In this document: positions 1-64,000 of the stretch, piece after piece
How positions within the stretch are numbered: the stretch's first letter is position 1
Layout of the letters: every line of letters starts with the position of its first letter
Assembly (NCBI GenBank): GCA_022539475.1
Contig: VCMS01000046.1
Coordinates: forward strand, 205,609-269,608
Source: Gracilaria domingensis
Lineage: Eukaryota; Rhodophyta; Florideophyceae; Gracilariales; Gracilariaceae
Direction of reading: 5' to 3'
Length of the DNA stretch: 64,000 nucleotides
The notes under the pieces: model-generated
Databases searched by the model: none
Told to the model about the DNA's origin: nothing
Seen by the model: the letters and a program-made list of their open reading frames with translations, nothing else
Position numbers and translations under genes: made by a program

Positions 1-838
1 GGAAAAATAGGTCTCCTTTGCACATACTTGCAACAAAAGTGTGTAGGAGAAGTAAAAAGTGTACAGTTAGAACGGTAGTAGAGAATAAGGATAACGGAAA
101 CGAACGGCCTGAGAACTTGCAATAAGATGCCGAGCAAGCGAAACGTAAAGCCCATGAGCGACGCCGGGTCCGAAAGCACCAGTGGCCTCTTTGCGTTGAG
201 AAGTGATGCCCGCAGTAGACGTTCATCGGCTCTCCAAGTTGGGGCAGTGCGACAGAACCGGCGGCAGCATACGAATGAAGGCGGCGAACGCGCGGCGCAG
301 TACCGAAGTCTTGATCCACGCCAAGTCGCTGCCTCCACTCGGGGTGAACAACGCGACGCGGTCCGCATCACACGCGACTGTGGGCCAGTTTACCCCATCG
401 TCTGCAGTGGCTGCCATAGAAGCGGAGATTGTGACCGCGGCGGTGTAACACTATGATGGTTGAGTGAAGTCTGGCCTTCCTCGATGGAGGGGAAGGCCGG
501 CTAACGCTCCTTTAATACAGACCTTGTAGCAGTCTACAGATGTCTACAACTATCCTACAAGATGTCTACTGTCTCTGACTGTCTCGTAACACGTCAGCTA
601 CAAGCCAAGCACGGTGATCAGGCGTGACTTCGGCTTGTAGGCTGTCCTCTGTGTTACAGGCGGACTTCACAATGAGGAGTGAGATAGCGGCTGCAGGTTC
701 CTGACACAAGTGATCGTAGCGCACCAAGGGGGTATTGCTGAATATGGTGCCCTGCATGCCGCCTATCGCGCCAAGCGCACCAGATGCGGCATCCACGGCG
801 GGGGTGATACGCGCCAGTGGATTTTAGACGTTCGTACA
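1..838. other. No supportable gene
   Basis: Open frames here (for example 127-456 on the plus strand) are Arg-rich with no recognisable domain, and I do not call them. Around 525-575 there are several close repeats of short words such as TCTACA. The stretch at 460-520 resembles 4050-4110 (both have AAGTCTGG, an A/G-rich stretch and CTAACGCTCC or CTGACGCTCC), which suggests a shared old repeat, but the match is short. Confidence 0.4.
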
Positions 839-1560
839 TGTGGACGCCATTTTTGGGGGAAACAGCGCGGGTGGTGACAAACCCAAGGAGAGCGACACAA
901 TAAATGCTCGAGAGTACCAGCCCAAAAGGGGCGACAAGTTAACGTAGCTCAGATGCCTGCAGGAGCAGACAAGATAACCCCAAGATAGTAGAAACTCTCC
1001 GCTAACAGGAAGCGGGGAGAGAAATTAAACGAGAATGCGGTTCGGCGTTCGATGCCGAATGCCAACACAACAACAGAATGCGGCGCCAACAGACCAACAC
1101 ACCAAGGCTGTCGGCGGAACAGTAGAATGGGCAGGGCTAAGGCGTTCGATCCTGTCGTCGATACCACCATAAACCTAGTAACCAGGCGAGGTGACGACAG
1201 GAAGGGAACCCGTGCAATTCGTACCACTGCCCACGTCCGTCCGGGGAAACGGGGATGTAGGTATGATTGCAATGTGCGGGCGAGCCCAATGGAGGGCAGC
1301 ACGAGGCGACTGTGTAGGGAACGGCGGGAGACCGGGCCGCCGGGAATAACGAAATGTAGGGGGAAAGGTTGGTGGCAGGGAGGCGCAGACTGCGCTAAGG
1401 GAAGATGGGATTGCTAAAGGAAAGAAGGTTGTTGACGACGGAAAGGGAGGAAGAAAGGCGAGAAAGGCAAGGATGGGAGGAGGGCGTCGTCGAGAGGGGA
1501 AGTGGTCTGCCCGAACCTAGTTGTTTTTCGAGCGCTCGGGTTCGGGGGTTTATATCTACA
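839..1560 (-). repeat. LTR relic related to the element C LTR
   Basis: The segment starts TGTGGACGC and ends ATATCTACA, so it has the TG...CA ends of an LTR. It shares ordered blocks with the element C LTR at 41818 onward: TGACAAACCCAA near the start, GAGCCCAA plus GGGCAGCAC in the middle, GCGGGAGACC, and AAGTG...GTCTGCCC near the end. No matching 5-bp target duplication and no adjacent primer site were found, so it is a solo or broken LTR. Orientation is taken from the match to C. Confidence 0.6.
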
Positions 1561-1828
1561 ATCTCAATGCTTTGTGTATCTTAAGTTGCATGCTGAACAT
1601 CGGCTTCCACCAAATACCCTAGTCTGCTCACCATATGTATAGTAGGTAGTGATGTCGACATACGATTCTTCGTTATGTAGGTCGGTGGTTGGCGGTTGGT
1701 GATCTGGTGCCTCAGTCATGTGAGGGGATGTCTTGGGAATTGTCACGTTGGTGTGTCAATTTGTTCCTCCGTGTGGCGTCGCGACGGCGCGACGCGGCAC
1801 GCGCCTCGATTCTTCTGCGGCCTCACGC

Positions 1829-1986
1829 GCGCGCGGTGGCGCTTCTTCTTGCGCAGCCGCGCGGCGGCGGCGCTTCCTCTTGCAGCGGCGCGGCGGCGGC
1901 GGCGCTTCTTCTTGCGGCGGCGCGGCGGCGGCGCTTCTTCTTGTGCGGCAGCGCGGTGGCGGCGCTTCTTCTTGCGGCTGCCACGC
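1829..1986. repeat. GC-rich tandem repeat, about 30-bp unit
   Basis: About five imperfect copies of a unit of the form GCGCGGCGGCGGCGCTTCTT plus CTTGCGG, 29-32 bp each. Frames through it give long but empty Arg/Ala/Ser-rich translations in every register, so the open frames here (1689-2323) are composition artefacts. Confidence 0.8.
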
Positions 1987-2172
1987 GGCCCGCAATTGCC
2001 GCGGCCGTCGCGCCTCGGCGGCGCGACGGCACGGCGAAGGACATGGTGCTCTCTGGCGCGCCGCCGTGCGGGGCGGCGCGCGCCTTGAGAGTTGTAAGAG
2101 GCGGGGAGAGGAAAGTGCAGCTTCCACGCCGCGCTTTCCTTATCTCCCCGCCGAGATCAGGAAAAAATCGGG

Positions 2173-2208
2173 GGGGGTGTGTCCTAGGGAGTCCCAGGAC
2201 ACACCCCC
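2173..2208. repeat. Perfect inverted repeat, 13-bp arms
   Basis: Arms GGGGGTGTGTCCT and its exact complement, separated by 10 bases. It could form a hairpin in RNA from either strand. No gene is adjacent. Confidence 0.75.
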
Positions 2209-2946
2209 AGAAACCCCTCTACAGTACACACCAGCGGCGGCGGCGTCTGTGAGATATTCAACGGCGGCCGGCGCGACAGACAAAGCAGAAGCGAACGGTA
2301 TAGCTCCGTGGCGTCTCACATGACGGCGCGATATAGGCGCAATAGCTTGGACGCGCGCACGACCGTGGGGAACATAGCGAGGGCGGCGGCGCAGACGGGA
2401 TCGGGAATTGAGAACATAGAAGACGACGGCGGTTGGGTCGCCATGGCTCACCGGAGTGTGCAAAGCCGGTGTGGCGTAGCGCGCCGGGCGTCCCCTGGGC
2501 GAGGTACGTCGCCAGCTCCCCATCGATGTCAGCGGACTGACGCAGCGCGCGCGGCGACAAGTTTGCGTGATGCGAACGGCCAGCGATCAGCGCGGCTTCG
2601 ACTATGGCCCCCTCGTTGGGCGCGCTCAGCCGCGCCGCGTTGAAATTGGTGCGCAGTGATTTTGGGCGCTGCTCTCAACCAACGCGGTTCTCTGCATGTG
2701 CTTGCGATCCAGTCGGTCTTGACGTCTTCCCTTGTGGCTTGGCTTGTTTTACCCCCTACACCCACTCTTAAAGCATCGTTCTGATGGGACTTGCTTGTCA
2801 GAGATAATCTGAGAGAGAGTCAAGCTCTGACTTGGCTAACATTATAGCGCACAAGAAATAGTCTAATAGTGCTACGTAATAGTTAAATTATTTAGTAGCT
2901 TAGCACAGTGTTTCCCAAATTGGAAACAATAAAATATATAAAAGAC
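2209..2946. other. No gene seen
   Basis: GC-rich to about 2700, then AT-rich. Open frames are short, overlap on both strands, and have no recognisable domain. Confidence 0.4.
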
Positions 2947-2954
2947 GCTGAGAC

Positions 2955-3606
2955 CAGGGCTGTAACCAATTATATTGCAAAATATTGCTGATAGTTCGCA
3001 ATACTCAATACAATATGAATATTGCTCTTTTCCAGCAGTATATATTGCAATAATAGCGCCCTTGACTTGCAATATGTTTGCAATATCTAAAATAGCGTGC
3101 AAATAACTGCAATGGTCTTACCAGATCAGACTTACTTTTTTTTGAATGACTTGAACATTTTACTCCTAACGTCCAATGTATTTCTTCGAAAATGGAGGTG
3201 AACAACGTAAAAATTTTAGTTTAACAGTATTTACGAAATTACTACCTTCACTAACGTGTTACGTTTCGCATATGCAAATTTTGCACGGAACGTTTTTTGC
3301 TACGAACGCACAGCGAGGCGCATCGTGGCTCATTTTCGCCATGTACCATGTACAGGCGCGGTGACTTGCCCAATTTTCTTTGCATGCCACATTATCAAAC
3401 TCTTCAGAATCATCCTACGGATGATATTGCCGTAGTGAATCTGTACATAATGCAATAACAAGTGCAATACAGAATTTACCCCAATACGTATTGCAATATA
3501 TAATAAATCTGCAATATGAATTGCAATTCTCAACTACCTTGCAATATGAAATTTTTATTGTATATTGCAATATATTGCAATAGCAATATATTGCGTTACA
3601 CCGCTG
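2955..3606. mobile_element. hAT-like non-autonomous element, copy 1
   Basis: It begins CAGGGCTGTAAC and ends GTTACACCGCTG, an imperfect terminal inverted repeat with the CAG...CTG ends typical of hAT transposons. It is flanked by 8-bp target duplications, GCTGAGAC (2947-2954) and GCAGAGAC (3607-3614), 7 of 8 identical. Eight-base duplications are the hAT hallmark. The interior is AT-rich and packed with TATTGCAATA-type self-complementary words, with no transposase frame. About 300 bp of the left half aligns closely with copy 2 at 43778. Confidence 0.8.
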
Positions 3607-3614
3607 GCAGAGAC

Positions 3615-4673
3615 AGAACCTCCTAAGGGTTCGTCCGGCAGCTCCCAGGTTCACTCGAACCTCACTGCGCACATCGGCGCTAACATTGTTGAACGCGTAC
3701 GGCATTTGCCGTACGGTGTAGCAACGCTTTAGAGGTAGTTGCCTGCTCTGCGTCTCTTACACTACGGAAACATAAATATCAACAGAGAGCGAACGAGAGT
3801 GTAGAAGACAAACAAGTACTGAAAGTTGAAAGGCCAAATGTAATGCGCCGTGTTTATTCACGACCGCAACTTTACTGCCCTTCGACACATGCCGACCGAG
3901 CTCCATCCAGGTAACCTGTTTTGTAGCCAACAAGGTCAGGATCCAAAGCCAAGTGGTTCTCATATTCATACTAGACTAATTCATACAGAGTCTGGTGGTA
4001 TAAGTGCACATCTAGTGTGTGAAAGAGTGCAACAAAACAATGAGGTTGGATTAAGTCTGGGATAATCTCTAATAGAGGGAAATGCCGACTGACGCTCCCT
4101 TTATAGTGATGTGTATGTTTGTCTATCTGTACGACTATGCCACAAGCTGGTTGACGTGTCTCACCAGATCAGCTTCACCCTTTAGGAAACAGTAGGTCAC
4201 CTAATGCTTCCTAGGGATGCTCTAAGTTGACCATGTCCGTTAGGTCCTTTAATGACTTAGCCAGCCATTAATGGCGCTGATTTTTAATGGCTTGGATATA
4301 CGCAATCACCGATGGTCGTCATTAAATGCGTTCCGCGGCCCGTTCAAGGTTATTCTACTGCAGAACTTGCAATTCGAAGAAAGATTCCTACTTTTCCACT
4401 GGTCTAAATCAACTTCCTACTGTATGTACACCAACCAAGTTGGTGATACAATATCAGCGATGGAAGAAGTAAAGCCACAGTCGCGCGTCGTAATACGACT
4501 ACAGCTGAATTTCTCCGTCAAATTCATATTGCGAAGTTGAGAGAGCGACATCCAGTTTCATCTTGCTTGTGAACCGCATCACTTCCCGTAAAACCTCTCA
4601 TATCGATGCTGTTCATCAGCCAAAAAATTCTGGACCACCGGAAAAATCGCTGAAATCAGGCTGTATCCTGAAC
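3615..4673. other. No supportable gene
   Basis: Only short open frames. A segment near 4050-4110 weakly resembles 460-520. The last 100 bases are the 5' flank of the Thr-repeat pseudogene. Confidence 0.4.
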
Positions 4674-5171
4674 ATGAAGCTAATCATTTTCACTCTCTCC
4701 CTCATCGCTCTCACCATCTCAGCCTTCCCTGAGAGTCAAATTAGCGATGAGGCCAACCTCTCCGAACTGGCGGACCGCTAAATCGATATTGGCGCCTTGT
4801 TAGCTGCTGTTTTGGGAGGTCCTACTACACCTCCCCCAACGACGGCCCCTGTTACTACTGTTCCCGTCACTACTGTTCCCGTCACTACTGTTCCCGTCAC
4901 TACTGTTCCCGTCACCACTGTTCCCGTCACCACTGTTCCCGTCACCACTGCTCCCATCACTACTGTTCCTGTCACTACTGTACCGCCCACGACAGTTGCC
5001 ACTGGAACCATTTCTGTGTGTGGAGATGGTACTGGAATTGGAATTGATGCCATATTTGGGGATGACCTTGTGTTCTTCGGCGGCCTGTCGCCTGGAAGTG
5101 GTATCTTTTTCGGTGGCCCCATGAGCACAGTTGACGCATCCGGCACGGTAGCCGGCATAGGTAATGGCTGA
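4674..5171 (+). pseudogene. Secreted Thr/Pro/Val-repeat protein, broken by a stop codon
   Basis: The frame opens with a signal peptide (MKLIIFTLSLIALTISAFP) and a short acidic stretch ending SELADR, then hits TAA at 4779-4781. The same frame continues: GP-rich hinge, about nine 5-residue PVTTV repeats (15-bp DNA unit, 4850-4985), then a Gly-rich tail with GLSPGSGIF. Signal, SDE.NLSEL. motif, repeat region and tail all match the intact gene at 6155-6790 on the other strand, where the residue at the stop is Gln. A single CAA to TAA change is the simplest cause. The repeat block resembles an O-glycosylated extracellular or cell-wall protein; function unknown. Confidence 0.75.
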
Positions 5172-5199
5172 GCCGGTTTGTAGCAAATTGGAGGGAGTG

Positions 5200-5283
5200 G
5201 CCGTGCCAGGTCGAGTCACTCGAACCTGTGTCACGGACTTCGTGGAAAAAGTACTCACGGTGCTTACCAGCTGAGCTATGGCC
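5200..5283 (-). other. tRNA-derived sequence with A- and B-box-like motifs
   Basis: On the minus strand GCCATAGCTCAGCTGGTAAG is an excellent polymerase III A box, and CAGGTTCGAGT about 45 bases on is a good B box. Acceptor and T-arm stems do not pair properly, so it is not a working tRNA. It is more likely a tRNA relic or a SINE head. Confidence 0.35.
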
Positions 5284-6154
5284 GCTCATGTGCTTGCCCA
5301 GGGCACATGGCTGGAGGTGTTGGAGTACTGATAGTGTCTTCGATCTGCAGCTCGCTGACACTAACGGTTGCAGGTAAGCGACATTTGCCGATGATAGTTC
5401 ATGGACTCCGGTTTATGCTCTTGCAAATCCACCCACCCATATCACAATCACTTTAATCTGATTGCATCTCATGAAATAGGATGGGAAGTACAATGTTCTC
5501 CGTTTGTCTCAAACCAAAGTTGTTACTGCTTGATGCCATACAATAAAATGGTCTAAAGAAAACTACTGTTGTAAACAGCTGACGTCTCCTGATTGTTTGA
5601 CAAGGAATGGAGCCAAACTAGTCAACGCAATGGTTAGTACGAGCGGGATATTTCGCCTTGTACATGCTCGGCAAAGATGGATATACTGCGGTATACTTAA
5701 TCTGCACGTGGGTCTTGAGTTTTGTAGGCTGGTTTTTCACTACTTCGGCCACAGCAAGGCGATCGACAAAACTGCGTTAGCACCCTGAACTCGTTGGCGG
5801 GCCTGTCTTTCAGAGCTTTTCGAGTAACGAAGAAAGCTCTTCTTATGCCTGGAATCCAGGCTCATAGAATATCACAGGAATGACTACAATGAAAGCATAT
5901 GGCTCTTGCCATTACATTACGGGCTTACAGTGAGAGTTGTTTTTGGATTGACGTCAACGCAGTGGAGACTTGACATTCAAGCAGCAGTCTTTTACTGCCA
6001 GTGTGAAACAGGCACCAATCTTATACCTGGAAACAGAGATTTTATTGAGCCGTAGGTACTTTTCTACCAGGGCCGTATAGTTTGCCGAATCGATCGATAG
6101 TTCACCGGGAGGTAACCCAAGAATTACTATCAAACCACATGCGTACTTCGCTTC
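5284..6154. other. No supportable gene
   Basis: Intergenic DNA between the two inverted Thr-repeat genes. The longest frame (5597-5788) has no recognisable content. The words at 5816-5850 (GAGCTTTTCGAG.AACGAAGA) recur at 9710-9735. Confidence 0.4.
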
Positions 6155-6790
6155 TTACCTGCCGCCGGCTCCACCAATTCCCAAACCGAACACGAGACCA
6201 TCCACAGTTGTCGTGCTGTCCGCGCCGCCTCCGAAGATACCGCTTCCAGGCGAAAGTCCACCAACAAAGGTTGCGCTATCGCCAAAGAGGGCTGAGATTC
6301 CAGTTCCACTGCCGGCTCCACCCGTGGAGGAGGGACCAGCTGGGGCGGGTGCGGGGGCAGCGACAGTGGTCACTGGCGTGGTAGTCGTGGTCACTGGCAT
6401 GGTAGTCGTGGTCACTGGCATAGTAGTCGTGGTCACTGGCATGGTAGTCGTGGTCACTGGCATGGTAGTCGTGGTCACTGGCATGGTAGTCGTGGTCACT
6501 GGCATGGTAGTCGTGGTCACTGGCATGGTAGTCGTGGTCACTGGCATGGTAGTCGTGGTCACTGGCATGGTAGTCGTGGTCACTGGCATGGTGGTCACGG
6601 GCATGGTGGTCACTGGCGCCATAGTGGCGGCAGGCCCGAATAAGGTTGGCACGAAAGCAGATATGAATGCAAAAGGGTCGAATTGGCGGTCCACCAGCTC
6701 GGAGAGGTTGACCTCATCGCTCACTTGCCTCACGGGGGAAGCTGAGATAGTGAGAACGAAGAGAGAGAGGATAAGCACGAATGACTTCAT
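6155..6790 (-). CDS. Secreted Thr/Pro/Met-repeat protein
   Basis: A 211-residue protein with a clear N-terminal signal peptide (MKSFVLILSLFVLTISASP), a conserved head with SDEVNLSELVDRQ, a central tract of about ten MPVTTTT heptapeptides (21-bp DNA unit, about 6373-6612), an Ala/Pro hinge, and a Gly-rich tail containing GLSPGSGIFGGG. It is the intact paralogue of the broken gene at 4674-5171; the pair is in opposite orientation with tails facing each other. The Thr density suggests heavy O-glycosylation and an extracellular-matrix or wall role (inference). There are no Cys residues in the mature part. The repeat count probably varies between individuals. Confidence 0.8.
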   Translation of the reverse strand: MKSFVLILSLFVLTISASPVRQVSDEVNLSELVDRQFDPFAFISAFVPTLFGPAATMAPVTTMPVTTMPVTTTTMPVTTTTMPVTTTTMPVTTTTMPVTTTTMPVTTTTMPVTTTTMPVTTTTMPVTTTTMPVTTTTTPVTTVAAPAPAPAGPSSTGGAGSGTGISALFGDSATFVGGLSPGSGIFGGGADSTTTVDGLVFGLGIGGAGGR

Positions 6791-6995
6791 CTTCAGAGAG
6801 TGAGTACGATTTATCTATCGGATGAGGAAGGGGAACAGTCGCTCCAGTTCTGACGAGCGTGTGATCGGCGAGTGCAGTGAAGCCGATGTGACCCCGTTTT
6901 TATAGTGGGAGGAAAGCGGATGTCTTCGTCGGACAAAGTTCGTCCACCCCCGCGACATGGGTTTCGCTTCATTAAATGAAATTTTTGGACCTGGA

Positions 6996-7036
6996 TTCTC
7001 CAGTGTTGCTGAGCAATGCTCAGCAAAACTGGAGAA
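6996..7036. repeat. Near-perfect 41-bp palindrome
   Basis: Arms of 20 bases (TTCTCCAGTGTTGCTGAGCA and its complement, one mismatch) meet around a single central base. It lies about 200 bp upstream of the start of the secreted-protein gene at 6790, so a regulatory or mobile-element origin is possible but unproven. Confidence 0.7.
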
Positions 7037-8300
7037 TTCTCATATCTTATAATGTGTACGATTCACAATTGTGGAGCACAAATTTGTAGCTCCTCTCAAC
7101 GGTGTGTCCAAATTGAGGCCATGTGAACTCTATCAGCCGTCGTTGTCGCACTGAGTGTAGCACAAGATCGTACTCCTATATTTCGGTACTGTATATTCAC
7201 CGCCTGGACAAGAAGCGACTGGTCGAATATTTCTCTCGAATCCAAGCTGTATTTCTACGGTCTATATTTTGGAGAAAGAACTTGGAGTAAGTGTTGTAAG
7301 GTTAATGTGGACACTGCACGTAGTCTTTAACTGTATGAGCAGCCCTAAAAGGAGCGTGATTTGTGGGGATAGACTCGGAACTATTTTCTCAGGGCAGGTT
7401 GGCCAGGTGAAAAATGCTATGCAACTGACGAAGAATCGCCGATTTCAGTCTCTCCCTATTTGGCAGGCATTCGTAAAAAGAAGCTCTTTCACTCTGCGCA
7501 TGCGTCTAGCTTGATGTCATGACATGAACCGTTTCTGCTAACGAATGTAATGATACGTTGAACTTTCGAAACAGGTTTCCGTGGTGCCCGTGTAGACTGG
7601 TTTCGACGAATGAAGAGAACGAAACGGAGCAAAACGGGCCGTTTCCCAAACAGTAGAAATTATGAAATATCGCGAAAGTGCTTTACTCCATGTCAGCCAA
7701 TTTCCGGCGTACTTTTCTTTCGAGCTTGAAGTTGGTGTCGATTGACATGTGTATTATAGAATATGGGCCGCTGCACGCAATGCTGTGACGCAGGAAGAGC
7801 TTAGTCTTGCGGTCGGCGGTGCCGTCGGGAAGTCTTGGTGTCAACAAGTCTTGTGTTCATTGTGTACGAACTTTCGGACCTTGCGACCTAAGGTGCAATC
7901 AGCAGTGCATATCGGGAAAGGTTTCTACTATCAAAGAATATTCAGAGCACAGAACCAGATGATGAACGTCATGATGAGCATGGGCGTCACGTTGTGATGT
8001 GAAATGGGCGGATGCCAGCGGCGTTGGGGCCCGGCTACTAGCGGCGTTGGTACGGTGCGAGCGTTGAACGCAAAGACTTCACTTAGTTAAAACTTTTCGC
8101 GCAGCATTTGCTGTAGTGCGATTGTCATGATGACGACATAGCTCGAAGGGCTCACAGAGACGCAAATGTGATTTAGACATGATGCAACTGACGTATCTTT
8201 GTGCTTGGAGGAGGAACGAAACGTGGTGGCCACCTGTTTGGGCGCGGCGCGGCAATGAAGCTAATATTACTCCTCAATATCATGCCGCCAACCGCATGCA
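7037..8300. other. No supportable gene
   Basis: Open frames of about 80 codons (7269-7514, 7749-7997) have no signal peptide, domain or repeat. I leave them uncalled. Confidence 0.4.
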
Positions 8301-8352
8301 GACACAAAGATTTTCTGCATGCCTTTGGCGGCATGCAGAAGATCCTTGTGTC
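8301..8352. repeat. Inverted repeat, 22-bp arms
   Basis: Arms at 8301-8322 and 8331-8352 are 20 of 22 complementary with an 8-base loop. A second, overlapping inverted repeat uses ATGCCGCCAACCGCATGCAG (8282 onward) and CTGCATGCCTTTGGCGGCAT, so the same DNA could switch between two hairpins. Confidence 0.7.
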
Positions 8353-8457
8353 GACATTATTTTTTTTCCCGCCGATGCGGTTTTCAAATTCCAACCGGAG
8401 CGATATAGTAGAGCAGAATAAACGGCGCCACCAAACCGCAAAACATAAGGACGACGT

Positions 8458-8510
8458 CCTGCGTCACGCTCACAGTGATCATACACAGCGCACTGTGAGC
8501 GTGACGTAGG
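8458..8510. repeat. Inverted repeat, 20-bp arms
   Basis: CCTGCGTCACGCTCACAGTG at 8458-8477 pairs with 8491-8510 (19 of 20) across a 13-base loop. It lies 105 bp from the previous hairpin. The two may be parts of one small foldback element. Confidence 0.7.
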
Positions 8511-8889
8511 ACAAGATGAAGTGCGCCCACACGGCCACGCAATTCCGTGGAGGAAACTGAAACCACTTTCTCATAAACCATCGGTTTTATGATGTGTCAT
8601 CGTTCACAACTTGACAGGCAAAGCGTTCCGCATAGAAGAACAGTCTATGACGACAAGCCGTCTCCCTTCGCACGGTACGCCCGGGGACAAGTCCCGTCTC
8701 TCATTTTGAAGAGTCTCAAACGCACCAGGACCATTCAAGTGCACACACTCGTAGAGTCTGCTCTGACGAACGCTAACTTGCGCGAAGGCTCCGCTGCGCA
8801 GAGTCCGCACTCCACCCAGAGTGCGAACTCTTCGCTGCGGGGCTCGAACAAAGGTACAGTACCTTCGGTAGGAAGGCTACCCTTGGGGT

Positions 8890-9660
8890 ACTATCCAAGG
8901 GTTCACCTCTTGAGGTGTTGAAGCTCAACGTGCTCCTGACATTTCGAAATGCGACACAAGAGACTCTCAACGTCGTCGCCCGCCGCCAGCCGCAGCACGC
9001 ACAGCGCGCGCCATCGCCATGAAGCGCCGCGCACCGCCCATCGCCCACACGCTCTTCTCCGTCCGCCTCTCTTCCTCCGAAGCGCTTCGCAGAACACGAC
9101 CCTCGCCGTCATCACCAGCGCCTCTGCCAGCGCCTTGAAACCTGCGCGCGTGGTCGAAATCGCCACGCCGTAGACGCTGTCTCGAGCCCGGTCGCCGCCG
9201 GCGACGCCCGTCTTCGCGTTGTCGCTGCAGTGCCGCGTGCGTAAGAAGGACACGCCCGCCTTGCACAGAGACTCCACCGCGCGCCGCTCGCACGTCGCAG
9301 CCCAGCACTCCCGCCAGCAGCTAGCCGGTCGCCCCACGTCTCGCCGCCGCCGCCGGTGCTGCAGGCGTGGGCGCAGCGGCGCGAAGGTGAGGCGTCGTTG
9401 CGAGGGTGTCGGCGCCGACTGCCGGTGTGGCCGGCTGCCAGGCGCGCGGAGAGGTGGAGCGATTGGCGGGGGGGGGAGGGCCGTGATGCATCGCGCGGCA
9501 TCGATGCGGGCGTCGCGGATAGGGTTTTGTGGAGAGGCGCGTCGCGGTTGGGTGGTGGGGCGGATGAGGATGAGGCGACGGTGGTGACTGCCTGCTGCCG
9601 ACACGTTCCTCTACGCCAGTGCTGTGACGTGAGTGTGAGCGACGCGCTCTGTGTCTGACA
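8890..9660. other. GC-rich island without a recognisable gene
   Basis: Sharply GC-richer than its flanks, with open frames on both strands (longest 8903-9604 minus). A minus-strand stretch around 9110-9300 reads like ordinary protein, but I recognise no domain and the frames change. It could be a decayed GC-rich host gene like the methyltransferase pseudogene at 43715-45276. Confidence 0.3.
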
Positions 9661-9707
9661 ACTGTCCAAATGACGACCTCAACTTTTTCTCCAAAGCTGC
9701 TGAGTTT

Positions 9708-10110
9708 CTATGAGCTTTTCGAGAAACGAAGAATAAAATAAGTCTACTACTGTCGTACTCTTCGTAAGATACCCTTGGCAGTAGAGAGGCAATAATAGCA
9801 AAGCTCCTACTGGTGTAGGCGTAAATCTAATCTGGAGCTGATTAGCTGAACCAACCTATTTTAAAAGGCTGTCTACTCATATTTTGGCGGCAGTATGCCG
9901 AAATTTGGAACAGTCTCGTAGGCGACCGCTTATTTTTAGAATGGGCTTCATTTCTTCGTACAAGATACAGCAAACAAATAAAAATACTAAAAAAATTGCG
10001 CCGTGTCACCCGGCGCATTCTCAAGTTTATCGAAAACACTTCCAGAAATTAGAAATGTTCGATCTGCCACATAGATCACAACAAATAGAATTTGTCATCA
10101 GACTACTGTA
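9708..10110. repeat. Diverged AT-rich dispersed repeat with hairpin
   Basis: It shares with 47425-47880 the ordered words GAGCTTTTCG, GAGCTGATT, an AAAAT/GGC-rich stretch and the hairpin TGCGCCGTGT-C-ACACGGCGCA (here at 9997-10017 with one mismatch). The rest is too diverged to align by eye. Probably two old copies of one element. Confidence 0.4.
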
Positions 10111-11943
10111 TCCTTAGATAAAAGGATTTTTTAATTTTGTTTATTTAGCAGTACAGGTTTGAAAAGTGTACACGTAAATTCTTGCTTTCAAAAATAAATC
10201 TGATTTGGAACTATTTTGTTGATTGATTGTAGTAAGAAGTTTCTGAGCAGACGTTCAACAAATATCTCGCAAAATATTAAGAAACAAACTTTTAATTTGT
10301 GTCTATGCAGACGACCAAGAAAAATGACGTAAGGTTTTACTGCGTATATGTAATAGAAAGATCAGTATTGACTTAAGATAGATAGATATATATCCTTTCT
10401 CTTGCAAGTTTTGCAACAAATGATCTACGTTTTTTTTCTTTCACATTTGCTCTAAATTTTCAGGAAAACTGCTTTAAACAAGTAGGCTACCAAGCTCTAT
10501 TGCTAACAAATTCTACTATTTCATTTTTGTAACTGCATACTTTTTAATAGTTGAAGAATAATATAGTTCCGAGCGCTAATAATGCTTTGAAAAACTAAAT
10601 CTGTAAATACTGAGCTCAGTAAGTACAGATAAAAATACTCTTCAATGAGATACCTCAAGAATCATTTCTGTAATGTATAGACCTTTTTTCTATATCTCAA
10701 AATGTTTTTATTCGTCATTTTTTCGTGAATACTTGTAGCTATACCTTACGTTAAACTACAAAAATTCTCTCTTTCTGGAGAAGGTTTGCGATCTATTCTT
10801 CGAAAAATGTGCTCCACAAAGCTCTGATATTAGAAAGCAGCTGTGTCCTTTCGTTCCGATAATTGCTGCTACAATACCTTGTATTTATATTATAAATTGG
10901 TAGCTGACGTAGAGAACATTTCGAAATCAATTTCTAAAATGTCGAATTATGAACGTCAAACATTCGACCACCGAAATCCCATTGAATACAAAATTTGTCT
11001 CCTTATTTCATGGTCGTAACCACCATTGTTAGAATATACTGTGAGGAACAATAAAAAGGCGGCCTTCGGCCGCACGCGGCGCTTTGCACCGCAGCCCAAC
11101 AGCTCTCCTTTCATGTCTATCATTCTTATCCCAAGAACTTTTTTACAGTTTATTCTTTCGGATAACAGTGTCTCAAATCTTTACTTCGGATCAACGTAAA
11201 TTGGCTTTGGACGGCCTTAACAAGTCTCGCAGTAACCTGCGTAGAGTCATTGATGTCACTGAAGTTTTCTGGACCTCAAAAACGTTTGATGTTTACCGGT
11301 GTGGCGGCTTTGACGTTCAAAATATGTCTCTTTCCTAAAGTTTTGCTAGAAACCATGGTTCACATTACTCTCTTCAACCTGGCCTTTTCCCTACATGCCG
11401 CAAGATACGGTACCCTAGCTCTTGGACCGGTGATTCCTTCGTACATTATGAGCACCTCCTTCATATTGAGGAATAAATACTTATGTATAGCAGTCTGCGG
11501 CCTTTTCGATCTCAATCTCTCCATCTCCGTCACCTATCAACCCCGTCCATCCCCGCCCCCCTAGTCTTATAGAATCTGTCAGAGCAGCCACTATGGCGTT
11601 TTTTCTAGGTGAATTTCTATTCGGCCTTTTCACTATCGTCGTGAACGCACTCTCTATCTTTTAATACTTAGGGAACAGTTTTAAAAGCAATGTAGCGCTC
11701 TCGCACCGCGCCATCACGGTTTGAAAAAGTTCCAGCAACGCGGATGACCAAGAGAGGAAGGAATCCCAAACAATCCCACGATATGATATTAGCGTAGCTA
11801 AGCGCAAAAACCCTCCGCCTGCCGCGATCAGAAGAAGTACTCGACAATGAGCTCCACGTATCAGGCTTACTGGAGAGAAGTCTGGTTCGAATTCGGCACT
11901 CCGGGATTCCAGAGCAAACCCGAAACTGAATCTGGGTATAAGT
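10111..11943. other. AT-rich region without a gene
   Basis: Long AT-rich sequence with few open frames. Frames at 11084-11564 show no recognisable domain. A short GC palindrome (GCGGCCTTCGGCCGC) sits near 11062. Confidence 0.45.
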
Positions 11944-12504
11944 ATGGCCACAACCGAAGTCACAGAGAGTGAAGTAGTTTTACTACATCACAGCTCAGTG
12001 GGAGGGCCGATTACACGAATCATGGCTGCAGAGGAAGTGCCGAGAATCATCGTTGATGCAAATATGGAAGACAATGTTGCCGAGAGACGTACGAGAGCGA
12101 AAGGGACACGGGAAAGAAATTTAAGAAACAATGTCATCGAAGAAGAGTTGGACAGACAATGAAAGAGCAATTTCACCTGGTAAGACGAGACGCGTTATAA
12201 ACTATTCCATTCAACCTGTATGTAGTAGGGACGAAGAAGAAGTCGATGATGTACAGCCCGCTGTACGTGCGCTCGCAACATCGCGAAGGGAGGTCAAAAC
12301 TCGGAACGATTCCCTTCATGCCGATCGTGCTAGTGACGAGGAAGAAGTCGATAATCAACAGCCTTCTGTACGTGCGGCTGCACCGTCGAGGAAGAGTTTC
12401 AGGAATTGAATCAATTCCATTCATCGCGAACGTCATACGAACGAGGAAGAAGTCGACGAGATACAGCCTGCTCAACGTACCGTCGCGCCATCGCAGAATA
12501 GATT
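11944..12504 (+). pseudogene. Gene remnant with 35-residue acidic repeats, cut by retroelement A
   Basis: Three tandem units of exactly 105 bp start at 12230, 12335 and 12440, each coding D/N-EEEVD followed by a .QPAVRA..PSR-type segment. Frame 11944-12162 supplies a charged N-terminal part, with a shift into the repeat frame near 12131. A TGA interrupts unit two at 12407-12409, and the third unit runs into the truncated LTR at 12505, so the C-terminus is lost. The in-frame period shows it was once coding. No known domain is recognised; the charge suggests a soluble or nuclear protein at most. Confidence 0.5.
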
Positions 12505-12759
12505 CTAGAAATATCTAACTACCCGGCGCTGCCGGCCAACTTCCTACACGTATGAAACCGTTGCTGGCTTGTCACGGCGCACCCGGCATCGGGCCAACTC
12601 AGCACACGTGTGCAGAAACACTACCCTTCCTAGGCATACCCCAAAATACGGCCACTACTACAGTAAACTCTCATAGCATGAGGTGTCAAAGCCGGTAACG
12701 GATCAACAAACTATGAAAGACACCTCGGGGCATCCCCGCAAAGAGCGTTTTGCTCTACA
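12505..12759 (-). repeat. Element A 3' LTR, truncated
   Basis: Matches 22196-22466 from CTAGAAATATCT through TGCTCTACA. The remaining LTR part (about 600 bp) present in the other LTR is missing; unrelated repeat-gene sequence begins exactly at the break. Confidence 0.85.
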
Positions 12760-12772
12760 TCACCCCCTTCTC
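12760..12772 (-). promoter_or_regulatory. Element A polypurine tract
   Basis: TCACCCCCTTCTC on the plus strand, purine-rich on the element strand, directly against the LTR. B (25535-25547) and E (53952-53964) have the same C5 core at the same place. It would prime plus-strand DNA synthesis. Confidence 0.75.
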
Positions 12773-12800
12773 AGGCTGAGACACCGACTCCGTCCGCTCG

Positions 12801-14320
12801 ATGCGCCTTGCGATGGAGGTATATGAGGAAGTCCCCCAAGACGGGTCTGCCGAGAACTGTTCGGAACCACCAACACCTCCGGTGTCAATAGCGAACCTCG
12901 CCATCTCGAGCCCTCCCGCGATGCCCAACACACCGAACGCCACTCCGTCTTCGACGGCACGTATGCAAGTTTCCAACCCGCCGTTCCGGTCTGTACCTCT
13001 TCCACAGTCGGCGGCTGCCTCCCAGCCGGGTTCCTCCGGACAAGATTACGCTCCAGCTCAAGCTGGTCCCGCGCCCGTATGGGAGGGGTTCAACGCTGAG
13101 ATGACAGCTACGCTGGGTGGATGGCCTACCGCAGGCGCGTTACGCATCCGGGATCCGCACCGGCACAGTTTCCTTTTCGCCTAGGCTTCCTGGCTTGAGG
13201 CCGAGGCCGTTCGGGATACCGAGCTCGTCGACTCGTACGCTGTCGACGGCCAACTCCTTGGTGGGCTTCCTGCTGACGTTACCCGTTCATGGGACTGGAT
13301 CGCCCGCGTTGCGGTCACACCGAGTTGCCTGTTTGTAGGTCGAAACGAGACGAGACAACTCGCTCGCAATGAGATGGCCCGCATTGGGTATGCGCGACAC
13401 TTCCGAGCTCCAAATGAGCATCCGGTGCCGGCACAGTACCAGTATGACGTGGCACGTTACCGAACTTTCGGCGAGGTCGGCTACGGCGACCATCTAGCCA
13501 ACGCGTTGGACGAAATCGACCGATATTCGGACATCGTTCAGCCGCAGCAGGAGTTGATCCAGTGGGCGCGGCCCATTCTTCGTCCCGAGTTCCGGTTTCT
13601 CCGCCGTCCTGCACGGTCTCACTTTCATGAGGGCCTCCGATTCGAGAAGAAATAGCGTTCCCGCTTCCGGGTACTGGTCCCGTACCAGTGCACGGATTTT
13701 CAGCACATCTCGCGTCACTTCCATACTGGGCGATACCTGCCGCTGCCGTCATTCTGGCCTGCGGTCGAAGTATCAAGAGGGTGTCACGTAGAGCTATCGC
13801 CCTGCCTAACTTACATAGGCTCGTATTTCATGAACGATCCGCCTCGCGGCCTGTGGAGCATCCTTGCAACAGAATGGATCTTCCGCGTTGCGGCTTCCTC
13901 CTGATCGAGACATATGATTTGTACCGGGTTTGGTTCATCCCGGAGCTCATCCGGCAAGCGATCGGAGCGCTGAATCTCTCTGAAGTGCTCGGCTCGGTCC
14001 GCAATGCACGAGAAGCCACTGCGTTGGTGGGCGTCATCGACCAGATTGACTGGAACGAGGTGCCTGCTAGCCAGGTTTCCGACGGGGTTCGTCGGCATTC
14101 GGATCGTTCTCCGGGACGGAACGTCAATGCCAGCGACTTCATATACTTTGACGCATGGATTTGGGAGATAATTGGTCCCGCTGAGGCGGCTGGTCGCCGC
14201 CGAGAGAAGCTTCATATCCCGGAAGGGCACCCGCGTGGGTTCTTATACGTCGATGACGACGGCGATGATCCTGCTGAGGGAGGAAGCCCCATGGATGAGG
14301 AAAGCCCAGACGGCGTGTAG
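12801..14320 (+). pseudogene. Antisense ORF of element A
   Basis: It starts 42 bp inside the 3' LTR and runs opposite to pol. Frame 12801 gives a Pro/Ser-rich N-terminus to a TAG at 13182-13184, then in the same frame continues through DTELVDSYAVDG, GGLP and SWDW motifs and RYRTFGEVGYGDHL to about 13600. A shift leads to the block RG.....PC.TYIGS near 13770-13840, and a second shift into frame 13688-14320 gives RVWFIPELIRQ and the C-terminal FIYFDAW...HPRGF...DDGDDP block. Each block has a counterpart in element B in the same order, so the gene is real but decayed. No known domain recognised. Confidence 0.7.
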
Positions 14321-14689
14321 GTTGTACCGGAGCCCGAAGCTATGAGAGATGACAACGAAGTCGTGGTTGTTGTCCCACCCGCTGTAGCGGCTCCCGCGCC
14401 GACGAGCCCATGAGCTCAGGAAGTAGCATCCGCCGGGGGCGGCAGTTCCTCTCTCACTCCGCGAGCGGCGGTCATTCGCGACTTCCTTCGAGGCATGGGT
14501 GTGGCCGTTCCCGATACGGTGACCGACGAGTCGGAATTGTAAGCAATAGCCTCACAGCGCCTCTCTGGAGCTCCCGGTAGTGGGGGTGCCCCAGGTGCTG
14601 GGCCGTCCGGCGCGTAATTCCCCGGCTCGCGATCCCTGACGGGCTACAGTAGTCCGCAATAGACCCCGATGATGAGGGGCGACTCAATA

Positions 14690-15120
14690 GTTAGAGGTAA
14701 ACTTCTCCAGCCTTTCTGGCTTGGCTCAAACTTGTCTTCTTGTTCTCCTTCTTCCCAGTGGGCAATACCTCGTTCGAGGCTGTTGCAAATGGCCCGCAAG
14801 AGAGGGGTAACTTTCTGCAGAGGCGGTTGTAGCGATAAAACTTCTTATTCTTCCTTCCAGTGTCCTGGCTTCTTCTCCTTCTTCTTAGGCTTCTTTCTTC
14901 TTCATCTTCTTCTTCACTGTAAGTGGCTTCCGCGTTTCGGGGCTTGTCTTTTTAGACAGAGACTGTTCGCATAGAGCGGCATGTTGCTGCTTCTCAGTAG
15001 CGTCCGTCTAGGGCGGCTTGTTAGGATCAACGTCGTTGCATCCGCGTGAAGCGGCACATTTTGCATGATGCAATTCCGTCCGCGTGAAGCGGCATATTCC
15101 ATCTGAGACGGCATAACTCA
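14690..15120 (+). repeat. CT-rich tract and short CCGCGTGAAGCGGCA-type repeats between the convergent genes of A
   Basis: Pyrimidine-rich stretches (CTTCTT words) are followed at 14960-15100 by four degenerate copies of a 15-base self-complementary word (CCGCGTGAAGCGGCA twice; GCATAGAGCGGCA and CTAGGGCGGC variants). Equivalent CT-rich tracts lie at the same place in B (about 27570-27680) and E (about 55040-55210). Confidence 0.55.
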
Positions 15121-15134
15121 GAAGTTGTGGGTGA

Positions 15135-16244
15135 TCAACCTACTTGGGCTTTGTCCAGCGTAGCCGGTATCGGTGTCCGTGTGCGACGATGGTACTGTAG
15201 CACCTTAGATCGAGGCAAATGCTCGATAGGCTCATGTGTGTAAGAAGAACAGCCGTACCAACGCACTCGATACAATAGCTCTCCATCAGAGGCGTAGCCG
15301 TGACTAATCAGATGGTCCATAACGTACTCCCTGTCGAGGACACGCCGCTCAGTGTGCGATTCGGTTGTCGTGCCCTCTTCTGAGGTGTCGTTGATTGCTT
15401 TCCCGTCGTGGGCGTCGTTGCCAAACGGCTTCCGTCCTGACGACAGTGCGTTCTTTACGCCAGGAGGTTCTGGTGAAGATTGCGTGTTCCTGTCATTCAG
15501 GCTTCCAGACTTCTGGCTTTCCTCCTCGTGTAGTCGGGCTGTGACCTTACTTTGGTCTCCTCGAGCAGCGGGCTTCCGGCGTTCCGCCGGGATCTCCCGT
15601 CGTGAAGAGGAACGGTCCACCTTGCGTTGCGCCAGCGAGTGGTTCTGTTGTGCGCGCCGTGGTAGCGTTTCGTCACTCATCTCCGTATGCGCCGTTGCAC
15701 GGCTGTGCGCTGCCGATTCAAACTCGAAATTTCCGTTTTCGGCGGCCGCGAGCCTTACAGCAGGCACGTGCCCGGCTCGTGTGCTGTTGTCCTCCACTGG
15801 AGGTGGATCGCCGGCGAAGCCGGACACTTGGCGCATTGTGTGCCCGCGTGCAGCGTTGTGCTGCTGCACAATTACTGTGGCGTATCGGCTCGCCATATCG
15901 GCGGTTTCTTTCGTGTTTTCAACGGCTTCATAACTCGATGCTTCACTGAGATCTTCCGAAGTCGCGTCTGCCGTAACAGCACGGTCTCTTTTGACTAACG
16001 TTTCTTCCGGACTTCCTGCTCTCTTCAGCAAAGGTGCGCTACCGCTGTCGGGCTCCGGCTGCGGCGAGATGTTCCGCATTTGACACGGCTGTTGCAGTGT
16101 TTGCGACATTCTTTTCCGGCGTGCTGCACAGCTGGGGCAGGCTCCTGTCCTTCCGCCTGTGACGGCAGTACAGTACCCTCCGCGGGCAAAGCGGCGTTTT
16201 CTGCAGCAGCTACACTCTGGGTGTCCGGCTTTGAGCTCCACCAA
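15135..16244 (-). CDS. Element A pol C-terminus: linker with Cys cluster and chromodomain
   Basis: A 369-codon frame that ends pol. Near its start it has a Cys cluster (CSCC ... YC ... CPSC) of possible zinc-binding type, then a long low-complexity Ser/Glu/Arg linker, and ends with a chromodomain: REYVMDHLISHG, YRVRWYGC, then EPIEHLPRSKVLQYHRR. Chromodomains at the end of gypsy integrases bind modified histone tails and steer integration; that role is inferred from family knowledge. It is probably one polyprotein with the upstream integrase, since B and E show the same end. Confidence 0.7.
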   Translation of the reverse strand: MVELKAGHPECSCCRKRRFARGGYCTAVTGGRTGACPSCAARRKRMSQTLQQPCQMRNISPQPEPDSGSAPLLKRAGSPEETLVKRDRAVTADATSEDLSEASSYEAVENTKETADMASRYATVIVQQHNAARGHTMRQVSGFAGDPPPVEDNSTRAGHVPAVRLAAAENGNFEFESAAHSRATAHTEMSDETLPRRAQQNHSLAQRKVDRSSSRREIPAERRKPAARGDQSKVTARLHEEESQKSGSLNDRNTQSSPEPPGVKNALSSGRKPFGNDAHDGKAINDTSEEGTTTESHTERRVLDREYVMDHLISHGYASDGELLYRVRWYGCSSYTHEPIEHLPRSKVLQYHRRTRTPIPATLDKAQVG

Positions 16245-16307
16245 AGTGGTGCGTTCCTCCTCAGTCTTCCGCCATAACTGCGCGTTGTTCGCGTCTTTCC
16301 GATTGTT

Positions 16308-17642
16308 CTACTGTGCGTCGGGCGTCCTCGCGCGTTCACCACGACTTGCGCGCGACGTTGAGGCTTGCAACGGCGATTCCGTCGACGACGGCGATAACGA
16401 CAGCGAGCGATTTGCCTCCTCCTCCCCCTGCTCAGTTGGAGCGTCGGGGGCGGTGGTAAGCATTCCCGGAGGGACCAGTATCCGCGTGCGTACGTGAGCG
16501 GCAGCAGAGACCGACTTGTGAGGCTCCGGCTCAGCCGACAAATCAGCAAGTCCGCGGTTGGGATGCGGCAATACTGACAGTGAAGTGTACGCTCCCGCTT
16601 CGGCGGCTGGTTCCACAATAGGCGTAGCGGCGTCCGGCGTTTCAGGTTGCGTTTCCCGAGAAACAGGCGTTGGTGCAGGCGTTACGCGATCCCGCGAAAA
16701 ACGCTCCTGCTCTCCCTTGATGTCAAGGACAACCGTACTGTCGGTAACTGAAATAACCCGGTAGGGACCATCCGCGATAGGAGAAAGCTTGTGGCGCTTC
16801 TCCTTCTGGGGATTGTAGTATTTCTTGCGTATGAGGACATAGCTACCTTCCCTGATCTGAGGGGCATGTTTGCGCACTCTGGCGCCAAAAGTCCGCTTGT
16901 AGGCGGCTTGTGCCTTAGCGATATTCTGCCTAACCGTAGGAATAATCTTCGTGACCCATCCCTTCCACGCGTCCCTGCGGAGGCGGGGCGAGGGGAATTT
17001 GTCCTGTACTGCCTGTGGCTCGATGACCACCAACGGTGGAACGCGTTATGGCACAAGCTCGAACGGCGAGATCTGAGTAGTGCAATGAACGTGCGTATTG
17101 TAGGCATATGTCACCTCATCGGTGTATTGATCTCATTCCCACGGATGCTCGGCAACGAACGTCCGTAATGCATTGAGCATTGTGCGGTTAAAACGTTCAA
17201 TTTGCCCATTACTCTGGGGGTGATATGTTGTCGTGAACCAGTTTTGGATCCGTAAGATGCGGCAAACGTCTTGAAACAACTTAGCCACAAACTGCGGTCC
17301 ATTATCCGATACCAAATCAATCGGCGGTCCGTAGACAAAAACCCAGTGTGTAACGAAAGCTTTGGCGACCGCACTGGCGGTAACCTTCTTCAAAGGCACA
17401 GTCCGTACCAGCTTCGAAAAGCGGCGGGTGATCACCAGTAGAAACCGGCTTCCCTGACCGGTGCGAATAAACTCACCGAGCAAGTCAATAGACACTAACT
17501 CCAGTGAAGCCCTAGCAGGGAAGAGTACCAATTTCTTGGAATACTTCCGCAGTTTGACGCGGTTCTTGGCACAATCAGAACATCCACGAACACTGACATA
17601 CGCATCGAAAGCTATCGCTGGCCAATAGAAGTCCTTTCTCAA
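16308..17642 (-). pseudogene. Element A integrase
   Basis: The catalytic core is visible: Asp in IDLLGEF, Asp in VSDNGPQF, Glu in NGQIERFNRT, the DD(35)E triad of retroviral-type integrases. The zinc-binding His-His-Cys-Cys unit spans the junction with the preceding frame (HLSHYAKLSVH ... GCSDCAK). A stop follows HPWE at 17133, another lies near 17040, and then comes the GPY/F C-terminal module (KLSPIADGPYRVISV) in 16308-17033. A TAA at 17643-17645 separates it from RNase H where element B has a Leu codon. Confidence 0.8.
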
Positions 17643-17645
17643 GGT

Positions 17646-18338
17646 TTAGTAGAACTTTCTGGCACCAGGATGGACTGAGAGCTTCGCATAGTGCGACAGG
17701 TGCAGTACCCGTGACTGAAGTGACTGTAGAACCACAATCTGTTGCCTGTTCCCGACAGTACGGATGAGGAATCCTTGGTCGTTCTCGACGAAAGGCAGTC
17801 GTGATCCGCCGTTCAGACGGCTACGAATCTCCGTACAAAAACGGTCCGTGTGCTGCTCCCGGATGAGTTCTTCCGGCTTGATCGGTACGAAAGAACCCAA
17901 TCCTGGGGGCGTGTCTGACACTGCTGAGACAGTATCGTAGATCTCCCATCCTTCCGAATCTTCATCGGCATCGCCCGAGCCGTCTTCTGCTAGGAAGCAC
18001 GGTTCTTCCAGGTCTTCAACTGGCGCAGCTTCAGCCGCTGTTTCCAAGCGGGACAGTGCATGAGCCTGAGTGTTCAGGAGTCCTTTCTTGTAGCGGATAT
18101 CAAAGTCGAATTCCGACAAGCGAAGTCTCCACCGCATCAAGCGGCCAGATGGCTCTGCTATAGAGAGTAGCCAGCGTAAGGCCGAATGATCGGTATGAAC
18201 AATGAAGCGAGTTCGCATAAGGTAGGGCCGCAGTGTCTGTAATGCCCAGATAACTGCCAAAAACTCCTTCTCGGATACCGAGTAATTCCTCTCGTGAACG
18301 TTGAGGCTTCTTGACCAATACCCAACTGGAGTAGACAA
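17646..18338 (-). pseudogene. Element A RNase H, start lost by deletion
   Basis: The frame begins just before GYWSRSLNVHERNYSVSEKE, goes through FIVHTDHSALRWL and the ALSRLE motif, and ends in the integrase zinc-finger half. The part of RT and RNase H that in B lies between DDIIVFS and PIGYWSRSL (about 180 residues) is absent; RT codes run straight into this segment in another frame. Confidence 0.8.
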
Positions 18339-19029
18339 TGATGTCTTCCTGGTAAACCAGGCAAGTCTTCCACTTGAAGCGGGCGAGCAAAATATCCACA
18401 GCTCTCTGAAATGTGGCTGGCGCGTTCGTTAACCCAAAGGGCATCCGATTGAATCGGTACAAGCCTTCATGACAGACGAAGGCTGTCTTGTCACGATCTT
18501 CGGCCCTCACGGGGACTTGCCAATAGTTCCAATTCGCATCTAGGGTTGTGAACACTTTCGTGTCGCCCAATGAATCGATGCATTCATCCATTCGTGGGAT
18601 AGGATATACATCCTTGACCGTAGCCGCGTTTAGCTTGCGGTAATCGATGCAAAATCGCCAAGACCCATCAGCTTTGGACGCGAGCACCACCGGCGATGCT
18701 CAAGGTGACTGAGCCGGCTCGATAACTCCAGCGCAGAGCATTTTCTCAACTTGAGCTTTCTCCTCCTGCCAAGCTGTCGGTTCTGCCCTGTAAGGGTGCT
18801 CTGAAATGGGCCGAGTATTCCGTAGCAAATCAATTCGATGTTCGGTAATACCAATCTTACCCAGTTTGTCATCCCACATGGGCGTGAAATCTTCGGGCAT
18901 GTGACGCAATTTATCGCGCTGAGTCTCTGGGACATGTTCAAGATCCAGAGACTCCAGTTCTTGTACTGCCCTATCCTTCGTGTCAGCAGCACTCAGGTCC
19001 TTATCATTACTCTCCGACGAGGTCTGCAT
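18339..19029 (-). pseudogene. Element A reverse transcriptase, internally deleted
   Basis: RT blocks present: the approach segment with AGVIEPAQS, WRFCIDYRKLNAATVKD, FTTLDANWNYWQVP and RFNRMPFGLTNAPATFQ. The catalytic YxDD box reads YQED, so one catalytic Asp is Glu, and the sequence then jumps by deletion into RNase H. A TGA at SP*ASP (where B has Trp) also interrupts it at about 18700. It cannot encode an active polymerase. Confidence 0.8.
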
Positions 19030-19640
19030 TGCTTCCTTCGACCGGCTGCGGTTCTTCGCATCCGACGAAGTCGGCGTAGCATCTCCCGACGAACTGTTTG
19101 GACCAGGATTCGATTCGGAATTGTTCCGCCTCCCCCTCTTCAGCTTCGAGGATTCCGAGAACTTCGGCCATAGAAACCTGAGTAGGCACTATAGCCCCGG
19201 GGTGCTGAAGCAATGATCCAATAACTTGGCTCCTAACAAACCGTTGAGGAAAACGGCTGAAGTTCGCGACCAGCACCTGAAAAGGCTTTTCGGGTTCGAC
19301 AAAAACAATCCCATTAGACAGGGCGAGCTGATGCTTCTCCTGCAATCCAGGCAACGTTTCCCCCTTTTGTAAGCCACATTGTGGAGATGTTACAGTAACC
19401 CAGACCTGTGATTCGGGGGGGATGCAAATAGGCCGAGCAACTCCGAGCTTCGTAGACTTCCGTTCATCAGCGGCAGGCTCCTCTGCAGCATGCAAGGGAA
19501 CTTGCTTCTTCAAAGCCCGTCAAAGGGGACGTCGAACCATCGGTACAATGGTCCTATCCTCCATTTCGGCGTTCGGCCGGCGTCAACGACTCATATTGAG
19601 GCACGATCTTCACCATATCCCGTATGGGCATTAAAACATT
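19007..19640 (-). pseudogene. Element A protease remnant without active site
   Basis: Only the C-terminal part of the gypsy protease region survives: IPPESQVWVTVTSP, LSNGIVFVEPEKPFQVLVAN and VIGSLLQHPG align with B at 32809-33180. Near 19540-19580 the frame reads VPMVRRPL, where B has TIPIVRKPL, and directly before it is the gag end (QYESLTPAE). So a deletion fused gag to mid-protease and removed the DTG active site. Confidence 0.7.
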
Positions 19641-19699
19641 CGGGGCGATGTGTCCATGCCTGTAACAGATGTGGCAAATAAGGTGTCGGAGAAGATCCG

Positions 19700-21431
19700 G
19701 ATTCGGCTGAAGGCGCTCCTGTCGTGGAAGAGAGGGATCCCTCCCCCCAGGGCATTGACTGCGTTATCTACCAGCGTGTGGAACGTGCAAACCCGCAACG
19801 TGTTGACCGGTGTACAGAGCAGGATCTACGTCAACAGTAGACGGCTCCGTCGTTGACGGCAACTCCGTAGTCGGCATTGAACCATCAGCCTGTAACAGGT
19901 GTAGGTTGTCATAACCCCCTTGAACCGAACCTCGCGATAGAGGCAAAGAAGAGTCCCGGCCTTCTGCATGAAGGAGGCGGGGCGTGCGCGTCTTGACACC
20001 AGCGCGTGCGCGGGCTGCATCTCCCTCAGCTTGGGCAAATTGTACGAGTTCCAGATAGGTAATCCGGTGTTTGTTCTCCCGATAACGGGCTACCAAAGTC
20101 GAAATTGATCGGTCCAGGCCATCAACAAACATCGTACACCGCTCAGCTGCGGGGAACACGTTGCCACATCTGTGGAAATCCTTGTTGAGATGGGTATAAT
20201 AAACGGTTTCCGACTCATCGGCTCCTTGCTTCGTGTCTCGCAGCGCGAGTACAGCACCCTGTATCGCATTGTCTGTTGCGTAAGAATGCAGAAGATATTG
20301 TACCGCTTCCGGCCAGCATGTAACTCCTCCTTCGGAAGCGCGAGACGACCCACGAACCGAATTGAATTGATCTTCGTCTACGCCCGTCAAAAAGTACGGC
20401 AGCGCAATGTAGGCCTGTGCCTCACTCATCCGAAGTACATCGGTTTCCGCCACGAAGCGGCCACGAAAATCCAAGACAAGAATTGGAGCTTTCCCAGAGA
20501 ACTTTTGGGGCTTTAGCGTGAGCTCCATTTGTCGGAGATGATTTCGTACCTTGCCAGTCCCACGTGGGTTTCTCTGTGGCGTCATGTTATCAAGCCGATA
20601 ATATCGGTACGATAGCAGCTTCCGATACAGTAGCTTTGTCGGCTTCAATTCCTTCAATCAAAGGTGTCTTCGTCCTTTCATACGGCCTCGTGCAACACCA
20701 GAATTGGCTTCAGTAGCCCGCGAACGGGAAGCACGCTGGCGAGAGCGATCGTTCTCGCTGTCCGACGAGTCGGATGAAGCCCCCACATTTTGGGCTTCCT
20801 CTTCTGAAAAGTACGAAGAAGACGAGTCAGACTCAACCTTGACCTTCTTCCTTGCCAGACAATCCCGGGAACGGCGCGAGTGCTGAGAACCCTCAGAAAC
20901 CGGGGTTCCCAGCGCAACAGCATCAGATACGATGATTTGCTCGACCATCTCCAGAGCGGTAGCCAGGCGGTCCAGGCGTGCAGCAGCCTGCTCGTGCAGG
21001 GCAGCCGACACCTGTCGGTGTTCCATAATCTGGTTGACATCAGACCGTAAAACACGGACGTCGCTCGAAACATCCCGGACACCGGCTTCATCGAGGCGTT
21101 GCCGGAGTTTCGTATTATCACGGATGAGGCCCACTTGGCAGTTCTGCAGGATGCGAATCTGAGCCTCTAATTCGCGGAGGGTGTACTCGTCGGACCGCGA
21201 AGACATAACGTCAACCGCTGCGGCGGAATCAGCCGCAGGCGCGGTTTCAGTTGGCCCACGAGTGGGTGGGACCCCGTTATCAGAACGGAGACCCCGGGAA
21301 GCCGGTTTCGGATCGCCACTACCCGGGGCCTCGAGGGTGTCCTTCGGCAACGGAGGCAGACTTGCCGGCAAGCCGGACGAACCGGGCACAGAAGCGGCAC
21401 GTGGCGCACCACTCTTGCGACGGGAAGACAT
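19700..21431 (-). pseudogene. Element A gag
   Basis: The N-terminal 257 codons (20658-21431) hold a Pro/Ser-rich head, a coiled-coil stretch (LRELEAQIRILQ ... LRQRLDEAG) and a Ser/Asp/Glu acidic tract; a TGA follows GRRHL. The main capsid-like frame 19764-20657 begins LKELKPTKLLYRKLLSYRYY, contains GVTCWPEAVQYLL, and RCTMFVDGLD, all shared with B. After 19764 the zinc-finger-like CYRHGHIAPN segment follows in another frame. Homology to B is continuous across the stop. Confidence 0.8.
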
Positions 21432-21577
21432 CGTTCACCGACACAGTTGGCCAATTGGCAACCAAAACAACTTCCGAAAACGGACAATGAAAGATTCGTA
21501 AGAACGGGTATTCCCAACTATCTGGGCTCTAAAAAAACGAACCAACCCCAACGATTGTTGGCCCATAAAGCCGATTC

Positions 21578-21592
21578 TAGGTCGGGAGACCA
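21578..21592 (-). promoter_or_regulatory. Element A primer binding site
   Basis: TAGGTCGGGAGACCA on the plus strand lies next to the 5' LTR and reads like a tRNA 3' end including CCA. The same 15 bases occupy the same position in element B, so both probably use the same tRNA primer. I cannot assign the tRNA. Confidence 0.7.
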
Positions 21593-21597
21593 GTTTT

Positions 21598-22466
21598 TGG
21601 TGCAATCCCACGAGTGGGTAAACAAAGACCCCGTCGCGGAAGGCGCACCTACAGGGTGTTCGATCCCCGCTCCCTATAGGGGTAGGGTCGGTGGTAGAAT
21701 CCTCCGGTAGGGCTGATACAGGCCGGGTGTAAATCCGGGCAGCCCCGTCCTGGGCGTGCAGCCGGAGGTTGGGGTAGGTAGAATCGGCGTAGAATCCGGG
21801 TAGTTCCGGCGAGCCACAGCGAGTGGAGATATCCAAACCAACGGTGTTGGGCAAAACGGGCAACCAACGAGCCGCGCAGCGGTGCACTGCCTCGCGAGAT
21901 CGAGAAATATTCCCAGACAATGTGGGTCAAACCTGTATAACAGGTGCAGAGCGATAGAAGCCGTATGACGGAAATAATAACAATAAAACAACAGAAAAGA
22001 TGCCGTAACGACGGTCTAGAACTCCTCAGTGGTAGAGGTCGGATGACTACCCCGGATTTGTGGCGGCTTGCCCGATTAGGGACGAAGACCGTTCACAAGC
22101 GGCAAAAAGGTCAGAGCCAGAAGCCTCCTTGAGGTTTACTTCCCGTACAGTGGCGGCAAGTGCCGCCACCTATATAGAGCACTTGAAAATATCAACTAGA
22201 AATATCTAACTACCCGGCGCTCCCGGCCAACATCCTACACGTATGAAACCGTGGCAGGCTTGCCACGGCGCACCCGGCATCGGGCCAACTCAGCACACGT
22301 GTGCAGAAACACTACCCTTCCTAGGCATACCCCAAAATAGGGCCACTACTAAAGTAACCTCTCATAGCATGAGGTGTCGAAGCCGGTAAGGGATCAACAA
22401 ACTATGAAAAACACCTCGGTGCATTCCCTTTGTGGGAATGCACCGAGGTGTTTTTCATGCTCTACA
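21598..22466 (-). repeat. Element A 5' LTR
   Basis: 869 bp, TGGTGCAATCCC to TGCTCTACA. It contains a TATA-like TATATAG (22171-22177, reads on the minus strand as CTATATA) beside a GGCGGCAAGTGCCGCC hairpin, a plausible promoter region. The right flank ACAAG would be one half of the 5-bp target duplication; its partner was lost. Confidence 0.8.
22404..22458. repeat. Perfect 25-bp inverted repeat at the outer edge of the A 5' LTR
   Basis: Arms 22404-22428 and 22434-22458 are exact complements with a 5-base loop. The 3' LTR has only the first arm in diverged form at the same place, so the palindrome was acquired by this LTR. Confidence 0.85.
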
Positions 22467-24551
22467 ACAAGTACCTTATCTCCAACCGCGAATCTGTGTC
22501 CATATCGTTCATCATCTCGACGGGCGACCTGCCTGTTGACTCGAGTGGCTCTTCCCACGGTAGCTGCTTCCACCTCTGTAAGACGACTTGTATCTGTGGC
22601 GTCGGGGAGCAGAGGAAGGAAGTACGTACGGTGCATACGAGGACGTGTCCGGTAAAGGAGCTGAATGGGTGCATATCCCTTAGACATCCTACGAGTCCTG
22701 TATCCGTACAGCACATCTTGTAGTGCTTCGTCCTAGTTGATTCCTCTTTCATAGACGATCTTGCCATTGGTTCTCTTAATGGTTCCAACCATTCTTTCTG
22801 CGCGTCCATTCGTGACAGGGGCATATGCTAGCACCGGCTTCAGCGAGATGCCGTGCTTTCTCATGTACTGCTGAACGCTGGCTGCAAGGAGAGAGGTTGC
22901 GTTATCAGAGATGATCGTCCGTGGGTACCCGAAAGAACCGACAATCTCTTGTGGAGCAAATCTCAGAATTTCGGAAGCAGTTGCGTTCCTTGTAGCGACA
23001 GCTATGGGCCATCCAGTCAAGTGTTCCACTCTGATTAGAAGAAACGTGTTTCCACTGCTAGTAGGGCGAAAAGGTCCAGCAAAGTCAATAGAGAATGTGT
23101 CAAACACATTAGTGAGAGGGGCCCCCTGACCGGCACGATAGGAGAGAAACGGTCCCATGAACTAACAGCCATTGCAACTCTTGACGTATTTGATGACCTC
23201 AACACGCATAGTGGGCCACCAAAATCTGTCCAAAAGATGCCTCATGGTGGCTGCCACGTCCCAATGTCCAACGTCATCATGGAAGGTCCGGATGATTTAG
23301 ATCCTTTCGGCTATATTAGGAACAAGTCTCCGCCACGTACCAATACGGCGATAGAGGCGTCCATCCCATACAGAAAAATTCTTTTGAGTTGAGCTTCACA
23401 GCAGCTCTGAGCTTCGTGTTAGGGTCATCAATGGGAATCTGGCTCAAGTGTCTTCCGATGTCGGCGTAGTACGGTTACAGCCCACTAAAGGCGTCAGTAA
23501 TCGGTGCAGCAACCACTGCCGTATTCTCCTCGTCCGCTGTCTCCTTCGCGGCGACATAACGAAAAAGGTAATCGGCGGCGTTGTTTTTGTTGCCTGCCCT
23601 GTATACGACCTCAAATTCGTATTCTGCCAGGAAGTGTAACCATCTTGCCAATCTGCCATGCATATCTTTCTTCGAGAAATCATCTTCAAAGCTTGGTGGT
23701 CCGTAACCAACTGGAAAGGCTGAGACCCAAGCAGATACATCCTGAACGTTTTCAAGGCGAAGATCACAGCCAAGGGTTCTTTCTCACATACTGAGTACTT
23801 TTGTTCTGCATCTGTCATGGTTCTGCTTGCGTACTGCATGGGGTGATACATTCCATCCGACTTTCTTTGAGTGAGAACCGCTCTGAGGGCAACGGACGAA
23901 GCGTCGGTCTCCACAGGAAAAGGTGAGTCGAAGTCGGGGAATGCCAACACCGGCGGACTCGTGAGCTTTTGGCTTCAGCTCATTGAAGGCCTTGAGCATT
24001 TCGTCAGTGAATTCGAGCTTTCCCTTACCGGAGGTGGATGCATGCAAGGCCGACGAGGTTTGAGCAAAGCGTGTGATAAAACGACGGTAATATCCTGCAA
24101 GGCCCAGGAAGTTTCTCAACTCAGTAATGGTAGTCGAAACACGTGCGTTTCGAATCGTGTCGATCTTTTTCATGTCTACTGTGACACCAGTTTTGTCCAC
24201 GACGTGCCCAAGCAGCTCGATCCTAGGTTGCGCAAAGTCACACTTGGAGATCTTCAACTTCAACCCATGCGATTCTATAGTTCTCAGAACATCTTCCACA
24301 TGATATATGTGCTCTTCAACACTCTTAGAGTATATGACTGCGTCGTCCACGTAATCGCGAGCGTATTCATAATAGTTCAGAATTGAGTCCATCATGCGCT
24401 GGAATGTAGAAGGTGCATTCTTGAGACCAAAAGGAATGACTTCGAACTGGTACATACCTTGTTTGCAGAGAAACGTTGTCATTTCCTTGCATTTAGATCA
24501 CATTCGAATCTGCCAATAGCCAGAAAACAGGTCGAGAGTGGTGAAATAGCT
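22467..24551 (-). pseudogene. Element C, downstream pol part: end of RT, RNase H and integrase
   Basis: Continues the RT interrupted by element B: SYFTTLDLFSGYWQIRM, then a TGA, then QFEVIPFGLKNAPSTFQ, the intact catalytic box YVDDAVIYS, and LGHVVDKTGV (23784-24482). RNase H follows after a shift (ETDASSVALRAVLTQRKS, YASRTMTDAEQKYS, 23444-23950). The integrase zinc finger ends in SCNGC before a TAG at 23161, then the core has FSIDFAGPF, IISDNATSL and GRAERMVG (22733-23158) and the C-terminal part RFAVGDKVLV (22467-22714). Element A is inserted just after that motif; the rest of C is gone. Confidence 0.8.
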
Positions 24552-24556
24552 GGCGC
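24552..24556. repeat. Target-site duplication of element B, left copy
   Basis: GGCGC, identical to 37083-37087. Removing B and one copy joins the codons of C's RT in frame (DLRG-A-SYF). Confidence 0.95.
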
Positions 24557-25534
24557 TGTAGTGCAAATCCCACTTGGAAGAAATGAAACTCAAGGCGCTC
24601 GAATCCTTGCTCCCTTGGGAGGTAGACTCAGCAAAAGAGCCCTCTGTATACGGATAAGGTGGGTGTAAAACCGCCCGTACTTCGGAAATACCACGGAGGT
24701 GACGGCGAGAATCGCTAAGAGGGAATCTGTAAGCAAGCGTCCGAGAGTCAGAGATCTCTGATCGGAGGCGGAAGGGGAGGAACCCAGGTCGACGGGGTGC
24801 CTCGAAAAAGAGGGAAAAGATAGGGAGAAGGATGGAAAAAGGGAAAAGGAAAGAAGAGAAAAAGGGACAAACCCGAGGGCGGGGTCGTGCGACAAGCGGC
24901 AACAGACCCGGGCCGAGGGTGACGATGTGTATTGAGCCCACGCGGCACACCTCTATACAGAGTCGATACAATATCTGAACACCAGAGTAGCAGACACCTG
25001 CAAGTTAATGTGCGAACACAGTCCGAAGACAAACGTAGTGTTAGATCAGGGTACTTGAGTGATCCTTTGGGGATGAAATAAGCGAAACCGTACGGGGTGA
25101 CCCTCCTCGCGGAGTTGTGCATTACGCGTAGGCGCTCAAGTCAGAGCCGCGGAAAAGGTTGAGTCTACTTTGTGGTGGTGACGGCGAGGTCGCCATCACC
25201 TAAGTAGGTTTCCACAAATTAAACTAAATAATTAAACTAAGTAGTGCCAAATACGGCAGAGCCACACACGTGTTGCACTTGTGCAGACCCGCCTTAACGG
25301 CCACTACTTCCAATAACCAATCCAATTTTCTCTGTAACAGAGCCAGTCCATACACGCGTACACGCGATCCACTGCCACAACCAGTTACCAAACCATCAAC
25401 CCCATCGGGTGCCACCATTCCATATGGTGTCAGAATGCCACCTAAATTCATAACCTTGCAGTAGAGGCAACTCCGTAAGCCGAGGTGTTATGAGACGGAA
25501 CACGTCACAAACGCGAAATCGCGATTGCTCTACA
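24557..25534 (-). repeat. Element B 3' LTR
   Basis: 978 bp from TGTAGTGCAAATCC to GATTGCTCTACA, with only scattered differences from the other LTR (for example CACACACG against CACGCACG). It has TG...CA ends. Confidence 0.95.
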
Positions 25535-25547
25535 CATCCCCCTCCTT
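25535..25547 (-). promoter_or_regulatory. Element B polypurine tract
   Basis: CATCCCCCTCCTT on the plus strand abuts the LTR, purine-rich in element sense. Confidence 0.75.
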
Positions 25548-25562
25548 ACGTCGAGGAACACC

Positions 25563-27470
25563 GTGTCGGCGATTTCACCACCTCGTTCGCGAGAACATAT
25601 AAGCTGGGGCATGAGTGACTCGGACATCCCGATACCAAGAAAACCAACGCTCAACAGCGACACAATCTCAAGTGAACACACGTCTCCTGCGAACTTCGAC
25701 ATTCCGAACGACCCAGCAACGCAAGAGGTCGCTTCTTCGATGAATCCGAATTCTGACGACAGCGCTTTCCCTTCCTCAGGGGGTCCCAGCCAGTCTGGTG
25801 TTCCCTCCGGTGCCGGACCTTCCTCTGCAAGAGCAGGATAATTCTGCGGTTTCGCCACGGCCCCGCTGCCACAGGGGAGTCAGCAGCCGGTTGCTTCAGA
25901 AATGAACGTCGCCGCGCTGTCGGCTTGGAACTCCTCTGGAGCTATGCCGGTTACGGCGCACGCGTCGGGATGGACCACACGCGAATCGCTCCTCGTGCGA
26001 TACCCGTGATTAGACGGCGGTTGGGCGTATTCTAGAGCACCCTGGTTCCACCCTCAAGCGGTGAAGGATGAAGACCTCATCGATTCCTACACGGAAGACG
26101 GCACACTGCAAGGCGGTTTACCACGGGATATGGTGACCTCCTGGGATTGGAGAACCCGCATTGCGGTGGCACCACACCTCCTTGACAGGAAAAGAACCGG
26201 CAGACGGTACGAGACGCTGGACGAAGCTCGCGCAGGTATGGCCCGTCTTTCGTACTTCCGAATGAACCGTGCTCACAACCCACCAGAGATGGTACGGCCC
26301 GAGTACGGGTTTGACCACTCCTGTTACCGAACGTACGGTGAAATCCCCTACGGAACGAATCTCGCTGCCTTCGATCCGACGAAGATTGACCCGAATGCTC
26401 CGATAGATCCGGATATGTTGCTCTTCAATCGATCGATTCTGCGAGCAGAGTTCCGCTTCATGTGACTCCCTTCTGGCGAGGGGACCTTCAGCGACCGTGT
26501 CCGAAGTGAAAGGAAGTGGCGATCCTGGTTCAGGTTCTTCGTACCTTACACGAATTCCGAAGTCGAATTTCTGCGAAATGACGCTCTACCGGGTCGTTAC
26601 GTCCCAATTACTTCATGGTGGAACAACCTTGAGGTTCCACGCGGTTGTTTCGCGGAGTGTCCTCCCTGCATTGCCTACATTGGCTCCCGCATGATTGCGA
26701 ATCCGAAGTCCGGGTACTGGGCCCTGATGATGTGGGAATGGGCTGCCGGCGTTGCCCCGTTCACCCTCTGGGAAGTCTACGACCAGTGCCGTATTTGGTA
26801 CCTTCCCCCGAAGTTGATGCAGCTCATCCGACAAGAGGATTTACACAACGCTCTCGGTTCCTCCACCAACGTGGATGAATTGCTGTACCTGCTCGACGTC
26901 ATCGACGATATCGATTAGAGCAGAGTACCGCCCGAGAAAGTTCCACCGGGTCAGCGTACGCGCTTCGATAAGTCGCCAGGTAGATGATATCCAGGGGCTG
27001 GAGACTTCGTGTACTTCAACCCTTGGGAGGGGACCGTGACCAACTTTGCGGAAACACGCGCCTTGCAGCAAGTGCCTCGTGTCGTGCCCAGTGATCACCC
27101 TGTCGGGTTCAGGTTTTCCGACAGTTACTATGCCCAAGACAGCGGGGACGATCCGATGGTGGATAGCGAACCAGTGAATCTTGGAGAGGGGGTGCAACCG
27201 ACGCCGGTGAGTAACTTGCAGATTATTCGAACGACGGGAGCAAGCGGGGGTAGCGCTCCACCTGGTTGGAACATCACGCCGACTGGGGCGGTTGATCCGC
27301 AGGCTGCTGCGTTGCGAAACCAGCTCACCCAGATGGGCGTCCCGATTCCACCGGGGATGACGGATATCGGCCAGATGCTGGCGTTAGCTGCGCAGAGCTA
27401 CCCTTCGCTTTCCCTGAACCAGGGTGGTACCACCAATCCGGAAGGTGCCGCCCCATCGACGGGGATGTAA
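25563..27470 (+). pseudogene. Antisense ORF of element B
   Basis: One register (frame of 25563) stays coding for about 636 codons, broken only by stops at 25839, 26010, 26463 and 26916. From the N-terminus: Pro/Ser-rich head; DEDLIDSYTEDGTLQGGLPRD followed by SWDW.TRIAVAP; RTYGEIPYGTNL; ILRAEFRFM; a Cys-containing block RGCFAECPPCIAYIGS; a hydrophobic and Trp-rich block with CRIWYLPPKLMQLIRQ; FVYFNPWEG ... HPVGFRFSD ... GDDP; and a Gln/Pro/Gly tail. The same blocks occur in A in the same order and the last also in E. Function unknown. Stops in an otherwise conserved frame mark it as a pseudogene copy of a real gene. Confidence 0.75.
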
Positions 27471-27828
27471 GAACCGCACGATGGGAGCAACGACCTCTCG
27501 TGATCCCTATAGCTTGGCAAATAGTACATATCGTCATAGAACCAGATTTGTGGTAAAACAGAATTGCAGTGGTAGATCTTCTTTCTGCTTCTTCAACTTC
27601 CTGAAACCATCGTTATCGATTCTTCTTACTTCTTACTTCACGATGCCGTGTACTTCATACTTCATGAACTTCTCTTACTTCATTACCATTAATTCGGTTT
27701 CTCCGATAATTCGGAATTTGCTTCTCGTTCATCCCCCAAGATTCTCTCGGAACAGCGAGTGACAACAACCCCAACTCGATCTCTCCGCAGCGCAGATACC
27801 ACCGTGAACACACGTGCTCGGTCGCGAG

Positions 27829-28229
27829 TTATCCCACATGGGCACAGTCCAGGTAGGAGGGAGGAGTTGTACAAGAACGCCGGTGATAGGCGACTACCTC
27901 CGAGCGAGGTAAGTGCTCTATAGGCTCGTACGTGTCCTCTTCTGGAGGGTATCCGTACCAGCGGATTTGGTAGCGAAATCTCCCATCGGCACCCCCTAGG
28001 ACAATCATTTTTTGTCCGAGGATGAATACGGGGTGTGCACGGGTTTATTTGGAAAATTGGTGTTCATTTACGGGGTGTTCAAGGCACGTGCACTGGGTAA
28101 ATGGCAATTTTGACCTCATAATGTTTTAAATAAATCCGTGCATACCCCGTATTTTCCCTTATGATTCTACTAGCGACCTGCGACATGCAGCACGATTCGA
28201 TCCACGACATACTCTTGCGAGTGAACATC
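27829..28229 (-). pseudogene. Element B chromodomain, split by a small insertion
   Basis: The N-terminal part SQEYVVDRIVLHVAG (about 28180-28229) and C-terminal part YQIRWYGYPPEEDTYEPIEH plus LPRSEVVAYHRR (27829-28005) match the chromodomain of A and E, but about 150 bp of AT-richer DNA with inverted ends separates them. Stops occur at the upstream edge of the insertion. Confidence 0.75.
28025..28153. mobile_element. Miniature inverted-repeat element inside B's chromodomain
   Basis: Terminal inverted repeats of 26 bp (28025-28050 and 28128-28153), 24 of 26 complementary, enclosing 77 bp. It interrupts a domain that is continuous in A and E. Outer boundaries and target duplication are not certain. 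No coding capacity. Confidence 0.7.
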
Positions 28230-29914
28230 CACTTCCGGATTAACCATGGCTCAACTCAGTAACTGAGAACACCTCAAGACGTTAAGCGACTCACTCCCAG
28301 AGCGTAGAACAACTCTGCAGTGGAGGCTTCCGCGACGGCTTAGCGCTTTGTCGGACACGCGAGCTTCGCGAACATCCGTCCTGACGGCGGTACAATAACT
28401 CCACTTGGGTATTCCCAAACTTCGTATAACGAATTGAAACGGACAGTTCTCAAGCTTCTGAGTTCAACGGTGTTCCGTTGGTGAACAACGGCCCACAAAC
28501 CGACGAACGGTGATAACGACGATAAAGCGGTACACTCGGCTTCACGAGGTTGACCGTTCTCGGAGCTTACCCAGTTCAGGCACCTATTACCCATGGAGGC
28601 GGTTACCCGGCCACGGAGAATGTGCACTTGAACACCATTGGTGCGGCGAAACGCCACGCAGGCTGCATTGTCACGGCGGTTGTCCGTGCACACAGAGTGC
28701 AACGCAATATCATTGGCCGTGCACTCCGCCACGTGTGCTTGGGCAAGCATCCCCGATTTGGGGGGCGAAGGTGCCAAGTGTCCATGTGCCATGCCATCCA
28801 TTTGCGCCGGAGTCTACGCGCCGTGGCAAGCCAAAAAATTGGCAATTAAATTGCGCGCGCCGTTGCAGGCGATGCGCGTGCCACGCGAGGACACCGTGAG
28901 CGGTTGGGAAATAAAAAAATTGAGATTTGTCAGAGTGCCGCACACTGCACAGCGCCGGTATTGGCCGTTTGTTCGTGAACGCGAAATAAAATCTCGATGC
29001 AGAGAGTCCACTTCACAACCATGCATGCGCGCAGCGCGCGTTATTGTAGCACAGCCGGACAGTACGGAGGCGCACCTGTGGTGCTTATCAGACAGGCGCA
29101 CCGTGCCAACGTTCTCTCCACGACGTGGATCACTTCAAATACGTAAGACGCAAAGTGCCAGAGGGGTAATTATCATCCATGGTATCCATGTTACTCTGAA
29201 GTCTACAGAGCCATCCATGCTGCATCAGCTTCGATGTCTCCAAAGTTCTCACTATATTCCGCGTTCGACGGCGACTCCGTATCAGAGGAAACTTCTTTAA
29301 CAGCTTGGTCTTTCGAGGAAGCGGCGTTAGCGATGCGCCATGCACGCGAGGAGTCCTGTCCAGAGGGTGCTGGCTTCGGCGTACCTGGATTGTTAGCCAG
29401 TTGTCCGGTGTCAACAGCACTGGCTCCGGGCGTGTTTATCGCTGCAGTAGCGTTACGCGGTGTGCAAGCCGTATCTTGTTCACAAGATTCCCATTGGCGA
29501 ACGGTCTTCGACCTGAGGGTCGGTAGCATCACCAGTTCTGGTATCTCCATGCGGAACAACACCATTGTCCGCCAACGTGGCATCCGTTTCATTACCTGGA
29601 GAACCGTGCGACGCGAGAACATCGTTAGCGATCTGATCAGCATCACCCTCCCCCTCCTTAGGCGGAGCCACGGGTTCCATCAGGATATGGGTGTGTGAGT
29701 TAACTCGAGTAGAGTTTCTCGAAACATTTCGAGTATCAGCGGTATCATCTCGTAATTGAGAGTAGCCTTCCAAAGGTAGATCTGTTAAACCTCGATCCGA
29801 ATGCGGAAGAACAGCAGACAGCTGCGTCGCAACGTCCGTAGAAGCGAGTTCCTCCGGTGTAGAATCACCTAAAGCGGTAGGGCCAGTAGACAACTTCACG
29901 TTTGGATTTGCCAC
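28230..29914 (-). pseudogene. Element B pol linker between integrase and chromodomain
   Basis: Open pieces (28340-28801, 29203-29646, 29480-29914) occupy the place of A's long linker but share little visible sequence with it. 28560-29110 is rich in GCGC and GTGCAC words unlike the rest of B and may be a further insertion; a 7-base direct repeat CGTTCTC (28555, 29110) brackets it, but the ends show no inverted repeat. Confidence 0.4.
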
Positions 29915-30947
29915 GAGCGTAACGCGCTCACGAGAAATACGTTCGTGTTGATTGTTAACGTCGAGAATGACCGTGTCGGAAGCGACTTCAACAACTCGAT
30001 AAGGACCGTCCGTAATCAGAGACAGCTTATGGCGCCGTTCCTTTTAAGGATTATAGTGTTCTTTGCGTACAAACACGTAGTCATCCTTACGGATTTTAGG
30101 TAGCGGACGTCGAATTCGCTTATCGAAGTTAGGCTTGTAGGCAAGCTGCTCCTTATCCATGACCTTCCGGGCAGCCGGTACCATCTTCGTTAACAAAGAA
30201 TTTCCAAGCATCCCTGTACTTCCCCGGCGACGGGTACGTCGACAGCGTCGGTTCAGCTTCTATTTCAACCGGCGGCTGTCTTCTCGATAAAACCAACTCG
30301 AATGGTGATAACGAGGTAACTCGATGAACCTGGGTGTTGTACGCGTATGTAATTGCGTCGGTGTACAGGTCCCAGTTCTTGGGGTGATCCTCAACATAAG
30401 ATCGTAATGCGTTCAGCATTGTTCGGTTAAACCTTTCAACCTGCTCATTACTCTGGAGATGATAAGTTGTCGTGAACACGTTCTTGATATCCAAGATTCT
30501 GCAGACGTCCTGAAAGAACTTTGCAGTGAATTGCGGTCCATAATCTGATAAAAGATGAACGGGTGGCCAGTATGAAAAGACCCAATGCGTGAAGAATGCC
30601 TCCGCGACCACGCGAGTGGTGATACGCTTTAACGGAACTGTCCGTACCAGCTTTGAAAACCTGTCCGTGATAACCAAGAGAAAGCGGTTACCGCGAGCAG
30701 TCTTGATCAATGCACCAAGGATATCGATAGCTATGAACTCCAAGGGAGCACGAGCTGGAAACAGCGACAACTTCTTAGAATAGCGTCGAAGTCCGACGTT
30801 GTTTCGCGTGTATTCCGTACACGAACGGCGCATTGCATAGCATTTGAACGCCGTTGCTGGCCAATACAAATCTCTTCGGGGAGTCAGATAGAGTTTTCTG
30901 CCCCCACGGTGTGCGCCTACTTTGACGTAGTGTGAGAGATGCAACAC
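29915..30947 (-). pseudogene. Element B integrase
   Basis: Frame 30153-30947 holds the zinc finger (HLSHYVKVGAH ... YAMRRSC), then FIAIDILG, LLSDYGPQF and EQVERFNRT, the three catalytic acids in the expected spacing, and AYNTQVHRVTSLSPFEL. After a shift near 30153 the GPY/F module (KLSLITDGPYRVVEV) is read at about 29930-30050 with a TAA before KERRHKL. In the Asn-Gly of the second motif B has Tyr (SDYG), and YHLQSNEQ replaces the usual YHPQSNGQ. Confidence 0.8.
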
Positions 30948-32634
30948 CCGTTGTTATAAAGAGTGGGAAACCACGATTTGTGGGTTAGATTCAACCATCC
31001 TGACAAGTAATCCCCTGTCGTTAATCAAAAAGAATATCTTGAATCCTCCGTTGAGTCGACCACGAATCTGCGTACAGAAGGCATCCACTTCTTGTTCATG
31101 GATTAACTGTTCTGGAGTAATGGGTACAAATGAACCAGACGGTGGTTCAGCCGGTTCTGCTGGGAGGATGTCGTTGCATTCGTCATCCGTAATGTACTCG
31201 GGTCCATCCACGAGGTCTTCCACCATGAAACAGGGAATGTTGAGGTCATCGACTGATTCTGCTTCACCAGATGTCCCCATTCGAGAGAGCGCATCGGCCT
31301 GAGTGTTCAGGGTCCCCTTCTTGTAGCCTTCATCGAAATCGAATTTCGAAAGACGGAGACGCCAACGCATGAGGCGGCCCGATAGTTCGGATATCTCTAT
31401 AAGCCAAGGGAGTGATGAATGGTCCGTATGTACCACGAAATGGGTTCCCATGAGATAGGGTCTCAACGTTGGTAATGCCCAAACAACGGCAAGACACTCT
31501 TTCTCAGAGACCGAGTATTTACGCTCGTGCACTCTCAAGGAACGAGACCAATATCCAATTGGATGTCGCTCGCCATCTTCCGAGGTTTGAAACAGTGCAC
31601 AACCGACCTGTTTATTACTGGCATCAGTGTCAACTTCAAATGGTACACCCGTTTTGGGTAAGGCCAGTACAGGTGGAGACGTAACAGCGTCTACAAGAGA
31701 CCAAAAGGGAGACGCTTTCGCGTCGCCAAAGGGTTCCAGTTTGACTGGTTGTCCTTTCCTGAGGAGAGCGTTGAGAGGTGCCGCAATATCTGCGAATTTC
31801 GGAACGAACCGACGGTAAACGTTGCACAACCTGAGAAATGATCGGAGCTCCGTTTGAGTTGTCGGATAACGCGCTTCCTTCAGCGATTTCACCCTTACCT
31901 CATCGACTGAGAGCATCCCAGGACGGATGATGTGTCCCAAGTATTTCACGGAGTCGGTAAAGAACTCACACTTCTTGAGTTTAAGCGTTATACCCGCGTC
32001 TCGCAATACGCGCATTACCTCCTGAACATGGGATAGATGCTCATCCAGACTATTGGAGAAGACAATTATGTCGTCCAAACACACCAGGCAAGTACGCCAC
32101 TTGAATCTCGCTAAGAGAATTTCGATCGTACGCTGAAAAGTTTCCGGCGCATTCGTTAGACCGAAAGGCATTCGATTAAACCGGAAAAGTCCCTGATGAC
32201 AGACGGAAGCGGTTTTATCCGGTCTTTCTTCCGTAATGGAACTTGCCAGTATCCCCAATTGGCGTCAAGGGCGGTGAACACCGAGGCATTCCCAAGAGAG
32301 TCAATGTATTCGTCCATCCGAGGAATCGGATAAACGTCTTTGACGGTCACTGCGTTCAGTCGTCTGTAGTCGATACAGAATCGCCACGAACCATCCGGCT
32401 TCGGGACCAATACGATTGGTGACGCCCATGAAGACTGAGCGGGCTCAATTACACCTGCTCGCAGCATTTTCTCAACTTGAGATTCTCTTCTTTCCGAGCG
32501 GTCGGGCCTGCCAGATATGGGTGTTGTGAAATAGGCAGTGTGTCTGGTAGAAGATCAATACGGTGCTCCGTGACCCCTATGGTGCCGAGGGAACCATCCC
32601 ACATGGGAGTAAACTCCCTGAGCATATCCCGCAA
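30948..32634 (-). pseudogene. Element B reverse transcriptase and RNase H
   Basis: The RT approach segment (TPMWDGSLGTIG, 32449-32634), WRFCIDYRRLNAVTVKD and FTALDANWGYWQVP lie in frame 32156-32467. One base is missing just after, and frame 30954-32258 continues RFNRMPFGLTNAPETFQ, LDDIIVFS, LGHIIRPGM, then RNase H (FEVDTDASNKQVGCALFQ, FVVHTDHSSLPWL, ADALSRMG). The catalytic box reads CLDD rather than YLDD. A TAA at 30951-30953 separates it from integrase. Complete domains are present, unlike in A. Confidence 0.85.
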
Positions 32635-33680
32635 TTTCTCCCGATGAGTTCCGGAGACAAGGCTGAAGTCCAGTTTCTCTAACTCTTCGACAGGATCTTT
32701 CTGCTCCCATCCCGGCGGTAACGCTTTTTTACTCGTGGTTTACGGACGTTCGAGACCGGAATCATCACCATTGCTTGCGGTTACAGTATCGTCTTCTTCC
32801 GAATTTCCTTATAGCTCCTCCCCCTCCTTAGGGTCTACGACGCCGAGAACATCCGATATCGGAATCCGTATCAGCCCGAGAGCCTTAGGGTGAAGCAGAA
32901 CTGCGCCCAGTACCTGGTTTTTGACTAACCACTGTGTGGCTTTGCCAAAGTTGGCGACAAGTACCTTAAAAGGGGCATCGGGTTCGAAAGAAACGACACC
33001 GTTGGCAACTGCAAGTTGACATTGGTTGTACAACGACTCCAACGGTTGAACAACGTGCACTCCGTGTTGTTTAGAGACACACGACACCCAGCACTGGGAT
33101 TCCGGTGGGATTGCAACCGATTTCGCAACGCGAAGCTTCGTCGAAACGGGGTCCATGTTCGTTACTTCCTGAGCGGCGGGTATTGGTACCGGCTTCTGGG
33201 TTGCCCGCTTGAGCGGTTTCCGAACGATCGGGATAGTAGAACCATCCACCATTTCAACGGTTTTCGCTCGAGGGCGTATCGGTTCGACAAAGCGGTCGCA
33301 GAAATCACAACCGAGGATAACCGGTGCTGCGAGTGAGTGGCATACAATGAAGTCGAGCTGAACGACGTAACCGCCTAACCGCACGACGAGGGGAATGTAA
33401 CCAACCGCTTTCAACGGGTTATTGTTAGCGTCCGAAATATCCAGAGAAGGACCGGAACGAACGAGAGCTCGAAGTACCGGGGGTACAATTGCCGAATTGA
33501 TTAACTTAAGGGCGGCACCTGTGTCCAGGACAGACAGTTCTTGAACCATAAACTGGTTGGAAGGGCCGAGGTCGGCTTAAACCTTATACTTCCTCTTGGC
33601 CATAACCAAGACTCTATCCGGGATACGGATATTACGGGAACGTATCCATGGACAACCCAAAACAGCAAGCTGTTTAGAGT
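32635..33680 (-). pseudogene. Element B retropepsin-type protease region
   Basis: Active-site motif VLDTGAALKLI and the partner strand VILGCDF are intact in frame 32809-33549; the leader (IPDRVLVMAKRKYKV) reads in the same frame but with a TAA at the junction. After the protease comes a domain with IPPESQCWV and APFKVLVANF, shared with A. Stops follow at 32809, before the RT start. Confidence 0.75.
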
Positions 33681-33826
33681 CTGCGTCTGCAGCCTGTCTC
33701 CCTGTGAGGATTCGTACTGGGGAGCGAAGCTTCGGCCCCTCAGGCGTCTTCAACTTCGACTCAGAATACGCCCCTCCCGTAGGGGAGACTCCTAAACTTA
33801 GTTTTTCGGAACGGAAGTCGCCGGAT

Positions 33827-35983
33827 TCAGCGGATTGCTTCCATCCCTGGATCCAGGTGGACCCTCTCGTGCGGGTGCGCGCGCTTCAACCTGTTCCTCA
33901 GGGTTCCGAGCTTCTTCGGTCTTCTTGTCTTTCCCTTTATCAGGGCGGCTAGAAAGGCCTTCATGGCTTCATATGAGGCACTTGGAACACGAGATTTCTC
34001 AGCTGGCGTGAGCGACTCGTACTGCACGAAGATACTCGACATCTCCCGAGCGGGCAAAATACACGCAGGTGATATGTGACCGTGTCGGAAACAGAAATGA
34101 CTGATGGTCGACGTCAACTTCTCGGGTAACCGATAACCATCTTCACGACGCTGTGGGGCGGTGCCTACCCAACCGGGGCGGGAGAAACGAAAACAGCTGG
34201 ACGCATGGGCAAGCTGTGTCGCGGGTACGCCAGCTCTTCCTGCATACAGAGCAGGGTCAGCCTCAGGGGTATCAACCGATGATGACGGTAACTCTGACGT
34301 TCCGAATGAATCCGGATTGCTTCCCACGAAGTGCATATGATCTATATCCGGCTTCACAGAGTTTCCGTTCAGCATGGATGAAGATGGAACTGACACTCCG
34401 GCGAACAACGTCTTAGACCGGCGCCTCGGTTCTTGTCGCGCACGAAGCGTTTCACCCTCTGACTGGGCATACTGGAAGAGCTCCAGGTATGTGATTCGAT
34501 GATTTTCTTCACGGTGACGAGCCACCAAAGTCCGTGTAGCGGAGTCAAGTCCATCCACGAACATCGTGCATCTGTCTTAAGCAGAGTACACATTTCCACA
34601 GCGATGAAACGCTTTATTCAAACGAGTTGAATATACCGTTTCGGTTTCACCAGGCTTCTGCTTGGTATCTCGGAGAGCGAGGATCGCGTTTTGGATCGCG
34701 TTGGCAGTTGCGTACGACCTGAGAAGGTACTGTATCGCTTCTGGCCAACAAGTAACTCCACCTTCGGAGGCTCTCGAGGAACCTCGAACAGAATCAAATT
34801 GATCCTCTGCCATACCGGATAAGAAGTACGGTAAGGCGAGATACGCTTGAGCTTCACTCATCCCGAGTATATCGGCTTCCGGAACAAATTGGGCGAGAAA
34901 GTCTAACACCACGATTGGGTCTTCGCCATCGAATTTCGTTTGCATGACGATGTATAATCGCTTGATGTAGTCTTTCACCTTACCGGTGCTTGGCGAACCG
35001 CGGTCACACGACGAATCGTCTAATCGGTAGTACCGATAGGAAAGCAGCTTCCTGTATAAAAAATTCGTTGGTTTCAACTCTTTTAAGCCAAGATGGCGCC
35101 TACCCTTTTCACTGGTGCGAATAGCCCGTTGAGTGGCTTGCGTCGCTCCCGAATTTGTAGCACGTGACCGCGTGGGGTATCGACGACCATCGTCCTCGCT
35201 CTCAGACGAGTCGGACGACGACTTCACAGAGCCAATGCTTGAGTCGGTACTCGACGAATCCGAACTGCAACGGACTTCCTTCTTGGACCTTCTGTGTCCT
35301 TTAACCGGCGAACGGTGTGTCGAATGCTTCGAGCCTTCATCTTCTTCATCTTTCGCGTTAACCGCGGTATCCATACGGATGATTTCCTCAAGGGAATTCA
35401 ATTGAAAACGGAAACGGTTCATTTTTTCACTACATTCCTCCATGAAGGAGCGATACGTTTCGACAAACGTTGCTGGGGAACCCAGATTTTCTAGAATGGA
35501 ATTCACGTCACGTTGCAGAAGACGTATGTCTTCTGAGACTTCCCTAAGTTGGGCCTCATCCACCTTCCTACGAAGGGACTGGACATCCTCGAAGACGGAA
35601 CTCTGAGCGAGTTGACTCACTCTGAGTTGCGCCTCCAAGACGTGAAATTCGGGTGAGCCAGTTTCAGTTGACTGAGCCGCAGACGGCGTTTCCACAACAG
35701 GTGGAGCTTCCGCTGTAGCAGCGATCGCCAATGGCGCTGACGCAACCGAGGGTGCTCTTCGGGTTACCGGAACCGGTTCACCTCGTACGAGATCTTCAGG
35801 GACTGACAGCCGGGATCGCGGCGCAGCAGGCGGTACTGCAGATTGACCTCTCGCGAGATGATTGGTAGTAGTCCGAGATTCGTGATCAAGGGATGACATC
35901 GTAACCGATATAATCGATCTCGATAATTTCCAAGAGCGGAAAGCAAACAATGAACACGAGACAACTGTAGACCAGTGTTCCAA
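33827..35983 (-). pseudogene. Element B gag
   Basis: 468 codons (34577-35983) cover a Pro/Ala/Ser head, a coiled-coil section, an acidic Ser tract and the capsid-like domain (LKELKPTNFLYRKLLSYRYY, GVTCWPEAIQYLLRSYA). TAA at 34574-34576, where A has Glu, splits off the remaining 245 codons: RCTMFVDGLDSATRTL, the linker, HFCFRHGHISPAC and a Lys/Arg-rich tail. The C-F-R-H-G-H..C unit is a reduced zinc-knuckle-like motif. Gag binds RNA and forms the particle. Confidence 0.85.
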
Positions 35984-36087
35984 ACAACCAAATCTCCTGT
36001 TCGAAGATCAACCCACCAAGGTTTCATCTCCACAATTCCAAGTCGGAAAACTTCCAAATCGGAATCACTTCAACAACAAATCCCTTT

Positions 36088-36102
36088 TAGGTCGGGAGAC
36101 CA
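36088..36102 (-). promoter_or_regulatory. Element B primer binding site
   Basis: TAGGTCGGGAGACCA, identical to that of A, two bases from the 5' LTR. Confidence 0.75.
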
Positions 36103-36104
36103 CT

Positions 36105-37082
36105 TGTAGTGCAAATCCCACTTGGAAGAAATGACACTCAAAGTGCTCGAATCCTTGCTCCCTTGGGAGGTAGACTCAGCAAAAGAGCCCTCTGTATACG
36201 GATAACATGGGTGTAAAACCGCCCGTGCTTTGGAAATACCACGGAGGTGACGGCGAGAATCGCTAAGAGGGAATCTGTAAGCAAGCGTCCGAGAGTCGGA
36301 GATCTCTGATCGGAGGCGGAAGGGGAGGAACCCAGGTCGACGGGGTGCCTCGAAAAAGAGGGAAAAGATAGGGAAAAGGATGGAAAAAGGGAAAAGGAAA
36401 GAAGAGAAAAAGGGACAAACCCGAGGGCGGGGTCGTGCGACAAGCGGCAACAGACCCGGGCCGAGGGTGACGATGTGTATTGAGCCCACGCGGCACACCT
36501 CTATACAGAGTCGATACAATATCTGAACACCAGAGTAGCAGACACCTGCAAGTTAATGTGCGAACACAGTCCGAAGACAAACGTAGTGTTAGATCAGGGT
36601 ACTTGAGTGATCCTTTGGGGATGAAATAAGCGAAACCGTACGGGGTGACCCTCCTCGCGGAGTTGTGCATTACGCGTAGGCGCTCAAGTCAGAGCCGCGG
36701 AAAAGGTTGAGTCTACTTTGTGGTGGTGACGGCGAGGTCGCCATCACCTAAGTAGGTTTCCACAAATTAAACTAAATAATTAAACTAAGTAGTGCCAAAT
36801 ACGGCAGAGCCACGCACGTGTTGCACTTGTGCAGACCCGCCTTAACGGCCACTACTTCTAATAACCAATCCAATTTTCTCTGTAACAGGGCCAGTCCATA
36901 CACGCGTACACGCGATCCACTGCCACAACCAGTTACCAAACCATCAACCCCATCGGGTGCCACCATTCCATATGGCGTCAAAATGCTACCTAAATTCATA
37001 ACCTTGCTGTAGAGCCAACTCGGAAAGCCGAGGTGGTATGAGACGGAACACGTCACAAACGCGAAATCGCGATTGCTCTACA
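36105..37082 (-). repeat. Element B 5' LTR
   Basis: 978 bp, TGTAGTGCAAATCC to GATTGCTCTACA, the partner of 24557-25534. Confidence 0.95.
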
Positions 37083-37087
37083 GGCGC
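37083..37087. repeat. Target-site duplication of element B, right copy
   Basis: GGCGC, partner of 24552-24556. Confidence 0.95.
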
Positions 37088-39545
37088 CTCGCAAATCATC
37101 AAAGATCTGGTCCATGTGAGGAAGCGGCCAGCGATCAGCCTTCATAACGTTATTCAAAGGCCTGTAGTCCACGCATAACCTCGGTTTCAATCTTTCTTAG
37201 TAGCTATGACGACTGGAAAGGACCAAGTTGACGTACCAGGCTTGATGATTCCGGCTGACAGCATCTTGTCGACTTCTTTCTTAACCACTTCGTCATGTTT
37301 CGGGGGTAGACGGCGTACTCGCGAATGTATCGGTGTATCGCCGGTAAGGGAGAACTCATGCATGACGGAAACATCCGAAGGGCGGAGATCATACAATGAC
37401 CAGGCCTCGAAACTCAAATCAAGTAGCGTAGTACGTAGCCTCTCCTGCGCTTGCGGAGGCAAGTGAGATATTCTGTCCGAAATGACTGCTTCCTGATCCG
37501 TGTCGGGTTGGTAGTCTCGCCTGCCGAGCGTGCGTCCGCTAGAATCTTCAGCAATGTGATCCAACAATGAGTACTTGATTTCTTGCGTCGAGCATGTTTC
37601 TTCCAAATCACCCTGGTAACCTTCAGCCTGCTCTTTGCGGACGATCTGACCGACACCTGAACATTCGTCAGCGTGCGTGGCAAGTGGGGCGGGAGGAGTG
37701 CCTTTTGTCTGTGAATTTCCCGGTTGAGCTCCGGAACGTTCCTCCAGCGATTCCAATTGAGGCTCGAACTCTTCTTGCGGAAGTTCCTTCTCAAACGCGA
37801 TCACGTATCCATCATCATCATCCTCCTCCAGGTGTCCTATGCAGCCAAAAGGCATATTCTTGACGCCCAAGTGAGGTGTATGAGCGGGAGAAGGTACAGG
37901 ATAACTTATTTTCACGCGTATGAATAGAAAGTCGCTAATGAGCTCACCTTCTTCCGGTGGTAGCAATTTCAACTCGTCCTTGATGGGTAGTCAAGACAGG
38001 GCCACGATATAGCGGTGTACCAGATATCTCAACTTCTTCTGGAGAGGAGTTTTCATCTTCATCATTGTCTTCGTCTTCATCTTCAGCTTCTTCTTCATCT
38101 TCAGTAACTTCATGTTCATGTTCATGTTCATGTTCATGTTCATCTTCTACTTCATAAGCTTCATCTTCATAGTCTTCATTCGTAGCATCTTCTTCAGCGC
38201 ACGCGCTTTCTTCAATCAAAATATTGCCATCCGCGTATTGCCGGACGCTGGTGTCGGTGGAGAAGCTCTGGAATGATGACGGATTCGGACGGTGAGCATT
38301 TGGCGTATCGTGCGTAGGGAGCCTTCCGAAGCTGATCACTCGACCCTCTATACAATCATCCGAATCTTCAATTCCCACATAGGTAAAGTGCTCTTCAGTC
38401 GCTTCTGCTCCAGCTGGCTGGGCAGCAGTTTCTTCGACACTAGCCTCTGGGATCGGCCATCCTTCACCGAGGCGAACCACCTGCTCGGCGCGACGGTCGA
38501 GTTCCAGGACACCCATTTCGCCATATAGTAACTCAGTAACGTGGGGATGAATCCGATATCCTGGAGCCAGCTGAGGGTAGCACCGGTACACACGGAAAAT
38601 TAGATAGTCCGGCCGACGATTGGGGTCTTCAGGTCTAAGAAAGACAACATCGCTTCTTATCGGCAGCACGAGAGTTTGCTAAGGTGCGGGAGAGGCTTCT
38701 TCATCGTTTTCACTTGAACTTTCTTCGCTCTCCCCTGAATCTTCGAACCTGCGTCGCTCTTCGTCCATCACTTGTGATCGAGGAACAGCACGCTCGCGTT
38801 GATCTTCGTCGATATTGAGTTCCGCCACATGTTCCTCGGCTTCCTGCTCTGGCAATCTCATTGAGGTGGGCTGCTCAGAAGCTGGGACTTCTCTTTTACC
38901 CATCGTAGCCAGAGCGTAAACAGAAGTGTCCGGCTTGCCTCTGGGTAGGGAGATGTCATCGTCTTCATCGTCCTCTCTTTCGCTGTCAGAGAAAAAGGAT
39001 TAGGAAGCCGACGTGATATCTTCGCTATCGGTCTTCACCTCGTCACCAATTAACTCCAGATTGCGACGATGATAGTCAAGTGGTAAGACATCTGAGTGTC
39101 CGTCAAACTGCATGGACACTTGCTGTGTACCAAGGTCCAGAAAAGCTTGAAGAGATTCCAAAGCCGGGCATCCAATAATCACATGGAAAGGAGTATTCTC
39201 AACAACCAAGAAGTCGAGCGGTACTCGGAGGGTTTCGAAGACCACCGGGATGTTCTGCAGGCCTCCTGAAACCAGGTACTTCGTACCGTCTGCAACGATT
39301 ATCCTCTTGTTTTAAGGCTTCAGCTCGAGTGAGAGCCTATGGCTAAGGGACGCCGACATCAGGTTAGGGATGGCCCCTAAATCCAACAATGCCTGTGAAA
39401 TCGTTCCATACACGACCACATTGATAACCTTTAGCGCCGGTGGTAACGTCAAAGCTTGAGCAAAAGCAGCTTTCTTCCCAGTGAAGCTGCAAGATACAAT
39501 CCTTTGAAGATCCTTCTGCGCTTCGTCTGCATCATCACGGGCCAA
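37088..39545 (-). pseudogene. Element C, upstream pol part: protease, acidic linker and start of RT
   Basis: Frame 39312-39545 holds the retropepsin motif, but as LLDLGAIPNLMS: the usual Ser/Thr after Asp is Leu. The partner strand VIIGCPAL is in 39000-39245. Then come very acidic segments, including a short EH dipeptide repeat (38110-38145), before the RT start (HSRVRRLPPKHDEVVKKEVD, MLSAGIIKPG, 37187-37972) and CVDYRPLNNV, PLPHMDQIFDDLRG (37088-37180). Several in-frame stops and one shift (37944-37972 overlap) break it. Element B interrupts it at 37087. Confidence 0.75.
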
Positions 39546-39806
39546 CTGGCCAAAGGTAATTCCAGACTGGACTTTTGCAAGTTCTTCATAAATGTTATAC
39601 TTGCCAAAATGCTCCTGGATCTTGATCTTCCTCGGCTTGGCCTTTGTCTTTACAGCGGACGTCTTCCGTAGCGTGGACTTAGTCTCTGAGCTTGGAACTG
39701 GAGGCTTGGGTGCCGGTCCAGCACCTTGAGTCTATGGGAACATCTCTGGTGAGATACCAGGCATTCCATCCATACGCAGCTGCTTCGGTAGTGGGGCACT
39801 ATCCAT

Positions 39807-39844
39807 ATCTCTCTTCGTTGCAGTCGATTGCAACGAAGAGAGAT
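39807..39844. repeat. Perfect 16-bp inverted repeat next to the C gag stop codon
   Basis: ATCTCTCTTCGTTGCA and its exact complement with a 6-base loop lie in gag codons; the gag TAG is at 39799-39801, five bases past the stem in element sense. It could fold in the transcript at the gag-pol boundary. Confidence 0.75.
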
Positions 39845-40641
39845 GCGGATGGTGACGTCAGAAGTTTCTCATCATCGAAGTCATTAACAACAACTGAAAC
39901 CTGATTCTCTCCGCTTAGGTGGTAGGAATTCTTCTCTTTCAAGGCCCTCTCAGCGGCTGACTCTGACTTCACGCCTTCAAACGACAAGTTGCGCTCTCCG
40001 TCGGTCTTAGGCTTCGACCAACAATTCACGGTGGAGTGTCCCATCCTTCCACAATGACCGCAATGGGTGTTGCGGTGTGGGTTCACCTCACAACGATTCG
40101 CGAAGTGACCCGGTTGCTGACAGTACGAGCACGTCTGATCCTTGTCTTGCCAAGGTCCACCACACTGGTTCTTCTTCACAAGGAGATCAAGCTCCTTTAT
40201 CTGCTCAGCCAGTCGCTCAACCTTATCTTCTAGTGGCGCTGCAGTCGGGCGCGCGGTCTTCGACTTCCTCGGCCTCTGCAGTACTTGCTTGTGCGGCGGA
40301 AGCGCACTCAATGCTCCATAGGAACCCAGGGCTTTCTTTCCAGCAACAAAGGACTTAACAATACGATTGAGGGCTTCATAGTTGTCAGCCCCAGGGAAGA
40401 TCACAAACTGGGCCAAATCCGCATATTCCATAGCAGCATTGCGGAGAAGGCCAAACTCCGCTTTCTCATTGAACCCTGCCAACTCAAAGCAGGCGTCCAT
40501 CTTCTTCAGGGACCCCAAAATGTCCCCATAGTCCAGACGAGCAGTGACAGCACATCGGATTCGCTCTTCTGGTTCCTCAGCAACCCCGAAGTGGTCGATG
40601 AGGGCTTGCTTCACTGCATCGTAATTATGGTCCTCGCTCGT

Positions 40642-41605
40642 TGTACAGCAAAACCCCAGCGATGGGATCGTCCATCAAGGCGTCCGAGTCCTTGCCCTCT
40701 AGACGAGGTGACCTCAGTGGTGAGCCCTCCGGACACGGATAGTGCGGGTGTAAGACCGCCCGTGGTACGGGATATAGCTACGGAGGTTGAGGGGTGAAGG
40801 GGCCTGATCCAGGAATCCGGCGAAAAGTGACGGAATGGTCGAGGAGGAAGGTACCGTAGAGCGGTGTAAGCCCTAGGTGTGAAAGGGGAAACGAAGGGAA
40901 AAACCAAGGAGGAACTCTCGACGGGGCGTGCGGCAAGCGGCAACAGACCCGGAGACGGGGGACGGGGGTTCTGTATTAAGCCCACACGGCAATAAGACTC
41001 TGTACAGAGACGGAATGTCCACTAGATGTGGTTAAGCAGTAACTGAAAGTAAGTAGTGTCCGAAGACAGAATAAGCCCGAGGGCAACAGCCACAAATAGT
41101 CAGAAATGCCTGAATGATCCCGAGGGATGAAGCTAGAACGTACGTACCGTACACGGTGACCCTCCGAAGGGAGTTGTGCACTTTGCGCAGGCGAAACTAG
41201 TTCAGAGCCGAACTCAGTTACCGTTTACTGAAGGAGAAAGTGACCGGGAGGTCACCTCTTATATCGTAACCGATAAATTAGTTAAACTAAATAAAACAAT
41301 CCAGTGCACACCTAAGCAGGTTCATACACGTGGTGCACGTGACAAACCGCGGCAGCGGCCAGTAAAATATTCGACAATCATAGCAAAACATGTGTGAACA
41401 CAACCATTCCTACACACGCGTCCACGCGACCAACACTCATCTGTGCCACGTCATGGCTGACCCCTCAGGGTACCGTACCTCAATACTGCCGAAAGCATCC
41501 CATCTGTGGGCCAATACTCATACCTTCCGAGTACCCAGAATCATCCTTACCACTGGTTTATGAAAACAATCCCCGTGTATCGGGCGAGCAATTTTTTTCT
41601 CTACA
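40642..41605 (-). mobile_element. Solo LTR D inside element C gag
   Basis: 964 bp from TGTACAGCAAAACC to TTCTCTACA, flanked by a perfect 5-bp duplication CTCGT (40637-40641 and 41606-41610). It resembles the B LTR (for example GTGTAAGACCGCCCGT against GTGTAAAACCGCCCGT, and a shared TACACGCG-type stretch), so it comes from a sister family. Recombination between the two LTRs of a full element would leave exactly this. Confidence 0.9.
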
Positions 41606-41801
41606 CTCGTGAGAGACCCATTCACGGCATAGGTGTTGTAATAGAAGTCGAAAGCTACCCCGTCGAGGTAACCAAGAAGCTTCAGAGCACGATCGGCGTC
41701 ATTCATGCCAGAAGTAGCAACATTCTCGAAATAAAAGAGAAACTTCCTGATATCGGTGGAAGACCCGTTCGAAGACATAATAGCTCCGCGAGGTACGGGA
41801 C

Positions 41802-41817
41802 CCTGCTGGGGGCACCA
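41802..41817 (-). promoter_or_regulatory. Element C primer binding site
   Basis: CCCTGCTGGGGGCACCA-like tRNA end directly against the LTR start at 41818. It differs from that of A and B, so C used another tRNA. Confidence 0.6.
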
Positions 41818-42290
41818 TGTTGACGCTATTTTTTGTACCAGAATGACGCGGGTGCTGACAAACCCAACCGAACACAGAAAAGCCAGGGGGTACCAGTCGT
41901 AACCGACAAACTTAATGCTCTTAGTCACGAAAAGCCGAGGTATTCACGCAGAATCAGTGAAAGTAATGGTATGTGGACAGAAATGATCCACGGTTCCGCG
42001 ACGACAGCGTGAAGTTGGGAAGAAGGAACCCAGACCCAGGCCCACGAAGACCGAAATTTGCTGAAACTGGAGCGCTCGAGACGCCGGTGTGCAAGACGAG
42101 CCCAAGAAAGGGCAGCACAGACCGTCACGGTAGGCCTGAAGCGCGTAGCGGGAGACCAAACCGCTAATGATGAAGGTGAGTATTCTACTGGAGTTGATAG
42201 CAGGGAAGAGCGGACCGCTCTGAAGGGTGGCGGGGAATGACAAGGGAAAAATGTGTGTGAAGTGTCCAGGTCTGCCCTCGGATGCAAAGA
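41818..42290 (-). repeat. Element C 5' LTR, outer end uncertain
   Basis: Starts TGTTGACGC beside the primer site and aligns in blocks to the relic at 839-1560. The last shared block (GTCTGCCC) is near 42275; I cannot fix the terminal CA. No second C LTR is in the nest. Confidence 0.65.
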
Positions 42291-43455
42291 CAATGAAACC
42301 GTTCTCGTGAAGGTTAATATAGAGAAAATTTGCGTTTAATAATTTTCGCTTACGTATAGTGTATCTAAGGCACGTCTATACTATGGTTGAAACAATCTGT
42401 CTAGTACTGGAATACCAGATGCTTCTGATTGGCGTCAGATACTATTGAAAGCTTTGACCGCTTGGTGCGCGGTCGAGGTATTTGTGCCAGTGAGGGCTTT
42501 ATTATAGCCAGAGCTTAACCTATCCCGAGACGAGTTGACCCAGTCCGACTGTCTTTCATTCCAGTAATTTTTTTTTGCTCGAATTTCTTCCCACGTTACT
42601 AGTTGAAGACGCTTAATTAACTACATGTTGTCACATTCCAAGTCAACGACAATTTCATTTCTTGTCAATAAATCAATCGTCGACAGCTAATTAATGTGCT
42701 TGTCGTTCTACCATTCTTCCAAAATAAGTTGTAAGCAGGTTGTTTGCTACGTCAAGTCTTACCAATTGAAATTTCATAGCGTGAAAAGCGCCCATATGTG
42801 CGTTATCGTAATGATGAACATAGGAACACGTCTTGTTTTGAGTTGAGCTTCTTTCTGGCACTTTGCTGCCAGCTAGGCCAACCTTTTCATTATCTCTCGC
42901 CCTACAAATTTTGTTGTACATGTCGAGGCCGTAGAAGTTACCTTCAATGATGTAATCGTTGAAATCCTCTTAAACTGCACCACTTAGAATCGCAACGATT
43001 TTTAAACGGATTATGTGAGGCTGTTGCACGCAATTGCACAGGATTACAGAAGCTCATCACCGCTACCAAGGTGACCAACACGAGCTTGGTGCCCACATTA
43101 CTGTTTGTTTTTAATCGGATGCTCTCTGTTTCTTGCTCCCAGTAGAGTTGACATTGCCGTCACTGTGCTTCTAGCTGAGGTAGGGAGTTGTTTTACGCGT
43201 AAATTACCATCCCCACCTGCTTGTACTACATTTTGGTTCTTGCGTCCCGGCCCTTGCGGGCTTCACATTTTAGCATATTCAAGTTTTAGACGTAACGTCA
43301 TTCGTGTCCAATTTACAGCGAGGCTGCTTTTGCTAGTTTAGATGAGACACGATCCTGTCAGTAGTACACGTTTACAAAGGTACTGGTGCATGGAACATAG
43401 ATCCTTTCATATCGTCCTTCTGTTGGCGTGGGTGTCGTGACACTGCACACACAGC
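42291..43455. other. No gene seen
   Basis: AT-rich with short open frames only. The pieces at 42691-42921 and 43105-43341 have no recognisable content. Confidence 0.4.
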
Positions 43456-43610
43456 AATAGAAATTGCAATACAGTAAAACGCTCCCAATGTCAAAGGCAA
43501 TAAAGAAGCAAAGTTCAATTCAAATTGAAATACTCAAGCAATCTGCAATATGTATTATTTATTGCATATTGCAATATATTGCAATGGCAATATATTGGAA
43601 GACACCCCTG
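43456..43610. mobile_element. hAT-like element, copy 3, right end only
   Basis: Ends ...GGAAGACACCCCTG with the same TATTGCAATA-rich stretch that precedes the right ends of copies 1 and 2. No left end or 8-bp duplication (expected CCTAGATA) was found upstream, so it is a fragment. It stops about 105 bp before the methyltransferase ATG. Confidence 0.55.
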
Positions 43611-43777
43611 CCTAGATAACGTATCGACCCGTTGCCGTGCATCATCAAACGCCAGCAAAATCCTGCGACAGAGCCGAGCTCATCGCGCACACCCCATTGC
43701 CATCAGCTGCCGCCATGGAGTTCTAGAACGTCAAGGAGAACGTCGACTGGTACGAGAGCATGGTAAAGGGCTACGAT

Positions 43778-44605
43778 TAGGGCTGTAACCAATTACATTG
43801 CAAAATATTGATGAAATTTCGTAATTCTCAATACAATATGGATATTGCTCTTTTCCAGCAATACATATTGCAGTAATAGCGCCCTTGAATCGCAATATGT
43901 TTAAAATATCTTAAATAGCAGGCACAAAATTGCCACAGTTTTACCAGACCAGACTTACTTCTTTTGAATAACAAGAAACCTTTATTCCTAACGTCCAATG
44001 TAATTCTCTAAAATCGGAGTTAAACAACGTAGAAAATTTAGTTTTAGCGATTATTTTTCTTCACACCCAAGGTTTTGCAATCGGGTGAAAACACGGCCAG
44101 ATCAAGCTCTGTTAATTGCTTCAGACACTAAATAAAAGTCCCAAAAACGCTTGTACATCTTTTGAAAAATGATAGTTTCACACATTCGATGAGTCATTTA
44201 CTTTCGGTTTTCAATCAATACATTCTTTGCAATATTCTGGAGCCCTTCTATCTCAGCAACGGATCCCAAAACGAAATCGCAGTTCATGTACTTGTCCTTC
44301 TTTATAGCTGCTTTCCTCTTTTTGCCAGTCTTTCAGCCATACCAATTGAACTCGCCGTTTCTGTGTTTCCAGAAGCCCCATTCCCACTATATTGCTTGAC
44401 CAAACACCCTAGCTTTTGCTTTTCAGCTTCTGTAAGTTTGTTCTGCAAAAGCAATAACGAGTGCAATATAGAATTGAGCCCAATACGTATTGCAATATAT
44501 AATAAATCTGCAATATGAATTGCAATTCTCAAGTACCCTGCAATATGAAATTTTTATTGTATATTTCAATATATTGCAATAGCAATATATTGCGTTACAC
44601 CCCTG
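43778..44605. mobile_element. hAT-like non-autonomous element, copy 2
   Basis: Begins TAGGGCTGTAAC (CAG mutated to TAG) and ends GTTACACCCCTG, 828 bp, flanked by GCTACGAT (43770-43777) and GCTACGAC (44606-44613), an 8-bp duplication of methyltransferase codons with one later change. The left 270 bp aligns with copy 1. The only open frames are short (44162-44518), and no transposase motif is visible. Confidence 0.85.
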
Positions 44606-45078
44606 GCTACGACCCGTCGGCCATGCTCTCGCGCTTCAACGCTCACGTCGCAGCGGGCGCGCTTGTGCTTGAGCTCGGCGTCGGCCACGGGCTGGATCAC
44701 GACGCGCCGCGCGCGTCGTACTGCATGGTGGGCGTCGACATCTCCGACGAGTTCTTGCGGCGCTACCTCGCGCGCCACAACCCCGGCGACGTCGACGTTT
44801 GTGTGGCGGACGCCGTCACGCTGGCGCCGTTCGACGATGCGCAGTTCGACGCCGTCTTCTCGAACAAGGTGCTGCGCCACCTCAGCGAGGACGATCTGGT
44901 GCGCTCGCTGCGCCGCCAGGCGCGATTGCTGCGCCCCGGCGGCGTTCTGTTCCACATTCTGTGGCTTGGCGACAAGGAGGAGTTTGTCGAGGGCATGCGC
45001 TTCCGCTACTACACGCAACAGCGCTTCGAGGCGCTGCTGCCGACGCCGCTTGAGCTCTGCAGCTTTGAGACGTACAAA

Positions 45079-45225
45079 CTTACTCTTCCCGACCTGATAA
45101 GACAACAACCACATAGATTGTTGGCCTTCCTGACGAGAGAAAACTTACCCTATAAGGATAGTTTTACTACATCCTAGAAATTAGAGGATGTTGTCCGCAT
45201 TAAAGAAGAAGAAGAGACGTACAAA
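45079..45225. mobile_element. 147-bp insertion in the methyltransferase gene
   Basis: The 12-bp word GAGACGTACAAA occurs at 45067-45078 and 45214-45225, so 147 bp (including one copy) is inserted. The length is a multiple of three, and removing it joins ETYK to EIDADDSFV in frame. It has no clear terminal inverted repeat and an internal TAG. Origin unknown: small transposon, introner-like sequence or templated insertion. Confidence 0.6.
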
Positions 45226-45553
45226 GAGATCGATGCGGACGATTCGTTCGTCGCCGTGCTGCAGAATCCGGCATGAAGCGCCGTGCCGCCGTGCTTGAGG
45301 TTGTGGGAGTGTGATGTGAGGAAAGTAGTAAGTTACCTTGGAAAACGCTAACGCCAACTACAAACAGGGTCCTGGTTATCTTTTCCAAGTCTTTTGAGGC
45401 TTTCGAAGCAAGAAGCAATTGAGACAGAATTTACTTGAAGATGCGCAATGCGACGTTGTCTAACCCCACTTGAAAGCCATAGGTCCACCGGTCTCCCCTC
45501 GCACGAGCACTGCCAACCTGTTATCTATGCGGCCTGTTGACGTTCATAACAGA

Positions 45554-45994
45554 TTAAATGTCACACTGGTCCTTCTCAATGGCATCCTTAAGCTGAGCCG
45601 CGGCGTTAGCCACTCCAGAGTTCGTGCAAAAAGCATCACGAAGCGACTGCGGAAGGTCATACTCGGACCTCTGGAACCAGCAGTACGTCCTCGCCCTCGG
45701 AAATTCCGGAGCCTTCACAGCTCCCGTTCCCAAGTCGTTCACGTTACGTGGCCAGCCGCGATATCCCCTGTTTCCCACTGTAGCTGTTTTCACGTACAAG
45801 TCGCCCCAGGCGCCCGAGTCAGTGGGGTGGAGGGTGATCCTACATCCACCAACGAGCTCTTTCAATCCGTAAGCGAATAAGGCCCCAGGACTCAGTGAGA
45901 GAAAGAAGCTCTTCGTGAGCTGAGTTGCGACAGAAACAGAGGCTAAGGCGCTGAGAACCAGCAATGCCATTGTGGTCATTCCCTTGGTCATCAT
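45554..45994 (-). CDS. Small secreted protein with four cysteines
   Basis: 146 residues. The N-terminus has several Met codons followed by a hydrophobic stretch, MALLVLSALASVSVATQL, a typical signal peptide. The mature part has four Cys (GGC, YCW, FCT, QCD) that could form two disulfides, and aromatic/Gly motifs such as GAWGDLYVKTATVGNRGYRG. I recognise no family. Extracellular location is inferred from the signal. The frame is clean, with a good hydrophobic-to-polar boundary at about residue 25. Confidence 0.55.
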   Translation of the reverse strand: MMTKGMTTMALLVLSALASVSVATQLTKSFFLSLSPGALFAYGLKELVGGCRITLHPTDSGAWGDLYVKTATVGNRGYRGWPRNVNDLGTGAVKAPEFPRARTYCWFQRSEYDLPQSLRDAFCTNSGVANAAAQLKDAIEKDQCDI

Positions 45995-47424
45995 CTTTAA
46001 CGAAAGAAGTTAGGTTGGGAGAGTTGTTGTCGGTACGGAGGTTGTAGTTGAGTAGCAGTTGAGTGTGGTCGAGTGAGCGTCCATCAGATAGTGAGAAGCG
46101 ATGCGGTCTCCTCAATTTATACGAAGTGTCTTAAATGGGAGTAGGAGCTTCTGAATCGCGAGTGCTTTGCTTCAACGGGCGAAGCTGCTGCATGTCTGTA
46201 CTACGGAGAAGGTCTAAACTACGAAACTGTACAGAGATGAAATGATTCCATGGAAGTCATAGAAAAGGTGTCTCTTCGAAGAGTTGCACGGAGACAGAGC
46301 AGTAGGAATGAACTCATCCAAAGCGTACCCTCGGGGTGACCTTGAAGCATAAGAAGGGGATTTCACATGCTGAAGGAGAATTCTGCAGTATCCCGTGACG
46401 AAATCTTATCCTGCCCTAAGGAAAAGTTGAAGAAGTACGATTTCCGTCACTCTCCCATGGAAAGACTCCTGACGGACAGGTGTTCACTGAACAGTTAAGA
46501 TCGTGTAGGTCGAATGGAGCACACAACGCTTTCTAGTACGAGTGAGGTGGAGGACAAAGAACAGAATTGTTGGCGTCTTTTCAGGGGTCAGTGGTACGTC
46601 CTACGGGTCTTTGTGGGAAGTCTGCAGCGTTCTGGAAGTTGCGATACGAACGTTCTGTTCTTATTACTATAAAAGGGTACAGTACAGAGGACCAGGAAGA
46701 GCGCCTGAGTTGCTCGGTGGTTTTTCCATAATTACCTTCTGTTGTGCCCTTGTTGTCCTGATCAGAAGTTTACCCGTTCAAGCATTGTAAACATGCCAAC
46801 TGTATTCAGGGGTATTCGGTAGCTTGATGTTTGCGCTTTGTTTAATTCGGAGACTGGAGGCTGTCCTGGAACGATATTCTATGTACCCCTGTACTACGAC
46901 TGATCGTAACGCCTGCTAAACCGATCGTTCTCCACTCTGGTTTAACAAATCGTTGCAGTCTTGCCAGGGTCTGGTAAGACTGCCTGCCACAATTGTTTGG
47001 ATTTCGATGCAAGGGTCAAGTCCTATTTCAGTGAAATGGATGAGTGGCTGACGCAGAGTGACGGTGTCCGGACGCTAACATGAGTCACGAACTAGGGAAA
47101 AAACGGCTCACGTCGGTGGCCTTCGTGTAATGAATGGGAGAAGAAGGCGGAGCAGGGATTCAAACCAGTCTCGAGCTCTTCCAAAAGCGCACAAAGGCGG
47201 TGAACGATTGATCTCTGATCGCTCTCGGTGCGACGAATCCATGCCGCACTGTCGTAGGTGTTATCCTGACTCAATGACCGTATCTGTTGCTGACTGCGCC
47301 ACACTGCGGCACAGGTTAGGAGGTGTTGAAGCATTGATAGCCTCTAGTCTGCATTTGCCAAATCGTAACCACAAAGCACAAGCTAATTCCATTTATAGTT
47401 CTGTAGCATCAAATTGTTTCTGAT
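45995..47424. other. No supportable gene
   Basis: Short frames only. The word GGATTCAAACC at about 47155 resembles a complemented B box, but no tRNA folds around it. Confidence 0.4.
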
Positions 47425-47880
47425 CGCAAAGCTCTTAAGAGCTTTTCGCAAAGCTCTTCAGAGCTTTGCTCTTATCGGGGTGGAACATCTGCAATCAGAT
47501 CAATTTCTAGAGCTGATTTGCCCAAAATCGCGCAAGACAGTGGAATTTGCCAATGTTTTGGAGATACTGCCAAAATGTTGGCACATTAAAAGAAATTAGC
47601 GCTTATATATAGAATGCTTACACTAGTTTCAAAAATGATGCTGCTGGCCAATTAATTTTTTTAGAAAAATGCGCCGTGTCACACGGCGCATTTCGGTTTG
47701 TTTTTGGAAAAACCCCCTACATTAGATCACTACGCTACCAACAAATTAAAATTCGAAGAGAACAAAATCCATGTATGCACAATTTTGGGAGTATACCTGA
47801 GGTATTATATATAAATAGTGGCTATCAGAAGAGCTTTGCGACCTTTTTTGTGAAGATTTCTTCTCAAAGTGCTGATTAGA
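47425..47880. repeat. Diverged AT-rich dispersed repeat with hairpin, second copy
   Basis: Shares ordered words with 9708-10110. The hairpin at 47670-47690 is perfect here: TGCGCCGTGT, a single C, ACACGGCGCA. Several AGAGCTTT/AAAGCTCT inverted words precede it (47425-47475). Confidence 0.4.
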
Positions 47881-50332
47881 AGGGGTGTGTGCTGTGGAGT
47901 CATGAAGCTTTAGATATGCGTTGTTCTAAGCAGAGGAACGTATCGAATGCGAGCATCAATGCAGAACTTGTAGAGCAATAAGGGACAGAAACAGGTGCTC
48001 CAACCTCAGCTTGTATGAATACACGGACTCGAGATCGTGCTTTGACACAGCAGCAAAGACTTCGAGACATTGCATTGTGTTTATGTATGAATTTGTACAT
48101 CGATGTGTTGTTCCCGCTATCAGACCCCCCCGTCAACTTGTCAAACATGCAAATGGCATCGTTGGTGAGGAGGGTACCATGACCTTGCACGGGGAGGCAT
48201 CGAAGACAGCTGAGTTACGTACTGCGACGCTCATGCCTGTGCTCTGCATCAGATCTAAAGTCAATCGATTTGTCCATTTCTTCGGCAACTGCAGCTTTCC
48301 CAGCGGCCTGCAGAATGGATAATACGATTCGGGAGATCGCTGTAGAGGGGAGGAATGGTGAGTACTACGACGTTGAATGTGCTCAGCACTTGTGGCCACC
48401 ACATCTTTATTTGCTCAGATCAAACGCAACAGTCCTGGTTAGGGTCACCATCGTGTCCACGGCCCCAGGTTTACGAAGTCACGCCTGAAAAGGCCTCTCA
48501 TGCGTTCTTCTCTTGTGTAACAAACAAGAAACAGCTTGGCGTGAGGGAGGTGGTACCACAATGTGGTACCACCGTTGCTGCGTGCGTTGTGTTGTGGGAC
48601 TTACAGATTTGAAACAGCTGTCGTACTGTAATGAGCCTTTTAGGAATACAATTTACATATATGTGTACACGTAGTGGATTTATGTGAGCGAATCAAACAT
48701 TCGACGCTCGGGATTCTGATGCGAGATGAGATCAATGATCTTGTCAAATTTGATGGCTACGTGTACAAAGCCGTCTTGTACCTTCACGATCTGCTCTGGT
48801 TCGAGAATGCGACGTCATCGCGACGCCGGTTTTCGGAGTGCCTTTCCGGTCTCGCCTTGTCAATCTGCTGAGTCTATTTCCATTAACCATGACCAAAACG
48901 CCTGGCTTTTCTTTGCACGAGAACCAAACTGACGATTGATCGGATTCGCAAAATTCGCTCGTTCATGCATCACTTCGTTACCACGAGAGCGCGGGAAATG
49001 GCAAAAGTTGAAGACTACTGCCAAAAAATTTTTTGCGCCAATCAGTGATTGTAAAATATATCAAAAGTTTTGAAATAGGTTGCACTTTGCAGCATTGCAA
49101 CATTACAATACATTGGTGTTTGCGAACGAGATGTACATGTACATCTCCGAAGATGTCGAAACGTCTCGAAATGTCGATGGTAGCGTTCTTCTCCTTTTAA
49201 AAAATTGAAAACGTCTTTAGCATTGTTTGTGAAAGCTTTTAGCTCCTTAACGAAGCATACTTCACATGGACGCATCTTTTCTGAGTAGAATAGCCTAGCC
49301 TAAATTTAAGTTAAGTATTCTATCAATAAAAGTATTTCACACTCAACAAAAATATAAGCGATGAAACCGGTATATGCCGCGTTTTCAGGTGCAGAACTTC
49401 CCGTTTTACCACATTGATACTATAACTATGCATAGATTTTCTACTTGCTCTACGACAGTACTGTCTTTGTACTCCACTTTAAACACTGGGATGAACTTGC
49501 TAGTAAATTTTACGGCGTTCAAATATAAGAATATTCCGGAGAGAAGAACTCTTCCGGCAAATCGAAAGGGTTTGCCTTCAGCGGGAATAATAAAGCGGTC
49601 TAATCTTTTCTAGAATAAGGCCACTGTGAACAGTCAGCGTCTCTGAAGTTACTGTATATGCTGCTAAATTATTTCAATATTATTTGACAAGAGCGCTTGA
49701 CAGTCAAATCTAGTTCTTATGCCATTTCCCGCTCTTCCCAGCGACAGCACGCTCAACAGACTAGAATCAATCTCACCAACTATCTTGACGTTCTCTTCAA
49801 ACCACAACGCTCAAACCTAGTAACTGTCACAACTGTCGCCGTACGAAGCCACCTGAACATGCGAGGCATGCTACATCACTCCGATCTCTCTGCGAATAAT
49901 CCTCTGCGGAGATGATTACTGATGGCTATATATATTTCCTGTTTGCTTCTATACCGTTCGAAAGTCAAGACAACGAGATGCTGTTGGAAAGCATTTGAGC
50001 GCACGACATGGGCACATTAGGCCAATGCAATTACGGTATGGAAGCCTTATCGGATGTCGACAATCTCCCAACAGTTTTCTCAACACCTGCAAGCAATATA
50101 TCCAATATCGAAGGTAAGCGTTCAGAAATATGCTTCCTTGACTCACTGCTGTTGCATTTCAGGAGAAACCGTTTTTCATCGTCTGCTTTCCTCTCGATAA
50201 ACAGTGCATGGCAAATCAATGAGAAAAAACCTTCCTGGAGCTTGCGGGAACCGCCGTTTGTTGACATAAACTAACAAGTAATTACAGACGTCAGCATGTA
50301 AGACATGTAGTGTTATTCGCCAAGAAGATCTT
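47881..50332. other. No supportable gene
   Basis: Open frames up to 103 codons on both strands without domains or signal peptides. AT-rich after 48850. Confidence 0.4.
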
Positions 50333-50580
50333 GGAAATGTTCGCGAATATTCGCGAACAATGCGAATATTCGCGAATGTTCGAAAAGGCAGAAATATAAG
50401 AACGAACAAAATAGAGCTCCCGAATTTTACTAGAAACCGTGCAGTATAACCTACAATTTTTGTTCTATGTAAAAGCCAGCTATAGATCTATTGAGATGTA
50501 GTGAAGAGTAAAAAAGTAGTTTACAAGAAACGTAATGTTCGCGTGCCGAACATGGCGAATATTCGCGAACATGAGCGTTT
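50333..50580. repeat. Cluster of GTTCGCGAATATTCGCGAAC-type palindromes
   Basis: GTTCGCGAATATTCGCGAAC at about 50338-50357, a second partial copy directly after it, and further copies near 50550-50575, inside AT-rich DNA; shorter GTTCG words continue to about 50760. The arrangement resembles subterminal repeats of a DNA transposon, but no ends were fixed. Confidence 0.5.
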
Positions 50581-51965
50581 TTTAAGAATTTGAAGCGGCG
50601 AATACTTCTTCCGTTGAAGTCAAAAACCGTATCTGAGTTTTAGGCGTGGACAGTGCTGGTCATGCTTTCAAACTATATGCTTTATGTCTATGAAGACAAA
50701 TTACTTTGTCTAATAAGGCTTGTTCCATCTCAAAATGTTCGCAAACAAAAAAATGTTCGTTGGAAGAAAACAGTAATTTGAACATACCGTCAAGTTCCAG
50801 GCTTCTTTAGCAAAAAGTTTGGGTGAATACCAGAGTGTGACAGGAACAACCTGTCAACTTACAAAGGTTCACATTTTTAATAAAAATTAAGACCAATCCT
50901 TTGGACGAACATTGTTGTACTTTCTGAAACAACTGCAAGATTTTGCTCTTTCAATATCAACTTCCGGTGTTTCCCGCAAGCTCCTGAGCACCTCTTTTCT
51001 TCGATGAGATGCGGGCAAAAGCTTTTTGCCGTGAGGTGCGTCGCAAAATAATTAGAAGCATCCGAAGCCAAAGACAGTTTCATTACCAAGTTTTGCTGCG
51101 GACATGCATTATGGCATGTGACACAATTTACTTACATTTCAATCGCAAATTCCTCTATAGAATATTGCATCAGTACAAGATTAGTATCGTTTCCTATCCA
51201 TATCCAAGCAAAAATAAACTGTTGCTAAGCTTTTACCGTCTTAAACGGTGATAGACTGGAATTCTTGGTTCCGATATTGCGTTGTGTGAGTTTTGTCTTT
51301 GTTTTCTATTTTGCAGAGCAGCCTACAAATCTATGTATGATGGAGGCAGCTCCATGATGTGCAACAATGGCAAAGGACTTTCGCTCGAACCTCGTGAAAC
51401 CAGAGTGAAGTTTTTTTCCTCAACGAATAACATGGGTTGAATCCTCATCACAAGGAGCGCAAAGTTTTTCGCCATGAGTTGACAATATTTTTGAGAGTGG
51501 CTTTGCAAATAAAATGAAGCAAATATTTACAACTCGAATACGTGGAACAAACAGTACGTTTATATGAAAAAATACTCTATTCTAGTCATCTTTTGGAGAA
51601 CGCTAAAATTTATTTGTCACGTACACGTGGATCACAAGGCAAAACTTACTGTCGATGTACGTCAGGCCCGTTCCAAACAATATTTAGTGAAGTATGAAAA
51701 ACAAAATATGCCTCGTTCTACGATTTGATTCGCCATATTTTATGCCATGCCTTGTCTCGTGATGGCATTTGCGGCGGAGGTCTCTGCAAGTCCCTCACGA
51801 GACGATATCACACTTCGCGGCAAACCTCGCGGTGCATCCACCAGCACGGTGCACTTCGCTCGCCGCGATCGCCATACGACCTCTACAAGACAACGATTGC
51901 GTATCGTTGCACATGTTGCTCAGTAGTCTTGAGAAACATGGTGCAGACGCTCACGATTCCCATGA
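50581..51965. other. No supportable gene
   Basis: AT-rich, short frames only. It contains the 5' flank of the Myb-like gene, where frames at 51725-52083 overlap its start in other registers. Confidence 0.4.
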
Positions 51966-53201
51966 ATGTCGTCAAAATTTTCATCTGATGCCCTCCCAAG
52001 CACACCCATCCAAAGCCGGTTGGGAATTGGCCAAATCGTCTCACAAATCCCCGACACGAAACAGACGCTGCCAAGCATCTTGAGCTCAGAACAGGTTTCC
52101 ATTCGTGAGGCCACTGACGTCACCAACGAACCTATCTCGTCTACTGAAAACCCCGAACAGCACGCAAACACAACCGTACAAGAGATATTACCTCAAAATG
52201 CGCCAAAAACCATATTGCCTCGACGCAATCCTCTGCCGAGTGCATGCTCGCCAGCATCGCTATCTTCGGCTTTCAGAAGACTAGGCATGTCCGGGCATGG
52301 CACAAAGAGCGTGTTGCTCTCTCGACGTGCGCAGAAAAATGTAACATCTTTCTCAAAGATTGTTGAGCTTAAGCAACTATTTGAGGAGCTGGGCCCGGAT
52401 TTATCAGAGACTAATGGTCGCAGCCGGGCCGCGAACTGGACAAAGGAAGAGAGCGCTCGACTGTGTCACGTAATCGCAGACTCATGGATCTCAACAGTTT
52501 TAGCCAAAATGTACCAACGACTAACAAGAGCAAAACTGGATGGACTGCATCACGACTCATTTGCGGAGGAATTTTGCTACCTGTTTAACGACACAGAATT
52601 CCAACCTGAACCACCAGAACCACATGAAGGGGTCACAATGGATGTTCTTCTTAGCATAGATCCGTCTTTCCGAAGGCATATTTGCGACGGTCAAACATTA
52701 AAACAGAAATGGACAAAGCTACGATCAGCATACAGTGTAGCTTGCAAGATGTTCCGGGCATCTGGACAAGGGGATTCCAACGCATTCCTTTCCTTTACAA
52801 AAGGCGATGATATACTATGCTATATGCACTGCGTTTTCTTCGAGCATCCTAGTTTGGATGCAGTGCTACGAATGATGCCTCCGGCATCACAAATCGAGGC
52901 TAGTGTTGGTGGCGATTCCCATGCGACTGAAAGTGAAAAAGCTCCAACTCATTCTGGGAGAAAGCGCCACCGGGATGAGACCACTCACGCTCTCGCTGCA
53001 GCGATAACATCCCTTGCCAGTTCGAGAGAGGGCGATCGCCCAATTGTTATTCAGGATAGTGCGTCAAATGCGACAGCTGTAGACAGTCAAATACTTGAGC
53101 TAGATAAATCGTTGAAGATTGCCAATACAGTTTCTGTTGTGCAAAACCCAGCGATGGGGAAAAACACGCAAAGGCGGTTCAGACCGTCTCTCAGGAGGTG
53201 A
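51966..53201 (+). CDS. Myb/SANT-like DNA-binding protein, C-terminus cut by an LTR
   Basis: 411 codons. Residues 1-150 are Ser/Pro/Thr-rich and disordered. Residues about 157-295 form a Myb/SANT-like trihelix type domain: NWTKEESARLCHVIADSW at the start and LKQKWTKLRSAYSVACKMFR then ASGQGD, the pattern seen in plant and algal regulatory proteins and in the Myb-like partner of PIF/Harbinger transposons. A basic stretch (SGRKRHRDE) and a leucine-spaced helix (ILELDKSLKIAN) follow. The stop codon TGA at 53199-53201 coincides with the probable first bases of element E's LTR, so the original C-terminus was probably longer. DNA binding is inferred. Confidence 0.65.
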   Translation: MSSKFSSDALPSTPIQSRLGIGQIVSQIPDTKQTLPSILSSEQVSIREATDVTNEPISSTENPEQHANTTVQEILPQNAPKTILPRRNPLPSACSPASLSSAFRRLGMSGHGTKSVLLSRRAQKNVTSFSKIVELKQLFEELGPDLSETNGRSRAANWTKEESARLCHVIADSWISTVLAKMYQRLTRAKLDGLHHDSFAEEFCYLFNDTEFQPEPPEPHEGVTMDVLLSIDPSFRRHICDGQTLKQKWTKLRSAYSVACKMFRASGQGDSNAFLSFTKGDDILCYMHCVFFEHPSLDAVLRMMPPASQIEASVGGDSHATESEKAPTHSGRKRHRDETTHALAAAITSLASSREGDRPIVIQDSASNATAVDSQILELDKSLKIANTVSVVQNPAMGKNTQRRFRPSLRR

Positions 53202-53951
53202 GTACAGCAGTAGAGCGCTCCCATAAATACGACACGGCAATGCCGGCTGTAAGACCGGGGTTGACCCTTCCCAAGTAATGGAGGGAGCTATGCGGCAAAG
53301 AAGACGCGTCCAGCGGTAGAGAACACACGATACGAGTCGGTAGTAGCGTCACGTGCATAGTGCGCGGTACCCACGAGTGTGGCGATGACACGCGAGAGCG
53401 GTGATAGCCCACGCGAGTCTGTCGAGCCACGAACGGTGTGCACCCGTACACCAAGTAGTCCTACTTGTATAACAGGGACAGAAATGAAGAAAACACACAG
53501 ATCATTATCACGCAAAAGCAGTAGTGGTGTTAATGGTGTCGCGAGGCGTATGATGAACCCTGCACAAGGTGTCGACTCTCTGGGAGGGGGATATCGGTCA
53601 CCAAGGGTGAAACATCAGAGCCGAACCCTCGGTTGTCTTGTTTACTTCCCCAGCACGGGGTGCAGCTCAACCTACTAAGTACTGCAGTAGGTTGACCCAC
53701 TGTCAGTGTGGTACAGCAGATATGCTACAAATATCCACTTCAAATACCCCAATGAATAGGTGCAAACCTCCCGCACGTGTGTGACTCACCGGCTAGGTCG
53801 TGCACCTCATAACACTAATTCTAATATTACGTATACCCAAGAATGGGCTGATCTTACCAGTTATTCATACTGTGTACCACCACCTCCCGGTGTCGCCGTG
53901 CATATTATGAATCGAATCAGCGAAGGAGTCCCGAATTCGCGGTGCAGTACA
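53199..53951 (-). repeat. Element E 3' LTR
   Basis: TGAGTACAGC to GTGCAGTACA, about 753 bp, right end fixed by the polypurine tract, left end by TG and by the break of the Myb-like gene. Confidence 0.6.
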
Positions 53952-53964
53952 TTTCCCCCTTCTT
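53952..53964 (-). promoter_or_regulatory. Element E polypurine tract
   Basis: TTTCCCCCTTCTT on the plus strand, at the same position as in A and B. Confidence 0.75.
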
Positions 53965-54030
53965 AGTGTGGGAGACGACCCCACGAGCGGTTTCGCTTTC
54001 CTCCTCTAGAGTGCATTTAAGCACGTTGGC

Positions 54031-54942
54031 ATGACGGTCTCCAATTTGGCCTCCCCGGTCTTTTCTAACAGCGACACCGGTCAACCCTCCTCCACGCGGA
54101 CTGCGGTAGTGTCTTCTCCGATACCTCGCCGCGCTCTCCCTTCTCTCTCGCTTCCAGCGCTTTCGTTTCTCCCTCGCGCGCTTCCTGCAATGCCGAACCC
54201 GAATCAGGGTAGCAACCAACCGCCTGGCGGGTCTCAAAACCAATACGTTGGTGGTTTTGCTGGGCCGCCACACCCTTCCTCCTCTAAAGTGCCTATCTCA
54301 CAGCCGTCTTCCGCTGGCGTTCCGTTTCCGCAACCGGTCAATCCGGGATTTCACACGGCGTTTCTTCCCCAGACGGGTGGTTACATCTATTACGACCCCT
54401 GGACACGGGTGCCGATTACCAACGCTGAGGTGGAGCTCCTTCGGAACGCCGAGCGAGTCATCCCTCCGGGGCACCTTACGGGCTTCATCATAACTGATGA
54501 GTTCTTCCACCCTGTTGGGGACCAGAACATCATGGTTGACGACGCTCCCGATGACGGTGACGAGTACGGCGACGACGACTTCGCGGCAGCTCCGGTGAAG
54601 GGGGCAGTACCTGCTTCAGCAGTGCCAGGTCCCCAAGCGGGTGCTAACGCGGCCTTGTCGAGCCCGGTGAATGTTCCTTCTGCCTCTCAAGCGGTTCCTG
54701 TACCCACACCAGTGGTTGTCTCGACTCCAGAGGAGAGTGCTGCCCATTCTGCGATGGCGGCGTCGGCTGCCCCGAACGAAGCCGCGAACGCGGGTATCTC
54801 TGACGAAGTACGGGCTGCCGTGACTGCTCAGTTCCTCAGCGAGGCTGGTGCTTCCGACGCGCCGTCGGGTGACGTTTCGCAAATGCGCGATGCGCTCCTT
54901 GCGCAGCTCGCGAACGCGAACAATCAGCGTGGTTCCGAGTAA
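54031..54942 (+). CDS. Antisense ORF of element E, intact 303 codons
   Basis: Starts 80 bp inside the 3' LTR, opposite to pol. The first 110 residues are Ser/Pro/Gln-rich; then GGYIYYDPWTRVPITNAEVE, RVIPPGHLTGFIITDEFF and an acidic DDAPDDGDEYGDDD segment, aligned with the C-terminal block of A and B (F-Y-F/D-x-W ... P-x-H-P-x-G-F ... GDDP). The rest is Ala/Pro/Val-rich with a helical tail (SQMRDALLAQLANANN), as in B's tail. The middle blocks of A and B (DSY, SWDW, PPC..YIGS) are absent, so it is a shortened form. Uninterrupted although its own pol is truncated. Function unknown. Confidence 0.7.
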   Translation: MTVSNLASPVFSNSDTGQPSSTRTAVVSSPIPRRALPSLSLPALSFLPRALPAMPNPNQGSNQPPGGSQNQYVGGFAGPPHPSSSKVPISQPSSAGVPFPQPVNPGFHTAFLPQTGGYIYYDPWTRVPITNAEVELLRNAERVIPPGHLTGFIITDEFFHPVGDQNIMVDDAPDDGDEYGDDDFAAAPVKGAVPASAVPGPQAGANAALSSPVNVPSASQAVPVPTPVVVSTPEESAAHSAMAASAAPNEAANAGISDEVRAAVTAQFLSEAGASDAPSGDVSQMRDALLAQLANANNQRGSE

Positions 54943-55039
54943 CTCGTGCAACTTCTCCTCCATGGAGTCTCTCCTGGGTAATACCCATTAGCTAGGCAGT
55001 TGCGGGCTCGAGTAGCGAGCCGCAACATAGTTACGATAA

Positions 55040-55210
55040 CCAGTAAAACTGTGACTTCTCTTGACTTCAAGGCTTCTTTCCTTTCTCAAGGTACATACTT
55101 CATAACTTCTCCCTTTCGGGGTAATCTTCCTCTTACGAGTTTCCATTTCCTCTTCATAGAGTCTTCTTCCTCTTTCGAGTGTATCTATCGTCTCCTCTTC
55201 CTGAGGGCAT
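55040..55210 (+). repeat. CT-rich tract with near-periodic TCTTCC..GAGT words in E
   Basis: Roughly every 18-25 bases a pyrimidine run is followed by a short GGGGTA, GAGTTT, GAGTCT or GAGTGT word. It lies between the antisense gene stop and the pol stop, as in A and B. Confidence 0.5.
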
Positions 55211-55376
55211 AACTGTTCGAACTTCAACTGTCCTCTCCATGGAGTGTCTCCTCACCACGCGAGTAGCGGTACAGTACTTCTCTGGAGGTTGTCGCAGTGT
55301 TCCTCGATTGAGTGTCGTCGTTCGTACGACCGTTTGTGCGCGGTACGCGAAAAATCTCCCTCTCCAACGACGTGTG

Positions 55377-56770
55377 TTATCCGACCATCGCTTGATGTAG
55401 GTTAGCCGGCAACGCCGTCTTAGTTCGACGATGGTATTGCACGATCTTCGATCGGGGTAAGTGCTCCACGGGTTCGTCCGAATCCCGCGACGGCGGATAG
55501 CCATACCAGCGTACCTGGTACTGAACATACCCCTTCGGGTTCCAACTGTGTCCCACAATGTGGTCTACGACGAACTCTTTCGAGTATTCGCCCCGCTCGA
55601 GCTCTTCTTGCGAAGGGTCGTCAGCGCGCTGCGGTGGTGCCGTAACTTCGCCACCAGCGGTGCTATGAGTCTCTCCTGACGCCTTCGGCGGTGAACATGC
55701 CCTCTGTTGAGTGTTCGCTTCCCGTTTCCGGGGTTCCTCAAGCAGCTTCGCCGCTTCGGCGGGTCCGCGAACGGCTAGTTCACGCGGTAGTTCCCGTCAT
55801 GACGGTGAAGGCGGACGCGGAGGCGGATTGTTCACCACGGCACGTGCCGGTTCACGTGACGAGACGCGACGGTTCGCGGTGGTGGCACTGCCACGAGCTG
55901 TGATTGGCCCAATGTGTGGCGCGCGCTGCGCACCCCAAAATTTGTGGTGCGCAAGCGCTCCTGCAGCTGCAGTGTGCGTTTTCCCTAAATCAGGGCTGTA
56001 ATCCGTATCTCCAACGAGCGGTGCGCCGTCATGACTTAGACAAACGTCATGACGTGCGACTTTCGACTTCCCCAAGGCTGGGTGCAACGGTACACTACTA
56101 TTACCCGAACCGGGGTGTGTGATCTTCGCTTCAGCGAGCGTCTTCGCTTCTTCCTGCTCTGCAGTGTCTAAGGTACCGGGATCTCCCGTGCCTTCCTTAG
56201 CGCGCGCCCGCGAAGGCGGTATGTGGCGGTCGTCAGCGACGGTTTGCGGCGACTGCGCGTTCGGAATACTCTGTGATACAGTATCCAGCTTCGCTGTAGC
56301 CTCACTCGGCAGAGAAATCGAGTGTTCTTGATCAACTTCCAGCCTTGCCGTGGTAACGTCGCGAACGAGAGTATGCTCCGCGTCCTGTGCCGACGAGACG
56401 ATGGGCGCGTGTTCTGGCGACAATTCCCCAAGCGGGTGAGCGATACCAGTACCCTGGGACAACCTCGAGTCCGTTCGTTGCGTGCAGTATCCTTCCGAAA
56501 GGTCGCGATCCTTCGTAGAAGGTTGTGCATCCTCCGCGGAGTTCTGCGCTACAGCGGCCGACTGCAGCGCGTCCTTCGCGTCCTCAACACGCGATAGCAG
56601 GTGATCCTTCCCACTGCCAGTGGAGTCCGTAGCAACTACGTCTTCGACGGTGTCCTGAGGCGACTCCGCCTCCTCTTCATTATCTTTCCGTGAATCACGG
56701 TGCTGCGACGGTAGCGACACCGGTGACTCACTCTCCGCGACGACGCGTGAATCCTCCTCGTCTGTGTTCT
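55377..56770 (-). pseudogene. Element E pol end: linker and chromodomain
   Basis: The chromodomain reads KEFVVDHIVGHSW, YQVRWYGYPPSRDSDEPVEH, then LPRSKIVQYHRR and stops at 55377-55379. Upstream in the same frame, after one stop at 55797, is a 320-codon acidic Ser/Asp/Glu linker like that of A. Nothing of the integrase core is left. The last part of the open frame (56771-56858) lies beyond the probable element border. Confidence 0.75.
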
Positions 56771-56858
56771 GCAAAGTGGAATATAGTCTGTTCGCTTTGG
56801 AAACTAAGCTAGTTTTGGGGCTATTTGGGGCGCACGAGGGGGTAGCAGAGGCTGGCAC

Positions 56859-57173
56859 TCAAAAAATTAAGAAATTTTGGAATATTAAATTCCATTTCGC
56901 GCAGTTTAGTTCTTGGGTCCCCTAGTTTTTGTAGAGGTTCTACTTCGCCGCACCACCCCATTCACTCTTTTCCGCGACCCTCTCTCAAAACTGCACTCGT
57001 GCTAGTTTGCGTTTCCATTTTCTCCCATGTTGCAATGCCAATCGCAATTCATCCCACCTCAATCATCCCATCACTTCTTCCCAGTCCACACCACCCCCGC
57101 TATTTACCCATTTCTCGCCCATCACCCGTTCCCATCCTCTCTCTCCGTCTCCGCAAACGTCATTTTGTAGAAG
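56859..57173. other. No gene seen
   Basis: Intergenic stretch between the E remnant and the coiled-coil gene; AT-rich at first, then C-rich on the plus strand. Confidence 0.4.
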
Positions 57174-58157
57174 TCAGGTGGACAACCCTCCCCCTTCTCG
57201 TATACCCGCCTCGCCCCAAAACGGCTTCACATCCCTCCCATCCTTTCTCTCCTCCTGTCCCCTCAGAATCCCCTTCGCAGTCCGCGCTACCTCCGCCGCA
57301 CTCCTAAACCCAGTCACCACCGGAGCTCCCACTCCCTCCCGCGGCACCTCCTCCTCCACCTTCTTCATCTCCTTACGCCTCTTCTTCAGACGGCTCTTCC
57401 CATCCCCAACCCCACCACCCTTTGTCTTCGGTGTCACAGGAGACCCCTTCTGCACCGCCACCCTTCCCACACTTCCCTTCTCCGTCTTTCCCTCCACACC
57501 TCCTTTCACCCTCTCCTCTTCCACCAATCTTTGCCTCTTGCACAGCTCCTTCACCTCCTTCTCCAGCACGTCCAACCTCTCGTTCAGAACCCTATTCTCC
57601 TCCCGCAACTCTCCAACCTCCCTTCCCGCACACTCCACTATCCCATACACATGATTTCTCATCTCCACTCCCAATACCGACAACGAATTCCGCAGGCTCG
57701 AAATCGCCTCAACCGAAACACCACTACCACCCCCACTCAGCACCACACCGCCCATTTCCGTTACAATCTCCACAATTCCATCGTCCAGTTGCTCCTTCAT
57801 CACCAACCCCAACATCCCCACCCTCGCCTTCATCTCCCCCACAAACCGCATCTCCCTGTCACCCTCTCCGCCCCCACTCTCTATCTGGTCTCCAACCTCT
57901 AACTGACTCAGATGCACCGCACCCCTTCTCTCCATTGCGACCCCCTCCACCTCCAATTCTACCCCCTTCTCCACCTCATCACCATCCCCTCTCCTCGCCT
58001 CACACTTCTTTCCTTCATCAGCCACTTCCTTCTTCTGCGACATCCGACCAGCCGCCGTAATCACGTCCTCTTCCCGCTTTGGTGACGGCGTCTGCGGTAC
58101 CTCCTTCCCCTCCAACAGCACCCACAGCTCCTCATCCTTCACGTATCCGTTCGACAT
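57174..58157 (-). CDS. Glu/Lys-rich coiled-coil protein, function unknown
   Basis: 327 residues from the Met at 58157 (MSNGYVKDEELWVLLEGKE); an in-frame start at 58253 is less likely. A charged Glu/Lys/Gly region comes first, then a heptad-patterned coiled coil (VGELREENRVLNERLDVLEK and following), then basic clusters (KSRLKKRRKEMKK) and a short tail with FRSAAEVARTAKGILRG. Strand asymmetry is extreme: the coding strand is purine-rich. A basic coiled-coil protein could be structural, nucleic-acid binding or an ORF1-like protein of a retroelement; no reverse transcriptase frame is next to it. I do not recognise the family. Confidence 0.5.
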   Translation of the reverse strand: MSNGYVKDEELWVLLEGKEVPQTPSPKREEDVITAAGRMSQKKEVADEGKKCEARRGDGDEVEKGVELEVEGVAMERRGAVHLSQLEVGDQIESGGGEGDREMRFVGEMKARVGMLGLVMKEQLDDGIVEIVTEMGGVVLSGGGSGVSVEAISSLRNSLSVLGVEMRNHVYGIVECAGREVGELREENRVLNERLDVLEKEVKELCKRQRLVEEERVKGGVEGKTEKGSVGRVAVQKGSPVTPKTKGGGVGDGKSRLKKRRKEMKKVEEEVPREGVGAPVVTGFRSAAEVARTAKGILRGQEERKDGRDVKPFWGEAGIREGGGLST

Positions 58158-58489
58158 CTTCAGAAGAACAAGTAGTAGTTGGATCGAAGTTTCCGCTGCG
58201 ATACAGTGCAATCGAGCTAAACTGTGCTCTCCACCCCCACTGTCCAACCACACGGGCTATATCCAGCACCATGATTGTCCCTGTTTCCCTCATCCCATTT
58301 CCCGCCAAAACATCTACTGTACACCTCCGCACCTTCCACTATTTAAGCGCCATCTCTCTGTCTCCTCTTCGCGCTCACATAATCCCCACCCACCTCGCCT
58401 CGACCGGCGATATTTTTCTCTTCCAGCATAACCTCACTCGATGGTTATAGCAAAACAGGAAGATATTGCCAGTGGAGGCAAGCTAGGGA

Positions 58490-58765
58490 CTAGTGATTGT
58501 ACTTAGAGTTGCTCACCCTCTGTCTCGACTGGGGGCATGTTCTTCTTCCGTCACATCCTGTCTGGGTTGTGACAAAAAAAGAATATGTCACCACTCGACA
58601 CCGGATGGGTAACAATGATAGCACGTAGAGTAGTTCATCCTCCCTCTCAGCGTCCACTGGGGATATATTGATGTTCTCTCACATCCTTTCCCGGTTGTCA
58701 TACAAGAGAAATACATCTCCAATGGAGAAGGAGAATTTAGTTGTGATAACACGTAAAGGTAACAA
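58490..58765. repeat. Degenerate tandem repeat, unit about 125 bp
   Basis: Units begin near 58495, 58618 and 58746, with shared words TAGAGTTGCTCACCCTC against TAGAGTAGTTCATCCTC, TCACATCCT.T...GGTTGT, and GATAGCACGTA against GATAACACGTA. Only two full units are recognisable. Confidence 0.55.
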
Positions 58766-58796
58766 TGTAATAAACAATAATTTTATGCTACTATCT

Positions 58797-59117
58797 CTAA
58801 CCAACCTTTCGAAAACCAGCTATGACATGAGCTGGGTTACTCGAGCCAAAGATGGCAGATCCTGCAACTGAAATGTTTGCACCGGCCTTCACTACTGCTT
58901 TCACAGTACTCAGTCCAATACCTCCATCCACCTGTATCCCTATTCTTGGGTACAACTTCCTTGCATGTCGCACCTTATCAAGAACACCCTCCATAAACGC
59001 CTGTCCTCCAAACCCTGGCTCCACCGTCATCAACAATAACATGTCTACAACTCCTTCCTTCATAAGTGCTTCTACGACCTTTATAGACGTATTCGGGCGC
59101 AACCCAACTCCATCCTT
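58797..59117 (-). pseudogene. Ribulose-phosphate 3-epimerase, C-terminal fragment
   Basis: About 105 codons with the signature LLMTVEPGFGGQAFM, IQVDGGIGLSTV (catalytic Asp) and GANISVAGSAIFG, the last three strands of the TIM barrel of pentose-phosphate and Calvin-cycle ribulose-phosphate 3-epimerase. The N-terminal half with the metal-binding His and Asp of the HLDVMDG type is absent; a TAA stands immediately upstream in frame. It could be a 3' exon, since ATTAAAAG before GATGGAG might be an acceptor, but I see no matching upstream exon before the next gene. More likely a truncated copy. Confidence 0.65.
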
Positions 59118-59514
59118 TTAATCATGGCAATCCGATTGAAGCTATAAAACCCGTTCACCTCATTTATGAAGCCAAAATGGCTCCTTTCATCCTGTATTCA
59201 AGCTCCCCGTAACTCGTACTTTACAACTACTTTACAACTCAGGTTCGAAATCAGTTTCATTCATTGCACACTTTTTACTCTTCCACCTACCTTTCATAAA
59301 ACATCATCACACTTTGTGGCTTGTCGTCTCATACAAGGCCTATCATTCATTCAGTACAATCACATATCATACATTTCGCTCACTTTCACAAAGTGAACCA
59401 TGTTCCCGTTCTGCGCTTCCCAACCGTTTGTACTTACGTATCACTCTTTACCCCAGCAGTTCTCCGCCCCATGTTCCATTTTTATCGTCACACAAAAACA
59501 ATCGAACACTTGCA

Positions 59515-60417
59515 ATGAACTCCCAGTCCGACATGCCTCCGACTCCGCCTCCGAGTCCCAGATACTCTGACGTCCCTCAGGCCTCGTCTCCCGCTCGAAG
59601 GACTCGGGCCGTTATTGTTGGAAGGGGTCGCATAGGTACCATGCTGGCGAACGAAGAAGATACGGTCATTTCCGCACACGAATTCTGCAGCATGGCTGCA
59701 ACCTCTCATCTTTCTGATGTACCGATACTAGTTTGTGGAAGAACGAACACCCTGGAGACCGTAATTCAGGCTTGCCCTTATTCGCTCAGAGAGAATCTCG
59801 TTTTCTTCCAGAATGGAGACATCATACCATTGCTTTCGAAGCTCGGTGTGGACAAATGTTCAAAAGTTGTCCTATACGTTGGTGTCCCCTCAAGAAACGC
59901 AGCTCCGCAGGATGGTGTCACTCCTCAAAGTCCGGATGGTCTCACTGTCGCAACAGGAAAGTGGGCCTCCAACGTTGCAGACAGGTTTAGGTCTATGGGT
60001 CTCACTTGCCGGGTTGTCGACGAAGACACATTTCTCGTAAGCTATTATGAGAAGCTCGTGTGGCTATCAGCGTTCAACATCGTCGGGGCCTCAAGAGGTT
60101 TCATTCCTATGGACGTAGTCGCTACGGAGTGCAGTACGATTGTGCTCACAATAATGAAAGAGCTGTTGAAGATAGTTTCGCTTAAGACAGGTACTACTTT
60201 CAACCTGGAAGAGACCGTTGGGCGACTTCTTGCATATGGGAAAACTCTCGTTGGCTTCCCTACTTCTTTCTCCGACTTTCAGTTTAGGAACGCGTACTTC
60301 TACCACTTTTCCCGCCAAGAAAGAAACATTGTAGGCAGTGACCTCGCTCCTTTTCATACAAACTACGTCAACGTTGTTAAGGAAAAGTTATCCCCCTCCC
60401 CATTCCCCCAGCTTTGA
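59515..60417 (+). CDS. Ketopantoate reductase (ApbA/PanE)-like protein
   Basis: 300 residues from ATG 59515, chosen because the upstream 67 codons are low-complexity and the next in-frame start lies only in non-conserved sequence. The N-terminus is Pro/Ser-rich. Rossmann dinucleotide motif AVIVGRGRIGTML at about residue 30, LVFFQNGDI (the NG motif of the family), and after the hinge ASNVADRFRSMGL, YYEKLVWLSAFNIVGA with the Lys and Asn equivalent to the catalytic pair. PanE reduces ketopantoate to pantoate with NADPH in pantothenate and CoA synthesis. The Gly-x-Gly-x-x-Gly is GRGRIG. Family assignment is reasonable; exact substrate is not proven. Confidence 0.6.
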   Translation: MNSQSDMPPTPPPSPRYSDVPQASSPARRTRAVIVGRGRIGTMLANEEDTVISAHEFCSMAATSHLSDVPILVCGRTNTLETVIQACPYSLRENLVFFQNGDIIPLLSKLGVDKCSKVVLYVGVPSRNAAPQDGVTPQSPDGLTVATGKWASNVADRFRSMGLTCRVVDEDTFLVSYYEKLVWLSAFNIVGASRGFIPMDVVATECSTIVLTIMKELLKIVSLKTGTTFNLEETVGRLLAYGKTLVGFPTSFSDFQFRNAYFYHFSRQERNIVGSDLAPFHTNYVNVVKEKLSPSPFPQL

Positions 60418-61043
60418 GGTTAGAACACATGACTTTTCGGTGTTCTAAACCTTTTAGAGATAGTTAAACATAAAAGTTACTTTATCGAAATGACCTGTTC
60501 CTATTACATTACTTATATTGTTCGTCCTTCTGTGGTTCAAATATGCCCCTTTAAATCCTACATCCGTTATCACTAATACTTCGCTAAGATTTTGCTAGAT
60601 AGAAAATGGTCATTCCATATCATTAAAGTGCACGATACTAGTAACGAAAAAAGTACAAAAATTGTGATATTTCTGAAGAACTAAGCGTTTGCATTACTTG
60701 GGGCACCCATATAAAGTAAGGTAAACCTTTTATGGGCTTCAACCCATAATGGAGGTTGTTTTACTCTTCTTGATTTCTAAGCTCATGTAAAGATATTTAC
60801 AGTTTTCTTTACCCACTTGAACCCGTACATATAATTTATGACTAAATCATCCTTTCTTTACTTCAAATCGATGCAAAAACTTCTCCTCCTAGTAACGTTT
60901 TAAAACAGTACTACAATACCCGTATATGGTCGTTCTTAGACTCTTTTTATACTACGAAACACCTTGTGAACATCAATCACATCCTTCCCATTCGTATACC
61001 CACACCCATTTGCAAAACGAACCCTTTCGAAAGCTTTCGAAAC
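60418..61043. other. No gene seen
   Basis: AT-rich spacer with the 5' flank of the HAD gene; no TATA element is placed convincingly. Confidence 0.4.
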
Positions 61044-61915
61044 ATGTATAACTCAGAAGTTAGAGCCCAAGAAGTAACTCCTCAGCAGCTGGCTAACGAA
61101 ATATTCGAAAATGGCTACGCCGTGATTAGTGATATTGACGGTACTCTGAAAAGAGCTGGGGAGAACATTCCTGCCGAAACAGTCAAATGCATGAAGTACA
61201 TCAACGCACGCGTTGGTTTCGGAATTGCTACTGGGCGAGATATAGAGGATGCCGAGAGTTTCATGGAGCACCTGGGTGGCTACACTTTTGGCATCTCTGG
61301 AAACCAAGGCGCACGGGTGAGATTATCCAATGGTACCGAAATTGATCAGGACCTTGACAGGGAAGGCTACGAAAGATGTGCAGCCGATCTTGAGAGACTT
61401 GCACTCTCCTTAAATGAATCGCACGGACTTCACGAAGAGCGTCAACAAGCAGTTGTGAGCACTAGAAGAGACAGTGGACTCCCTAACTTCACGTACAACG
61501 GACTGTCGAAGAGGAAAACAGAAGTTAACTCCGGTATTTCAAATGTGTTGACATCCTTTCCGAACCTGGTTGCGTACCCTCAAGATGAAAACTGTGACAT
61601 TGGGGACATTTGTTTCACGAAAAAAGTGGGGCGCTAGCCTTGGTTGAAAACGACCCCCAGTTTGACACACATTTAATCGTTGCTTTCGGGAATGCTTCCA
61701 ATGATGGCCCTCTATATGAAATGGCAACCCTGGCAGTTCATGTGAAGGGAGACGACCATCCAGCAGCGGTAACATATCTTGTTGATGGGGTGGAGGACGT
61801 GCATGAGACCATCAGAAGGGTGGCAGAACTGTACGGGTACAGAAAATGCAAGTGTCAATGGTTTAGAAATGCTCTTGGAATTTGTTTCAAGTGCTACGAT
61901 GCCTGTAATACTTAG
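61044..61915 (+). pseudogene. HAD-IIB (trehalose-phosphatase-like) phosphatase, frameshifted
   Basis: Starts at ATG 61044. HAD motif I is intact, VISDIDGTL, with both Asp; motif II is GIATGRDIED; the cap region has FGISGNQGARVRL, similar to trehalose-6-phosphate phosphatases. The frame stops at 61637, but the C-terminal part (ALALVENDPQF, motif IV AFGNASNDGPLYE, VEDVHETIRRVAEL) continues in the next frame to 61915. The shift falls in a run of six A at about 61619-61624: one missing base explains it, so a sequencing error is possible as well as a real mutation. Motif IV has GN where GD is usual. An AATAAA lies at 61936. Tail to tail with its paralogue at 61968-62879. Confidence 0.7.
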
Positions 61916-61967
61916 CTATGATATGAGATCTCAGTAATAAAAGTGTCGTATATATCTCAATACCCTT

Positions 61968-62879
61968 TTATGACTCATGGTGGTTTTTATCGTGCTGCTT
62001 TTCCTCGTAGCCGTACAACAGAGCCACCAACATAATTGTCGAATGTACACCCTCCACGCTTTCGAACAGGTTGTGTACTCCACCCGGGATAAAATCTTCC
62101 TTGACGTGAACGCCGTACACGCCTACCTCATGCAAAGGCCCGTCGCTCAAAGCACTTCCGAACGTCACGACGTCATCCGTATCAATAAATCTCGGTTCAT
62201 TATCCACAAGATTTGCTCCTCCGCTTCCTTTTGTGTATCGCTTGTCCACAATTTCGCAACTTTTATCGCCAGGATAGATAACAAACGCATCCATCTTCTG
62301 CAACAGGTCCCCAATAGCAGAATCCACTTCTTCTCTCCACTGCCACAGTTTGTTGTACACGAAATTGGGAAGGCCACTATCACTTCTGGTCTCCACGAAC
62401 CCCTTCTCATCATCATTCACAATACCATGCCTCCTATTCAAATCCCTTGCCAGTAACAGTAGTCCGTCAACAGTGTGGTCAAGGGTGTGATCATTGAATG
62501 CACCCTTAATTTCCCTCTCGTCAGAGAAACGCAGGAAAGCTCCATGATTCGCCGAGACACCAAACTTATAGTCTCCGAGTCCTTCCAATTTCCCCTCCAC
62601 GTCGCCCACATCACCCCCTGTGACAAGTCCGAAACCAACACGTTCGTCAATGAACTTCATACACTTCACAACTTCTTCTGGAATTGACTCTCCTTCTCTT
62701 CTCAACGTTCCATCAACGGAACTTAATATACCGTAACCATTGGCATATATGAACTTAGACAAGGTATTGGGTGAAATTTCCGCCAAGTCTCTCTGTTCCT
62801 CTGCCATTTTTCCTGATACAGTCACCATACTGCCACAAGTACCGCATAGACAGGAACTGTATAGACTTCTCAGTTTCAT
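61968..62879 (-). CDS. HAD-IIB-like protein lacking the nucleophile Asp
   Basis: 303 codons from 62879; the Met at 62807 (MAEEQRD) aligns better with its paralogue and may be the real start. It is colinear with 61044-61915 throughout, but motif I reads LSSVDGTL: the nucleophilic Asp is Ser. Motif II is GLVTGGDVGD, and motif IV TFGSALSDGPLHE has SD for ND. Cap segment FGVSANHGAFLRF recalls trehalose-phosphatase. With the nucleophile gone, phosphatase activity is unlikely; a regulatory or binding role is possible (inference). The frame is fully open, which argues that it is still under selection. The 3' ends of the two genes are only about 50 bp apart. Confidence 0.7.
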   Translation of the reverse strand: MKLRSLYSSCLCGTCGSMVTVSGKMAEEQRDLAEISPNTLSKFIYANGYGILSSVDGTLRREGESIPEEVVKCMKFIDERVGFGLVTGGDVGDVEGKLEGLGDYKFGVSANHGAFLRFSDEREIKGAFNDHTLDHTVDGLLLLARDLNRRHGIVNDDEKGFVETRSDSGLPNFVYNKLWQWREEVDSAIGDLLQKMDAFVIYPGDKSCEIVDKRYTKGSGGANLVDNEPRFIDTDDVVTFGSALSDGPLHEVGVYGVHVKEDFIPGGVHNLFESVEGVHSTIMLVALLYGYEEKQHDKNHHES

Positions 62880-63143
62880 ACTTCTCTTAAAAGCAACCTT
62901 AAGTGCAGTTTCAAAAGCGTTAGGACGCTACATGTTCAATTGCAAATTGACTGGTGCCACCAATGATGTTAACGATACCGAGCATTTGGCATGTTGCAAT
63001 TAGACGCAACTGGACCAAAGACGTTTGACATTTGTTCAATTACCAGTCTGTCGCACGTTTTCTATGTTCATATGTATAGCCTTGTAATAGTATACTACTC
63101 TTAATACTCGTAAGACACTCATAATTTACTAATCATCTCATTC
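62880..63143. other. Spacer, no gene seen
   Basis: AT-rich spacer between two minus-strand genes; it must hold the promoter of the HAD-like gene. Confidence 0.4.
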
Positions 63144-64000
63144 TCATCCACTTCGAGGCGCTCGCAGCCTCATTATTGGCAAATCGTCATCACTACTACT
63201 CTCGAGCACTTCGGTTCTACCGGCCTCTGCTTCCACACCAATCTCCACGACCACTTGGTCTTCGTCCATGTCAACCGCCCCACCCTCTTTATCGGACAAC
63301 AGTTCATCCTCCGCCTCCTCCTCCTCGTCACCATTGACAAACGTGGGTCGGAAATCCCGCACCCGATGAACAGCATCAGGTAGTGCGTAGCCCTCTGGTA
63401 CCATGTACATGTGGTATCTAACCAGCAAATCCATAGACTCGGGCCTATCCACCTTGTCCTTCCCACTTGCTCCAGCATGTGTCACATCACCACGGCCCAC
63501 GAATACAGAGTACGGTGGGATGATTATCTTCTTTGCTGGATACACCTCCGACATCACTCGCAACTGTTGGTTGTTCATCCCCACCAGTTGATGGCTTCCA
63601 GCGCTCACCCAGAGAGGAAAGCCCTCTTTCCCAGAGGCCATTACAAAGTATCCGGGGTTGCCAGTATTCATTGTTTCCTTCGTAACCAGACCACTGAAGT
63701 CGGTGTGCAGCGTCTGGCGCTTGCACTTTCTCGTCGTCCCCAGAAATCGACCACCAGCTTTCGGAGTGTACATCTTCACAGCTTCCCTTTCATTGTCCCA
63801 TAGTCCCAAAGCCGCAGCAATTGTACCCATTCGAACATCAAGTAAAGCACGCGACCTTACAACCCACCTGAGCTCCTCATTATCCTCCGGCTTCTCCACC
63901 GTACCCCAACGTGTCGACATCACTCTCCCCTCAAATGGTCCATCGCTACCGTCCTTCCATCCTTCATCATCGTTGATTATTTGAACAAACGACTTCTGTT
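63144..64000 (-). CDS. Fe(II)/2-oxoglutarate dioxygenase-like protein, partial
   Basis: Open to the window edge on the minus strand; codons upstream of 63923 (SFVQIINDDEGWKDG ...) stay open, so the true start lies outside. A double-stranded beta-helix pattern is visible: QTLHTDFSG (first His and Asp), PLWVSAGSHQLV, IIPPYSVFVGRGDVTHAG (distal His) and RYHMYM with an Arg that could hold 2-oxoglutarate. This HxD...H arrangement is the iron site of such oxygenases and of some cupins. The C-terminal 65 residues are acidic and low-complexity. Substrate unknown. Confidence 0.5.
   Translation of the reverse strand, partial: QKSFVQIINDDEGWKDGSDGPFEGRVMSTRWGTVEKPEDNEELRWVVRSRALLDVRMGTIAAALGLWDNEREAVKMYTPKAGGRFLGTTRKCKRQTLHTDFSGLVTKETMNTGNPGYFVMASGKEGFPLWVSAGSHQLVGMNNQQLRVMSEVYPAKKIIIPPYSVFVGRGDVTHAGASGKDKVDRPESMDLLVRYHMYMVPEGYALPDAVHRVRDFRPTFVNGDEEEEAEDELLSDKEGGAVDMDEDQVVVEIGVEAEAGRTEVLESSSDDDLPIMRLRAPRSG

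What the first reader, a model, noticed from the sequence alone, without database searches (positions are those of the whole stretch)
12801..14320. Conserved antisense gene between pol and the 3' LTR in a gypsy family (copy in A)
A, B and E each carry a coding region on the strand opposite to gag-pol, beginning 42, 29 and 80 bp inside the 3' LTR and ending before the pol stop codon. A and B share ordered protein blocks (LVDSY/LIDSY, GGLP, SWDW, RT(F/Y)GE, ILR.EFRF, RGC..E..PC, YIGS, W(F/Y).P.L..LIRQ-like, HP.GF, GDDP) in spite of stops and shifts. Conservation of protein blocks on this strand in diverged elements implies past selection on the protein. Antisense genes near the 3' LTR are known in a few plant LTR elements and in some retroviruses; I know of no description of this one.
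Basis: partly seen in the sequence, partly recalled or inferred. Interest (0 to 1): 0.88.

Follow-up and report, generated by a model that had tools for sequence, protein, structure and literature searches.

The report
Antisense gene in red-algal retrotransposons
A family of gypsy-type jumping genes in a red alga carries an extra protein gene that reads backwards, next to the 3' LTR; many copies are intact and natural selection has preserved the protein, so it probably serves the element, though its job is unknown.

Summary
The window copy (A) is broken, but its genome holds many copies with one open frame of about 600-720 codons, antisense to gag-pol, between pol and the 3' LTR. Five subfamilies carry the gene; four have intact frames. 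Homologues occur in Gracilariopsis chorda and Agarophyton chilense. dN/dS in this frame is 0.07-0.37 (21 pairs against one reference), similar to a gag-pol piece. Among close copies, shared variants give pN/pS 0.09, single-copy variants 0.55. Complementary frames are full of stops. The protein has a 360-residue core, usually a Pro-rich N part and an acidic tail, and no significant match in Pfam or among PDB sequences. A TATA-like site lies 61-64 bp inside the 3' LTR in the five subfamilies (weak in one; 0 of 2000 shuffles reach the joint score). Antisense genes at this place are known in Grande, RIRE2, Retand and Boty; my searches found no description of this protein family. Best reading: an accessory gene that helps the element propagate, probably nuclear and nucleic-acid-binding (inferred). 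Expression and function are untested.

The parts
12505..12759 (-). Truncated 3' LTR of element A; inner edge at 12759
   Evidence: 233 bp repeat with 22196-22428; maps to the inner end of an 858 bp LTR in other copies
12760..12771 (-). Polypurine tract of A (sense strand AGAAGGGGGTGA), next to the LTR
   Evidence: a C-rich complement stands at this place in all five subfamilies
12820..12827 (+). Predicted antisense TATA site of A (TATATGAG here; TATATAAG in the reference copy)
   Evidence: 61-64 bp from the LTR edge in the five subfamilies
12813..14617 (+). Antisense coding stretch of A, broken by stops and a frame change; probable true start at ATG 12921
15138..18428 (-). C-terminal half of A's pol: RNase H (17649-18428), integrase (17136-17645) and a downstream tail with a chromodomain-like stretch (by eye only)
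   Evidence: Pfam found no chromodomain in 15138-16307
21598..22428 (-). 5' LTR of A (matched part)
   Evidence: aligned to L039 1196-2029
24557..25534 (-). 3' LTR of element B (978 bp, 98% identical to its 5' LTR; GGCGC flanks both ends of B)
25596..25603 (+). Predicted antisense TATA site of B (CATATAAG)
25611..27470 (+). Antisense gene of B, five in-frame stops; probable true start at ATG 25740
30156..32264 (-). B's reverse transcriptase, RNase H and integrase, opposite strand to the antisense gene
36105..37082 (-). 5' LTR of element B
54031..54942 (+). Antisense ORF remnant of E (303 codons; core deleted, both ends kept)

Best explanation
This is an accessory protein gene of a group of Ty3/gypsy LTR retrotransposons of (very probably gracilarioid) red algae. 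It lies between pol and the 3' LTR on the strand opposite to gag-pol and converges on pol. Shown by sequence: intact frames in many copies of four subfamilies (the fifth, B, was seen only as the broken window copy), strong purifying selection on the protein in the A type, and a fixed place in the element. Inferred from conserved sequence: it has its own antisense core promoter, a TATA-like site 61-64 bp internal to the 3' LTR, just past the polypurine tract, and translation starts at a conserved ATG 101-170 bp downstream of that site. Inferred without direct evidence: the protein (Arg-rich conserved core, acidic tail, no transmembrane segment) acts in the nucleus on the element's own nucleic acid or transcription, as proposed for Grande GENE23 and for Retand TRP28 proteins, and so helps the element to propagate.
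For: Copies: 52 of 73 scored A-type copies have no stop in the matched span (hand count); 54 of 88 and 66 of 78 in searches aimed at other subfamilies (hand counts; 10 rows are A-type). Selection: dN/dS 0.07-0.37 in 21 pairs; 0.27 here against 0.29 for a gag-pol piece of 620 codons, each against window A but from two different reference copies. Among 27 distinct haplotypes of 30 close copies, shared variants N6/S25 and singletons N25/S16. Place: 43 of 68 F712-type copies have RT on the opposite strand at 3552-4053 bp, 0 on the same strand. 12 of 12 copies with a long unbroken gag-pol frame have an unbroken antisense frame, against 12 of 31 others. Protein: 40 invariant residues, one of them the first Met, in columns filled by at least 15 of 17 rows. 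Promoter: aligned TATA score 35 of 40, shuffle maximum 26 in 2000; codons before the conserved ATG have pN/pS 0.74, against 0.28 and 0.20 after it.
Against: No expression data. The TATA pattern was chosen after I had seen the sites, and the five subfamilies share ancestry, which the shuffles do not model. F660's site scores only 6 of 8, and sites at 102 and 145 bp score the same. Within A the TATA block is little more conserved than its flanks (0.91 against 0.89 and 0.87), and an exact TATATAA occurs in 13 of 22 rows. Against the downstream start: the G. chorda homologue P0002 is annotated from the first ATG and resembles A there, and codons 1-36 still show pN/pS below 1 (0.74). Nuclear action rests on analogy only.
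Confidence: 0.75

Rival explanations
1. The protein acts outside the nucleus, in the particle, in assembly or against host silencing, as a second structural or counter-defence protein.
For: Nuclear localisation was not tested; the protein evolves faster than pol (36-43% against 62-77% identity between subfamilies), as proteins facing the host often do (general knowledge).
Against: No 19-residue stretch above 1.6 on the Kyte-Doolittle scale (a recalled cut-off) in 16 of 17 proteins, so an envelope role is unlikely. Nothing favours a particle role directly.
Confidence: 0.3
2. The antisense transcript, not the protein, is the functional product (dsRNA-based self-regulation).
For: Convergent arrangement with gag-pol; the review PMC7264820 raises this for antisense ORFs.
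Against: Selection follows codons and amino acids; an RNA function does not predict that. It could exist in addition.
Confidence: 0.08
3. The blocks are a by-product of a sense-strand reading frame.
For: The -2 frame also shows low dN/dS (0.12-0.46), as its third positions mirror those of the antisense frame.
Against: That frame has 13-25 stop positions in every one of 21 pairs, and the stretch lies beyond pol.
Confidence: 0.01
4. A captured host gene carried by chance.
For: Orphan sequence; gene capture by LTR elements is known (PMC7264820).
Against: Present in five diverged subfamilies, and kept by selection in the A type. Capture as a remote origin is not excluded; I did not search for a single-copy host homologue as such.
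Confidence: 0.05

Closest known systems
Grande GENE23 / RIRE2 antisense ORF (plant Ty3/gypsy)
   Same: Antisense, between pol and 3' LTR, conserved in the family; for Grande a promoter upstream of the gene and a nuclear protein (PMC7264820, parts 1 and 2 of 3 read)
   Different: Different host group; I had no GENE23 sequence to compare with, so relatedness is untested
Retand antisense ORFs with TRP28 (PF04195)
   Different: No PF04195 match in the 17 proteins scanned; that paper reports TRP28 only from flowering plants
Boty of Botrytis cinerea (antisense ORF)
   Same: Same place and orientation, outside plants (PMC7264820)
   Different: Protein not compared
HTLV-1 HBZ and retroviral antisense genes
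   Same: Antisense gene with an antisense promoter at the 3' LTR (PMC7264820, PMC11963269)
   Different: Here the predicted core promoter lies internal to the LTR, not in it; no sequence comparison made

Membership tests
Antisense additional ORF between pol and 3' LTR (aORF-3R, a descriptive class) | ORF antisense to gag-pol between pol and the 3' LTR | tested here: met
   Window A and B; L069-L071; 43 of 68 copies with RT opposite, misses partly due to capped lists
Antisense additional ORF between pol and 3' LTR (aORF-3R, a descriptive class) | Present in many copies with conservation like that of other element proteins | tested here: met
   dN/dS 0.27 against 0.29 for a gag-pol piece; many intact copies. 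Between subfamilies it diverges faster than pol
Antisense additional ORF between pol and 3' LTR (aORF-3R, a descriptive class) | Transcribed antisense | not testable with these tools
   No RNA data; only a predicted TATA site
Retand TRP28 (PF04195) | Match to PF04195 | tested here: not met
   Pfam scans of 10 and 12 proteins (17 different), E up to 1, no PF04195; the genome search is uninformative because its controls were silent
Envelope-like sense ORF | Sense orientation and transmembrane segments | tested here: not met
   Antisense; KD19 maximum at most 1.53 in 16 of 17 proteins, 1.86 in P0009
Ty3/gypsy LTR retrotransposon | LTRs, PBS, PPT, RT-RNase H before integrase | tested here: met
   (the tRNA of the PBS was not identified)
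Chromovirus branch | Chromodomain after integrase | tested here: inconclusive
   Chromodomain-like stretch by eye; no Pfam match at E up to 10
Grande GENE23 | Sequence homology | not tested
   No sequence at hand

The most novel reading that the evidence does not exclude
Red algae hold a separate, ancient family of antisense accessory proteins in gypsy elements, unrelated to the flowering-plant ones, with its own TATA promoter at a fixed distance from the 3' LTR. If so, LTR elements of plants, fungi, red algae and some retroviruses have repeatedly gained an antisense regulator at the same place.
Probability: 0.5. Interest if true: 0.78.

Novelty: new variant of a known kind. Interest (0 to 1): 0.64.

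Why it matters
Antisense genes beside the 3' LTR have no established job in retrotransposons. A further protein family, in red algae and under selection about as strong as on gag-pol, argues that they serve propagation. It also gives a rich natural data set: many intact copies, five subfamilies and a predicted promoter that can be tested directly. The named homologues are listed in public records only as hypothetical or unnamed proteins, so the family also helps annotation.

Tried and rejected
Sense-strand coding as the cause: rejected by stops in every complementary frame. Envelope-like protein: antisense, and no transmembrane-like segment in 16 of 17. TRP28 member: no match. Known domain: none in Pfam for P0001 at E up to 5; over 10 and 12 proteins (17 different) only weak matches in one or two members each (best E 0.029, E3_binding); none in NCBIfam for 4 proteins (a prokaryote library); none among PDB sequences. 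Relatives in viral contigs: 7 pattern matches, none confirmed. In prokaryote genomes: 50 pattern matches, none confirmed. Literature on this family: searches listed no paper that by title and abstract start describes it; only PMC7264820 (parts 1 and 2 of 3) and PMC11963269 (passages and discussion) were opened, so 'undescribed' holds only for those searches.

Full report
WHAT WAS CHECKED. The window lies in a 77.9 Mb assembly of 680 contigs; named homologues are in Gracilariopsis chorda and Agarophyton chilense, so it is very probably a gracilarioid red alga (inference). The finding concerns element A, whose gag-pol lies on the minus strand. The antisense stretch in the window is broken: frame 3 from 12813 has stops at 13182, 13653 and 13902, and homology passes to frame 2 near 13890, ending at 14615-14617. 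A search of the whole assembly with the first 127 codons scored 150 matches, many in open frames of 610 codons. A search with one full-length protein, P0001 (599 codons), scored 73 matches at 93-100% identity, 52 of them without a stop in the matched span (hand count). Only the best candidates were scored (73 of 1350), so these are lower bounds; some contigs may be duplicate haplotypes.

SUBFAMILIES. Searches with homologues P0003 and P0005 found 88 and 78 matches, 54 and 66 without a stop (hand counts; 10 rows repeat A-type copies). Most fall into groups with open frames of about 651, 710-731 and 660 codons, here called F651, F712 and F660. With A and window element B that makes five subfamilies. 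B was seen only as the broken window copy. Representatives of the three groups were fetched (L065-L068), all open. Antisense proteins are 36-43% identical between subfamilies, and pol pieces 62-77%; B and F660 are the closest pair in pol and share the top value for the antisense protein (43%, as A and F712). In L069, L070 and L071, pol lies on the strand opposite to the antisense gene of the same copy. For the F712 type, 68 antisense rows at 88% identity or more (of 113 rows; second pieces of two copies left out) were compared with all 97 RT rows: 43 of 68 have RT on the opposite strand 3552-4053 bp away, none on the same strand; both lists are capped, so the 25 misses are not absences. Of the 43 pairs, 12 have a gag-pol frame of at least 1840 codons without a stop in the matched part, and all 12 have an antisense frame of at least 700 codons without a stop; of the other 31, 12 do.

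SELECTION. Copies of the A type were aligned to P0001's coding DNA (58 rows besides the reference). Nei-Gojobori dN/dS was computed for 21 of the 58: 16 of the 20 diverged loci (L046, L053, L055 and L057 left out as near-identical or short), L002, window A, and three close copies. In the antisense frame it is 0.07-0.37 with 0-7 stop positions. Four other frames give 1.00 or more (one value undefined). The -2 frame gives 0.12-0.46, as expected from mirrored third positions, but has 13-25 stop positions. All pairs share one reference, so they are not independent. Against window A, a gag-pol piece of copy L042 (620 codons) gives 0.29 and the antisense gene of copy L004 gives 0.27. In 30 close copies (27 distinct; two have a stop), variants shared by two or more haplotypes are N6/S25 (pN/pS 0.085) and singletons N25/S16 (0.55), with one stop variant set aside: new insertions decay while the spreading lineages are kept (inference). 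By region (19 rows): codons 1-36 0.74, 37-117 0.28, core 118-482 0.20, acidic tail 483-545 0.48, C end 0.33. Selection was not measured in the other subfamilies.

PROTEIN. Three database searches found 12 homologues (P0002-P0013): G. chorda (66% over the whole length), A. chilense, and unnamed sources; only the 8000 candidates sharing most words were scored each time. An alignment of 17 proteins has 40 invariant residues (one is the first Met) in columns filled by at least 15 rows, eight of them Arg. The usual plan is a variable, often Pro-rich N part with a PLPQ/PLLQ motif in 9 of 17 (several sequences lack that part), a core of about 360 residues, and a tail with pI 4.1-4.3 in 14 of 17; many end in a short conserved segment. 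P0009 differs: its tail is long and basic. No domain was recognised.

PROMOTER AND START. LTR pairs in three copies with an open antisense frame are 99.65-99.88% identical, so these insertions are recent. The LTR inner edge with the C-rich PPT complement is the main upstream DNA shared between subfamilies; a few other short matches occur. A TATA-like octamer begins 61 bp (A), 62 (B), 63 (F712) and 64 (F651, F660) from the edge. Scored against TATAWAWR (a recalled consensus, chosen after seeing the sites), the best aligned window totals 35 of 40; 0 of 2000 dinucleotide shuffles reach it (maximum 26) (A's positions there are one too high, because its stretch starts on the last LTR base). F660's site is weak (6 of 8, with equal scores at 60, 62, 102 and 145). 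Within A, the block is only slightly better conserved than its flanks. A TATA box there would put the transcript start (usually 25-35 bp on, recalled) past the first ATGs, so translation would begin at an in-frame ATG 101-170 bp from the TATA-like site, with an M...PN-like context in A, B, F660 and F712. This fits the weak selection on codons 1-36, and homologues P0005 and P0008 begin at this point; but P0002 is annotated from the first ATG and resembles A there, and A has a further ATG 42 bp on.

READING. The gene is a selected accessory gene, not a by-product of pol. Expression is predicted, not shown. The nuclear, nucleic-acid-binding role is an inference from the Arg-rich core, the acidic tail and the analogy with Grande GENE23 (nuclear; own upstream promoter) and Retand TRP28, as told in PMC7264820 and PMC11963269. 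Those papers make the position and orientation a known kind. The protein family, its host group and the fixed TATA-like site were not found described in the searches made.

Noticed in passing
window 6303-6645: Tandem array of a 21 bp unit, 12 register copies, 62-98% alike to the reference copy.
   Followed up: no
window 4809-5018: Tandem array of a 15 bp unit, which could encode a Thr/Pro/Val-rich repeat.
   Followed up: no
window 22400-22450: The outer end of A's 5' LTR runs into a near-perfect palindrome, perhaps a rearranged end.
   Followed up: no
window 15138-16307: The end of A's pol holds a chromodomain-like stretch by eye; Pfam gives no match even at E 10.
   Followed up: partly
window 56000-64000: Strong negative GC skew (-0.26 to -0.36) in three of four 2 kb bins.
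   Followed up: no
window 36050-36130 and 21540-21640: A and B share the primer-binding site TGGTCTCCCGACCT; the matching tRNA was not identified.
   Followed up: no
P0001 residues 56-65 and relatives: Short conserved motif (PPFRSVPLPQ in P0001, GFRSVPLPQ in others) in an otherwise variable, Pro-rich N part, perhaps a binding motif.
   Followed up: partly
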